Source of the DNA: Synechococcus sp. WH 7805
GTDB lineage: Bacteria; Cyanobacteriota; Cyanobacteriia; PCC-6307; Cyanobiaceae
NCBI RefSeq assembly: GCF_000153285.1
Contig: NZ_CH724168.1
Span: 1,553,848-1,608,212 of the forward strand
Direction of reading: 5' to 3'
DNA length: 54,365 nt
This document shows, piece after piece, positions 1 through 54,365 of this stretch. The notes beneath the pieces are model-generated. The model did not search any database, was not told the origin of the DNA, and was given only the letters and a program-made list of their open reading frames with translations. The translations under genes were made by a program, and so were the position numbers. Numbering within the stretch: the first letter of the stretch is position 1; every line of letters begins with the position of its first letter.

Positions 1-3000
1 ACCCTGCCGATCGCCAATCTCCCCAACATCGCCCCGCCCTGATCCAGGTCACAGCCAGTTACGGCGGTGCCAATTCCCTGGTCACCGAACAAGCGGTGAC
101 CAATCCGCTTGAACAACAGATCAATGGAGTTCCTGGAGCCTCCTACATCTCCTCTACCAGCAACATGGAGGGGCAAAGCATTATCTCGGTCTACTTCGAC
201 GAGACCACCGACATCGACATCGACCAGGTGAACGTGCAAAACCGCGTATCCCTGGCGATGCCCCAGCTTCCCAGCCAGGTGTCGGATACGGGCGTCTCCG
301 TGAAGCAGTCAACCCCTTCGATCCTGCTGGCTTATCAGGTGTCATCGACGGATGGCCAGTTCGATGCGGCCTATCTCAATGGGCTGGTGTATCAACAGCT
401 GTATTACCCCCTGGAACGGGTTCCCGGCGTTGCCACAGTGAACATCCTGGGGGGAACCAACCCCGCCTACTGGCTGTTCATCGACCCCGACAAGCTCGCG
501 GCGAACAATCTCACCGCCAACCAGGTGGTGGATGCTGTGCAGGCGCAGAACACGACCGCCATCGGTGGTCTGGTGGGAGGACCGCCCGCGTCCGGTGACC
601 AGGCCTACACCTACCCGCTACTGGTGCAGAACAACGGCAATCTGCTCAGCCTGGAAGACTTCGAGAATCTGATCATCAGCCGCACCGAAACAGGCAATCT
701 TCTGCTGCTCAAAGATGTGGGCGAGGTGCAATACGGCTTCAACAACTACACAACAGCAGCAGTTGATGTCTCGAACCACGACACGGTCTCCGTGGCGGTG
801 TTCCAGACCCCGGACAGCAATGCTCTGGATGTGGCGAATGCCGTCGTGAAACAGATCGATGCCTTTGCCGCCACCGCGCCTCCAGGCGTGACCGTGTCGC
901 AGGTCTACAACATCGGCCAGTTCATTGAGTCCTCCGTGGAGGGCGTTGTGGATGCTCTCGGCTTGGCGATCGTGCTGGTGCTGCTGATCCTGTTCATCTT
1001 TCTGCAGAACTGGAGGGCCACGGTGGTGCCCAGCCTGGCCATTCCAATTTCCCTGGTGGGCACCTTCGCCTTCATCAAGGTGTTCGGGTTCTCCATCAAT
1101 CAACTCACCCTGCTTGGTCTGGTACTGGCCACAGGCCTAGTGGTGGACGACGCCATCGTGGTGATTGAAGCGGTGTCGAAGAACATCGAATCAGGCATGA
1201 AGCCCAGGCAGGCCGCGCTGGCGTGCATGGGAGAGCTGTTCGGCGCCCTCGTGGCCACGGCTCTTGTGCTGATGGCGGTGTTTGTTCCTGTGGCGTTCTA
1301 TCCGGGAAGCATCGGCATCATCTACCAGCAGTTTGCGCTCACGATCGCCTTTTCAATCGCCATCTCCGCCTTCAACGCCCTCACCTTCTCGCCCATGCTG
1401 TCGGGCCTGATCCTCAAACCGGGTGAGACCGCTCCCCCGAAGGGCTGGATCTGGCCCGTGGCCGGAGTGATCGTGGGTCTGGCCTTCGGACGCTTCAGCT
1501 CCGCCGCCTTCGGCAACTGGACTTACGTTCTGGGCGTGGTGGTGGGAGGCATCGCAGGGGCGAACCTTTCCTTGATCTTCAGGGTGTTCAACACCAATTT
1601 CTCCCGGCTCCAGAACGGCTACGCCCGGCTCATCCGCACCTTGATCAAGGCCCGGCGCTGGGTGATGGTGACCCTGGCCGGCGGCATTGTGCTCACGGTT
1701 TTGGCCTTCACGGCCCTTCCCTCAGCGTTCATTCCCGATGAAGACCAGGGCTATCTGGCCGGCTTCTACCAGCTGCAGAACGGTGCATCGCTCAGCCAGA
1801 CCGAAACAATGGCCAAGCAGATTGCGGCAATCCTCAAAGAAGAAAAGGATGTGCTCAACGCCAACGTGATCAGCGGTTACGGCTTCAACGGGTCCAGCCC
1901 CGACCAGGGCACGATCCTGATCGGTCTGAAGCCGCTCAGCGAACGACCTGGTGCAGCGAACAATTCCTTCGCCATCGCTGATCGACTGAACGCCAAGCTC
2001 TCGTCATTGAGCAGCGGCTTGGCAGTTGTAGGCCAGCCTCCTGCCGTTCCAGGGTTCTCAGCCCAAGGTGGTTTTTACTTCCAGTTCAACGATCTCACCG
2101 GCAATTACAGCTTCAACCAGCTCGATGATCAGGCGCAGACGCTGATCAAGGCCGGAAAAGCCAGCGGTAATTTTTCGAGTCTGTACACCCAGTTCATTCC
2201 CAGTGCCCCGGCCTTCGGACTGAAGGTGGATCGGGCCGTGATGGGAGCGCTGAATGTGGATTACAAGGAGGCAATGAGCACGATCGCCGTACTGGCCGGT
2301 GGCTCCTACACGGGCCTCACTTACGAGAATGGACAGGTTCGGAATGTGTACGTACAGGCCGGCGAAGAGCAGCGCGACACCGTTGAAAAAATTCTCAGCT
2401 ATTACGTGAAAAATCGCGATGGCGATCTCATCCAGGTGTCACAGTTCGCCAAGTCGGAACTGTCAAGTGCACCGCCGATCATCAGTCACTACAACCTCTA
2501 CCGCACCGTTTTGATTCAGGGTGCCCAGGCAGTCGGCAAGAGCTCCGGGCAAGCTCTGAGTTCAATTCAGGCCTTGTTTAAACAAGAGAACTTCAACAAC
2601 ATCGGCTATGCCTTCACGGGCCTTGCCGCCCTGCAACTCTCAGCCGGCAGCGCCAGTGTGCTCGTGTTCGGCTTCGGCATCCTGATCGTGTATCTGGTGC
2701 TCTCAGCGCAATACGAGAGCTACGTCACCCCGGTGATCATCCTGATGACCGTGCCCCTGGCCATGCTTGGCGCCCTGGTGTTCCTTGCCATCCGCTCCAT
2801 CGACCTCAACATCTACGCCCAGGTTGGACTCGTAACCCTGATTGGTCTGGCAGCCAAAAATGGCATCCTGATTGTTGAGGTGGCCGAGCAACACCTCGAG
2901 GAGGGCATGAGTGCCAGCGAAGCAGTGATTGCATCAGCTGAATCAAGACTGCGGCCGATCCTGATGACGGCCATCGCTGCTCTCGCGGGCTTTCTACCCC

Positions 3001-3200
3001 TGGTGGTGGCCAACGGCGCCGGCGCTCAAAGCCAGCAATCCCTGGGCACCGTGATTTTCGGCGGATTGGTGGTCGCCACCGTGCTCTCCCTCGGCGTGGT
3101 GCCGCCTTTCTATGTAGTGATCAAGGGTCTGGAAGAACGCTTCTTCGGCAGAAAACAAGGAGACGGTGATGAGGATGAATCCTTTGCCAGTGCCACCTGA
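1..3200 (+). CDS. RND-family efflux permease (AcrB/HAE1 type), 5' partial, with an apparent frameshift near base 40
   Basis: This is an inner-membrane proton-driven exporter of the resistance-nodulation-division family; it normally works with a periplasmic adaptor and an outer-membrane channel, which are not in the window. The gene runs in from the left edge. The transmembrane-helix-4 proton-relay pair is visible in VVDDAIVVIEAV (near 1141-1176), and the helix-10 lysine in GLAAKNGILIVEVAE (near 2842-2885). The two large periplasmic loops and the duplicated membrane halves (starting near 950 and 2650) are intact, so about 1050 residues match the family length. Bases 1-39 read TLPIANLPNIAPP in frame 1, then a TGA stop follows at 40-42; the continuation LIQVTASYGG is in frame 3. 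One base is therefore missing near 39-40 compared with an intact gene. The first ATG/GTG-type start in the long frame is at 96, which would cut off the conserved N-terminal helix. Substrate cannot be inferred. Confidence 0.9.
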   Translation, partial: PADRQSPQHRPALIQVTASYGGANSLVTEQAVTNPLEQQINGVPGASYISSTSNMEGQSIISVYFDETTDIDIDQVNVQNRVSLAMPQLPSQVSDTGVSVKQSTPSILLAYQVSSTDGQFDAAYLNGLVYQQLYYPLERVPGVATVNILGGTNPAYWLFIDPDKLAANNLTANQVVDAVQAQNTTAIGGLVGGPPASGDQAYTYPLLVQNNGNLLSLEDFENLIISRTETGNLLLLKDVGEVQYGFNNYTTAAVDVSNHDTVSVAVFQTPDSNALDVANAVVKQIDAFAATAPPGVTVSQVYNIGQFIESSVEGVVDALGLAIVLVLLILFIFLQNWRATVVPSLAIPISLVGTFAFIKVFGFSINQLTLLGLVLATGLVVDDAIVVIEAVSKNIESGMKPRQAALACMGELFGALVATALVLMAVFVPVAFYPGSIGIIYQQFALTIAFSIAISAFNALTFSPMLSGLILKPGETAPPKGWIWPVAGVIVGLAFGRFSSAAFGNWTYVLGVVVGGIAGANLSLIFRVFNTNFSRLQNGYARLIRTLIKARRWVMVTLAGGIVLTVLAFTALPSAFIPDEDQGYLAGFYQLQNGASLSQTETMAKQIAAILKEEKDVLNANVISGYGFNGSSPDQGTILIGLKPLSERPGAANNSFAIADRLNAKLSSLSSGLAVVGQPPAVPGFSAQGGFYFQFNDLTGNYSFNQLDDQAQTLIKAGKASGNFSSLYTQFIPSAPAFGLKVDRAVMGALNVDYKEAMSTIAVLAGGSYTGLTYENGQVRNVYVQAGEEQRDTVEKILSYYVKNRDGDLIQVSQFAKSELSSAPPIISHYNLYRTVLIQGAQAVGKSSGQALSSIQALFKQENFNNIGYAFTGLAALQLSAGSASVLVFGFGILIVYLVLSAQYESYVTPVIILMTVPLAMLGALVFLAIRSIDLNIYAQVGLVTLIGLAAKNGILIVEVAEQHLEEGMSASEAVIASAESRLRPILMTAIAALAGFLPLVVANGAGAQSQQSLGTVIFGGLVVATVLSLGVVPPFYVVIKGLEERFFGRKQGDGDEDESFASAT

Positions 3201-4134
3201 CTCGGCCCACTGGACCTGGCAGCAGCCCGATGGCTGCGATCTCGATGTGGCCTGGTGCCGGCAGGGCCAAGACAACAGTGCATCGCCGGCGGTGGTGCTG
3301 GTGCATGGTTTCGGTGCCAGCAGCGGCCACTGGCGTCACACCATGCCGTCGCTGGCAGAGCGAACCCCCACCTTCGCCCTCGATCTGATCGGCTTCGGCG
3401 GCAGCAGTCAGCCAAGGGCCGTGCTGCCCAGCGATCCCGATGCCGACCTCCAAGCACCGAGCGATGAAGCGCTTGTGTATGGCTTCGATCTCTGGGCTGA
3501 GCAGGTGGAGGCCTTCTGCCGGCAGATCGTGCAGCGCCCGGTGCTGCTGGTGGGCAATTCGATCGGCGGTGTAGTGGTGCTCCGCGCAGCCCAACGGCTG
3601 GGGGTGCACTGCAAGGGCGTGGTACTGATCGACTGCGCCCAGCGGCTGATGGATGACAAACAGCTGGCCAGCCAACCGGCCTGGATGGCTTGGATCCGGC
3701 CGTTGCTGAAAGCCCTGGTGAGCCAACGCTGGCTGAGCACAGCCCTGTTCCGCAACGCGGCCAGGCCCCGGGTGATCCGCAGCGTGCTCGGCCAGGCCTA
3801 CCCGAGCGGAGCCAATGTTGACGACCAACTGGTTGACCTGCTGTACCAACCAACGCAGCGCCCCGGGGCCGCCGAGGCTTTCCGAGGCTTTATCAACCTC
3901 TTCGATGACCACCTGGCTCCAGAGCTGCTGGCGAACCTTGAACAGCCGGTGCATCTGATCTGGGGGGAACGGGATCCCTGGGAACCCGTGGCAGAAGCCC
4001 GCGATTGGGCTGAGCGCTTTGCCTGCGTCGAATCACTCACGGTGCTTCCTCTGGTGGGACACTGTCCGCACGACGAAGCACCGCAGGCTGTCAACGACCG
4101 GTTGCTGGAGATTCTCCAGGCGCAGGGAGCATGA
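3169..4134 (+). CDS. Alpha/beta-fold hydrolase
   Basis: This is a soluble alpha/beta hydrolase of about 321 residues. The oxyanion-hole motif HGFGASSGHW, the nucleophile elbow GNSIGG (Ser131), an acid in WGERDPWEP (Asp269) and a late histidine in GHCPHDE (His298) form a complete catalytic triad. The gene overlaps the end of the RND permease gene by about 30 bases. An AAGGAG ribosome-binding site at 3157-3162 sits six bases before the ATG at 3169, which is why this start is preferred over the GTG at 3166 or the ATG at 3175. Related plant and cyanobacterial proteins are often annotated near chlorophyll or lipid metabolism, but the substrate cannot be read from the sequence. The next gene starts in a 4-base ATGA overlap, suggesting translational coupling. 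Confidence 0.9.
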   Translation: MRMNPLPVPPDSAHWTWQQPDGCDLDVAWCRQGQDNSASPAVVLVHGFGASSGHWRHTMPSLAERTPTFALDLIGFGGSSQPRAVLPSDPDADLQAPSDEALVYGFDLWAEQVEAFCRQIVQRPVLLVGNSIGGVVVLRAAQRLGVHCKGVVLIDCAQRLMDDKQLASQPAWMAWIRPLLKALVSQRWLSTALFRNAARPRVIRSVLGQAYPSGANVDDQLVDLLYQPTQRPGAAEAFRGFINLFDDHLAPELLANLEQPVHLIWGERDPWEPVAEARDWAERFACVESLTVLPLVGHCPHDEAPQAVNDRLLEILQAQGA

Positions 4135-5114
4135 CCGACACCACCACGCAGGCCCGCCTGGATCAACTGGCTGTCCAGTGGAACGAAGCGGAAATTCCCC
4201 GACCATCCCTCGACCGTTGGCTCGCGCAATTTGAAGCGGACGACTACGGCATCGCCCTGCGGCTGCTGGAGTGCATCGAGATGCACAGCTGGGCCAGGCT
4301 GCTGCGTGAATGCCGGCTGCTCCACCAACGGCTTTGCAGGGATCTGGCCAGCGATGGCTTTGACGTGGCCAGCTTCCGTGACATCGACTTCACGCGAGCC
4401 TTCGTGTGCAAAAGCGGTGATCTGATTGCCTACGCCTATCGCAAGGCCAACCGCTTGCCAGTGACCTGTTTCCGCAGCATGGAGTCCTTACTGGCCCATC
4501 CGCCAGCAGACCACGAACGTCGCGCCCTGGTGGTGCTGGATGACTATATCGGCACCGGATCGCAGTTCCTGTTTCATTTCCTGGCGCGGAAACCGGCCCA
4601 TCTCAACCTGCTGCAGCGCTACGCCAAGGTGCGGGTCGGGGCGATCGTGGTACACGACGATGCTCGGCACAAATGGAAGTTGCTACAGCACCGCTGCTTC
4701 CACGATGTGATGGCCATTGAAGAGCGAGAGCTGGCCTGCATCGATTTCTCTGGCGAACGGGAGCAACTCATCGAGGCCTTGGCTCAGCTCGACTGGACCA
4801 ATTGCGGATTAGTGGCAGCCCAAAAAGACTTTCCCGTCACCGCCCATCCCTGCCTCACACAAAACGAACGGCGATCCTTGCAGCACTTCCTCAGGAAGCA
4901 ACAACAAAAGGAAGGAACCGGCACCACCGAATTTCTGTTGGGCCACCACTCATTTTTTTATGGAGCTCCGAACGCTCTAGCCCGAGTGCTCCTCCCCCTG
5001 TTCAAACGGGTGGAGGATTTCACCGCTTACGACAGCAGCACTCTGGTGGGATTGCCCGCAGCGATCATCGATTACGACATCGACAATGTTCAGGCAATCT
5101 CTTATCTCAGTTGA
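4131..5114 (+). CDS. Phosphoribosyltransferase-like protein (PRTase-CE-like)
   Basis: This 327-residue protein has a helical N-terminal part and then a segment resembling the PRPP-binding loop of phosphoribosyltransferases: ALVVLDDYIGTGSQF near residues 132-146, with the two adjacent aspartates and the G-T-G loop. A later block, FLLGHHSFFYGAPNAL with PLFKR after it (near residues 270-300), recalls the C-terminal block of the PRTase-CE family, where a histidine-rich strand is followed by a P-N pair and a W/PLF motif. That family is known mainly from computational work, which places many members in biological-conflict systems. Here it sits in an ATGA overlap with the alpha/beta hydrolase. Assignment rests on my reading of the motifs; the true substrate is unknown. 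It ends 21 bases from the convergent sigma-factor gene. Confidence 0.8.
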   Translation: MTDTTTQARLDQLAVQWNEAEIPRPSLDRWLAQFEADDYGIALRLLECIEMHSWARLLRECRLLHQRLCRDLASDGFDVASFRDIDFTRAFVCKSGDLIAYAYRKANRLPVTCFRSMESLLAHPPADHERRALVVLDDYIGTGSQFLFHFLARKPAHLNLLQRYAKVRVGAIVVHDDARHKWKLLQHRCFHDVMAIEERELACIDFSGEREQLIEALAQLDWTNCGLVAAQKDFPVTAHPCLTQNERRSLQHFLRKQQQKEGTGTTEFLLGHHSFFYGAPNALARVLLPLFKRVEDFTAYDSSTLVGLPAAIIDYDIDNVQAISYLS

Positions 5115-5135
5115 AATCGAAGCGAGGAGGAATCC

Positions 5136-6203
5136 TCAGCAAGCGACGTACGCCTCAACTTGATCACTGAGACGGCGCAGTCCAGCGAGACCATCTCGCT
5201 CAAGATTGCGAACGCGATCCCGGCTGATTCCGATGACACGGCCGATGCCGGTGAGACTCATCGGCTCCTCACCATCCATCCCATACCGCATCCGCAGCAC
5301 ACGCTCCTGCAATTCAGGCAGTTGGCCCAGCAGATCCCTCAGATCTCCCTTCAGGCACTCGCCCTCCACCTGCTCACTCGGCAGTTCTCCATCGCCAGCC
5401 AGCAGATCCAGCAGCTCCGTATCATCTCCATCCCCAACCTTCATCTCCAGGCTCACTGGCTGACGGGCACGGCACATCAGCTCTTTCACCTCATCCTCCG
5501 GCAGCTCCACAAACGACGCCAACTCCGTCACTGATGGCGTTCGCCCCAGTTCCTGGCTCAACTCACGCTGACCTTTCTTCAGTTTGTTCAGCATCTCGGT
5601 GATGTGGATCGGCAGCCGGATCGTCCGGCTCTTCTCCGCAATTGCCCGGGTGATTCCCTGACGGATCCACCAGTACGCATAGGTACTGAACTTGTAGCCC
5701 CGCGTTGGATCGAATTTCTCCACACCACGCACCAGGCCGATCGTCCCTTCCTGGATCAGATCCAGCAGCTCCATATTCCGCTTCGTGTATTTCTTCGCAA
5801 CGCTCACCACAAGCCTCAAGTTGGCCGCCACCATCCGCTCTTTGGCGCGGCGACCGGCCTGCAACTTGCGCTTCAGTTGCACAGCACTCAATCCCGCAGC
5901 CTTGGCCAACTCCGCTGCAAGCACCGCTTCACCACCGCGTTTCTCCTGCAACTCGGCTTCCACGGACTCCAGCTCCATCAGCTCCTGCACCTGACGGCCC
6001 AGGGTGATCTCCTGCTGATGACTCAACAACGGCACACGACCGATATCACGCAGGTAGGAGCGCACCAGATCAACATCTGTGCCGGATGGGCGGGACGCAG
6101 TCGTCTTTGCAGGACTGCTCTTCGATGACTGATTTTTTGAGGAAACCGTCTGAAGGACGAGTGTCGAAACAGGGACGGAAGCTTCGGCAAGGGCGGGAGC
6201 CAT
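5136..6203 (-). CDS. Group 2 RNA polymerase sigma factor, RpoD-like
   Basis: This is a non-essential-type sigma-70 factor that directs RNA polymerase to promoters under particular conditions. Region 1.2 is seen in VRSYLRDIGRVPLLS (about residues 47-61). Region 2 is almost identical to the primary factor: NLRLVVSVAKKYT, LDLIQEGTIGLVRGVEKFD and FSTYAYWWIRQGITRA, carrying the core-binding and -10 melting residues. Region 3 follows with LPIHITEMLNKLKK, and region 4 ends the protein with the helix-turn-helix IGRVIGISRDRVRNLE, which reads the -35 element. At 355 residues and without a long region 1.1, it is a group 2 factor rather than the principal SigA. The first 35 or so residues are Ser/Ala/Lys-rich and probably disordered. 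Which of SigB, SigC or SigD is closest cannot be settled by eye. Confidence 0.95.
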   Translation of the reverse strand: MAPALAEASVPVSTLVLQTVSSKNQSSKSSPAKTTASRPSGTDVDLVRSYLRDIGRVPLLSHQQEITLGRQVQELMELESVEAELQEKRGGEAVLAAELAKAAGLSAVQLKRKLQAGRRAKERMVAANLRLVVSVAKKYTKRNMELLDLIQEGTIGLVRGVEKFDPTRGYKFSTYAYWWIRQGITRAIAEKSRTIRLPIHITEMLNKLKKGQRELSQELGRTPSVTELASFVELPEDEVKELMCRARQPVSLEMKVGDGDDTELLDLLAGDGELPSEQVEGECLKGDLRDLLGQLPELQERVLRMRYGMDGEEPMSLTGIGRVIGISRDRVRNLERDGLAGLRRLSDQVEAYVAC

Positions 6204-6255
6204 AGTGCTTCGTTTAGTTGTGTGAAGCGTACTCCTAAGAAACGTAAACGAGCTC

Positions 6256-7728
6256 TCAGAAAAGGGTTACCGCCAAGAAATGAGCAGAAATACCTGTGGA
6301 CTGAAGCAGCTGGGGCATATGCACGAGCAACCACTGCGCTGTTTTCAAATAGATCAGGGTTCCCACCACATCCGTGCAGGTGGTGATGAAGGGTGTGGAC
6401 ATCAAGGCCGGATCCAACCCCATCCGATCGAAGAGCAACGGGAAGCCTGCTCCAGCCGTGGCGGCCAGGGTGGTAATCGCCAGAAGGCTGGTTCCCACCG
6501 AAAGGCCCACTAGCGGACTCTCGCCTCGCCACCAGGCAAAGGGCACCACCAAGATCATCATCAGCAATCCCAGCAGCAATCCCGCCGTGGCCTCACGCAC
6601 GACAGCCTTGATGCGCCCGAGAGAGGCAATGCTCTGGGTGCTCAAGCCGCGGATCACCACAGTGGAGCTCTGAGCGCCCACATTGCCTCCGGTGCCCGCC
6701 AAGAGTGGAATAAATGCCGCCAGCAGCACCACCTCTTTAAGCACCTGCTCATTGAGAGCAATCACTTCCGATGTAAAGAAGCTGGCCACCACCAGCACCG
6801 ACAGCCACACCACCCGGCGCCGGGCCACGGTGAACAGATTGCTCTGGAAATAATCGTCTTCATCCCCGGCTTCCACAGCACCGGCGGCATAAAGGTCGCG
6901 GGTGGCCTCCTGCTCGATCACATCGATCACGTCATCCACGGTGACGATCCCCACCAAGCGTCGCTCACGATCCACCACCGGCACTGCCAGAAAGTCGTAA
7001 CGCTGAATCGCCCGGGCCACGTCTTCCTGATCCGTGTCAGTGCCCACGCTCACCACCTCCCGAGTCATCACATCACCGATCCGGTCTTCAGGGTCGGCTG
7101 TGACCAGATCACGTAGCGACAGGATGCCCGTGAGATGACGCTCCCCATCGGTCACATAAAGGCTGTAGATCGTTTCGGTCTGACGCGCCCGGCGTCGAAC
7201 GATCGTGAGGGCCTGGGCCGCACTGTGAAAATCTTTGAGATCGATGTATTCCGTCGTCATCAGACGGCCGGCGGTTTCCGGGGCATAGCCCAGCAACTGG
7301 GCGGTGACTTTGCGCTCCGCAGGACTGAGCTCCGCAAGCAGACGCCGAACCACCTTGGCGGGGAGTTCATCGAACAACCGAACCCGGTCATCCGGAGACA
7401 TCTCCTCGACCAGCTCCAACACCTCGCCGGAGCGCAGCCGTTCCAGAAGGCTCTGCTGCACCGCTGGATCGAGATACTCGTACACCTCGATCGCTTCATC
7501 CTTGCTGAGCAGCCGGAAGGCCAGGGCCTGAAGGGTGCGCGGCAGGCTGCCGATCGCTTCGGCGACGTCCACGGGCTGCACTGGCGCCAGCAGCATTTTG
7601 ACGCCGTCGTAATTGCCCACGCTGAGCATGGATTCCAGCTGACGGGTCACCACCTCAGCCAGCATCGGATGGGCCAGCGTCGTTCCACTGCCGGCATTGA
7701 GAGTGCGGCTGTCCGGTGCTTGATCCAT
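6256..7728 (-). CDS. mgtE: Magnesium transporter MgtE
   Basis: This is an inner-membrane Mg2+ channel gated by cytosolic Mg2+. The 490 residues show the family order: a helical N domain (about residues 30-150, with repeated LL-ELSP and EEMSPDDR segments), a pair of CBS domains (about 155-285; TGILSLRDLV and LVGIVTVDDVIDVIE), a connecting helix, and five transmembrane helices (about 310-490). The channel signature PLLAGTGGNVGAQSS is at about residue 340. Upstream lies an intergenic gap of only 74 bases shared with the divergent glutathione peroxidase gene. No Mg2+-sensing leader RNA can be recognised in that short space. Confidence 0.96.
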   Translation of the reverse strand: MDQAPDSRTLNAGSGTTLAHPMLAEVVTRQLESMLSVGNYDGVKMLLAPVQPVDVAEAIGSLPRTLQALAFRLLSKDEAIEVYEYLDPAVQQSLLERLRSGEVLELVEEMSPDDRVRLFDELPAKVVRRLLAELSPAERKVTAQLLGYAPETAGRLMTTEYIDLKDFHSAAQALTIVRRRARQTETIYSLYVTDGERHLTGILSLRDLVTADPEDRIGDVMTREVVSVGTDTDQEDVARAIQRYDFLAVPVVDRERRLVGIVTVDDVIDVIEQEATRDLYAAGAVEAGDEDDYFQSNLFTVARRRVVWLSVLVVASFFTSEVIALNEQVLKEVVLLAAFIPLLAGTGGNVGAQSSTVVIRGLSTQSIASLGRIKAVVREATAGLLLGLLMMILVVPFAWWRGESPLVGLSVGTSLLAITTLAATAGAGFPLLFDRMGLDPALMSTPFITTCTDVVGTLIYLKTAQWLLVHMPQLLQSTGISAHFLAVTLF

Positions 7729-7802
7729 GCCCCGTACCCAGCAAATCCAAGTGTATGTCGATTCCAGAGGGTTATCGTCTGCGCCGAATGCTTCGTTCTG
7801 CC

Positions 7803-8282
7803 ATGGCTCCCAGCGTCAGCAACGTGTCCGTCCGTACCCCAGACGGCAGTGAAAAATCCCTCGGCAGCTATGCAGGCCAAGTGCTGTTGATCGTGAATGT
7901 GGCCAGCCGCTGCGGATTCACCAAGCAGTACGCCGGTCTGCAGAGCCTGCAGGACACCTTCGGGCCCCGCGGCCTGCAAGTGCTGGGCTTCCCCTGCAAC
8001 GACTTCGGCGCCCAGGAGCCCGGCACCCTCGACGAGATCAAGAGCTTCTGTTCCACCACCTACGGTGCCAGCTTCGAGCTGTTCGACAAAGTGCACGCCA
8101 CCGGCAGCACCACCGAGCCTTACACCACCCTCAACCAGACCGAGCCGGCCGGTGATGTGGCCTGGAATTTCGAAAAGTTCCTGGTGGGCAAAGACGGTAC
8201 GGTGCTTGCACGCTTCAAGAGTGGCGTGGCCCCTGAGGACGCCGAACTCAGCGCTGCGATTGAGGCGGCTCTGCAGGCCTGA
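7803..8282 (+). CDS. Glutathione peroxidase family protein
   Basis: This 159-residue thiol peroxidase reduces hydrogen peroxide or lipid hydroperoxides, in cyanobacteria usually with thioredoxin or NADPH-dependent reductants rather than glutathione. The peroxidatic cysteine is Cys37 in NVASRCGFTKQY, not selenocysteine. The rest of the catalytic tetrad is visible: Gln71 in GFPCNDFGAQEPG and the late Trp-Asn in DVAWNFEKFLV. Cys65 also lies in the GFPCN motif. The ATG at 7803 gives the standard family length; the frame is open further upstream to 7716, but that part has no family homology. Its 3' end overlaps the convergent crcB gene by 35 bases. Confidence 0.95.
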   Translation: MAPSVSNVSVRTPDGSEKSLGSYAGQVLLIVNVASRCGFTKQYAGLQSLQDTFGPRGLQVLGFPCNDFGAQEPGTLDEIKSFCSTTYGASFELFDKVHATGSTTEPYTTLNQTEPAGDVAWNFEKFLVGKDGTVLARFKSGVAPEDAELSAAIEAALQA

Positions 8283-8664
8283 GCCAGCGGGCGCTCACGC
8301 CGCGGCCAAGCACAAGCCCAAGGGCTGCGCCACCCAGGCCCAGCCCGAGGGTGGCGCCGATCAGACCGATGGCGGCCGCAGCTTGCCCCGCTGCGATCAA
8401 ACTCACACAATCCACCATCCAGCTGCTGAAGGTGGTGAGCGATCCACAGAAGCCGATCCCGATCAGCAGCTGCAGCCGCGGCCGAAAGGGAAGCCCAAGC
8501 AGTAACCCCAGCACAAGCGATCCGAGCACATTCGCCAGCAGGTTGCGATCTGGTGCCAACACCGACAGCTGCCAACGCAACAAAGCCCCGGGAATGGCAC
8601 CAAGGGCTACCAGCAGCAATTCCTGTATCTCCTGGCGTGCTGTGGGCTGGAATTGTTCAGCCAT
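8248..8664 (-). CDS. crcB: Fluoride ion channel CrcB (Fluc), copy 1
   Basis: This small four-helix membrane protein (138 residues) exports fluoride as a double-barrelled dimer. The family signatures are present: GALLRWQLS in helix 1, [13 protein letters not shown] in helix 2 with the conserved Asn, and [12 protein letters not shown] in helix 3 with the Na+-binding glycine-serine segment and the phenylalanine of the fluoride track. The start is set at 8664 because ATGGCTGA overlaps the stop of the upstream paralogue by 8 bases; a longer in-frame start at 8745 would lie deep inside that gene. Together with the next gene it probably forms a heterodimeric channel, as is usual when two crcB genes are adjacent. 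Confidence 0.92.
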
Positions 8665-9058
8665 CAGCCAAGCCCAGGCCGTAGCCAGCACCGGCCACCA
8701 ACAGACCGGCCAGCACTGAACCGGCCGTGAGCAACAGCGCTTCACCCCACTGGCGGTCCCGCAGGGTGACCAGCACCTCTACAGCAAAGGTGGAGAAGGT
8801 ACTGAGGCTTCCGAAGAAACCAACGCCGATCAAAAGAATCAACGACGACGTCGAGCCAGGAGGAGTGCAGCGGCCGGACGTCTGCAATCCCAACACAAGG
8901 CCCAGAGCGAAGGCCGCCACCAGGTTCACCAGGAAGGTGCCCCAGTGCTTGCGAGGCACCATCGGCTCGAAGTGGTTCACCACCCGCAGACGCAACCAGG
9001 CACCGGGAACGGCACCCAGACCCACCAGAAGCGCCTGGGAGGGAACGATGTCAGCCAT
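8657..9058 (-). CDS. crcB: Fluoride ion channel CrcB (Fluc), copy 2
   Basis: This 133-residue paralogue of the adjacent gene has the same four hydrophobic helices. Its key motifs are [25 protein letters not shown] with the conserved Asn, and [16 protein letters not shown], the last closer to the family consensus (two phenylalanines plus Thr-Phe) than that of copy 1. Paired crcB genes generally encode antiparallel heterodimers. The gene starts in an ATGGCTGA 8-base overlap with the stop of the SH3-like gene, so it is probably translated from a gyrB-SH3-crcB-crcB transcript. No fluoride riboswitch can precede it because the upstream DNA is coding. Confidence 0.92.
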
Positions 9059-9388
9059 GAATCCAGCCCCGTTGCCGGTCGGTCACCCCAGGAAACGCTG
9101 GATGAGAGGACACCTGCACCTGAATCCAATCGCGGCCATCGGCGCTGCGCCAGTGACGCAACAGCTGCAGGGGGGTACCGATTTCCAAGCGACGCAGCGA
9201 TGGAGCCGCCAGGCCAGGACCGGCTTGCAACAGACAGTCACTGCCGCTGAGCAGGGGCCCTTCGCCATCCTGACGGCGGATCTGGGGCAGACGCCGTTCG
9301 GCTCCACCAGCCGGCAGCGCTGCAGGACCGAGCAGGGCCACACCCAGCAGCCAGCCCCAGCGGAGCACGGAGGAAGCGGAACGCTGCA

Positions 9389-9389
<1 letters not shown>
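9051..9389 (-). CDS. Secreted SH3-like hypothetical protein
   Basis: This 112-residue protein begins with a signal-peptide-like segment (Arg near residue 10, then [20 protein letters not shown]). The mature part has the look of a bacterial SH3 domain: [16 protein letters not shown] followed by GRDWIQVQV and ending RGWIHG, the usual GWI/GW strand of such domains. Bacterial SH3 domains often bind peptidoglycan or peptides, but the ligand here is unknown. It starts in a TGATG overlap with gyrB and ends in an ATGGCTGA overlap with crcB, so it is likely co-translated with both. Confidence 0.75.
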
Positions 9390-11462
<2,073 letters not shown>

Positions 11463-11473
11463 TTTGATGTGCG

Positions 11474-12406
11474 ATGCCCCACACCAACTCTGAAACGGAG
11501 GGCAGCAGCGATAGCAGTGCTCCCCTCGTGGTGGTGCTGCTTGGCCCCACCGCAAGCGGCAAAACCGCCCTGTCTCTGGAACTGGCGGAGCGGTTCAATC
11601 TGGAGATTCTCAACGTGGATTCCCGCCAGCTTTATCGGGAGATGGACGTAGGCACGGCCAAGCCCAGCCCAGACCAGCAGGCGCGCATCCGCCACCATCT
11701 GCTCGACCTGCGTGACCCCGACCAGCCCATCACTTTGCAGGAGTTCCAGCAGGAGGCACTGAAGGCTGTGAATCACAGCCTGACCAAGCGTGGCGCCGCT
11801 TTTCTAGTCGGCGGCAGCGGGCTCTATCTCAAAGCGCTCACCGGTGGGCTGCGTCCCCCCGCCGTGCCTCCCCAACCGGCACTGCGCCGAGAACTGGCGA
11901 ATCTGGGCCAACCGGTGTGCCACCAGCTACTGACGTATGCCGATCCAGAAGCGGCCATGCGCATCGCCAGCGCTGATGCGGTGCGTACCCAACGCGCTTT
12001 GGAAGTGCTCTATGCCACGGGAGCGCCAATGAGCAGCCAGACCAGTGCCAGCCCACCGCCCTGGCGCGTGCTGGAGCTAGGCCTCAACCCCGCCGATCTG
12101 CGACAGCGCATCGGCCAGCGCACCCAGTCGCTTTACAGCGATGGTCTTTTAAAGGAAACGCAACGCCTGCGGGAACGCTATGGCCCCGACCTGCCCCTCC
12201 TCCAAACCATTGGCTACGGCGAAGCCCTGCAAGTGCTTGATGGCACTCTGAGCCATCAAGCAGCAATCGCCCAAACCACACGGCGCACCCAGCAATTCGC
12301 GAAGCGGCAACGCACCTGGTTCCGGCGCCAGCATCAGCCCCATTGGTTGCCCGATGACAATCCCCTGAGTGAAGCCGGACACCTGATCGAGGCGGGTCTA
12401 GGGTGA
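11474..12406 (+). CDS. miaA: tRNA dimethylallyltransferase MiaA
   Basis: MiaA transfers a dimethylallyl group to adenine 37 of tRNAs that read codons starting with U. The P-loop is [13 protein letters not shown] (about residues 21-33), followed by the substrate motif [16 protein letters not shown]. The family motif [11 protein letters not shown] is near residue 115, and [11 protein letters not shown] near 245. At 310 residues the protein is full length. It is transcribed away from gyrB. The first 18 residues before the P-loop strand are rich in Ser and Thr and poorly conserved, so the exact start is slightly uncertain. Confidence 0.96.
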
Positions 12407-12463
12407 AGGATGCAACCGCAGCGGGTTCTCTTTCCAACGGCCCGCGGCCCCTTCCCTCACTGA

Positions 12464-13126
12464 ATGCCACCACGTCCCCGTTTTGATCGCCGTGCTCCCG
12501 TCCGGGAGCTCCCCAACATCAACGACCGCATCAATTACCCCCAGCTTCGGGTGGTGGATGCCGACGGCACCCAGTTGGGAGTCATCGACCGGGAGAAAGC
12601 GCTGGAGGTGGCGCAGGAGCGGGAACTCGATTTAGTGCTGGTCAGCGAGAAGGCCGATCCGCCGGTATGCCGGATCATGGATTACGGCAAATACAAGTTC
12701 GAACAGGAGAAAAAAGCCAAGGAGGCCAAGAAGAAATCGCACCAGACCGAAGTCAAAGAGGTCAAGATGCGTTACAAAATCGATCAGCATGATTACGACG
12801 TGCGTATTGGTCAGGCCCAGCGTTTCCTGAAAGCTGGCGACAAAGTGAAGTGCACGGTGATCTTTCGCGGTCGGGAGATTCAGCACACCGCTCTCGCAGA
12901 AACGCTGCTGCGGCGCATGGCCAAGGATCTCGAGGAACCTGCTGAGATCCAGCAACCCCCGAAGCGGGAAGGCCGCAACATGATCATGTTCCTTACACCG
13001 CGGAAGACCCCGCTGGCGAAAAAAGACGACAAAGAGCAGAGCGCCACTAGGGCCGTGCGCACGATCACGGCGCCGCCCCGGCCCACCTCAGCTCGGCTCG
13101 CGAGCAAGCCCGGGGGCAACGGCTAA
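12464..13126 (+). CDS. infC: Translation initiation factor IF-3
   Basis: IF-3 binds the 30S subunit and checks start codons. The N-terminal domain begins [18 protein letters not shown], followed by [21 protein letters not shown] and the C-domain with [17 protein letters not shown]. At 220 residues it is longer than the roughly 180 of E. coli: after FLTPRK it carries a 40-residue tail rich in Lys, Ala and Pro, as cyanobacterial versions often do. The gene ends in a 4-base CTAA overlap with the convergent dienelactone hydrolase gene. rpmI and rplT, often next to infC in other bacteria, are absent here. Confidence 0.96.
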
Positions 13127-13929
13127 CGCCTGAGCGCCTCCAGCAGCACCTGCCAACCCTGCGCAGCAGCCTCCGGCTGATACGCAGCGCGCGCATCACA
13201 CATGAAACCGTGATCGGCGTCGGGAAAGCTGACGCAACGCAACCTCTCACCGGAGGGATCCGCCTGGCGCAGAGCTGATTCGATGGCATCCCGATCCACC
13301 TTGGGGATCAAAGGATCGTCCAAACCGAAGAGACAAGTGAGCTCCCCTTGCACCTGGGGCAGACTGTCCAGGGTGGGCGCACCACCTCCCGGACGGCCCT
13401 GCACCACACCGGCACCATAGAAATCGAAGGTTCTGGTTACCTCAGGCAGGGAAGCCATGAGCAGGGCCACATGCCCTCCGAAACAAAATCCCACCACAGT
13501 GATCTCCGCCTGAGGATCGTTGAGTTGTCTGCGCAGCCAACTGATCGCGGCCGTTCCATCGGCCAGAAGCGCAGCCGCGGTCGTGGCGATCTTGTGACCA
13601 CGGCCTTCGGCCAGTTGCATCTCGCCATAGCTCAGATCGAGCTCTGGAGCCGTGCGGGCGAACAGAGGCATCGCCAGAGCAGGCACTCCCGTAGCGGCGA
13701 TGCGATCAGCCACCGACCTCACCCAGGCGTTGACGCCAAACACTTCGGGCAGAACGAGAACAGCACGTTTTCGCTCCTGATATGACTCAGTTTCGTTACG
13801 GTTACGTGCAACCCGACCAACTGCACCTGTTTCGACTCCTGTGGGTGCCCACCAGCAGCGCAAGGGCACAGGCCCGTCATTGACGTAACACCAACCCCGC
13901 ACTTGAGGCTCAGCCGAAGAAATTGGCAT
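13123..13929 (-). CDS. Dienelactone hydrolase family protein
   Basis: This is a soluble alpha/beta hydrolase of about 268 residues. The dienelactone hydrolase hallmarks are visible: the glutamate of [10 protein letters not shown], the cysteine nucleophile in [11 protein letters not shown], an aspartate in FGLDDPLIP and the histidine in [10 protein letters not shown], so the triad is Cys-Asp-His. The natural substrate in cyanobacteria is not known. A segment near residues 40-52 ([16 protein letters not shown]) interrupts the usual strand spacing before LPEVFG. The start is uncertain: ATG at 13929 is chosen, and a GTG at 13959 would add ten residues and overlap the divergent regulator's promoter region. 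Confidence 0.88.
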
Positions 13930-14008
13930 AAGGACACGGACCACCCGGACAATTGTCACCAGGCCATCCTGTCCTTAAGGTGGCCGCATTCAGACCTGGC
14001 CCACCGGC

Positions 14009-14999
14009 GTGCGATTCCACATCCAACAGGAAAGCGACATACCGGCATCGACCCAGCTCTACAACCAGATCTGCTTTGCCATTGCCGCCCGGCACTATCC
14101 GCCCGGGACATCGCCTACCAAGCACCCGCCAACTGGCGATGCAGACCGGACTGCACCGCAACACCATCAGCAAGGTGTATCGCCAGCTGGAAACCGATGG
14201 AGTGGTGGAAGCCATGGCCGGCTCGGGCATCTACGTGCGCGACCAGCAGAAACCCCGGGAGATCCGCACGCCGATGACGCCACGCAACCGCGGGGTGACA
14301 GACCTCGACAGGGAGGTGCGCAAATGCGTTGACGGACTGCTGAACGCCGGATGCACCCTTCAGCAGACCCGGGATCTGCTCACCCGCGAGATCGACTGGA
14401 GGTTGCGCTGTGGTGCCCGGGTCTTGGTCAGCACTCCTCGGGAGGACATCGGCGCCTCAATGCTGATCGCTGAGGAACTCGAGCCAAGCCTGGATGTGCC
14501 GGTGGAGGTGGTGCCAATGGAGGAACTGGAGAGCGTCCTGGATAGCGCCAGCAATGGCACGGTCGTGACCAGCCGCTATTTCCTCCAGCCCGTGGAAGAA
14601 CTCGCCAAGCGCCACGGAGTGCGCGCCGTGGCGGTGGACCTCAACGACTTCCGGGCCGAACTAGCGATGTTGAAAGAGTTACGGCAGGGAAGCTGCGTGG
14701 GCCTGGTCAGCATCAGCCCAGGCATCCTGCGGGCCGCCGAAGTCATCCTGCACAGCATGCGCGGCAACGAACTGCTGCTGATGACCGCCACTCCAGATGT
14801 GGGCAGCCGCTTGCTGGCTCTGCTGCGGGCCTCCAGCCATGTGCTCTGCGATAAGCCCAGCCTGCCACTCGTTGAGCAAAGCCTGCGCCAGAATCGCTCC
14901 CAACTGATGCGCATGCCCCAGGTGCACTGCGCCGAGAGTTACCTGAGCGGCGACACGATCGAATTGCTGCGCAAGGAAATCGGTCTGCAAACCGCTTGA
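14009..14999 (+). CDS. GntR-family transcriptional regulator, disrupted by a single-base frameshift
   Basis: The N-terminal part of a GntR winged helix-turn-helix (VRFHIQQESDIPASTQLYNQ, GTG start at 14009) reads in one frame up to HYPPG near 14107. The continuation, HRLPSTRQLAMQTGLHRNTI and onwards to residue 330, is in another frame. One extra base in the GGG at 14105-14107 accounts for it; without that base the protein reads PPGHRLPSTRQ, the usual GntR wording. The remainder includes the recognition helix LHRNTISKVYRQLE, the wing AGSGIYVRD, and a C-terminal domain of about 220 residues that lacks an aminotransferase or FCD/UTRA signature I can recognise. In these cyanobacteria the gene usually precedes cysE, as here. 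As written the full-length protein cannot be made without a frameshift. Confidence 0.8.
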
Positions 15000-15054
15000 T
15001 GAAGACCAACTGCCAAAATGACGCCCACGAGCGCTGAGGGCGCGGCGAGCAGGC

Positions 15055-15816
15055 ATGTTGAACCACATCCGCGCCGACCTGGCGATCATTCGTGAACGGG
15101 ATCCAGCAGCCCGTGGCCCCCTGGAGATCCTCCTCTGCTATCCAGGCTTTCAAGCCCTGAGCTTGCACCGGTTAAGCCACAGGCTCTGGCGCTCCAAGCT
15201 GCCCCTGAAACTGGCGGCCCGGCTGCTCAGCCAAATGGGACGCAATCTCACCGGTGTGGAGATCCATCCGGGCGCCAGAATTGGCCATGGCGTGTTCATC
15301 GACCACGGCATGGGCGTGGTGATTGGCGAGACTGCCGAAGTGGGTGATCGCTGCCTGCTCTACCAGGGGGTGACCCTGGGTGGAACTGGCAAGGAGCACG
15401 GCAAACGTCATCCCACTCTTGCCACCAACGTGGTTGTGGGGGCAGGCGCCAAAGTTTTGGGGGCAATCTCAGTCGGCCCCAACACCAGAATCGGCGCTGG
15501 GTCCGTCGTTGTCCGCGACGTGGAGGCCGACTGCACCGTTGTGGGAGTTCCAGGAAGGGTCGTCCATCAGAGTGGCGTAAGGATCAATCCATTGGCCCAC
15601 TCCGCCCTTCCGGATGCCGAAGCCAATGTGATTCGCAACCTGATGGAGCGCATTGACCAACTGGAAGGACAGGTACGCAACTTGCAAGACCATCTCCGAG
15701 CCATCGCCACGATCAAGGGAGAGCCGATCATTGACAAGCGATGCGGCGAGGCTCAGAGCCTCAAAGATCGAGAAATTCTCGAATTCATTGGCGACCAATC
15801 AAATTCAACTTATTGA
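15055..15816 (+). CDS. cysE: Serine O-acetyltransferase
   Basis: CysE acetylates serine with acetyl-CoA, the first step of cysteine synthesis. The N-terminal helices (RADLAIIRERDPAARGPLE) are followed by a left-handed beta helix of hexapeptide repeats: GRNLTGVEIHPGARIGHG, FIDHGMGVVIGETAEVGD and GVTLGGTGKEHGKRHP, with the catalytic histidines of the DHG and GKRHP motifs. It ends at 253 residues; the last 70 or so are an added helical tail with a coiled-coil pattern (MERIDQLEGQVRNLQDHL) and no acetyltransferase motif. The downstream sulfotransferase gene starts six bases after its stop, so they may share a transcript. Confidence 0.96.
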   Translation: MLNHIRADLAIIRERDPAARGPLEILLCYPGFQALSLHRLSHRLWRSKLPLKLAARLLSQMGRNLTGVEIHPGARIGHGVFIDHGMGVVIGETAEVGDRCLLYQGVTLGGTGKEHGKRHPTLATNVVVGAGAKVLGAISVGPNTRIGAGSVVVRDVEADCTVVGVPGRVVHQSGVRINPLAHSALPDAEANVIRNLMERIDQLEGQVRNLQDHLRAIATIKGEPIIDKRCGEAQSLKDREILEFIGDQSNSTY

Positions 15817-15822
15817 CCGAGA

Positions 15823-16830
15823 ATGTTTATTTTAGGCTGCCATCGATCGGGCACTTCTCTGCTCACAAACATACTCAAATCAGCACTTGAGCGTCATAAC
15901 ACTGAAGAAACTGGAACCGCACAACAAACCATTGAATCAAATATCGACAATCCAGAAGGCCACCATGAAAGCGTTGCCATCGTTGACCTCAACGAACGAT
16001 TACTGACCATCACGAATGCAAGCTGGAATCACCCATTCCTACTCACTCCTGACTGGACCGATCTCGAACACTATCTATCACTGAACGAAACGCGACAAAC
16101 GCTGAGGCCATGGGCACTCAAAAGCAATTGGATTGACAAAGATCCGCGCTTATGTCTAACAAGAGAAGCCTATTTCCATCTCCTGCTCAAGGAAGTTCCG
16201 TCGATAGCCATTATCAGACATCCCTTCGCAGTGGCCAACTCACTCCTGGCCAGAGACGGGATGCATTCCGACCGCGCTTTAGCACTCTGGATGTGCTACA
16301 ACCATCATCTATTCAATAGCTGCAGAAGCCTGCCAAACGAGGTTCTCAGCTTCGCATTTTTAAGGCATTATCCAAAAGAAAGCTCTCAGAGATTGAGCAA
16401 TGCCGTGGCCAGCACGGCCACAATTCCAGACTGGGCGATCGAACAAGAGCTCGAGCAAAAGTTCGTCGGAGACCTCATCCGATCCAGACCGGACCAGCTT
16501 CTGTCAGATCGTGCTTCGAATTCACTACGCGAAAGCTGCATAACTCTTTACGATTTTTGCCAGGATGCATCGAAATCCAAACAAGAAATCCAAGTCATTG
16601 CCAATGAATTCAAAACGCATTTTGCGGCAAACCTAGATGAATTAAATATGATTTTTCCTGCTAATAAGATTTCAGAGATAAAAACTATTCATTTAGAACA
16701 CTTAAACCTCGAAAACCAAAGATTGCACCAGGAGTTGCAACATTCCAGAACGAGGTACAGGCGAAAAGCCGTTGAGCTCATACGCTCAGCATCACATTGG
16801 CTGAACAGACCTCACAAGCAATCGCACTAA
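15823..16830 (+). CDS. Sulfotransferase family protein
   Basis: This 335-residue protein opens with a PAPS-binding loop, [15 protein letters not shown] (residues 4-18), and later has the 3'-phosphate-binding segment [17 protein letters not shown] (near residue 130), so it probably moves sulfuryl groups from PAPS to an acceptor such as a glycan. Its C-terminus becomes helical and basic ([18 protein letters not shown]). Base composition is clearly more AT-rich than cysE before it and secA after it, suggesting it was acquired. It begins six bases after cysE, so linkage to sulfur metabolism is possible but could also be chance. Its stop overlaps that of secA by four bases. Confidence 0.85.
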
Positions 16831-16840
16831 GCGATTGCTT
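16816..16840. terminator. Likely bidirectional terminator between the sulfotransferase gene and secA
   Basis: A perfect 10-base inverted repeat, AAGCAATCGC and GCGATTGCTT, flanks the five-base loop ACTAA that contains both overlapping stop codons. The symmetrical stem could end transcription from either side. There is no U-tract on either strand, so it may only protect transcript ends. Confidence 0.55.
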
Positions 16841-19685
16841 CGGACACTGACTGTGGCTTCGCAGGCTGGAACATGAACATCGAATAGATCACGTTGCGGC
16901 GCATGTTGGTCATCATGTCGAGGAACATGTCATAGCCCTCGTTCTTGTATTCGATCAGGGGGTCTTTCTGGCCATAACCACGCAGGCCCACTGACTCGCG
17001 CAGGGCATCCATCGATTGGAGATGCTCGCGCCAGAGGGTATCAATCTGCTGAAGGATGAAGAAGCGCTCCGCTTCACGCATCAGGCCCGGACGCTGCTGT
17101 TCAATCTGGCCTTCCTTGAGGTCATAAGCATTACGCAATTGCTCCTGCAGAAAAGCTTTGAGCTCCTCCATCGACAATCCCTGGAGCTGATCAGGCTGGA
17201 GGTCGTCGAGCAGATACACGAACTCCTGCACCTTGCTCACCAGCTGGGTCACATCCCATTCCTCTGGAGGCAGGTCCGGATTCACATAGGCCTCAACGAT
17301 CTCGTTCATGGTGCGCTCGCCGTAGCCAATCACCTGCTTCTTCAGTTCGCGACCCTCCAGCACCCGGCGCCGTTCGGTGTAAACAGCCTTTCGCTGATTG
17401 TTCATCACCTCGTCGTACTCGAACACCTGTTTACGAATGTCGTAGTAATACGTCTCGACCTTCTTCTGAGCCCCCTCCAGGGAGCGGGTGAGCATGCCCG
17501 ATTCGATTGGCATGTCTTCCTCCACCCGGAAGGCATTCATCAGTCCGGCCACCCGGTCCCCACCAAAAATGCGCAGGAGGTTGTCGCCCAGGGAGAGGAA
17601 GAAGCGGGTGGAGCCGGGGTCTCCCTGACGCCCGGCCCGACCACGCAATTGGTTATCCACCCGACGGGATTCATGGCGCTCGGTGCCGATCACGTGCAGA
17701 CCACCGGCCTCCCGCACCCGTTGTTCTTCCTGCTTCACCACCTCGTCGTATTCCCCCTTCACCCGGGCGATGGCCGCGCGCAGAGCCGCAATCGCAGGAT
17801 CGTCGGTGGGGGCCTTCTCCGCCGCCGTAGCGATGTGATCTTCCAGTTCAATCACCGTGAGTGCCCGGTCACCCCAGGCCTTCACCAGATCCCTGGCCAA
17901 ATCGGCCAGAGCCTGATCAGTGCCCTCAGTGAGCTGGCAGGGATAGAGGCTGCCGATGGCACGGGCTTCGCTGGGGGCATGGCCATGGGGGCCACTGGCG
18001 GGGGCTGCCTTGGCAGCAAAACCTCCACCACCCTCAGCGCCGCTGCGTTGCAGAGGCACGGGCGGACGATGGCCCTCCTCCGGACGCACCAACCGAGACA
18101 GCAACACCTCGCGCAGTTTCAAGCGAGCCATGTAATCGCTGTTGCCACCAAGGATGATGTCGGTGCCACGACCCGCCATGTTGGTGGCGATGGTCACCGC
18201 CCCGGAGCGTCCGGCCTGAGCCACGATTTCGGCTTCCCGCTCCACATTCTCGGGTTTGGCATTAAGAAGGTTGTGAGGAATGTTCTCTTCTGCCAGAAGC
18301 GCACTGAGAAGCTCACTCTTCTCCACACTGGTGGTACCCACCAGCACTGGCCGGCCCTGCTGGTGCACCTCGGCGGTTTCCTTGGCCACGGCCCGCCACT
18401 TGGCCTCTTCCGTTTTGTACACCTGGTCCACCCAGTCCTGCCGGGCCCGGACCCGGTTGGTGGGCACGATGGTTGTTTCGAGTTTGTACGTCTTCTCAAA
18501 CTCGGTTTCCTCTGTTTTGGCCGTGCCGGTCATCCCGGCAAGGCGGGGGTAGAGCAGGAAGAAGTTCTGGTAGGTGATGGACGCCAGGGTCTGGGTTTCG
18601 GGCTGAATCGGCAGGGCCTCCTTGGCCTCGATCGCCTGGTGCTGGCCATCGCTCCAGCGACGTCCTGGCATGACGCGGCCGGTGAACTCATCGACGATGA
18701 CCGCTTCGCCGTCGCGCACGATGTAGTTCACATCGCGGGTGAACAGATCCTTGGCCTTGAGGGCGTTGGTGATGTAGTGGGCCCAGGGATCCTGAGGGTC
18801 ATAAAGATCGGCCACACCGATCATCTGCTCAGCCTTGGCAAAGCCCTCATCGGTAAGGGTGCAGCTGCGCTGCTTTTCATCCACTTCGTAATCACCCTCG
18901 GGATCGATCCCGTCCTTGCCCATCTCGGCCGCCCGGGTGAGGGCTGCAGCCACTTCCGCCGCCTTCTGATACTTCTCTTGAGGCCGCTCCACCTGGCCAG
19001 AAATAATCAGTGGCGTTCGGGCTTCATCAATCAGGATCGAATCGACTTCATCGATCACGCAGTACTGGAACTGCCGCTGCACCACCTCATTGATGTCAGC
19101 AGCCATGTTGTCGCGCAGGTAGTCGAACCCGAGCTCTGAGTTGGTGGCATAGGTGATGTCGCATCCGTAATTACGGCGACGTTCGGCGGGGGTCATGTCC
19201 TGCTGGATCAGACCCACGGAGAGGCCGAGGAAACGATGCACCTGCCCCATCCACTCCGCATCACGGCGTGCCAAGTAATCGTTCACGGTCACCACGTGGA
19301 CTCCGCGACCGGTCAGGGCATTGAGGAAGCTGGGCAGCGTGGCAACCAGCGTCTTGCCTTCGCCGGTTTTCATCTCAGCGATTTGCCCCTCATGCAGCAC
19401 CATGCCGCCGATCAACTGCACATCAAAGTGGCGCATGCCCAGCACTCGCTTGCCAGCTTCTCGCACCACAGCGAAGGCCTCCGGCAGCAACTCATCAAGC
19501 ACGGGTCGCTGATTTTCGAGGCTTCCGGCGTTATCAAGGCGCTGACGGAACTCGGCGGTACGCCGGCGCAGGTCCTCGTCGCTTAGAGGAGCCACCTCCT
19601 CTTCGAGGAGGTTGATATCGGACACGATCGGCTGATAGCGCTTCAGCTTGCGGGCATTGGGGTCACCCAGCAGCAGCTTGAGCAT
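16827..19685 (-). CDS. secA: Preprotein translocase ATPase SecA
   Basis: SecA drives unfolded precursor proteins through the SecYEG channel at the plasma and thylakoid membranes. Motifs: Walker A in [20 protein letters not shown], the DEAD-type box in [18 protein letters not shown], motif VI region GTDIILGGN, and the helical wing and scaffold domains. The ATG at 19685 ([19 protein letters not shown]) is the standard cyanobacterial start; a longer start at 19730 adds 15 residues without homology. The full protein is 952 residues and includes a Pro/Gly/Ala-rich insert near 18000-18090 (DNA positions) seen in cyanobacterial versions. The C-terminus ends [15 protein letters not shown], so there is no zinc-binding SecB tail, as expected in cyanobacteria. 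Confidence 0.98.
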
Positions 19686-19882
19686 GGAAAGCGCTAAATC
19701 AACTGGGGGACAGCCTACTGAGGCCGCCAAGGGGCGATGCGCCGGCGATCCGTACCACTGGCTGCATCCCTACAAAGACAAGTGCCCGAACCTCTGCAGA
19801 GGCTTCAGGCAAGCGCTGCACCGGCACTCATGACAGCCAGAAGCTGCATCGATCGAGGCGACGGATCAATCGGACCTCTTAA

Positions 19883-19902
19883 CGAAGGGTGAGCACCCTT
19901 CG
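19883..19902. repeat. Perfect inverted repeat in the secA upstream region
   Basis: CGAAGGGTG and CACCCTTCG form a 9-base inverted repeat with a 2-base spacer (or an 8-base stem with a 4-base loop). No U-tract follows in either direction. It lies about 200 bases upstream of secA and 320 upstream of the nucleotidase gene; it could be an operator or the end of an unannotated transcript. Confidence 0.45.
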
Positions 19903-20149
19903 GGATCGCAGGCAAATGATCAATCAGACATTCCTCACAGCTCTGCCAAAAAGCTCCTCGGAATTAAAACGTTGTCTTCAGCACGAGCCAAGCAAAATAC
20001 GCACTTGAACTTGAAAACTAAATCTGCATTAATTCGATCACTTTTGAAAAAAATAAAAGGAGAGAATCAAGACAAAAGAAAAGTGATGATGCAGCGCGCA
20101 ACACACGTTAGCAATTGATTATTTCAATGATAAAAAAGGACAAAAAAAC

Positions 20150-20168
20150 TTTAAACCAGCCTTAGCCG
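20150..20168 (+). promoter_or_regulatory. Possible degenerate Pho box upstream of the nucleotidase gene
   Basis: TTTAAACC and CTTAGCCG are 8-base near-repeats separated by three bases (11-base period), 51 bases before the ATG. The cyanobacterial Pho box is two or more 8-base repeats like CTTAACCT with 3-base spacing. Both units deviate at two positions, so the match is weak. An A/T-rich -10-like segment (TAAATAT) follows at about 20192-20198. Confidence 0.3.
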
Positions 20169-20219
20169 CAAATCAGACTCTCAATTTTAGGTTAAATATG
20201 TTATCGAATTAATTCTTTC

Positions 20220-21941
20220 ATGGCTTCCGAGAAAGGATCCCACGCCGTTGAAGAAAATTTCACCTTTGAGTTGTTTCACCTGGGCGATCAAGAGCCTCTC
20301 AATGTTGGAGGCCTGACTGATATCACAGGTGCTTCGGCGGTCCTGAATGCCTTGAGAAATCAAGATCTCGGCAATGACGGCATTGAAGACAACACTCTGG
20401 TTCTTTCCTCTGGAGATATCTTCATCCCCAGGAACTTCTACAGCGCCTCGGAAGCCGCTTTCGGTTCCAGTGGCATCGCCAGCATCACCATTCAAAATCT
20501 GCTCGGCATTCAAGCCAGTGCACTCGGCAATCACGAATTTAATGATGGCACGGCCAATCTGGCAGGCCTGATCGATGGTTCAGCACCCGGAGAGATTCTG
20601 GGTGCTGATTACGCCGGAGCAGACTTCACATACCTGGCCACCAATCTGGACTTCAGCACCGATATCAATCTGGCACCCCTTGAAGTCGCCGCTGGACAGG
20701 CACCAATCCCACGCACCGTCACATCCTCGGTGGTGTTTGATGTCAACGGTGAGCAAGTCGGTGTCATTGGCGCCATCACACCCACCCTTGCATCTATTTC
20801 GAGCCCAGGAGATCTAGCCATCAGCCCTGGTGGTTTTGACACCAATCCAACGCCCGAACAGTTGGATGCTCTGGCCCCTGTAATTCAAGCCGGCGTTGAT
20901 GATTTGCTGGAAGCCAATCCCGGCTTGAACAAGGTTGTGCTGCTGTCACACTTCCAGCAAATCAGCATCGAACAGGCCATTGCAGAACGGCTGACAGATG
21001 TTGACATCATTGTTGCCGGTGGATCCAATACTCGCCTCTTTGATAACAACGATCGCATTCGCGACGGTTACACCAGCCAAGGCGAGTACCCCACCTTCAT
21101 CACCAATGCTGGTGGAACGCAAACCGCATTAGTCAATACTGACGGCAGTTACAAGTACCTCGGACGTTTAGTTCTTGAATTCGATGCCGATGGCAACATC
21201 ATTCCTGAGAGCTACAACCCCGAGGTGTCCGGTGCCTATGCCACTGATGCACAAGGCGTTGCCGATTTGGGCGCCGAAGATCTGGTCGATCCTGGCATTC
21301 AGGAGATTGTCGATACCATCGAAGAACAGATCATTCTTTCAGAATCCAATGTTCTCGGCAATGCTGATGTTTTCCTAAACGGCAACCGCTCTGGTGATTT
21401 CACCGCCGACAACACCGACGGAGTCCGCACCCAGGAAACCAACCTCGGCAATCTCACCGCCGATGCCAATCTGGCCGCTGCACAAGAGTTGGATGAAACC
21501 GTTGTTGTCTCCCTCAAAAATGGCGGCGGCATTCGCGCCTCCATCGGCGAATCAGTTGTGCCAGCAGGTGGGGGCGCTTTCGTACGAACTCCCAATCCGG
21601 AAATCGTCGATAGCAATGGAAACGTAGTGAAGCCTGAGGGTGGTATCAGCGAAAACGACATTGCTGCAACCCTCGCCTTCAATAACGGGCTCACCCTCCT
21701 GACACTGACGAAGCAGGAACTGGTGGATCTTCTCGATTACGGCGTTTCCATCCTTCCTGAGATTGGTGGACAGTTCCCACAGATTTCAGGTGTCAAGTTC
21801 TCCTTTGATCAAGACGATCCAGCAGGAAGAAAATTCAGAGCGCCGCAATTGTTGACAGCGACAACAATCTCATTGCTGAACTCGTACGCGATGGTGCACT
21901 TGTCGGTGATCCCAACCAGGAATTCCGGACCGTCACTCTGA
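20220..21941 (+). CDS. Nucleotidase, N-terminal open frame (573 residues)
   Basis: This is the part that would actually be translated from the ATG at 20220 if the shift near 21830 is real. It contains the whole metallophosphoesterase domain and most of the 5'-nucleotidase C-terminal domain, so it might keep activity. The final 37 or so residues (after DQDDPAG) are out of frame and without homology. The DUF4114 domain would be lost. Confidence 0.7.
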   Translation: MASEKGSHAVEENFTFELFHLGDQEPLNVGGLTDITGASAVLNALRNQDLGNDGIEDNTLVLSSGDIFIPRNFYSASEAAFGSSGIASITIQNLLGIQASALGNHEFNDGTANLAGLIDGSAPGEILGADYAGADFTYLATNLDFSTDINLAPLEVAAGQAPIPRTVTSSVVFDVNGEQVGVIGAITPTLASISSPGDLAISPGGFDTNPTPEQLDALAPVIQAGVDDLLEANPGLNKVVLLSHFQQISIEQAIAERLTDVDIIVAGGSNTRLFDNNDRIRDGYTSQGEYPTFITNAGGTQTALVNTDGSYKYLGRLVLEFDADGNIIPESYNPEVSGAYATDAQGVADLGAEDLVDPGIQEIVDTIEEQIILSESNVLGNADVFLNGNRSGDFTADNTDGVRTQETNLGNLTADANLAAAQELDETVVVSLKNGGGIRASIGESVVPAGGGAFVRTPNPEIVDSNGNVVKPEGGISENDIAATLAFNNGLTLLTLTKQELVDLLDYGVSILPEIGGQFPQISGVKFSFDQDDPAGRKFRAPQLLTATTISLLNSYAMVHLSVIPTRNSGPSL

Positions 21942-22373
21942 ACTTCCTGGCCGAACCACGATTCGATGAAGAAACCGGTGCATTCATCGGTGGTGATGAT
22001 GGCTATCCATTCCCCAACATTGACGATCCTGCCATTGCAGCACGGGTGAATCCTGTCTTCCTGGAGCAAGAGGGAGTTCGCACCGGTGATGCCACCTTTG
22101 CCGATGACGGCACTGAGCAGGATGCTCTGGCCGAGTTTCTTCTCGATAACTTCGCCACAGCAGAAACCGCTTTCAACCAGGAAGACGTTGGTCCAGCCTT
22201 CGATGAGCGCATTCAAAACCTGGCATTCCGGGACGACACCGTTCTGGATAATGCCGAACCAGTCGTGGGTGAGATTTCAAGCAACGACAATGGAAGTGTT
22301 GTGGCAGTGACCCGGGGGGGGTGACTTCAATTTCACAATTCGTGCCAATGCCAATGCCGCGGCAACGCAAGAT

Positions 22374-23192
22374 TTGGTCGCAGTCTCCACCACTGAGGGA
22401 GAAAGCCGATCAATCATCCTCTCGACATTGGGAACAGCCTCAGGCACACCGGCTGGCTTCGACTTTGACTACTCATCAACAGAAAATCTGGAGGCAGACA
22501 GCTACAACTTTGCCCTACGCGATAGCATCACAGGGGATCTGAACTTCCTCACAGCAACAGCAGTAGATGATGGAGAATTTGAATTAAATGGCGATGGTAT
22601 TGCGGTTACCACAACAACCGATCTTCTTTCCAGCACGACCGAAGAGTTGACGCTCTTGGGTGAAACCGCTGAAGCCATCGACTTGTTTGACTTGGCTAAT
22701 CCCAGTGGAGACTTCACACTGCAGCTGGATGCGACCCTATTCCGTGAAGCAGCCTTCGACAATCAAGTGGGCTTCTATCTCGCCAATCGCGCTGGGAGCG
22801 TTCTTGATCCCTTGACTGGAGAAGAAGTGGCAACACTCGAGGGCGATCGTTCCACGTATCTCGATGCAGTTGTCAACAACAACTTGTTCTCCGGGCAAAT
22901 TGCCAACAACAACAGTGGCGGCCTCGATACTTCTGAAGCGACGATCAGTGGCAACATCGATTTCAACGATGCAGTTCTCCTGCCCTTCCTGGTCAGAAAC
23001 GGCACTTTGAGCGATGTCGCTTCGAACTTCAACAACCTCTACGTTGCACCAGCCAGCCTCAACGCTGACAACGGAACAGACCATATCCGCCTGCTGGGTG
23101 GCAACACCTTCGGGTTTGAAGATCAACGCAATGCTGGCGACTCTGACTTTGATGATGTGGTGGTAGTGATCAACAACCTCAACATCGTCTAA
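22374..23192 (+). CDS. DUF4114 domain fragment (C-terminal open frame of the nucleotidase)
   Basis: This open frame continues back without a stop to about 22315, just at the G8 run. It encodes acidic, Asn/Asp/Thr-rich beta structure ending in the DUF4114 signature FGFEDQRNAGDSDFDDVV. No ribosome-binding site or natural start codon is apparent, so independent expression is unlikely; it belongs to the gene starting at 20220. A strong terminator follows 33 bases after its stop. Confidence 0.65.
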   Translation: MVAVSTTEGESRSIILSTLGTASGTPAGFDFDYSSTENLEADSYNFALRDSITGDLNFLTATAVDDGEFELNGDGIAVTTTTDLLSSTTEELTLLGETAEAIDLFDLANPSGDFTLQLDATLFREAAFDNQVGFYLANRAGSVLDPLTGEEVATLEGDRSTYLDAVVNNNLFSGQIANNNSGGLDTSEATISGNIDFNDAVLLPFLVRNGTLSDVASNFNNLYVAPASLNADNGTDHIRLLGGNTFGFEDQRNAGDSDFDDVVVVINNLNIV

Positions 23193-23225
23193 GCCGGTTC
23201 GTCGACAACAAAATCTGGGAAACCC

Positions 23226-23263
23226 ACTGCCTGTGATGTCGATGTCCATCGCAGGCAGTTTTT
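23226..23263 (+). terminator. Rho-independent terminator after the nucleotidase gene
   Basis: ACTGCCTG at 23226-23233 pairs with CAGGCAGT at 23252-23259, extended by TGATG with CATCG (one G-T wobble) to a 13-base stem with an 8-base loop, followed directly by TTTTT. This is the clearest terminator in the window and shows that the nucleotidase unit ends here. Confidence 0.9.
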
Positions 23264-23400
23264 GTGTCTTCAAGTCACCCCATGGCACAACGCATTGATT
23301 GAACAATGTCACCATCTCAACCGCTGCACACACTCTGCGGCGATTGTTGAGCATCAATGTGCGCGATCTGAGCCTCAACGTTCAACGACCGTGCCACAGC

Positions 23401-23589
23401 AAGGCCCATCAAGGCATTGTGAAAACTGGGAACCGTAGCCACCAGGGTCTTGCCCTCGTTCGGCACCATGCCGCCGCTTAGCTTCACGTCAAAGTGGCGC
23501 ATACCGAGCACCCATTTGCCCGCTTCGCGCACCACCGCAAACGCTTCCGCCAGTCGCTCATCCAGCCAGGGACGTTGATTGTCGCCCGT
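23401..23589 (-). pseudogene. Remnant of a secA gene (codes about residues 48-118 of SecA)
   Basis: On the minus strand, 23589 down to 23401 reads [17 protein letters not shown], then [38 protein letters not shown] and HNALMGL. Each block matches the intact SecA in this window ([56 protein letters not shown]). About ten residues around IAEMKTGEG are deleted between two EG repeats, removing half of the Walker A loop. The nucleotide sequence differs clearly from the intact copy, so it is an old duplicate or came from another strain. No flanking remainder of the gene is recognised, and it cannot make a functional protein. Confidence 0.85.
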
Positions 23590-23883
23590 TCCCGCTGATC
23601 AGAAAAAAAGTGATGTTAAATCCGCCCTCACTCGATGGCTTAAACACCAACCCACTGACCGAACGCGAAGAGCACCTCACCACAGCAGAGCCAGACCTGC
23701 TCTACAACGTTGAAGAGCTGCCGCGATCGAAACTCATGAGTACTTGATATCGTCAGCAATCCTCCGTTCAGGTGCGTGCAGCTCTCGATTCTGGCGTTAT
23801 CACTCACGACCGACCTGGGGAACAGGCTTTGTTGAGGGCTAAATCAAGCGTCAAACTTTACGCCTGCCCATGAGGCTGAAATC
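23590..23883. other. Gene-poor stretch between the secA remnant and the broken glycosyltransferase
   Basis: A small open frame at 23613-23747 (plus strand, 44 residues, ending LLYNVEELPRSKLMST) has no recognised homology and may be the tail of a lost gene. The rest (23748-23883) shows no gene, repeat or RNA that I can support. An AAAAGTGATG match to 20079-20088 lies at 23606-23615, but ten bases is too short to call an insertion boundary. Confidence 0.4.
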
Positions 23884-24772
23884 CTATGCTTCTGGAATGG
23901 GTCCAAGGACAATGAGCAGCGTCTTAATCACACCAACCGCTACGACTGCCACGTTGCCCAACATAGAGCAAGTCATTTCATTTCTCCGGCAACATGAATG
24001 GATTGGCCAACAAAGCGACAGGAGATGTGTTAGAGCTTGCGAATGACGACCTATTCCTATACCCAGGCTGCGTCGATGGGACCATCGCCGTGCTTGCAAA
24101 CCAACCAAATGTGGCTTTGGTCGGTGCAAGGCTGCGCGATAAAAACGGACTACTCACCCAGGCAGAGATTCAGTTCGACAGCCAAGATTCCAGTTATCAC
24201 CCTCTCGATCGACTGGTCGAATCATCTAAACCCAGGTCGAGCCCGAGGAGCCCGCTGGCAGCTGTCACAGGAGCCTTGCAGTGGATCCGGCGCGGAGCAT
24301 TCTGAAACAGCCCCTCCACACTCGCCACCACATCTGCGATGAAGATGTCAAGCTCTGCCTTGATATTCAGCAGCTCCTAAACCAAGTGGTGTTGAAGTGC
24401 AATCAGGCAACAGCAATCCATGAGTGGGGTACAACCCGCAGTCAACAACCTGACCAAGAACAAAACAGCGAAGACTTGCTCAGGCTTAGAGCATGGACAG
24501 AAAAACTTCTCAATCAGGCGTGCGCCGATCAATTGAGAGTGCTTCTAGAACAGCAACAACGAGAATTACAAACCCTCAGAGACACGGTTCGCAATGAGCT
24601 CCCGAGACTTAAAGCCCAGAAGGCCGAGTTTTTTAAGCAACGCCAGTTCTATGACAACATGGTGAACACCCGAGACCTTGAGCAAGAAGGGAAACAAGTA
24701 TTGTTTGATTTACCCGAAAAGCGATTGCGACTGAAGCAAGACCTGGAACTCCTACCTGGAGATCATCAATGA
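23884..24772 (+). pseudogene. Family 2 glycosyltransferase, decayed by truncation and frameshifts
   Basis: Pieces of one GT2 (O-antigen/rhamnosyltransferase-like) protein appear in order in three frames. Near 23890-23975 the text FWNGSKDNEQ matches the VDNGS motif region. From 23973 the frame changes and reads FHFSGNMNGLANKATGDVL and ELANDDLFLYPGCVDG, the equivalent of the FNFSxxNN and LNDD (DXD-type) motifs, then VALVGARLRDKNGLLTQAEI and ALQWIRRGAF before a stop at 24303. From about 24290 a third frame reads HICDEDVKLCLDIQQ and ATAIHEWGTTRS, matching the GEDxxLC and HxxSxS motifs, followed by a coiled-coil tail. The N-terminal nucleotide-binding strand is missing. The last frame overlaps the next glycosyltransferase by ATGA, so it was once the first gene of that unit. 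Confidence 0.75.
24281..24772 (+). CDS. C-terminal fragment of the family 2 glycosyltransferase, coiled coil
   Basis: This 163-residue open frame contains the last GT2 motifs (DEDVKLCLDIQ) and then a long Gln/Glu/Arg/Leu-rich helix (about residues 75-130: LRVLLEQQQRELQTLRDTVR) predicted to form a coiled coil. The nominal ATG at 24281 is inside the previous frame, so it is probably not a true start. The stop overlaps the start of the next gene (ATGA), which may be its remaining role: delivering ribosomes to that gene. Confidence 0.5.
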   Translation: MDPARSILKQPLHTRHHICDEDVKLCLDIQQLLNQVVLKCNQATAIHEWGTTRSQQPDQEQNSEDLLRLRAWTEKLLNQACADQLRVLLEQQQRELQTLRDTVRNELPRLKAQKAEFFKQRQFYDNMVNTRDLEQEGKQVLFDLPEKRLRLKQDLELLPGDHQ

Positions 24773-26289
24773 CACGCCCTCTGAAAGGGCTTCGCCTGGT
24801 CGTCAGTGGATATGAATTTGAGCAGCAAGAGCATCGCGGCATTGCTGTTTTTAGCAAAGGACTGCTGCGAGCCCTGAAAGAATCCGGAGCCGAAATATGG
24901 CTACTGACGGGATTCCAGGCTCCCATGCAAGATATTGCGAAAGCACAGCTTCCAAAAAACGTTCAAAAACGCATCAGAGCCGCACGAATCCTGGACACTC
25001 TGAACAGTGCAGAATCAATGGATGATGAATCAGGCCTCCTGATTAAGCTGCTTCAACTGCTCCCATTGACCAAGCAAATCCTTAATATACTCAAACAGAT
25101 CCACCGCCTAAAGCAAAAACTCTTTCCAAAACGATGGATCACACGTCAAGAATTGCAATTGTTACCACGCTCTGAACTAATCAACAGTCCCTACCAGCGT
25201 TGTGAACGACTGTCCTATCTGAGTGAAATCGACGGCTTGATCTGTGCCAACAACTGCTTTCTAAATTCGATCGAATTAGCCAAACGAAAGCACCCCCACA
25301 GCTTACACATCGATCTGCGGGGATTCGATGGGCTCATCACCACAAGTCCGTTGAACATCAAGCCTGTGAACACCCGTCTGTTTGTTCAAACAGTTCACGA
25401 CCTGATCCCCCTTGATTATCAGCGTACCCGCGATCACCTGCCCTGCTTCACACGCAGGCTGCAGGCGGCAGGGCCAGCTAGGCGATTCTTCGTGTCTGAG
25501 GACGCAAGGCAACACTATGAACTAAGCATCCTTGGGACGCTGTCGAATCCGAATCGGTTGCAACGCGTCGTGACACAGTCTCCCTCGCTGCAGTTCCCGG
25601 GAGATTGCCTTGACTGGGAAGCCCGCACCCGACAGGTGCGCGTGCTGTCGAGCAATCAAAGCCAATTGCATGCTCTCAAACCATGCAGCTACTTCTTGTT
25701 CAACTCGTCGGTTGTACCGCACAAGAATCTCTTGTTCGCACTCAAAGCATTCATGGAGTCGGACCTTGAGCAAAAAAATATTCGGTTCTGCATCACCGGC
25801 AAACCTCAGAATGATGAATACAGCGAAGCGGTTCGAAGTGTGGCTGCAAAACACAAGAGTGTGATTTTTACGGGATATGTGGACGAAGCCACGAAACGAC
25901 AGCTCTATCTGAATGCTCTTGCTCTTCTCAGCCCGTCCCTGATCGAAGGATTCGGAATCCCAGTGCTGGATGCTGCTTGCCTTGGACTTAGCGCCATCGC
26001 CAGTCCACTCGGCTCACACCGGGAGATTCAGGCCATGCATGACTTCAAAGACCATGTGATGCTGTGCTCAACACTGGTCACCAGCGACTGGGCCAGTGCC
26101 ATGCGTCTGATCGCTCTCAAAAACGAACTCTCGTTATCTGAATTGTCGCCAAAGCGTCAACGCAAGAGGCTGAATCAAATGCGTGCCGAACGCATTCAGC
26201 GCTACCGCCACTACCAGACGCTGATCGACGAAGCTTTTCAATCAACAATCTGCGATCTACTCACTTCAGAAGAAATAACGGTCGCGTAG
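24769..26289 (+). CDS. Family 4 glycosyltransferase
   Basis: This 506-residue GT-B enzyme would transfer a sugar from an activated nucleotide sugar during surface glycan assembly. The C-terminal half has the GT4 features: FNSSVVPHKNLLFALKAF (start of the donor domain, near residue 310), FCITGKPQNDEYSE, VIFTGYVDEATKRQLYLNA and ALLSPSLIEGFGIPVLDAA with the E-G-F-G-x-P motif. The N-terminal acceptor half contains a long insertion (residues 60-150) rich in Leu and Lys. The sequence is less GC-rich than housekeeping genes. It starts in an ATGA overlap with the decayed GT2 gene. It is convergent with the next gene, 14 bases apart. Confidence 0.9.
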   Translation: MTRPLKGLRLVVSGYEFEQQEHRGIAVFSKGLLRALKESGAEIWLLTGFQAPMQDIAKAQLPKNVQKRIRAARILDTLNSAESMDDESGLLIKLLQLLPLTKQILNILKQIHRLKQKLFPKRWITRQELQLLPRSELINSPYQRCERLSYLSEIDGLICANNCFLNSIELAKRKHPHSLHIDLRGFDGLITTSPLNIKPVNTRLFVQTVHDLIPLDYQRTRDHLPCFTRRLQAAGPARRFFVSEDARQHYELSILGTLSNPNRLQRVVTQSPSLQFPGDCLDWEARTRQVRVLSSNQSQLHALKPCSYFLFNSSVVPHKNLLFALKAFMESDLEQKNIRFCITGKPQNDEYSEAVRSVAAKHKSVIFTGYVDEATKRQLYLNALALLSPSLIEGFGIPVLDAACLGLSAIASPLGSHREIQAMHDFKDHVMLCSTLVTSDWASAMRLIALKNELSLSELSPKRQRKRLNQMRAERIQRYRHYQTLIDEAFQSTICDLLTSEEITVA

Positions 26290-26303
26290 AGCAATCCTCC
26301 ACT

Positions 26304-27401
26304 TCATCTCACCAAACTGGCGAGCTGACTAACAATGGCCGACTGCTGAGCATCCACAGACAATCGCTCCGCCAAAGTCCATCCATCGCGCGACAACTGG
26401 CTCCAAAGACTGGAGTCAACCAACAGGGTGCGCACTTGCTCAGCGAAACCAACTCCATCATCAACACCGGAAAACAAGAGGGATGAGGTCTCGTGAAACT
26501 CTCGATGAACAGGGATGTCGCTGACGATGGTGGGAATGCCCTCAGCCTTCGCCTCAAGAACGGGATAATCGAATCCTTCCTCACTGCTGGCAGAAATCAG
26601 GGCCAAAGACGACCGCATGCAGGCCATGAGCTCTTGCAGGGGCATTGCATCGATCAACTTCACTTGCGCTGGAGCAGGCAACTGCCTATGCAGACGCTGT
26701 ATGAGTGATGACTGCCGACCGCTCCTACCAACAATCCGCAGTACGCCTTTCCACTGGGGGCACAACGTCTGCAACTGCCCCACACCTCGCAACAGCGCCG
26801 GGACATTCTTGTTCACATCGTGGCGAGCCAGCGCTAGAAGATCCTCACTTCCTGGCGAAAGCACACGAGGGCGTTCAATGGTGATGCCGTTTGGAATCAC
26901 CTCAATACGCTCCGCCTCCACACCGAACTGCACCAGCTGATCGGCCACATAGCGACTGATCGCGATCAGCCGGGTGGCGACCCTGCAATGGCGCGGCTGC
27001 CAGAGGCGGTAGCGCAACCAAGCCTTGCGGCTGTTGGAAGCCACCAGTGGTGTGAGGTCGTGGCAAGTAATCAGTTGCGGCACTTGAGGCCAGCAGAGCA
27101 GGGCATCAAAGAAGGGGGAATAGATCGCCTCCAGCTGATCCAGCTTGATCCCATTTCTTTGGAGCAGAGCCGGCAAGTCGAGCCCATGCTGCACCAGGCT
27201 GTACCTCTGCAAAAAACGCATGCGCCGTCCTGGCGCCCAAGCCGGAGGATCGGCCAACCACTGCTCAGGCCTCAGCAAGGCGCCTTGGCCATCCGCTCCA
27301 AGCTGCAGGCGCATTCCGTCCAGACCAGGCACCACCCGCTGCACATAGCTGCCGAAACCTGAATGCCCGGGCAGCCAGGAGAGCAGGTTGATCAGATGCA
27401 T
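26304..27401 (-). CDS. Family 4 glycosyltransferase, last gene of the ABC-exporter unit
   Basis: This 365-residue GT-B enzyme begins NLLSWLPGHSGFGSYVQRVV, a GT4 glycine-rich start. The middle shows CHDLTPLV and RLIAISRYVADQLVQFGV with IEVIPNGI, and the donor domain has SSLALISASSEEGFDYPVLEAKAEG, matching the EGF-x-x-P-x-LEA motif. It starts in a TGATG overlap with the ABC permease gene, so it is translated together with the exporter and probably builds the same glycan. Sugar and linkage cannot be predicted. Confidence 0.9.
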   Translation of the reverse strand: MHLINLLSWLPGHSGFGSYVQRVVPGLDGMRLQLGADGQGALLRPEQWLADPPAWAPGRRMRFLQRYSLVQHGLDLPALLQRNGIKLDQLEAIYSPFFDALLCWPQVPQLITCHDLTPLVASNSRKAWLRYRLWQPRHCRVATRLIAISRYVADQLVQFGVEAERIEVIPNGITIERPRVLSPGSEDLLALARHDVNKNVPALLRGVGQLQTLCPQWKGVLRIVGRSGRQSSLIQRLHRQLPAPAQVKLIDAMPLQELMACMRSSLALISASSEEGFDYPVLEAKAEGIPTIVSDIPVHREFHETSSLLFSGVDDGVGFAEQVRTLLVDSSLWSQLSRDGWTLAERLSVDAQQSAIVSQLASLVR

Positions 27402-28225
27402 CAGATCAGGAAGGGAAGAGTGCGGCGTTCACTGCTGAGCAGCCGGATCGCGATCCAGATGCCCAGTGCATTCGCAGCCAAAAGCACAAAACCAACACCC
27501 CACTGCACCTCTCCAACCATCAAGCTATGGCGAATTGGAGACAGAACCCGGTAAAGGGGATTGATGTTGGCCGTCCAGGCCATCGCCCCAAGATTCTTTT
27601 TCTCATAGAGAATCGGGGAGAGCAGAAACACCAACTGCAGCACAATCGGCACCAGCTGATAGAGATCCCGAAAACGAGCCCCCAGAAGACAGGTAAGCAT
27701 CGGAAACCAATAGAGAAATAAAAACAAATTCAGCAAAGGCAACCAACCACAAAGAATCAGATTGAAAAGCAGGTTGTGTTGAAAGAAACTCAGCGCCAAC
27801 AACACCATCAAGAACGATTGAAGAAACGTTTGCAACTGAAAAGCCCATTCCTCCAAGGTGTAAAAGATCGGATGCAGGTTAATGTTGTGCAGGTGATCAC
27901 GATTATGCTCAAACAGATTAGGAGCACCACTCACCGCCCCACTGATGGTGTTCCACACCACTAATCCCAAGCCGAGATAAACCACATAAACAGTGAAGTT
28001 CTGCACTTTGAACACCGTGCCATACACAGCAGCCAGAACTGCGATTGAAAACAAATTGGACAGTCCAAGCCAGAAGCTCCCCAAGGTGGTTCGTGCGAAA
28101 CGGGCTCGGGTCCGTGCCGTTGCAGTGAACCACCACACCCTGCGGCTCTCCCAGGCATGACGCAGGATGCGGCGCACCGACTCACGCCGGGGACGAATAG
28201 AGGCAGACATGTCGGACACGCTCAT
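27401..28225 (-). CDS. ABC-2 type polysaccharide export permease (Wzm/KpsM-like)
   Basis: This 274-residue membrane protein has about six hydrophobic helices after a basic N-terminal segment (RESVRRILRHAWESRRVWW). The ABC-2 membrane signature is recognisable in ARFARTTLGSFWLGLSNLFS and VYGTVFKVQNFTVYVVYLGLG, and the last helices include LVFLLSPILYEKKNLG and NPLYRVLSPIRHSLM, typical of Wzm. It would pass a lipid-linked glycan across the plasma membrane with the upstream ATPase. ATG at 28225 overlaps the ATPase stop (TGATG); a TTG three bases earlier is unlikely to be used. Confidence 0.92.
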   Translation of the reverse strand: MSVSDMSASIRPRRESVRRILRHAWESRRVWWFTATARTRARFARTTLGSFWLGLSNLFSIAVLAAVYGTVFKVQNFTVYVVYLGLGLVVWNTISGAVSGAPNLFEHNRDHLHNINLHPIFYTLEEWAFQLQTFLQSFLMVLLALSFFQHNLLFNLILCGWLPLLNLFLFLYWFPMLTCLLGARFRDLYQLVPIVLQLVFLLSPILYEKKNLGAMAWTANINPLYRVLSPIRHSLMVGEVQWGVGFVLLAANALGIWIAIRLLSSERRTLPFLI

Positions 28226-29022
28226 CAACGACGGGTCGCGTGATAGTGATTGAGAGCCTGGTCGAGGGGCCCGTCAAAGACGATGCTGCCCTCACTGAAC
28301 ACCAGCCCACGTCGGCAAAACCGCTTCAGCAGTGCGTCTGAATGAGATGCCAATAACAACGTGCCAGCGGAGGCCAGGAATGACTCCAAACGAACTTTGG
28401 CCTTCTCGTAGAAGCTGCTGTCTCCAGCACCAAAGCCCTCATCCATGGCCAGACAGTCGTGGCGGGATCCTGTGAGCACCGCAAACATCAATCGTGCCGC
28501 CATCCCTTGGCTGTAGGTCTTCACAGGGAGATGCACGAAATCACCGAGGCCGGAGAAGGTCACCACGTCATTGCAGAAGGCCTCAAAGCCACGAAGATTG
28601 CCGTGGGTGAGCAGGTAGTGGGCTTTGATCGCTTGCTGACCACTGAGTTCAGGACTGGTGATGAAGCTTTTATGGATCATCGGATGCACAGTCACATGGG
28701 CCTGAAAGACCCCCGCTGAATGCTGATAGATCCCGGAAACGAGGCGAAGAAACGTTGATTTGCCGGCGCCGTTGTGACCGATCAAGGCCACGCGCTCACC
28801 TTCCCGCACGGTGCAGCTCACATTTGCAAGGGCCGTAATCACCGCGCCACCACGCCTGCGATTCAAGCGCCCACCTGTCACCGAACGAATCAGAGAAGCC
28901 TTCAAACTACGGGTTTCCGTGGTGGCCACAGGGATATCAAGACGCACATTCTCCAAGCGCAAAACCAGATTAGAGTTCTCACCGGTGTCGCAAGCCTGAG
29001 TGGTGTGGACTGTGTCAATCAT
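28225..29022 (-). CDS. ABC transporter ATP-binding protein for polysaccharide export (Wzt/KpsT-like)
   Basis: This 265-residue ATPase powers glycan export with the downstream permease. It has the long N-terminal lead of Wzt proteins (TRSLKASLIRSVTGGRLNRR), Walker A in ALIGHNGAGKSTFLRLVSG, the shortened signature YSQGMAARL, Walker B with the catalytic Glu in CLAMDEGFGAGD, and the H-loop LLLASHS. There is no C-terminal carbohydrate-binding domain, so it is the short KpsT-like form. Divergent from the glycosyltransferase at 29230; the 207-base gap between them is AT-rich, presumably carries both promoters, and shows no other feature I can support. Confidence 0.94.
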   Translation of the reverse strand: MIDTVHTTQACDTGENSNLVLRLENVRLDIPVATTETRSLKASLIRSVTGGRLNRRRGGAVITALANVSCTVREGERVALIGHNGAGKSTFLRLVSGIYQHSAGVFQAHVTVHPMIHKSFITSPELSGQQAIKAHYLLTHGNLRGFEAFCNDVVTFSGLGDFVHLPVKTYSQGMAARLMFAVLTGSRHDCLAMDEGFGAGDSSFYEKAKVRLESFLASAGTLLLASHSDALLKRFCRRGLVFSEGSIVFDGPLDQALNHYHATRR

Positions 29023-29229
29023 AGAGTGATACTACCGTTGACTCCAAACAAAGAGATTCTTTGGCCAGTGCCAGCAAGACGCAAACGGCAAAACGTTCAT
29101 CAGAAATTAGGGTCAACACATCACAGGCATCAGCGAAGCTGTCCTTCCTCGAGCGAACATCCCCTTCTAAAGCCCTCCAAACAGGGATACTAATAAGACC
29201 CTGTCATTTCATCCCAAAACAAGAAGGCG

Positions 29230-30480
29230 ATGAACGTACTCTTCATTCACCAGAATTTCCCAGCACAATACCGACACATTTGCCAACAACTGCTTCGACA
29301 GGAATGTCATACGATAGTTTCAATTGGGATGGGGAAAAGCCCCTTCAAAAATAGCCAAAACTACGCGCACATACAATACTCGGCTGAACGTTCAAGCACC
29401 AGGGGGATTCATCCTTGGGTCACTGACATCGAAACGAAAAGCATCCGCGCTGAAGCCTGCGGAAAAGTATGCCAAAAATTGAAGTCACAGGGCTTTGTTC
29501 CTGACATTATCTGCGGCCATCCTGGCTGGGGAGAGCTCCTTGGCATCCCCTACGTTTGGCCCCAATCACCAATCCTGATGTATCAAGAATTTTATTACAA
29601 TGAACACGGATTCGATAGTGATTTCGACCCAGAATTTGCAAAGCAGCAAAGCGATTGGTCAAAAAAAACGGAAACGTATCTGAAAAATGCCAATTCACTA
29701 CTTAACCTTCAACACGCAACTTGGAATGTCACACCAACAAACTTCCAACGGAGTTCTTTCCCAATCCAGTTTCACCAACGATTCTCCACCATTCATGATG
29801 GAATTTCAAACCATGCACAACCCGCACCGGACAAAAGTAACATCAAAGTCCAGGTAGGCAAGCAGACCATTCTCAGTGATCAGGATCAACTCATCACGTT
29901 TGTGAACCGCCGCGTCGAGCCTTACCGCGGCTGTCACTCCTTCATCCGTTCTATTCCTCTCATTCAGGAAAGAAACCCCAACGCCATCATCGTGATTGTT
30001 GGCATTGCCAAGGGCGTGAGCTACGGGAGCCCCTGCCCCCAGGGCGAGTGGAAAGACGTTTTCCTCAAGGAAATCGAAGGTCATTACGATCCTGAAAAGG
30101 TTCTTTTTGTGGGTCAGCTTCCCTACCAAGACTTTTTAAATCTGCTGAAGCTGAGTCGCGTTCATGTATATCTCACCTATCCATTTGTGCTCAGCTGGAG
30201 CCTGCTCGAAGCCATGAGCACAGGATGCGCGATTGTCGGATCCTCCACTGCTCCGGTAACAGAAGTGATTGAGGACAACGTGCACGGTCTTCTCGTCAAC
30301 TTCTTTGACCCCAAGGCCATCGCTGCAGGCATCACTGATCTTCTTCACGATGGCGACCGCGCAGCCAGACTGGGAAAAAACGCCCATCAGCGTGCTGTTG
30401 AGCAGTACAGCCTTGAGCGATGCCTACCGCGCCAGCTTGAGCTGATCAATCTGGTGGCCAGAAAGGTAATCGGAGCCTGA
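29230..30480 (+). CDS. Family 4 glycosyltransferase with Glyco_trans_4_3 N-terminal domain
   Basis: This 416-residue enzyme opens with MNVLFIHQNFPAQYRHICQQ, the hallmark of a distinct GT4 N-terminal domain, followed by PDIICGHPGWGELLG and PILMYQEFYYNEHGFDSDFD. The donor half has FVNRRVEPYRGCHSFIRSI, VLFVGQLPYQDFLNLLKLS and a truncated EAMSTGCAIVGSSTAPVTEV motif where the usual E-x-F/Y-G-x-x segment is replaced by FVLSWSLLEAMSTG. The first half is more AT-rich than the second, so it may be a mosaic. It ends two bases from the convergent sugar-transferase stop. Confidence 0.9.
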   Translation: MNVLFIHQNFPAQYRHICQQLLRQECHTIVSIGMGKSPFKNSQNYAHIQYSAERSSTRGIHPWVTDIETKSIRAEACGKVCQKLKSQGFVPDIICGHPGWGELLGIPYVWPQSPILMYQEFYYNEHGFDSDFDPEFAKQQSDWSKKTETYLKNANSLLNLQHATWNVTPTNFQRSSFPIQFHQRFSTIHDGISNHAQPAPDKSNIKVQVGKQTILSDQDQLITFVNRRVEPYRGCHSFIRSIPLIQERNPNAIIVIVGIAKGVSYGSPCPQGEWKDVFLKEIEGHYDPEKVLFVGQLPYQDFLNLLKLSRVHVYLTYPFVLSWSLLEAMSTGCAIVGSSTAPVTEVIEDNVHGLLVNFFDPKAIAAGITDLLHDGDRAARLGKNAHQRAVEQYSLERCLPRQLELINLVARKVIGA

Positions 30481-30482
30481 AT

Positions 30483-31841
30483 TCAGCGGCCACCAGCTTT
30501 GAGAACAGTTTTAATTGTGCGGAAAAGGATCACCAGATCCAACCATGTGCTGAAGTGCCTTAAGTAGTAAAGGTCGTACGACAATTTCAGATCGGAGTCT
30601 TCGATGCTGCTGGCATAGGGTGCACAAACCTGAGCCCAACCACTCAATCCCGGTCGCATCCAATGGCGTTTGCGATAATGGGGGATGTGCCGCTCCAGCT
30701 CGTGCTCCAGCTCCGGACGCTCCGGACGCGGACCGATCAGGCTCATCTCACCGTTCAGCACATTCAGCAGCTGTGGTAACTCATCGAAGCGCAAACGGCG
30801 CAACCACAGCCCCACCCGGGTGATGCGCTGATCACCGGGCTGAGTCCAGAGCGCTGGTGCATGAGCCGGTTGGACAGACATGGTGCGCAACTTGAACACG
30901 CGGAAGGGTCGACCCAGCCAACCACTGCGCCACTGCACATACAGCACGGGCCCGCGATCTTCCAGCCAGATCAGCAAGGCAGCCAAGCCCACAAAGGGAA
31001 TGCTCAGCAACAGCAGACCACCAGCCACCACCAAATCGGCCATCCGCTTGAGCTGGGCCTGCACGCTGAAGGCTGCAGCCCAGGGAAGATCGTCGTAGCT
31101 AAGGCCGCCCTCGGGCAGAAAGGCCGGTGGCAACCGTTCCTGCTGCTGTTCAAACAGACTCAGAGGTGAAACCACCCTGACCTGGCGCGGGTCGAGGGTC
31201 TCCAGTGTTTCCTGAAGGGAAACCCAGCGGGGATCGCCCTCCAACCCGGGCGCCAGGGCCAGCAGGAAGGGACGATCCACGTCAGTCAACACCAACTGCA
31301 AGTGCTCGACACTGACCAGCTCCAGGCGCTCTCGCTGCGGCACCCGTCGCCAGCTCACCAACATCGCTTCTTGATCGTCCGGGCCAGCCAGCAACAACAC
31401 ACGAGGCCGGTCAGGCATCAGCACACCACGTCGCAGGCCCACGCGCACCAGGAGCGACCAAACGAACAGCAGACCCATCCAAAGGAACTGCACCCGCCGC
31501 TCCACTAGCCACACCTCCTCTCCAGGGTTGATCAGCCAGCGAGCGATCGCCACCACCATCAGGGTCACCACGCTGGTCAGCAGCAGCCGCTGCAGCAACA
31601 CTGGCAACGCCAGCTGTCGCCAGCGCAGCACGGTGTACCCACCAAATAACCAACCCAGGAGGGGATAGAGCAAAAAACTAAACACCAGCCAGGCCCTCTG
31701 ACCCTCCAGATCCGAGCTGCCCGTGGGGACCGCCGACAGTGCATCAGGGGCTACCACGATCACCAGCAGAATCAGCAGCTGTCCAAGCCAATCGAGCAGA
31801 ACTGCCCGCAGCAGCAACGAGCGAGGATCACATCCCCACAT
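30483..31841 (-). CDS. Polyprenyl-phosphate sugar-1-phosphate transferase (exopolysaccharide initiating enzyme)
   Basis: This 452-residue inner-membrane enzyme starts glycan assembly by moving a sugar-1-phosphate from a nucleotide sugar to undecaprenyl phosphate. The N-terminal part has about four hydrophobic helices (residues 12-150), then a CoA-binding-like linker, a fifth helix near 270 (ADLVVAGGLLLLSIPFVG) and the bacterial sugar transferase domain: VQWRSGWLGRPFRVFKLRTM, RLRFDELPQLLNVLNGEMSL, IGPRPERPELEHEL and RPGLSGWAQV. The Asp-Glu pair of RFDELPQ is the catalytic acid pair known for the family. Its start overlaps the stop of a small upstream frame (TGATG). Confidence 0.94.
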   Translation of the reverse strand: MWGCDPRSLLLRAVLLDWLGQLLILLVIVVAPDALSAVPTGSSDLEGQRAWLVFSFLLYPLLGWLFGGYTVLRWRQLALPVLLQRLLLTSVVTLMVVAIARWLINPGEEVWLVERRVQFLWMGLLFVWSLLVRVGLRRGVLMPDRPRVLLLAGPDDQEAMLVSWRRVPQRERLELVSVEHLQLVLTDVDRPFLLALAPGLEGDPRWVSLQETLETLDPRQVRVVSPLSLFEQQQERLPPAFLPEGGLSYDDLPWAAAFSVQAQLKRMADLVVAGGLLLLSIPFVGLAALLIWLEDRGPVLYVQWRSGWLGRPFRVFKLRTMSVQPAHAPALWTQPGDQRITRVGLWLRRLRFDELPQLLNVLNGEMSLIGPRPERPELEHELERHIPHYRKRHWMRPGLSGWAQVCAPYASSIEDSDLKLSYDLYYLRHFSTWLDLVILFRTIKTVLKAGGR

Positions 31842-32017
31842 CAGCGATCACCTCCTGCACAGCGGCGCCACAAAGGCCACAGATCATCCAGCAGACATGA
31901 CCACAGCCTCCATGGGTTGAAAGGATCGTCAATCAAGACTTTTGGTTCAGAAACATCTGCCTCCACCCGCTGAATGAGGCACTTGCGGGCCATGGCAACC
32001 CAGTTCCGGATTGCCAT
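31841..32017 (-). CDS. Possible small protein upstream of the sugar transferase
   Basis: An open frame of 58 residues (MAIRNWVAMARKC, ending PWRLWSCLLDDLWPLWRRC plus four residues) ends in a TGATG overlap with the sugar transferase gene, the coupling pattern used by other gene pairs in this window. It is rich in Trp, Leu and Arg and has no recognised family. The frame extends to 32119 with earlier starts. It may be only a leader; I would keep it as a candidate. Confidence 0.35.
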   Translation of the reverse strand: MAIRNWVAMARKCLIQRVEADVSEPKVLIDDPFNPWRLWSCLLDDLWPLWRRCAGGDR

Positions 32018-32136
32018 TGTCTCAGTGTGAACGTTCAGATCGACTTTCTCATCAGATCCCACACGGCAACGCTTGAGGCAAGCGTTTGAAGTTGTTGTTA
32101 AGAGTGCGTTGAACGCCAAGACCTTTGCCCAGGCCC

Positions 32137-33039
32137 ATGGCCGCCACGATTTACCTGCACTGGACTGCCACCGGCTACGACTGGATCCGCCCTGGTCACT
32201 ATCACGCGATCATCAGCGGTGATGGGCGGGTGCACAGGCTGCATGCCACCAGCGTGGATCTTCCGGCCCACACCTGGGCGCGCAACAGCAATGCCGTGGC
32301 CCTTTCTTGCGCCTGCATGGGCGGCCAGCCCGACCCCTGGACTCTGCCGCCCACGCCTGCGCAGCTCATGAGCCTCTGCGCTGAAACCGCCTCGATCGCG
32401 GCCAGCTGGGGCTGGACAGCAGCGGACATCACGGTCCAGCGGGTCATGACCCACGCCGAGGCGGCCTCCAACAAAGACGGACGCATGATGCACGACAACT
32501 ACGGGCCGGTGGTCTGGGGCGGCACGGGCGAGCGCTGGGATCTGCTGCAGTTAGCCAAAAACGGCCCCATTGATGGCGGTGAACAGCTTCGAGCCCGGAT
32601 CCGGGCACTCATGGATGGACATTCAGTGAGCGACGCCGTCAGCGATCGTTTGGGTTTCAAAGGGGAAACCACGATCCAGGCCCGGAGCGAAGCGCTAACC
32701 GTGACGATTGACGGCGAAGGCCGATCCTGGGCCCCGGCAACCGATCTCCTGGAACGCTATGGCATCCCCTATGCCTGGAACGCCAGTGAGCGACAGATCA
32801 TGATCGGCGCCTTGGATGTTGCGCCCACCTACCGGGACGACAGCGTGCAAGCCTCGGTGGGCTGGCCCCTATTCACCATGACCCTGCAATCGGGCAATGC
32901 ACCGGTGATCCTCACAGGCATCGTGCGGCCATCGGAATCAGGGGATCGGGCCTGGTGCCGGGTGCTGGAGTTCGCCGAAGAGTTCGGCATCTCCATTCAC
33001 TACAACCCGTTCACGCTGCTGGAGCGGCGGGGCGGCTGA
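32137..33039 (+). CDS. N-acetylmuramoyl-L-alanine amidase-like protein
   Basis: This 300-residue protein starts MAATIYLHWTATGYDW, with the zinc-ligand histidine in the LHWTAT position of the type 2 amidase/PGRP fold. HYHAIISGDGRVHRL and the later VMTHAEAASNKD (second His) continue the fold, and the domain ends near residue 165. The remaining 130 residues contain two or more beta repeats (LTVTIDGEGRSWAPATDLLE and an IMIGALDVAP segment) resembling copper-amine-oxidase-like or stalk domains. No signal peptide is seen. It would cleave the amide between the glycan and peptide of peptidoglycan, but the active form cannot be confirmed by eye. The ATG at 32137 is preferred over TTG at 32125. Confidence 0.85.
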   Translation: MAATIYLHWTATGYDWIRPGHYHAIISGDGRVHRLHATSVDLPAHTWARNSNAVALSCACMGGQPDPWTLPPTPAQLMSLCAETASIAASWGWTAADITVQRVMTHAEAASNKDGRMMHDNYGPVVWGGTGERWDLLQLAKNGPIDGGEQLRARIRALMDGHSVSDAVSDRLGFKGETTIQARSEALTVTIDGEGRSWAPATDLLERYGIPYAWNASERQIMIGALDVAPTYRDDSVQASVGWPLFTMTLQSGNAPVILTGIVRPSESGDRAWCRVLEFAEEFGISIHYNPFTLLERRGG

Positions 33040-33067
33040 AGGCCGAACTGCATCAGAGGATGACCGA

Positions 33068-33523
33068 ATGACCCGCTACCGCCTGGTGGAACATGCGTCC
33101 GGAGCACCTGGGCTGCGATGGTTCGGAATGGGCCCGGATCTGAGGCCGACCCGCGGCTTACTGAAGCTGCAGCGTCTGTTTGACAAACACGCTTTCTGGG
33201 CTCAACAACGCAACCAACGGCAACTCAAACGCATGCTGGCGGGCAGCACGGTGGTGGTCAGCCTCTGGAGAGGCAAACGTCTCGTGGGATTCGGACGGGC
33301 AACGAGTGACGGCATTCACCGTGCGGTGCTCTGGGATGTAGTGGTGGCCGGCGACCTTCAGGGCCGTGGGCTAGGACGCCGGGTGGTGGAAGCTCTGCTC
33401 AGCACACGATCCATTCGTGGCGCAGAGCGCGTTTATCTGATGACCACCAATAGCGCGGGCTTCTATGAACAACTGGGCTTCGAAGCTGCTCAGCCGCAGA
33501 AGCTGTTGATCAGAAAACAATGA
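33068..33523 (+). CDS. GNAT-family N-acetyltransferase
   Basis: This 151-residue GNAT enzyme has motif A in LWDVVVAGDLQGRGLGRRVVE (acetyl-CoA pyrophosphate loop Q-G-x-G-x-G) and the motif B segment SAGFYEQLGFE. The block VGFGRATSDGIHRAVLWDVVV is close to the wording of cyanobacterial and chloroplast homologues called serotonin N-acetyltransferase-like or protein lysine/N-terminal acetyltransferases; the real substrate is not known. It begins 28 bases after the amidase gene and may be co-transcribed. It is followed nine bases later by tRNA-Gly on the opposite strand. Confidence 0.9.
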   Translation: MTRYRLVEHASGAPGLRWFGMGPDLRPTRGLLKLQRLFDKHAFWAQQRNQRQLKRMLAGSTVVVSLWRGKRLVGFGRATSDGIHRAVLWDVVVAGDLQGRGLGRRVVEALLSTRSIRGAERVYLMTTNSAGFYEQLGFEAAQPQKLLIRKQ

Positions 33524-33531
33524 TCAAGGCA

Positions 33532-33603
33532 AGCGGATGAAGAGATTCGAACTCTCGACCCTCTCCTTGGCAAGGAGATGCTCTACCACTGAGCTACATC
33601 CGC
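33532..33603 (-). tRNA. tRNA-Gly (anticodon GCC)
   Basis: Read on the minus strand, GCGGATG at the 5' end pairs with CATCCGC at the 3' end as the 7-base acceptor stem. The D-arm TAGCTCAGTGGTAGAGCA, anticodon stem TCTCC/GGAGA with loop TTGCCAA (anticodon GCC), and the T-loop GTTCGAATC are all standard. Length is 72 bases with the discriminator base; CCA is not encoded. Confidence 0.97.
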
Positions 33604-33667
33604 ATGTCAGTCGCGTGGGATGTGTCCCTTGCGACCTGGCAAGCATGCACTACAAGGGGGCCCTGGG

Positions 33668-34162
33668 TCAATCCACTGACAACGAGGTGGGCAGAGTCTT
33701 CATCAAGGACCCCATTTCCAGGGCCTGCAAGCCATAACTCCAGCCCAGATTGCTCTTGATGCCCGCCCGCTCAAGCGCCTGTTGCATGGTGTCGGTGGTC
33801 AGCACTCCGAAAATCACCGGCACACCAGTGTCCCGCGCCACAGCCGCAATCCCTTTGCTGGCCTCCGAAACCACGACATCGAAATGTGGAGTATCTCCGC
33901 GGATCACAGCACCCAGGGTGACCACCACTTGATAGCGCCCACTCCGCGCCAGTTGCTGCGCCACCAAGGGCAACTCGAACGACCCCGGCACCCAGGCCAC
34001 ATCCAATTGCTCACTGTCAGCAGCCGTATTCACGCCATGCCGACCGAGACAGTCCAAGCAACCACTTAACAATTTGCCAGTGACAAGGTCATTGAATCGA
34101 GCGATCACGACTGCGATGCGCAGTCCTTGCACATCAGTGAAACGCCCTTCAAAAGTGGCCAT
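33668..34162 (-). CDS. ribH: 6,7-dimethyl-8-ribityllumazine synthase
   Basis: RibH condenses the pyrimidine and the four-carbon phosphate intermediates in the next-to-last step of riboflavin synthesis and assembles as a shell of up to 60 subunits. The 164 residues include [48 protein letters not shown] with the catalytic histidine, and [22 protein letters not shown]. It is followed upstream by psbZ on the same strand, 53 bases away. Confidence 0.97.
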
Positions 34163-34215
34163 GGAGTGGCAGTCGGCTCATTCAATGCTCCCACTGAGCG
34201 TGACCGCCAGCAGGT

Positions 34216-34404
34216 TCAGACCACGAAGAAGCTCATGCCCCAGTTCACTAAAACCAAAGCCACCCAGACAATGCCACCCAAAAGGATCAGACGATTGGAG
34301 CGGCCGCTGTCCTCATTGGAGGCATAAAGCACAGGAACGGCCACAATCAGGGCAAACGACATCACCACCAGCGCCAGAACGGTGAGTGTGTTGAGGATCT
34401 GCAT
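34216..34404 (-). CDS. psbZ: Photosystem II protein PsbZ (Ycf9)
   Basis: PsbZ is a two-helix peripheral subunit of photosystem II that stabilises antenna contacts. The 62-residue product has two hydrophobic segments, MQILNTLTVLALVVMSFALI and an ILLGGIVWVALVLVNWG segment, joined by VPVLYASNEDSGRSNR, the family signature. ATG at 34404 gives the usual length; the frame is open further upstream, but those extra 18 residues are polar and not conserved. It marks the organism as an oxygenic phototroph. It is divergent from mutS, 157 bases away, and both promoters should lie in that gap. Confidence 0.96.
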   Translation of the reverse strand: MQILNTLTVLALVVMSFALIVAVPVLYASNEDSGRSNRLILLGGIVWVALVLVNWGMSFFVV

Positions 34405-34561
34405 GGGGTTTCGGTCGACGCCTGGTCGGTTGGCCAGATTCTCCCACGACGATGACACCCCTGTTCACGATCACTGCACCAACCTTCACAGCCTGTGGTG
34501 ATCCACGCGGCGACAGGACCAACCGACCATCGGTACGATCCCGAGCAGGGTGAATCGTCCG

Positions 34562-37288
34562 ATGCCGCGCTCCGCTGCCCAATCCGAAGCGCAAACCCTT
34601 CAGGGAAGTCTGTTCGGAGCTCCTGAATCCGCCGAGACATCAAAAAGGCGTTCGGTGCCGTCCGCTGCAACCGAGCTGGATGACCTGACGGATGCCAGCC
34701 TCAGCGCCGATGCCGCCGCCCGGCCCCGGCAACGCCAGGAGCGCGATGCGTTCACCAACGCTGGAAACGAACAAGACGCAGATGGCTCGGATCCAGACGA
34801 CAACGGCGATGAACCGGCCTGGGCCCACCACAACCAAGTGGATCTGGCCCAGCTCACGCCGATGCTGCGCCACTACGTAGAGCTCAAAATTGAGCATCCC
34901 GAGCGCGTTCTGCTCTACCGCCTCGGTGACTTCTTCGAGTGCTTCTTTGAGGATGCTGTTGAGCTCTCACGGGTTCTGGAGCTCACCCTCACCGGCAAAG
35001 AAGGGGGCAAAGCGATCGGCCGCGTGCCCATGGCCGGCATTCCCCATCACGCCGCTGAGCGCTACTGCGCCGACCTGATCCGACGCGGCTATTCGGTGGC
35101 CCTCTGCGATCAGCTCGAAACAACCCCCAGCAAGGGTGCCCTGCTCAAACGCGGCATCACCCGCGTGCTCACTCCCGGCACGGTGCTGGAAGAAGGCATG
35201 CTCAGCGCCCGCCGTAACAATTGGCTGGCCGCCGTGGTGGTGGAGCCCTCCACCAGTAAAAAGCCCTTCCGTTGGGGACTGGCCAGTGCCGACGTGAGCA
35301 CCGGCGATGTGCTGGTGCTGGAGCGCAGCGGCAGCGATGCCCTTCACCAGCAGCTGGCCCAGCTCGAAGCATCTGAACTGCTTTGGGCCGCTGAGGACGA
35401 CACCGAGCCAGCGCGACCGGCCTGGTGCCCCGATCGCCTGCGGCTCAGCCCCATGGCCCGCACCCCCTTTAGCGCTCCCGAGGCGGAACAGACCCTCAAG
35501 GCGCACTACAAACTGACGAGCCTTGATGGCCTGGGCCTGCCGGAGCTACCCCTGGCCCTACGGGCTTTCGGAGGGTTGCTGCAGTACGTCAACGACACCC
35601 AGCCCCTGGAAGACAACGCCCGTGTACCTCTGGATGTACCCAGGATCGTGCACAGCGGCGAGACCCTGGTGCTCGACGCCCAGACCCGCCGCAACCTGGA
35701 GCTCACAGCCACCCAGCGGGACGGACAGCTGCAGGGATCGTTGCTTTGGGCCATCGACCAGACCCTCACGGCCATGGGCGGCCGCTGCCTGCGCCGCTGG
35801 CTGGAGGCGCCACTGATGGACCTCACCGCCATCCAACAGCGCCAGGCGGTGGTGAGCCTGCTGGTGGATCAGCGTTCTCTGCGCCAGGTGCTGCGCCGCC
35901 TGCTGCGCCCCATGGGCGATCTGGAGCGCCTGGCAGGCCGGGCCGGTGCAGGCCATGCCGGTGCCCGCGATCTGGTGGCCATCGCCGATGGCCTCGAGCG
36001 GCTCCCCCAACTAACGGCCCGCCTGCAAAGCAAGCTGACGCACTGGCCCGAGGAGCTCACAGCTCTGCATCAGCCTGAACCAGCTCTAGTCGAGCTGGCC
36101 GCTGACATCCGCCAGACCCTCATCGCCGCCCCTCCCCTCTCACTCAGCGAAGGCGGCCTGATCCACGACGGCGTCGACCCCCTGCTCGATGGCCTGCGCA
36201 ACCAACTCGACGATCAGAACGCCTGGCTGGCCGAGCAGGAGCGTCTGGAGCGTGAGCGCAGCGGCAACAACAACCTGCGCCTGCAGTACCACCGCACCTT
36301 CGGTTACTTCCTGGCGGTCAGCAAAGCCAAGGCTTCATCGGTGCCGAACCATTGGATCCGCCGCCAGACCCTGGCCAATGAGGAGCGCTTCATCACCCCA
36401 GAACTGAAAGAGCGGGAAGGACGCATCTTTCAACTGCGAGCTCGGGCCTGCCAGCGGGAATACGAATTCTTCTGTGGCCTGCGTGAGCAGGTGGGGGCGA
36501 TGGCCGCACCGATCCGCCAAGCGGCCCGAGCAATAGCCAGTCTCGACGCCCTCACCTCGCTGGCAGAGTCCGCCGCCACAGGCGGCTGGTGCGCCCCAGT
36601 GCTCAGTGACAATCGCCAATTGGAGATCCGCGCAGGTCGTCATCCGGTAGTGGAACAGCTGCTGGTTGAGTCCGCCTTCACCCCCAACGACCTCGCCCTG
36701 GGCAATGGCACTGATCTGATCGTGCTCACCGGCCCCAATGCAAGCGGCAAGAGCTGCTATCTACGCCAGATCGGTGTCATTCAGCTGCTGGCCCAGATCG
36801 GCAGCTGGGTGCCTGCCGCCTCAGCCGCCATCGGCCTGACCGATCGCATCTTCACCCGGGTGGGCGCCGTGGATGATCTCGCTGCGGGCCAGTCCACCTT
36901 CATGGTGGAAATGGCGGAAACCGCCAACATCCTGCACCACGCCAGCGAACGCTCCCTGGTGCTGCTCGATGAGATCGGCCGGGGTACGGCCACCTTCGAT
37001 GGCCTTTCCATCGCCTGGGCCGTGAGCGAACACCTGGCCGGCGATCTCAAAGCCCGCACCGTGTTTGCCACCCATTACCACGAGCTCAACAACCTGGCCG
37101 CAGAGCGCTCCAACGTGGCCAACTTCCAGGTCATGGTGCAGGAAACCGGCGCCGATCTGGTGTTCTTGCATCAAGTGCAGGCTGGCGGAGCCAGCCGCAG
37201 CTACGGCATCGAAGCCGCGCGCCTCGCCGGCGTGCCCGCACCCGTGGTGCAACGCGCTCGGCAGGTGCTCGATCAGCTGGCGGCCTGA
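34562..37288 (+). CDS. mutS: DNA mismatch repair protein MutS
   Basis: MutS recognises mismatches and small loops and recruits MutL. The mismatch-binding Phe-x-Glu motif is in [18 protein letters not shown]. The clamp and connector domains follow, and the ATPase domain carries Walker [20 protein letters not shown], Walker [18 protein letters not shown], and the ATHYHEL loop. The 908 residues include an unusual N-terminal extension of about 100 residues, acidic and low-complexity (Ala/Asp/Asn/Glu), before the first conserved segment. ATG at 34562 was chosen over GTG at 34550, which would add only four residues. The 3' end overlaps convergent cobH by 16 bases. Confidence 0.97.
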
Positions 37289-37908
37289 GCGGCCCGCAGC
37301 AATGCATTCACGGCTGCAGCCACCAAACCGGCGCCGCCACGGGTGCCCTCTAAGCGGATCTGGGCCAGACCACTAACGGCCAGGCGTCGTTTGCTTTCCG
37401 GCACTCCCACAAACCCCACCGGCATGCCGATCACCAGCGAAGGGGTATCGGCCCCTGCCTGCACCTGATCGAGCAGCTGCTCCAACGCGGTGGGGGCACT
37501 GCCCACCAGCACCAACGGCAGGGCAGAGCCGGATGCGCGAGCCGCTGCGCTGAGTTCAGGCCAGGCTCTTTGCATCGCCGCTGCTGATCGAGTGGATCCC
37601 TGCGGCGCGAGCGGCGGAGCCCAGTCGAGCAGGCAATGCACTGCGTTGCCCAGGGTTCGGGCCGCCATCGGTGACACCGCCGCCGCGGCCATGGCCGTGT
37701 CCGTGAGAATCACAGCCTTACCCGTAAGCGCCTCCACACCGCAAGCGCAGGCGCCATCACTGAACTGAAGCAGGGACATCAGGCCGGGATCACCGCTGCT
37801 GTGCACAAGCCGCTCCAGCACCTGCTGCTCCAGGGTGTCCAAATCCGTCTCCCCCAGCAGGGCACGAATGCGCCGAATGCTTTCCGTGAAGATCGGGTGA
37901 TCGGCCAT
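37273..37908 (-). CDS. cobH: Precorrin-8X methylmutase
   Basis: CobH/CbiC moves the C-11 methyl group to C-12 to form hydrogenobyrinic or cobyrinic acid in (pseudo)cobalamin synthesis. In 211 residues it has [39 protein letters not shown] with the catalytic His, [18 protein letters not shown] and [21 protein letters not shown] at 37908 ([10 protein letters not shown]) gives the family length; the frame runs on to 38031 but the extra part lies across the start of divergent holA. Confidence 0.96.
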
Positions 37909-37978
37909 GGCGGCGCTCTCCTCAGACAGGCACTGCCCACACAGGGCAGACTTCAGCATCCTCTGACGCCCCGTCACC

Positions 37979-38959
37979 ATGCCGATCCAGCTGCTGTGGG
38001 GCGATGATTCCGCGGCATTGGAGCGGGCCATTCAGTCAGTGATCAACAGCGCGCTGGATCCGGCCTGGGCCAGCGTGAACTTGAGCAGGCTGGATGGCAG
38101 CGAGAGCGGGCAGGCCCGACAGGCTCTGGAAGAGGCACGAACGCCGCCGTTTGGCGGCGGGGCGCGGGTGGTGCTGCTACAGCGCTCACCCTTTTGCAAT
38201 GCTTGCCCCAGTGAGCTGGCCGATCGCTTTGAAGCGTCCATCGACGCCATCCCCGACAGCACCCAGTTGCTGCTCTGCAACCCCACCAAACCCGATGGCC
38301 GGCTGCGCACCACCAAGGCCCTGCAGAAGCGGGTGAAGGCAGGGCAAGCCAAGGAACTCAGCTTCAAACTGCCGGCTGTCTGGGATGGCGCCGGTCAGCG
38401 GCAGCTGGTGGAGCGCACTGCTGACGAGCTCGCTCTGACCCTGGAGCCCAACGCAGTGGATGCCCTCATCGATGCCATCGGCAGCGACAGCGCCCGGCTC
38501 ACAATGGAATTGCAAAAACTGGCCCTGCACGCCGAGAGCACTGGCAGCGATCGCATCAGCGCTGCAGCCGTGCAAAGCCTGATCGACGGGCTGAGCACCA
38601 ATGCCCTGCAGGTGGGCGATGCCCTTCTCGCCGGCGATCCCGGGGAAGCAATCGCCCTGCTCGATGCTCTGATCGAAGGCGGCGAACCAGCCCTGCGCAT
38701 CGTCGCCACCCTCTCTGGGCAGATTCGCGGCTGGCTCTGGGTACTGCTGCTGGAGCAGCAAGGAGAACGGGATGTGGCCGTGATCGCCAAGGCCGCCGGC
38801 ATCGGCAATCCCAAGCGGATCTACGTGATGCGCAAGCAGCTACAGGGCCGCAGCCCGGAACGCTGCCTCAAGCTGCTCGGCCGGCTTCTGGATGTGGAAG
38901 CAGCGCTCAAACGCGGCGCTTTACCAGGCGATGCCTTCCGTGATGGGCTGCTTGGTTGA
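37979..38959 (+). CDS. holA: DNA polymerase III delta subunit
   Basis: HolA is the subunit of the clamp loader that opens the sliding clamp. The 326 residues start MPIQLLWGDDSAALERAI, then FGGGARVVLLQRSPF, STQLLLCNPTKPDGRLRTTK, a region like the AAA+ lid (IDAIGSDSARLTMELQKLAL) and the C-terminal collar LRIVATLSGQIRGWLWVLLL. Delta subunits lack a working Walker A, as here. The family is divergent in sequence, but the order of blocks is diagnostic. It begins 70 bases from cobH, divergently. Confidence 0.93.
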   Translation: MPIQLLWGDDSAALERAIQSVINSALDPAWASVNLSRLDGSESGQARQALEEARTPPFGGGARVVLLQRSPFCNACPSELADRFEASIDAIPDSTQLLLCNPTKPDGRLRTTKALQKRVKAGQAKELSFKLPAVWDGAGQRQLVERTADELALTLEPNAVDALIDAIGSDSARLTMELQKLALHAESTGSDRISAAAVQSLIDGLSTNALQVGDALLAGDPGEAIALLDALIEGGEPALRIVATLSGQIRGWLWVLLLEQQGERDVAVIAKAAGIGNPKRIYVMRKQLQGRSPERCLKLLGRLLDVEAALKRGALPGDAFRDGLLG

Positions 38960-39036
38960 GAAACCTTTTCAGTCCAATCAAGCCTGACAAAACAATCAAA
39001 AAACTAGCAATTTTCGCAATTACCCAATAACAATCA

Positions 39037-39864
39037 ATGAAAATGCCATCCGACTTAGCAGAAAAAGGCACACGATTCACGCTCAACCGCTACCAGCGTT
39101 TTTTCAATAGAAAATTAACAATCAAGAAGCCCATAACATTCACAGACAAAATACATCACTTCATTATAGCTGCCCATTGGCAAGACATTAAAATTGTGAC
39201 CGAAATGACTGACAAAATCAATGTACGCACGTACGTTGCCTCCCAAATTGGCCCCGAATACCTCAACGAAGTAATTTGGACAAGCAGCAAAATAGACGAT
39301 GCTCCGTTACAAGATTACGCCTGTGGCAATTGGATTCTCAAAACCAATCATGGCTGTGGTGGCCATCAAGTGATCAGGCAGAATAACCTGAACGAGATTC
39401 GACAAGCGATCAAGAATTTACTTACAAAAAACTACTACTTTGCCGCAGCTGAACCACAATACTTTTTTATCGAACCCAAAGCTTTTATTGAAAAACTTGT
39501 CAAAAGTGACCGCAATAAGCCTCCACTCATGTTTCGTCTTTGGTGCTTTACAGGATCAGTGGCACTCATCCAAGCAGACGATGGCAATCCAGTCAGTCCC
39601 TTCTACAATCGTCAATGGCAAGATATGCAGATCTCAAGAGTTAACGGAAAGCCCCCAGAAAGTCAGATCAAAAGACCAGAAAATTTAAACGAGCTAATTC
39701 GAATCGCAGAAAAACTAAGCAAGCCTTTCAGATTCGTGCGCGTTGATTTATACAATGAAAATGGGATAATCCGCTTCAGCGAGTTAACATTTACACCCCT
39801 TGCAGGGAATATATTTTTTAATCCAAAAATCTGGGATCTTATACTTGGCAAACTCTGGCAATAA
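39037..39864 (+). CDS. TupA-like ATP-grasp protein
   Basis: This 275-residue protein follows the TupA-like ATP-grasp pattern found in teichuronopeptide and polysaccharide clusters: RYQRFFNRKLTIKKPITF, FTDKIHHFIIA, VTEMTDKINVRTYVASQIG, ILKTNHGCGGHQVI (nucleotide loop) and a late metal-binding stretch FRFVRVDLYNENGIIRFSEL. ATP-grasp enzymes join a carboxylate to an amine; relatives attach amino acids to sugar acids. The gene is strongly AT-rich and stands alone between holA and lysC, which strongly suggests horizontal acquisition. No glycan gene lies beside it. Confidence 0.85.
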   Translation: MKMPSDLAEKGTRFTLNRYQRFFNRKLTIKKPITFTDKIHHFIIAAHWQDIKIVTEMTDKINVRTYVASQIGPEYLNEVIWTSSKIDDAPLQDYACGNWILKTNHGCGGHQVIRQNNLNEIRQAIKNLLTKNYYFAAAEPQYFFIEPKAFIEKLVKSDRNKPPLMFRLWCFTGSVALIQADDGNPVSPFYNRQWQDMQISRVNGKPPESQIKRPENLNELIRIAEKLSKPFRFVRVDLYNENGIIRFSELTFTPLAGNIFFNPKIWDLILGKLWQ

Positions 39865-39961
39865 GATCCAGTATTTCTCATTCTAAATCGCTCCGTCTTT
39901 CTAATGTCCCCGGCAGCCGACGACTCAATGAGACAATCGCCTCCGGTATGAAGCGGCAAGG

Positions 39962-41764
39962 ATGGCTCTGCTGGTGCAGAAATTTGGCGGCACCTCCGTT
40001 GGCAGCGTTGAGCGCATTCAGGCCGTTGCCCAGCGCATCGCCGCCTGCAAGGAAGACGGCAATGACCTCGTGATCGTGGTGTCGGCCATGGGCCACACCA
40101 CCGATGAACTCACCGCCAAAGCTCGTGCCATCAACAGCAACCCGCCCCAGCGGGAGATGGACATGCTGCTGGCCACTGGCGAACAGGTGTCCATCGCCCT
40201 GCTGTCGATGGCTCTGCACGCCCTAGGCGTGCCAGCGGTCTCGATGACCGGCTCCCAGGTCGGCATCGTCACCGAGTCAGCCCATGGCCGGGCCCGCATC
40301 CTCGATGTACGCACCGACCGTCTGCGCAGCCGCCTGGCCGAAGGGCAGGTGGTGGTGGTGGCCGGCTTTCAGGGCACCAGCCTGAGCAGTGGCGGCACCG
40401 CCGAGATCACCACCCTGGGCCGCGGTGGCTCAGACACCTCGGCGGTAGCCCTGGCGGCAGCCCTCGGCGCCGACGCCTGTGAGATCTACACCGATGTACC
40501 CGGAGTCCTCACCACCGACCCGCGCAAGGTGGTGGATGCTCAGCTCATGCCGGAGGTGAGCTGCGATGAAATGCTCGAGCTGGCCAGCCTCGGGGCTGCC
40601 GTCCTCCATCCCCGCGCCGTGGAGATCGCCCGAAACTATGGCGTCACCATGGTGGTGCGCTCCAGCTGGAGCGATGACGCCGGAACCACCCTGACCAGCC
40701 GCAGCGCCCAGCCCATTGGACGCGAGGGACTGGAACTGGGGCGGCCGGTGGATGGAGCCGAATTGGTAGAAGAGCAAGCGGTGCTGGCTCTTTCTCATGT
40801 GCCGGATCAACCCGGCGTGGCCGCCCAACTCTTCGAAAGCCTCTCCAAAGGCGGGGTGAATGTGGACCTGATCATCCAGTCCACCCACGAGAACAACAGC
40901 AACGACATCACTTTCACCGTGGCCGAATCCGAACTGGATAAGGCCCGCTGCATCTGCAACGCCCAGCTCCAAACCCTGGGCGGTGATCTCGTTGCAGAAG
41001 CCGGCATGAGCAAACTCAGCATCAGCGGCGCGGGGATCATGGGTCGGCCCGGCATCGCCGCCGGCCTGTTCCAGACCTTGTCACGGGTCGGCATCAATCT
41101 GCGTTTAATCGCCACCAGCGAAGTGAAGGTGAGCTGCGTGATCGAGGCATCCGCCGGTGCTAAGGCCCTGCAAGCCACCCAGGAAGCGTTCGAACTCGAC
41201 AGCGCTCTGATCAGCCTTAATCCCCTGCCCAGCGGCGAGGGCGAACCGGAAGTGCGTGGTGTGGCCTTGGACAGGGATCAGGCCCAGGTGAGCGTGCGAC
41301 ACGTGCCTAACAAACCCGGCACCGCCGGTGCTCTCTGCCATGCCTTGGCGGACGCAGGCATCAGCCTCGATGGCATCGTGCAGTCGGAGCGACAGCACGC
41401 CGATGGCAGCCGCGACATCAGCTTCACGCTCAAGCGTGACGACCGCGCAGCCGCCGATCGCGCCCTGAGAGGCCTGCTGGCCCAATGGCCCGGAGCACTG
41501 CTGGAGGATGGTCCCGCCATTGCCCGCGTCAGCGCCGTGGGTGCGGGGATGCCGGCAACGGCCGGCACCGCTGGACGCATGTTCCGCTATCTGGCGGACG
41601 CGGGGCTGAACATTGAGATGATCGCCACCAGCGAAATTCGCACCAGTTGCGTTGTGGCTGAGTCCGACGGCATTGCCGCCCTTCGGGCTGTCCATACCGG
41701 ATTCCAGCTGGGTGGATCAACCCACCACGAAGCCCAGGGAACGGAATCACCTCTGGAGAAATAA
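39962..41764 (+). CDS. lysC: Aspartate kinase with four ACT domains
   Basis: LysC phosphorylates aspartate, the entry to the lysine, threonine and methionine pathways. The kinase domain opens with LLVQKFGGTSVGSVERIQAV and includes EITTLGRGGSDTSAVALAAA and YTDVPGVLTTDPRKV. After about residue 260 come two pairs of ACT domains: PDQPGVAAQLFESLSKGGVN, GRPGIAAGLFQTLSRVGINL, NKPGTAGALCHALADAGISL and AGRMFRYLADAGLNIEMIA, which bind the feedback inhibitors. The 600-residue, four-ACT form is typical of cyanobacteria. It starts 97 bases after the TupA-like gene. Confidence 0.97.
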   Translation: MALLVQKFGGTSVGSVERIQAVAQRIAACKEDGNDLVIVVSAMGHTTDELTAKARAINSNPPQREMDMLLATGEQVSIALLSMALHALGVPAVSMTGSQVGIVTESAHGRARILDVRTDRLRSRLAEGQVVVVAGFQGTSLSSGGTAEITTLGRGGSDTSAVALAAALGADACEIYTDVPGVLTTDPRKVVDAQLMPEVSCDEMLELASLGAAVLHPRAVEIARNYGVTMVVRSSWSDDAGTTLTSRSAQPIGREGLELGRPVDGAELVEEQAVLALSHVPDQPGVAAQLFESLSKGGVNVDLIIQSTHENNSNDITFTVAESELDKARCICNAQLQTLGGDLVAEAGMSKLSISGAGIMGRPGIAAGLFQTLSRVGINLRLIATSEVKVSCVIEASAGAKALQATQEAFELDSALISLNPLPSGEGEPEVRGVALDRDQAQVSVRHVPNKPGTAGALCHALADAGISLDGIVQSERQHADGSRDISFTLKRDDRAAADRALRGLLAQWPGALLEDGPAIARVSAVGAGMPATAGTAGRMFRYLADAGLNIEMIATSEIRTSCVVAESDGIAALRAVHTGFQLGGSTHHEAQGTESPLEK

Positions 41765-41852
41765 CTTTTAGAGGCTCAAAAAATCGACCAAGTTCACGAT
41801 TAAAGCCTGCAGTCGATCATTAAGACGACCCGATTTGGCTGATGACTAATGA

Positions 41853-42635
41853 CTAATTACTGAGGCTTGCAATCTTTACTTGAGCCTGATCCAAAAGGTA
41901 AGACGCCGTATGAGACTTCTCAGCAAGCAATGAGCGATGATAGTCAGAACAGTAATCCTGCACTTTATCAAGCGAAGTATTTGAAGACGACAGGCTTGAT
42001 ACATTCCGCTGCTCTGATTCCAATGGAAAATCCTCTTGCCAATCAGACTTCAAATTTAAGAAGCTTAACCGACCAGAGCTTGCATATGCATAAAAATCAT
42101 TATTCAATGTTGACGTCCTAATAACAACCTCCGGCAAAAAAGGATTCAAAGCTTTAGCTATAGAATCGTAAGACAAATTGCCTGAAATTGTTCCATTAAA
42201 TTCGGGCAGCTTCTCCGCAGGAACTAGCATTGTTAGTATTCTAGAAGTATAAACATCGCACGAAAATGGTAAACGCGTATTTTGGTTTGACGCGGGACTG
42301 ATTAAATTATGAGAGAGGGTGAAATCAAGAAAATACGAGAAACTATCTTTTGACTTTGAACCGTAAGCGAGACTAGCAGACTTGGGATGTAGTTTCGTGA
42401 ACGATCGGAAAAACTTGCCGCATCCATCCAATCCATAAGACCAAAGCGAAAAATACCACAAAAAGGGTTGTCGAATTGTCAGAATTTTTGGGGTACTATC
42501 AACAACTTTTGGGCGTGAGTGCTTTTTTTCTTTCACAAATTTTGCACCCTCGCATATTCTTCGTAGCTTACGAGTCAGAAAAGAGCATCCGGTTTTTTCT
42601 AAATCTAAGTAAGTCCAATCAGCTGTTCTAAGCAT
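41853..42635 (-). CDS. Sulfotransferase-like protein, AT-rich singleton
   Basis: This 260-residue protein is very AT-rich compared with its neighbours. DLEKTGCSFLTRKLRRI near residue 11 resembles a PAPS-type P-loop (KTG-x-S-F), STPKILTIRQPFLWYFSLWSY near residue 48 resembles the 3'-phosphate block (R-x-P...S-x-W), and the C-terminus QDYCSDYHRSLLAEKSHTAS looks like the helix that closes many sulfotransferases. The family assignment is by pattern only. There are 88 bases to lysC and 101 to uvrB, with no operon partner. It could modify a surface polysaccharide, and looks like a recent insertion. Confidence 0.75.
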   Translation of the reverse strand: MLRTADWTYLDLEKTGCSFLTRKLRRICEGAKFVKEKKHSRPKVVDSTPKILTIRQPFLWYFSLWSYGLDGCGKFFRSFTKLHPKSASLAYGSKSKDSFSYFLDFTLSHNLISPASNQNTRLPFSCDVYTSRILTMLVPAEKLPEFNGTISGNLSYDSIAKALNPFLPEVVIRTSTLNNDFYAYASSGRLSFLNLKSDWQEDFPLESEQRNVSSLSSSNTSLDKVQDYCSDYHRSLLAEKSHTASYLLDQAQVKIASLSN

Positions 42636-42736
42636 AGAAATACGTAATTACCAGTCAGACTTTAAACGTCCAACACACCTCGACGCAAACCCCCAAAATC
42701 AAGATTCGATTAAACACCTCCGCAACAAAATGTTGT

Positions 42737-44773
42737 TTAATTTTGACCCACCAGCTTCTGACGCAGCCGCTTGATGCGATCCCGCAAGTTCGCCGCCTCT
42801 TCGAAGTCGAGCTTCTTGGCTGCGTCCTTCATCTTCAGCTCCAACTGATCGATCAGCTCCGGTAAGGCATCCAAAGTCATGCCATCGGCATCGTCCTCAA
42901 GAGCTTCCACCGCCTTGCTGGCCACCTTCACTAGATCGGCATCCGGGCCGTCAGTCTTGAGCTTGCGGCTCAGCTCCAAGAAACTGAGGATCGAATTACT
43001 GGCCTTCTTGCCCGCAGCCGTCGGCACAATGCCGTGCTTCTCGTTGTAGGCCTGCTGGATGCTGCGTCGGCGCTCGGTTTCGCTGATCGCCTTGGCCATC
43101 GAATCAGTGAGATTGTCTCCGTAAAGCAGCGCCTTACCCTCCACGTGGCGCGCCGCCCGGCCGATGGTCTGAATTAACGACCGCTCAGCCCGCAAAAAGC
43201 CCTCCTTATCCGCATCGAGAATCGCCACCAGACTCACTTCCGGTAGGTCCAGGCCCTCCCGCAACAGGTTCACCCCCACCAGCACGTCGTATTCACCCAA
43301 ACGCAGGTCCTGGATGATCTCGATGCGCTCGATGGAGTGAATCTCCGAGTGCAGATAGCGCACCCGCACGTCGTTCTCCGCCAAATAGTCGGTGAGATCC
43401 TCCGCCATCCGCTTGGTGAGGGTCGTCACCAGCACCCGTTGCTGTTTGCTGGCCCGGTCACGGATCTCCCCGAGCAGATCATCCACCTGGCCGTTAGTGG
43501 GCCGCACCTCCACGATCGGATCGAGCACGCCGGTGGGCCGGATCACCTGCTGAGCCACCTCATCGCCGCTTACCTCCAACTCCCAGTTCCCCGGCGTAGC
43601 ACTCACAAACACGGTCTGGCGTGCCTTCGTCCAAAACTCTTCCCCCTTCAACGGGCGATTATCCGCTGCACTGGGCAGGCGGAAGCCATGGTCAATCAGA
43701 ACTTTCTTGCGGGCCTGGTCGCCGTTGTACATCGCCTGCAACTGGGAGCAAGTCACATGGCTTTCATCCACGATCAACAGCCAATCGTCGGGGAAATAAT
43801 CAATCAGGCATTCCGGTGCTGAGCCCGGCTCACGACCGGCCAGATGGCGGGCGTAGTTCTCCACGCCATTGCAGTACCCCACTTGCCCCAGCATCTCCAG
43901 GTCGTACTTCGTGCGTTGCTCAAGCCGTTGAGCCTCCAGCAGCTTGCCCTCGGCATTCAAAAAATCCAGACGTTCGTTGAGCTCCGAGCGGATCGCCTGA
44001 ACCGCAGTGTCCAGGCGGTCTTTGGGGGTCACAAAGTGTTTGGCCGGATAGATGTTGATCGTCTCCAGGCTCTGAAGAATCTCCCCGGTGGTGGGATCTA
44101 CATAGCGGATCGCCTCCACCTCATCGCCAAACAGCTCCACCCGCACCAGCCGGTCTTCATAGGCGGGGCCGATTTCCAGCACATCGCCCTTCATGCGGAA
44201 GCGACCACGGGCAATTTCAGTGTCGTTGCGGCTGTACTGGTTATTAACCAGCTCCCGCAACTGACCGCGGATGTTCAGCGTCTCGCCCACCTCAAACTTC
44301 ACAGCAGCCTTGAGGTATTCACTCGGTATTCCCAGCCCGTAGATGCAGCTGATCGAGGCCACCACAATCACATCGCGCCGTTCAAACAACGACCGCGTTG
44401 CCGAGTGGCGCAGCATATCGATCTCTTCATTGATCGATGCCGTTTTGGCGATATAGGTGTCGCTCACCGGAACGTAAGCCTCCGGCTGGTAGTAGTCGTA
44501 GTAGGAGATGAAATATTCCACGGCGTTGTGAGGGAAAAACTCCCTCAACTCGTTGCAGAGCTGGGCCGCCAGGGTTTTGTTGTGGGCCAACACCAGTGCC
44601 GGCCGGCCGGTTTGGGCAATCACATTGGCCATCGTGAACGTTTTGCCCGTGCCCGTCGCGCCCAGCAGAGTCTGATAACGCTGCCCGTCATTCACCCTCG
44701 CCACCAGCTGCTTGATCGCCGTCGGCTGATCACCCTTGGGGCTGTAGGGAGCTGTGAGGTCGAAGGCGGGCAT
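42737..44773 (-). CDS. uvrB: Excinuclease ABC subunit B
   Basis: UvrB is the damage-verifying helicase of nucleotide-excision repair. The 678 residues have Walker A in [20 protein letters not shown], the beta-hairpin [18 protein letters not shown], the DEAD-type DESH box, the helicase motif [20 protein letters not shown] and [20 protein letters not shown], then the UVR motif near the C-terminus ([20 protein letters not shown]), which binds UvrC. Length and motifs are complete. A weak hairpin (CAACA/TGTTG) lies just after its stop. Confidence 0.98.
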
Positions 44774-44853
44774 GGTCCTTGCGTCAGTCGCCCGGAATGG
44801 CCAACCACCTTACGGAGAACTGCCTTGGCTTCGAGAAAGCGGGCAGCAGAAAC

Positions 44854-45240
44854 CTACGCACCAGGCCCCAACAAAGCCCGCACCGCCACGGTGCCGATCA
44901 GGCTGTACACCCCAGCGCCGAGAAGGGCACTGAAGAATCCGCGCTTGAGGGTGAATCCATCGATCAGCCAACTCGCCAGGGCGAACAGGATGGTGGCGAT
45001 CAACCAGTTGAACAGGAACGACACAGGAAAAATCAAACCGCCCAGGGACGTCACCACCCACAGCGGCCCCAGCAGCAGTTTCAAGGGCAGGATCAGCAAC
45101 GTCCCCAGCAAGCCGATCAGCACTGCGGCCCACAACGCTGTGCCGAAATTGGCCACTTCAACACCGAGAGGCAGAGCTGCCACCACCAGCAGCACCACAG
45201 CTCTCACGGGCCATTGGAGCAGCCAGGCGAGGGTTCCCAT
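44854..45240 (-). CDS. Phage-holin-like (YvlD/DUF360-type) membrane protein
   Basis: This 128-residue protein has four hydrophobic segments (residues 5-25, 33-55, 60-83 and 85-122). GTLLILPLKLLLGPL followed by GLIFPVSFLFNWLIATILFA matches the pattern of the small membrane family sometimes called phage holin 4_2. In chromosomes these are not phage genes and their function is unknown. It lies between uvrB and the DUF561 gene on the same strand. Confidence 0.85.
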   Translation of the reverse strand: MGTLAWLLQWPVRAVVLLVVAALPLGVEVANFGTALWAAVLIGLLGTLLILPLKLLLGPLWVVTSLGGLIFPVSFLFNWLIATILFALASWLIDGFTLKRGFFSALLGAGVYSLIGTVAVRALLGPGA

Positions 45241-45302
45241 ACCGAATGGATTGATCAGAGTTTCAACCTAGAAACCCTCGCCCGAGCTGCCAAGGGCATG
45301 AA

Positions 45303-46079
45303 TCACACGCGACTTGTGGCCGGGCTCGCAGTGAGAGCCTCACGCAGACTGCGCACCACAGCCACCATCGCCAACTCATCGCTGAGGCGATTCACCGCCG
45401 ACCCCACACCCACACCGGAAGCACCGGCAGCAATAGCCATCGACACGGTGACGGCCGACAGTCCAGACGCGCAGAGCACAGGTGCACGCAGACCGGCCTG
45501 TTGCAAGGCGGCGCTAATGCTGTGGGCAGCAGCCAGGGTGGGTGCGGCCTTTTCAATCAAGCCAAGGCTGCCGGCACTGAAGGGCTTGGCGCTGGTACCG
45601 CCTTCGGTTTGGATCAGATCTGCGCCGGCGGCTACCAGCTCCACTGCCAGCTGTTCCTGCTGATCCATCGGCAGGATGTGGGGCACCGTCACGCTCATCA
45701 CGACATCTGGAAGCAGGGCGCGGGTGCGGCGGGTGAGCTCCAGAACCTCCTCGGCACCGAAGACCCGACCCTTGGGATAGAAGGCGTCGTAATTGCCGAT
45801 TTCCACCATCGCCGCACCGGCGGCCACTGCAGCCGGGAACTGCTCAGGTTCCACCGATGACACACACACCGGCACGCCACCAGACACCTCCAATGCCAGC
45901 GCCACCAGCTCTGGATCACAGGCCACATCGATCAGATCAGCCCCGCCCAGCCCCGCGGCGCGGGACACGCGGGCCACCGAGGCCGCATCAAAGTTCATCA
46001 AGCCAGCGATCACTTTGAGCGTGGACCGCTGGTCCAGGCTGCGGCGAAGAGCGGCAGACAGCAGTGAAAGGCGGGTCAT
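45303..46079 (-). CDS. DUF561/Ycf23-like TIM-barrel protein
   Basis: This 258-residue cyanobacterial and plastid protein has an alpha/beta barrel pattern: LKVIAGLMNFDAASVARVSR, ADLIDVACDPELVALAL, VPVCVSSVEP, MVEIGNYDAFYPKGRVF, VTVPHILPMDQQEQLA, GADLIQTEGGTSAKPF, and VLCASGLSAVTVSMAIAAGA with a phosphate-binding-type loop GASGVGVGSAVNRL. The function is not established. It is strongly conserved in oxygenic phototrophs, which supports the cyanobacterial origin. It is divergent from tilS with 75 bases between the starts. Confidence 0.9.
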   Translation of the reverse strand: MTRLSLLSAALRRSLDQRSTLKVIAGLMNFDAASVARVSRAAGLGGADLIDVACDPELVALALEVSGGVPVCVSSVEPEQFPAAVAAGAAMVEIGNYDAFYPKGRVFGAEEVLELTRRTRALLPDVVMSVTVPHILPMDQQEQLAVELVAAGADLIQTEGGTSAKPFSAGSLGLIEKAAPTLAAAHSISAALQQAGLRAPVLCASGLSAVTVSMAIAAGASGVGVGSAVNRLSDELAMVAVVRSLREALTASPATSRV

Positions 46080-46154
46080 CCAGCTGAATGATCAGATTCA
46101 AGCATTCTCCCACCGCATGCGCAGGCAAGATCAGAAAGCCACTGCTCCAGCCCG

Positions 46155-47174
46155 ATGACCGCCAGCGAGCCCTGGCTGCACTGGCACGACCGGCTGCATC
46201 GCCAGCTGCTTCTGAAACCCACACTTCTGCCCCGGGGCACCACCCTGCTGCTGGCGCTGTCCGGCGGACAGGACTCGATGGCCTTGCTGGGGCTACTGCG
46301 CGATCTCAGAAAACACCACCACTGGACCCTGCAGCTCTGGCATGGCGACCATGGCTGGCATCCCGGCTCAGCGTGCGTCTCCAAGGATCTCGCCAAGTGG
46401 TGCGCACAAGAGGCCCTGCCCTTGCGGGTGAGCCGCAGCACAGCCGAAATGACCAGCGGCGAGGCGGCAGCACGCGCCTGGCGTTACAGCGAGCTCAGCC
46501 AGTACGCCCAGCAGCTGAACCAGACGTGCGCATCCAGCAACTCCTGCACGGTAGTGACTGCCCACACCGCCAGCGACCGTGCCGAGACCCTGCTGATGCA
46601 GCTCAGCCGCGGCACAGATTTGGCAGGCCTGGGCAGCCTGCGTCAGAGCAGACCATTGCAGGCCAACGCCAGCAACGGCCCTCGGCTGGTGAGACCCCTA
46701 CTCGATTTCACCCGGGAAGAAACAGCAGCGATCTGCCAAGACCTGCAACTGCCGGTCTGGCACGACCCCAGCAACAGCGATCTGCGCATCGAACGCAACC
46801 GCATCCGCCTGGAGCTGCTGCCCGTGCTCGAGTCCCTTCATGCCGGCTGCAGCCGGCGCATGGCCCTGCTGAGCGAACGGATCTCCCAGGTGCACGACAC
46901 CCAAAACGCCCTGGTGGATCTGAGCCTGCAGAGCATCAACAGCCCCGGCAACGGGCTGCAACGTCCTCCATTGCAGGCTCTGGCTCCTGATCCCAGGCGC
47001 ACTCTGCTGCAACGCTGGCTTCAGCAGAGGGGAGTGCGATCTCTTCAAGCACGGCAGCTGGAGGAACTCAGCCGCGCCATCGGGCCCCAGCAGCCGCCTG
47101 GAGAACGCCATCTTTCCAGCGGCCATCGCCTGCACTGGTGCCGGAACTGGGTACAACTAAACAACAGAGATTAA
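46155..47174 (+). CDS. tilS: tRNA(Ile)-lysidine synthase TilS
   Basis: TilS adds lysine to C34 of tRNA-Ile (CAU), which lets it read AUA. The PP-loop SGGQDSMALLGLL is near residue 38, and HTASDRAETLLMQLSRGTD continues the N-type ATP-pyrophosphatase domain, followed by VRPLLDFTREETAAICQDL and the conserved DPSNSDLRIERNRIRLELLP. The 339 residues end soon after a C-terminal domain around RSLQARQLEELSRA, a short form common in cyanobacteria. The following gene starts six bases after its stop. Confidence 0.95.
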   Translation: MTASEPWLHWHDRLHRQLLLKPTLLPRGTTLLLALSGGQDSMALLGLLRDLRKHHHWTLQLWHGDHGWHPGSACVSKDLAKWCAQEALPLRVSRSTAEMTSGEAAARAWRYSELSQYAQQLNQTCASSNSCTVVTAHTASDRAETLLMQLSRGTDLAGLGSLRQSRPLQANASNGPRLVRPLLDFTREETAAICQDLQLPVWHDPSNSDLRIERNRIRLELLPVLESLHAGCSRRMALLSERISQVHDTQNALVDLSLQSINSPGNGLQRPPLQALAPDPRRTLLQRWLQQRGVRSLQARQLEELSRAIGPQQPPGERHLSSGHRLHWCRNWVQLNNRD

Positions 47175-47179
47175 ACAGC

Positions 47180-47872
47180 GTGGACGCCGACTTTCAGACG
47201 CGCTATGTGGCGGCCGAGCAGGCTTACGGAGCTGGAGATTTTCAGACGGCCCAGGCCATCACCAGCGAATTGATGGCAGAGCTGGAGCCGCTGATTGAGG
47301 CAGCTGAGGAACGAGATGCGGCGCTGGCCTGGCAAGCCTTCGTGGCCCTGCTCGCGGGCCATATCCAGCTCTATGGCCTGCAGCAAACGGATCAGGCCCG
47401 CGCTTTTTACAACCTGGTGCTTAACAGCCATCCCCCCGACACACTTCAGGAATTAGCGGAGCAGGGGCTCGAGCGCCTAGCGGAACAGACCACAACGCAG
47501 ACAATTCAAACTGCGGAATCGGAGACGGCTCAAACCTCACTGATCAGAGACCCCTTTCTGTCAGCACCATCGGATCTGACAAATGCACCGGATTTCCAAG
47601 CGCAGACAACTGCCACACCCTGGCTCGACACCAGCTCACCTGACGTCAAGGGAAGAGCTCCCGACCTGATTTCTGAGCCTGGAGGCCCACCACTCTCTCT
47701 CCCTGAGGAAGAAAAACATCTGGAAGAGAAAATTCTTGGAAAGGGAGAAAACCCCGACGAAGAAGCGATCCTTGAATCAGCGACTAACAAACCAGAATTG
47801 ATCTGCAGCACGCCCACTCCAGAAGGCCTGCTGCAGAAGCTGAAAGCTGGACGCTTGCGGGTCGACCTCTGA
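47180..47872 (+). CDS. Hypothetical protein with TPR-like N-terminal region
   Basis: This 230-residue protein has no named family that I recognise. The first 110 residues are helical and repeat-like (TRYVAAEQAYGAGDFQTAQA, WQAFVALLAGHIQLYGLQQT, ARAFYNLVLNSHPPDTLQEL), in the manner of tetratricopeptide repeats. A long Ser/Thr/Pro/Glu-rich linker follows, and the C-terminus is the short basic block PEGLLQKLKAGRLRVDL. GTG at 47180 is chosen because an earlier GTG at 47138 is inside tilS and adds residues without pattern. Closeness to tilS suggests co-transcription. Its stop is two bases from the convergent RNase J gene. Confidence 0.75.
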   Translation: MDADFQTRYVAAEQAYGAGDFQTAQAITSELMAELEPLIEAAEERDAALAWQAFVALLAGHIQLYGLQQTDQARAFYNLVLNSHPPDTLQELAEQGLERLAEQTTTQTIQTAESETAQTSLIRDPFLSAPSDLTNAPDFQAQTTATPWLDTSSPDVKGRAPDLISEPGGPPLSLPEEEKHLEEKILGKGENPDEEAILESATNKPELICSTPTPEGLLQKLKAGRLRVDL

Positions 47873-47874
47873 GA

Positions 47875-49914
47875 TCAAACCGCAGCCGAGCGGCGGCGGC
47901 GGGTGCGTCCAGCGGGCATCTCCTGATCAACGGATGCAGCGGCCGGGGCGGACACAGCTGTCGTCGCTGCAGCAGGAGCTGGTGCTGAAAGCACAGAGGT
48001 TGACGGGGATGCAGGCGTGGCAACCGGAGACTTGGCTACCCGCACGGGTGCCGTATCGCGATTACGACCACCGCCAGCTGCGGCGGCGTTGCGTCCACCA
48101 CCTCCATGGCCACCGCCACCATGGCGACCTCCGCGACCGCGGGGCGCCGGACGATTGTCAGGTTCGGCATCAGCCCGGCCCTTGTACACCGGAGTGCCAG
48201 CCGGAGCCGGCTGCACCAAGCAGAGAATCAAGGGTTCCACCTGCAGCTCACGCCGCATGCGGCGACTGAGGCCCACTTCCACTTCACGCTGCACGCCCAT
48301 CCAATCCACCTCGGGCGCTTTGCCGCCGGTATTGCGGGTGAGCTGCTTCCAGCGGTTCTCCAGCACCCAGTTGATTTCACGCTCGGTCCACAGCGACATC
48401 TTGCGGGCATCGGCTGTAGTCACAACACCGCGCAGATTCACCCGAGGGGGGGCCACCATCGCCCCATCGGTGCTGATCGCCGCCAGGATCGTAACGACAC
48501 CGTCTTCAGCGAGCTGCTGACGCTCCTTCAGCACCCGAGCGTCGACGATGCCATTGCGCGACTGATCCAGGAGCTCGATGCCGGCCTTCACCGGATCGCC
48601 CTTGCGCAGGGAATCTGGGGTGAGTTCCACCACATCACCGTTATCGATGATCAGGGTGTTGTCTTCAGGCACACCCATGGAATGCCCGGTGCGGGCATGA
48701 CGCACCAGCATGCGGTGCTCCCCGTGCACGGGCACGAAGAACTTCGGACGGGTGAGCGCCAGCATCAGCTTCTGGTCTTCCTGGAAGCCGTGGCCGGACA
48801 CGTGGATGCCCTCGCCTTTGCCGTACACCACCTTGGCGCCCAGCATCATCAGTCGGTCGATGGTGTTCACCACCGAGATGGTGTTTCCAGGAATGGGGCT
48901 GGCCGAGAAAATGATTGTGTCGGAGCTCTTCACCTTCACCTGAGGGTGATCGCCGCGAGAAATCCGGCTGAGTGCAGCCAGGGGCTCACCCTGGCTGCCG
49001 GTCATCAGCAGCAGGGTTTCCCGGTCGGGCACATCGTTGATCTGCTTGATCGGCACAAACAGCTCATCGGGGGCCCGCATGTAGCCCAGCTCGCGGGCCT
49101 TAGCGATCACATTCAGCATTGAGCGGCCCAGCAGGCCCACTTTGCGGCCGTTCTTGAGCGCAAGCTCAAGAATCATCGACACCCGGTGAATCGAGCTGGC
49201 GAAGGTGGTCACGATCACCCGACCCTCGGCATCAGCAATGTGGCGATCGAGATTCGGAAACACGGAGCGTTCAGGTGGGCAGAAGCCAGGCACCTCAGCG
49301 TTGGTGGAGTCACTGAACAGACAGAGCACCCCCTGATCACCGTGGTGAGCCAGGCGCGCCAAATCGAAGTGCTCACCATCCACGGGGGTGTGATCGAACT
49401 TGAAGTCACCCGTGAAGATGATCGTGCCCACCGGGGTGCTAATGGCCAGCGAGAAGCTGTCGGCCATGGAGTGGGTGTTGCGGATGAACTCCACGGAGAA
49501 GTGCTGGCCGACTTTCACCACATCCCGCGGACCCACGGTCTGCAGGGTGGTGCGGTCGGTGACGCCTGCCTCGTCCATTTTTCCGGTGAGCATCGACAGC
49601 GCCAGGCGCGGGCCATAGATCACCGGGATGTTGAAGTGCTTGAGGTGGTGCGCGATGCCACCGATATGGTCTTCGTGACCGTGGGTCACGATCATGCCGC
49701 GGATGCGCCTCTGGTTCTCGCGCAGAAAGCTGGTGTCCGGCAGCACCACGTTCACACCATGCATGCCGTCGCTGGGGAAGGCGAGGCCGGCATCCACCAA
49801 CATCAGGTCATCGCCGTACTCGAAGACGCAGGTGTTCTTGCCGATCTCATGCAGACCCCCGAGCGGAATCACGCGAAGGCAGGGTTGCTTGGCAGTGGCG
49901 GTGGAGGCGGTCAT
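47875..49914 (-). CDS. rnj: Ribonuclease J
   Basis: RNase J is a metallo-beta-lactamase/beta-CASP RNase with 5'-to-3' exonuclease and endonuclease action, central to cyanobacterial RNA turnover. The metal site is in GMIVTHGHEDHIGGIAHHL, with LPDTSFLREN before it, and DFKFDHTPVDG and LMTGSQGEPLAALSRI later. The beta-CASP domain continues with FSASPIPGNTISVVNTIDR and FVPVHGEHRMLVRHA. After about residue 570 the protein has a tail of about 110 residues with an Arg/Gly-rich block (PAPRGRGGRHGGGGHGGGGR) and then an Ala/Pro/Ser/Thr-rich stretch, likely disordered and RNA-binding. Confidence 0.95.
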   Translation of the reverse strand: MTASTATAKQPCLRVIPLGGLHEIGKNTCVFEYGDDLMLVDAGLAFPSDGMHGVNVVLPDTSFLRENQRRIRGMIVTHGHEDHIGGIAHHLKHFNIPVIYGPRLALSMLTGKMDEAGVTDRTTLQTVGPRDVVKVGQHFSVEFIRNTHSMADSFSLAISTPVGTIIFTGDFKFDHTPVDGEHFDLARLAHHGDQGVLCLFSDSTNAEVPGFCPPERSVFPNLDRHIADAEGRVIVTTFASSIHRVSMILELALKNGRKVGLLGRSMLNVIAKARELGYMRAPDELFVPIKQINDVPDRETLLLMTGSQGEPLAALSRISRGDHPQVKVKSSDTIIFSASPIPGNTISVVNTIDRLMMLGAKVVYGKGEGIHVSGHGFQEDQKLMLALTRPKFFVPVHGEHRMLVRHARTGHSMGVPEDNTLIIDNGDVVELTPDSLRKGDPVKAGIELLDQSRNGIVDARVLKERQQLAEDGVVTILAAISTDGAMVAPPRVNLRGVVTTADARKMSLWTEREINWVLENRWKQLTRNTGGKAPEVDWMGVQREVEVGLSRRMRRELQVEPLILCLVQPAPAGTPVYKGRADAEPDNRPAPRGRGGRHGGGGHGGGGRNAAAAGGGRNRDTAPVRVAKSPVATPASPSTSVLSAPAPAAATTAVSAPAAASVDQEMPAGRTRRRRSAAV

Positions 49915-49982
49915 GGATTCAGTTCAGAAAAGGGAAGAAATCAATGGAGATGGCGCGCGCAGCGCTGTCAGCAGCCGTGGCG

Positions 49983-50891
49983 TCAGGTCGGACGCAGGGC
50001 AGCGAGGGTGTCGGAGAGGGCAGCGCGCATCGCGGGATCGAGGGGAAGAAGGGGACAACGGGGAGAACCCACCGGCCAGCCGCTCAGCTCGAGCGCTGCT
50101 TTCACCGGAATGGGATTGGTGGTGGCGAACAAAGCCTTGAACAGGGGGATCAATTGTTCGTGATGGCCGAGCGCGACAGCGGGCTGACCACTCAGATAGG
50201 CCTCCACCATGGCGCGCATCCGGCGGCCCACCAGATGGCTGGCCACACTCACCACACCCACGGCACCCACCGACAACATGGGCAACAGCAGACCGTCGTC
50301 ACCGCTGTAGATCGCCAGTCGCGCACCGCAGGCCAGACGTAGCGCCGTGACTTCTTCAGTGGAGCCGCTGGCAGCCTTGAAACTGACAACGTTGCTGCAA
50401 TCCATCAGGCGCGCAACGGTGGCAGGCTCGATGGAGCAACCCGTTCGACCGGGGATGTTGTAAAGCATCAGCGGAAGCTCGGGAGTGGCCTCGGCGATGG
50501 CACGGAAATGAGCCTCCAGGCCTTCCTGGGGAGGCTTGTTGTAGTAAGGCACCACAACCAGAGCCCCATCGGCACCAGCCGCAGCCGCCTCACAGGTGGC
50601 CTTTACGGCTTCCTGGGTGCAGTTACTGCCTGTGCCTGCGAGCACAGAAACCCCGGGGCCAACGGCTTGACGCACAGCCTCCAGCAACTGGACCTGTTCA
50701 CCCCAGCTGAGTGTGGGGGATTCACCGGTGGTACCGCACACCACGAGACCATCCGACCCCTCATCCACAAGATGACGTGCCAGACGTCCGGCAAGGGCAA
50801 GATCCACCGCTCCCTCTGCATCGAACGGGGTCACCATGGCCGTCAGCAAACGGCCAAAGGGGGTGGGAGAGAGTTCTGCGGCAGGGCTCAT
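49983..50891 (-). CDS. dapA: 4-hydroxy-tetrahydrodipicolinate synthase
   Basis: DapA joins aspartate semialdehyde and pyruvate in the first step committed to lysine and diaminopimelate. The TIM-barrel motifs are [37 protein letters not shown], the catalytic tyrosine of [14 protein letters not shown], and the Schiff-base lysine in [14 protein letters not shown]. Length is 302 residues. It starts six bases after the asd stop, so the two genes are co-transcribed, feeding the product of Asd directly into DapA. RNase J follows after 68 bases. Confidence 0.97.
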
Positions 50892-50897
50892 AACGAT

Positions 50898-51926
50898 TCA
50901 GGCGGGTAGCAGCAGTTCGGCGATCTGGATGGCGTTGAGAGCAGCCCCCTTGCGGATTTGATCCCCACAAAGCCAGAACTCGAGAGCCTTGGGCTCGCTG
51001 ATGTCTTCACGCACACGGCCCACCATCACGGGATCTCGGCCGGCTACATCCGTGGGCATCGGGAAGCGATTTGCAGCGGAATCCTCCATCAGCTGCACCC
51101 CCGGAGCTGCAGCGAGCAGATCTCGGGCTTCCTGGACAGGGAAAGGGGCATCGAACTCCACATTCACAGCTTCCGAATGAGCCCGAAGCACGGGCACTCG
51201 CACACAGGTGGCCGTAAAGCGCAGATCCGGCAATCCCATGATCTTGCGTGTCTCGTTCACCATCTTCATTTCTTCCTCGCAGTAGCTGTTCGCCTGAAGC
51301 GGTGAATTGTGAAGAAACAGGTTGAAAGCAAGGGAATGGGGAAGCACTGCGGGGATGGGTGTCGTCCCAGCGAGCACTTGATGGGAGTGCGTCTTCAGCT
51401 CTTCCATGGCCTGGGCCCCCGCACCACTGGCGGACTGGTACGTGCTCACCACCACGCGACGCAGCGCCCGTCGGGCCGCCAGAGGTGCCAAAGCCAGGGT
51501 GAGCAGGATCGTGGTGCAGTTGGGATTGGCGATCACACCCCGATGCTTGAACGCCTCCTCCGGGTTCACTTCAGGCACCACCAGGGGGACGTCGTCATCC
51601 ATGCGGAAAGCACTGGAGTTGTCCACCATCACGGCCCCTGCTGCCACGATCGCATCACGCCAATGCCGCGACACGGAACCACCGGCCGAAGCCAGCACGA
51701 GATCCACACCCTCGAAAGCGGACTCGCGGACCTCCTGAACCGTCAGATCCTGACCGTTCCACGAGCAGCGGGTTCCTGCAGAGCGGGCTGAGGCAAGCAG
51801 GCGGAGTTCCTCGACAGGGAAACGACGCTCATTCAGCAATTGGAGAAGTTCCTGACCCACTGCTCCGCTCGCACCAAGAATGGCCACCGTGAGAGGTCGA
51901 TTCGGCAGTGAGGCGGCAGTGGACAA
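50898..51926 (-). CDS. asd: Aspartate-semialdehyde dehydrogenase
   Basis: Asd reduces aspartyl phosphate (made by LysC) to aspartate semialdehyde. The NADP loop is VAILGASGAVGQELLQLLNE, the catalytic cysteine is in VIANPNCTTILLTLALAP, and the substrate arginine/histidine region includes ATCVRVPVLRAHSEAVNVEF. The C-terminus WLCGDQIRKGAALNAIQIAE is characteristic. At 342 residues it is complete. It is the first gene of the asd-dapA-rnj run and divergent from tig. Confidence 0.97.
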   Translation of the reverse strand: MSTAASLPNRPLTVAILGASGAVGQELLQLLNERRFPVEELRLLASARSAGTRCSWNGQDLTVQEVRESAFEGVDLVLASAGGSVSRHWRDAIVAAGAVMVDNSSAFRMDDDVPLVVPEVNPEEAFKHRGVIANPNCTTILLTLALAPLAARRALRRVVVSTYQSASGAGAQAMEELKTHSHQVLAGTTPIPAVLPHSLAFNLFLHNSPLQANSYCEEEMKMVNETRKIMGLPDLRFTATCVRVPVLRAHSEAVNVEFDAPFPVQEARDLLAAAPGVQLMEDSAANRFPMPTDVAGRDPVMVGRVREDISEPKALEFWLCGDQIRKGAALNAIQIAELLLPA

Positions 51927-52089
51927 GTGGACGCGTATCGAAACAATTGAATCCAGCGATTCATCGCCGGGTGATTCAGCACCGCCTGAGCGGACTTGCA
52001 GCTTTTGCTGATCGTTCTGTCAGCTTACGCGGCAGGGCATGGTCAGGCACTTATTTAAGGTATTGGGCTGCTTGTACTGCGACCCGCCA

Positions 52090-53526
52090 ATGAGTGCCGC
52101 CAGCCTGAAGGTCACCACCGCTTCCCGACCCGGCAGCCGCCTGGCCGTGGAGATGGCCGTTCCAGCGGAACGGAGTCAGGCAAGCTACGAGGAAGCGATC
52201 AATCGCCTGAGCCGCAGCGTGAACCTGCCCGGCTTCCGCAAGGGGAAAGTACCCCGCACGGTTCTGGTTCAGCAGCTCGGCGCCCTGCGCATCCGAGCCA
52301 CAGCCCTGGAAACGTTGGTGGAAAGCATCTGGCGTGATGCCCTTGCCCAGGAAACGATCGAAGCCCTAGGCCAACCGGAACTGAGCGGCGGTTTCGAGGA
52401 GCTGCTGGACACCTTCAAGCCCGGTGAAGCCCTCACCGTGACGATGGAAACCGATGTGGCGCCGTCACCAAAGCTCAAGAGCACAAAGGGGCTGAAGGCG
52501 GAAGCGGAAAGCGTTGCCTTCGATGCCGCCAAGGTGGACGAGATGCTGGAACAGTCCCGCCGGCAACTGGCCACGGTGGTGCCTGTGGAAGGTCGCAAGG
52601 CTGAAAAGGGTGATATCGCCGTGGTGGGCTTCAAGGGCACCTACAGCGACGATGGCAGCGAGATCGAAGGCGGCAGTGCCGACTCGATGGATGTGGATCT
52701 CGAGCACGGCCGCATGATTCCCGGCTTCGTTGAAGGCGTCGTGGGGATGGCCGTGGGCGACAGCAAAACCGTGGACTGCACCTTTCCCGAGGATTACCCC
52801 AAGGAGGATGCCCGCGGCCGCAAGGCCAGCTTCGCCATCGAGCTCAAGGATCTCAAGACCCGCGAACTGCCCGAGCTGGATGACGCCTTCGCCAAGCAGG
52901 CCAGCGAACAGGAGACCCTGGCTGATCTGCGCAGCGACCTGGAGCAGCGGTTGAAAGATGACGCCGAGCGTCGCTCCCGCAGCAACCGTCACGACGCCCT
53001 CCTCGCGGCTCTGGTGGAGCAGCTCGAAGTGGAACTGCCTGAAAGCCTGATTCAACAGGAAGTGCGCAACCTTGTGGAACAGACGGCCGGCCAGTTCGCC
53101 CAACAGGGGATGGATGTGCAGTCCCTGTTCACCCCCGAATTGGTGCGCAATCTGATGGAGTCCTCCCGGCCTGAAGCCGAAGAACGCCTGCGCCGCAGCC
53201 TCGCCCTCACTGCTTTGGCTGAAAGCGAGAAGCTCAGCGTGGATGACACGGAGCTCAACACCAAGCTCAAGGAGGTGAAAGGCCAGCTCTCCGGTGAGCG
53301 AAACATCGACCCTGAACGTCTGCGTCAGGCCGTTCTCGACGATCTGCTTCAGGAGAAGCTCCTGGGATGGCTGGAAGAGAACAGCACAATCACCGAAAAA
53401 GCGGCAGAACCCGAAACAGCGGAACCCAAAGACAGCAAGCCATCAGCCGCCAAAAAAAGCGCCAGCAAAACCAAGACCAGCAAGGCAAAAACGGCAAAAG
53501 CCGACAGTGAAAACGCCGAATCCTGA
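52090..53526 (+). CDS. tig: Trigger factor
   Basis: Trigger factor is the ribosome-bound chaperone and prolyl isomerase. The ribosome-binding signature is [12 protein letters not shown] near residue 40, the FKBP domain spans about residues 160-250 ([20 protein letters not shown] and [20 protein letters not shown]), and the C-terminal chaperone arms follow. The last 40 residues are Lys/Ala/Ser-rich ([19 protein letters not shown]), an added basic tail. ATG at 52090 ([14 protein letters not shown]) is taken as the start, since the open frame to 52039 adds 17 non-conserved residues. The 163-base gap to divergent asd holds a TTATTTAAGG segment near 52051 that may be promoter sequence. Confidence 0.96.
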
Positions 53527-53572
53527 TCGGCGCCCATAGATTGCAAATCAAGAACAGCCCGCCAGTCGCCGC

Positions 53573-54262
53573 GTGATCGACGCCCTTACTTCCCATCCCA
53601 TTCAGAACCGCTGGCGGGGCACTCAGCCCATGTCGGTCCATCCACAGGCTGCACCGGGTGTGCTTCCAACAGTGGTTGAACAGTCCGGCCGCGGTGACCG
53701 GGCCTTCGACATCTACTCACGCTTGTTGCGTGAGCGGATCATCTTCCTCGGCACCGGCGTCGACGATGCCGTGGCTGATGCCCTAGTGGCTCAGTTGCTC
53801 TTCCTCGAAGCAGAGGATCCTGAGAAAGACATCCAGGTGTACATCAACTCCCCAGGCGGATCGGTGACGGCCGGCTTGGCGATCTACGACACGATGCAGC
53901 AGGTGGCTCCTGATGTGGTGACCATTTGTTATGGCTTGGCCGCCTCCATGGGCGCCTTTCTCCTCTCAGGGGGTACCAAGGGCAAACGCCTGGCCTTGCC
54001 TAACGCAAGAATCATGATCCACCAGCCCATGGGAGGAGCCCAAGGGCAGGCCGTGGACATCGAAATCCAAGCCAAGGAAATTTTGTTTCTGAAAGAAACG
54101 CTCAATGGCCTAATGGCAGAGCACACGGGCCAACCGCTCGACAAAATCGCCGAAGACACTGATCGTGACTACTTTTTGTCCCCCTCCGAAGCAGTTGATT
54201 ACGGCCTGATCGACAGGGTGGTGGACAGTTTGAAGGACGGAGGAATCATTACGGGGGGCTGA
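53573..54262 (+). CDS. clpP: ATP-dependent Clp protease proteolytic subunit
   Basis: ClpP forms the proteolytic barrel fed by ClpX or ClpC. The 229 residues include [36 protein letters not shown], the catalytic serine in [13 protein letters not shown], the histidine in [14 protein letters not shown], and the Asp of [19 protein letters not shown]. The GTG at 53573 ([16 protein letters not shown]) is preferred over ATG at 53630 because the HPIQNRW leader is conserved among picocyanobacterial ClpP proteins as I recall them. It follows tig by 46 bases. Confidence 0.95.
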
Positions 54263-54350
54263 CATTGCTCTGTTCCGCCGCGATCCTTAGTGTTCCGAGC
54301 GATGACCCATCGAACGGGTTCCCTGTACTGACTGATCTGCGAAGCGCCCG

Positions 54351-54365
54351 ATGGCCAAATTCGAC
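54351..54365 (+). CDS. clpX: Start of clpX (ATP-dependent Clp protease ATPase), cut by the window edge
   Basis: Only five codons are visible, reading MAKFD, the usual first residues of cyanobacterial ClpX. The position after tig and clpP matches the standard tig-clpP-clpX order. Identity rests mainly on that order. Confidence 0.6.

Follow-up and report, generated by a model that had tools for sequence, protein, structure and literature searches.

Synechococcus sp. WH 7805 carries, 3.7 kb from its intact secA and likewise on the minus strand, a short second piece of secA (hereafter the relic) that looks dead and is fused to remnants of polysaccharide genes in the order in which relatives keep these genes beside secA. 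The window analysed, that is, the whole stretch of DNA under study, is 54,365 nucleotides long, and its genome is G000 in our numbering. On balance, we believe that the relic is the dead remnant of a second, diverged secA that flanked the secA-rgpF-glycosyltransferase edge of a polysaccharide island, and that it is the scar of an island exchange between lineages in which one end was joined illegitimately. The remnant itself, its decay, its fusion to rgpF and glycosyltransferase remnants in the relatives' order and its divergence at silent sites beyond that of a recent copy of the resident gene are directly supported.

Results

The features around secA are given in Table 1.

Table 1. Features on the secA side of the polysaccharide island and beyond (positions in the window)
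Feature	Position	Strand	Remarks
Intact (resident) secA	16827-19684	minus	From the ATG of MLKLLLGD; called ORF to 19730; NCBIfam TIGR00963 secA, 1222.8 bits
Stretch common to the secA upstream regions of G002, G022 and G012	19685-19757		81-84% identity over ~19650-19757, secA 5' end included
5'-nucleotidase-like gene with DUF4114 end	20220-23192	plus	PF02872, PF13448; two frame changes
Terminator-like hairpin after the nucleotidase gene	23226-23259	plus	13 pairs, 7 GC, T tail
secA relic	23404-23598	minus	65 codons; internally lacks 30 nt in frame, including part of the MKTGEGKT loop
C-terminal relic of RgpF-like gene	23592-23747	plus	Stop included; fused to the secA relic; tblastn with G005 homolog
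Glycosyltransferase pseudogene	23776-24772	plus	Internal stop codon and frame break; homolog next to rgpF or secA in G022, G019, G002 and G012
Remaining polysaccharide island genes	24769-31841		Glycosyltransferases, ABC transporter pair, bacterial sugar transferase (Pfam)
Conserved far flank	33068-34162		GNAT gene, tRNA-Gly (33532-33603), ribH

The intact SecA protein matched the relic in a search of positions 20001-24800 at E 7e-23 (tblastn), and the DNA comparison with intact secA gave two blocks with 103/132 and 37/46 identical bases (blastn, E 1e-26 and 4e-7). Over the whole alignment, the relic shares 145 of 195 bases with the resident secA, with a longest exact stretch of 14 bases. The translation of the relic matched the Pfam family SecA_DEAD (PF07517) with E 3.2e-11 and 43.5 bits (cut-off 24.6). 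An earlier note, made from the letters alone, had reported a same-strand secA fragment at 23401-23589 corresponding to SecA residues 48-118. That fragment is real and its limits were close to ours: the part that matches firmly runs from residue 66 to about residue 133 of the called ORF, or about 50-117 when numbered from MLKLLLGD. A weak extension of the alignment reached ORF residue 159-160 (tblastn, genome search). The DNA of 23263-23412, compared with secA of 29 genomes, had a best score of 29, and 200 shuffles against one genome reached 30; because this stretch scored no better than shuffles, the end of the relic was set near codon 117. The in-frame loss that the same note had seen between two EG repeats was also confirmed, since 30 nt are missing between two EG-coding near-repeats, which read GAGGGGC and GAAGGC in the resident secA. 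The loss removed part of MKTGEGKT, which we take to be the ATP-binding loop of SecA. With only 65 codons and without this part, the relic has neither the full length nor the complete loop of a functional SecA translocase.

Whole-genome searches with the fragment and with SecA found only two secA places in the own genome, namely the intact gene and the relic. Among the 31 genomes of the genus, secA was matched in 27, and the 26 others had one place each (in one of them, G027, secA is seen only as a piece at a contig end); a second secA conserved across the clade, as expected of an accessory SecA2, was therefore not found among them. The resident secA was nearest to its own clade (G002, G022 and G010) in 14 of 14 sliding windows. 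No sign of a mosaic resident secA was thus seen, and because the resident gene tracks its own clade throughout, the relic is the odd copy. No clear gradient of silent substitutions was seen along the resident secA at between-species distance.

Upstream of secA, the match to G002, G022 and G012 stops near 19757. No DNA match to 19757-20258, 23193-23403 or 23599-23780 was found among 152 comparison loci, own-genome loci being left out. Within 19680-24000 there was no repeat longer than 33 nt and none that frames the stretch, so a mobile element reading was unsupported. At its 3' end, secA shares 4 bases with a sulfotransferase-like gene of low GC content (0.46; 15823-16830; PF13469, just below cut-off). 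G022, G002 and G010 have cysE within about 60 bases of secA and no sulfotransferase-like gene between, suggesting a second small insertion on that side.

Of the two frame changes of the nucleotidase gene, one lies between 21809 and 21830 and the other at or near a run of eight G (22314-22321). Sequencing error, a mutation that disables the gene and a phase-variable tract are all possible explanations of this run. As for the hairpin that follows the gene, the window has 7 terminator-like sites against 6.0 expected by shuffling, and a single site is weak evidence.

At its right end (about 23592-23598), the relic passes directly into the last ~52 codons of an RgpF-like gene. The G005 homolog matched this rgpF remnant over 51 residues (tblastn, E 2e-7; E 1.5e-6 with a shorter peptide); the G022 and G019 homologs gave no match to it at E 1 or better and were aligned with MAFFT. 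PF05045 (RgpF) was matched by the G005 and G022 homologs and not by the G019 homolog. From the stop codon of the remnant to the next gene there are 28 bases, compared with 28 in G022 and 29 in G019. The next gene is the glycosyltransferase pseudogene, whose amino acid identity over 109 residues was 60-61% to G022, G019 and G002 and 46% to G012 (tblastn with the intact homologs); the intact homologs of the first three match PF00535. At about 60%, the pseudogene is far from these three glycosyltransferases, which are themselves 87-94% identical to each other.

Reading outward from the 5' end of secA in G022 and G019, we found secA, the RgpF-like gene (about 420 codons), a family-2 glycosyltransferase (MRLSIL...), more glycosyltransferases and an ABC transporter pair. 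The RgpF-like gene also adjoins secA in G005, and in G002 and G012 a glycosyltransferase gene does so directly. Because the relic is fused to rgpF and glycosyltransferase remnants in the G022/G019 order, we assigned it to the island edge and not to the nucleotidase. Judging from this collinearity, the relic is one piece of a deletion-ridden secA-rgpF-glycosyltransferase edge of the polysaccharide island. About 1.3 kb is missing at the secA-rgpF fusion (secA codons 1-49, the spacer and most of rgpF), as estimated from the layout of G022. At the left edge, no DNA homology to secA was seen beyond codon 117; later deletion or decay could make the same edge. The idea that the relic simply lies at the native secA-glycosyltransferase distance of G002 was dropped once the rgpF remnant was recognised.

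Compared with all 26 sampled alleles, the substitutions found in the relic only were distributed 7/7/3 over codon positions 1, 2 and 3, whereas the functional alleles, each compared with the other 25, had at most 2, 1 and 7 private states at these positions. Against the nine near alleles, the resident's included, the relic-only substitutions were 9/8/8. Loss of codon-position bias marks a pseudogene remnant; the relic has lost it and, by this pattern of substitutions, looks dead. The differences between the relic and the resident secA were 11/9/30, that is, 30 of 50 lie at third positions (p = 1e-4 against a recent neutral copy). The relic is therefore no recent local copy, and the statement of the earlier note that it is not a recent tandem copy stands. 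At third positions, the resident secA differed from nine relatives at 19-27 sites; the relic differed from it at 30/65, and three clade members at 22-23. Since the relic-only changes are 7/7/3 and 9/8/8 but the differences from the resident are 11/9/30, we infer that the copy apparently first diverged under constraint as a working gene, about as far as the alleles of other species, and decayed later. A second secA-like gene had been proposed for this place; the part of that proposal that holds is the remnant of a diverged secA, and a separate paralog is unnecessary.

By identity, the alleles nearest to the relic were those of G023 (153/195), G019 and G003 (149), G018 (148), G012 (147), G010 (146) and the own genome (145). 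Equal distance from every secA had been named beforehand as evidence against a foreign allele. The ten nearest of the 26 alleles are indeed nearly equidistant (142-153/195), a result that decay and shortness give as well. Likelihood placement in the secA tree of 26 genomes gave the own secA as the best branch, with G019 and G023 no more than 0.6 log units behind; the AU test at 0.05 did not reject 45 of 49 branches. Of the 19 sites that set the resident apart from its three clade-mates, the relic agrees with the resident at 8, with the clade at 7 and with neither at 4, and counting clade-private sites was uninformative for assigning its allele. As sequence evidence, 195 decayed bases cannot place the donor lineage.

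No donor allele was found in the searches of the genus, the family, phages, plasmids, GTDB and viral contigs. The relic DNA matched 21 of the 31 genus genomes, and the 20 matches outside the own genome all lie inside the listed secA gene; it also matched 185/400 family genomes, which were not checked one by one. One record of the phage collection and seven of the plasmid collection matched at 74-79%, four annotated as secA and four without annotation. The scans with exact relic peptides, which find close relatives only, gave one locus at 43% in a Proteobacteria MAG among GTDB species genomes and two loci at 33% among viral contigs.

The 5' flank of secA was compared in 25 genus genomes. GNAT or ribH lies within 1.35 kb of secA in 19 of them, at 27 kb in G021 and not within 32 kb in G022, G002, G012 and G019; in G005 the contig, which stops at 11 kb, shows neither. 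The GNAT gene of the window is 13.4 kb from secA. Across the genus genomes the secA-GNAT interval spans 0.05 to >32 kb and is a variable polysaccharide-island site. The earlier description of secA as an integration hot spot is accurate for the flanking interval, but our data do not show it for secA itself as the target of recombination. No second secA piece was present in the 25 flanks, the lone blastn match (G005) being the start of the intact gene. Homologs of the window genes in 24769-29022 lie in the same order beside secA in G022, G002, G019 and G012, and the genes in 26304-29022 are closest to the own clade (76-93% amino acid identity to G022/G002). An amidase-like gene at 32125-33039 (PF01510, below cut-off) has homologs directly beside secA in G004, G009 and G029 (65-66%) and none in the examined flanks of G022, G002 and G010.

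Extra secA pieces were sought in 271 family genomes that are at least 90% complete, of which 266 matched secA. More than one match was found in 11 of the 266: the matches in G285, G205, G405, G203 and G216 read as a single secA gene split by contig ends or frame breaks, the extra secA of G224 and G260 is on second contigs and may be contamination or strain mixture, and partial extra pieces are present in four (the window genome, G100, G108 and G150). The pseudogene of G100 (L178 9249-9783) consists of pieces 14-73, 81-163 and 935-961 with several stops; it lies about 35 kb from the intact secA. On one side it is flanked by a methyltransferase gene near an ABC-transporter pair, on the other by a nucleotidyl transferase gene. 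It was also observed to be within a stretch of polysaccharide genes between secA and cysE. The pieces of G108 (L179 6086-7318) are on the opposite strand about 1.1 kb from the intact secA; with no stops and an assembly of 310 contigs, they are possibly an assembly artefact. A C-terminal piece of cysE accompanies them, between homologs of the window's ABC transporter pair and a GNAT gene. G150 has a C-terminal secA piece with a stop, beside a glycosyltransferase.

As a control, gyrB had more than one match in 8 of 267 genomes, comprising seven split genes and one real extra (G290). That extra (G290:C1:154384-154530) is a 49-residue N-terminal piece about 190 bp upstream of the intact gyrB. The difference between 4/266 and 1/267 was not significant (Fisher p 0.22), and secA is the longer query; at most three (secA) or four (gyrB) candidates were scored per genome, and both counts are lower bounds. 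The recurrence of secA pieces is a lead, not a result.

Discussion

The relic is real and ordinary in kind, and it is better explained by island turnover than by insertion of a nucleotidase gene. On the reading that we favour, island DNA from another lineage would have been taken up together with part of its own secA, carried as flank. The end on the island/GNAT side would have been joined by homology. At the incoming secA end, there would have been no crossover within the resident secA and instead an illegitimate join beyond the nucleotidase, with the outcome that a second secA 5' piece, kept intact by nothing, would have been left. Later deletions would then have taken the 1.3 kb at the rgpF fusion and the 30 nt between the near-repeats. 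The collinearity with G022 and G019, the RgpF-like gene beside secA in G005, the sharp left edge, the decay after constrained divergence, the clade affinity of the whole resident secA and the variable secA-GNAT interval all fit such an exchange, and G100, G108 and G150 also have partial secA pieces next to polysaccharide genes. Several results speak against it. The genes in 26304-29022 follow the own clade, which fits a resident island and leaves the side that was the newcomer unproven; the best branch for the relic is the own secA; the surplus of extra secA pieces over the gyrB control is not significant; and of the homologs searched with, only that of G005 picked up the rgpF remnant.

The reverse arrangement, which we consider rather unlikely, would make the island the native side. 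The resident edge would have been secA-rgpF-glycosyltransferase, and a piece of DNA from a close relative, carrying secA and the nucleotidase, would have come in through a crossover within secA at one end and, at the other, been joined illegitimately to codon 117 of the older copy, displacing the old secA 5' end and the island. The same anatomy would be expected, and the clade affinity of the island genes agrees with it. The nucleotidase is also patchy: it was matched in 3/31 genus genomes and 48/300 family genomes (own genome counted in both), and the nearest homolog among the 47 other genomes is 70% identical and belongs to another genus (G083). On the other hand, the only other matches in the genus, in G002 and G022, are 43 kb or more from secA, and it speaks mildly against this order of events that the resident secA has no foreign 5' part and that the relic differs from it at more third positions than clade members do.

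Still less probable is that lineages exchanged nothing and that part of secA was duplicated long ago within the own lineage and decayed where it stood. Maximum likelihood put the relic on the branch of the own secA, as such a duplication predicts, but the excess at third positions excludes a recent copy, the 8/7/4 split of the 19 sites fits no simple date of duplication, and the rgpF and glycosyltransferase remnants on the relic side would still need an explanation.

According to the earlier note, the nucleotidase may have arrived together with the fragment, which would make the two a single insertion next to secA. The two are neighbours, and beyond position nothing ties them. The relic runs on into the rgpF and glycosyltransferase remnants, and in the 44 of the 47 other nucleotidase genomes with a listed secA place (all but G153, G154 and G179), the two genes lie on different contigs in 35, which does not strictly exclude nearness, and share a contig at a distance of 43 kb or more in 9. 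A joint arrival is thus highly improbable. A present function of the fragment, as a small protein or a regulatory RNA for secA, is scarcely credible: the 65 codons are still open, but relic-only changes are no rarer at codon positions 1 and 2 than at position 3, the ATP-binding loop has lost a part, and no exact run with secA exceeds 14 bases.

Surface islands determine the cell surface and hence the recognition of cells by phages and grazers, and they are believed to be exchanged by way of core DNA at their flanks. To our knowledge, physical traces of this swapping at island edges are rarely described. A dead piece of a flanking housekeeping gene, fused to remnants of an old island edge, would be a physical trace of this kind.

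Some surface islands, called replacement flexible genomic islands, are exchanged by homologous recombination in their flanking regions, with a peak of silent SNPs at the boundary as the telltale (PMC4033161). As in those islands, surface polysaccharide genes here occupy the same locus beside core genes and their content is very variable between relatives; unlike there, a dead fragment of the adjoining core gene has remained at one edge here. The island is also not present in all strains, and because the interval is at most 1.35 kb in 19/25 genus genomes, "variable island site" is the safer name. One-sided joins have been described as homology-facilitated illegitimate recombination (PMC3240628, PMC5361080). 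In the T6SS immunity arrays of Vibrio cholerae, for example, displaced remnants are ascribed to it (PMC5361080), and there as here an anchored end and an illegitimate join would leave orphan gene pieces; those arrays keep immunity genes, whereas here a dead piece of a housekeeping gene was kept, and the mechanism is inferred in both. Similarly, genomic islands of marine Synechococcus hold laterally transferred genes (PMC2441476, PMC7522525), and richness in glycosyltransferases is shared with those of PMC2441476. The word "secA" does not occur in the main text of either paper. In titles and the beginnings of abstracts, no prior report of an island scar made of a secA piece was found, an absence that is weak evidence, since most subscription papers lay outside the search.

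It is possible, and we propose it tentatively, that secA is a recurrent crossover anchor for swaps of surface-polysaccharide islands in picocyanobacteria, that dead scraps of secA within islands record failed or one-sided swaps and can be counted as their fossils, and that G000, G100, G108 and G150 are independent cases. A search across genomes could find and count scraps of this type. In annotation, 23404-23598 should neither be called a second secA nor be linked to the nucleotidase. The secA relic is not a new kind of system; it is a modestly useful fossil of genome history.
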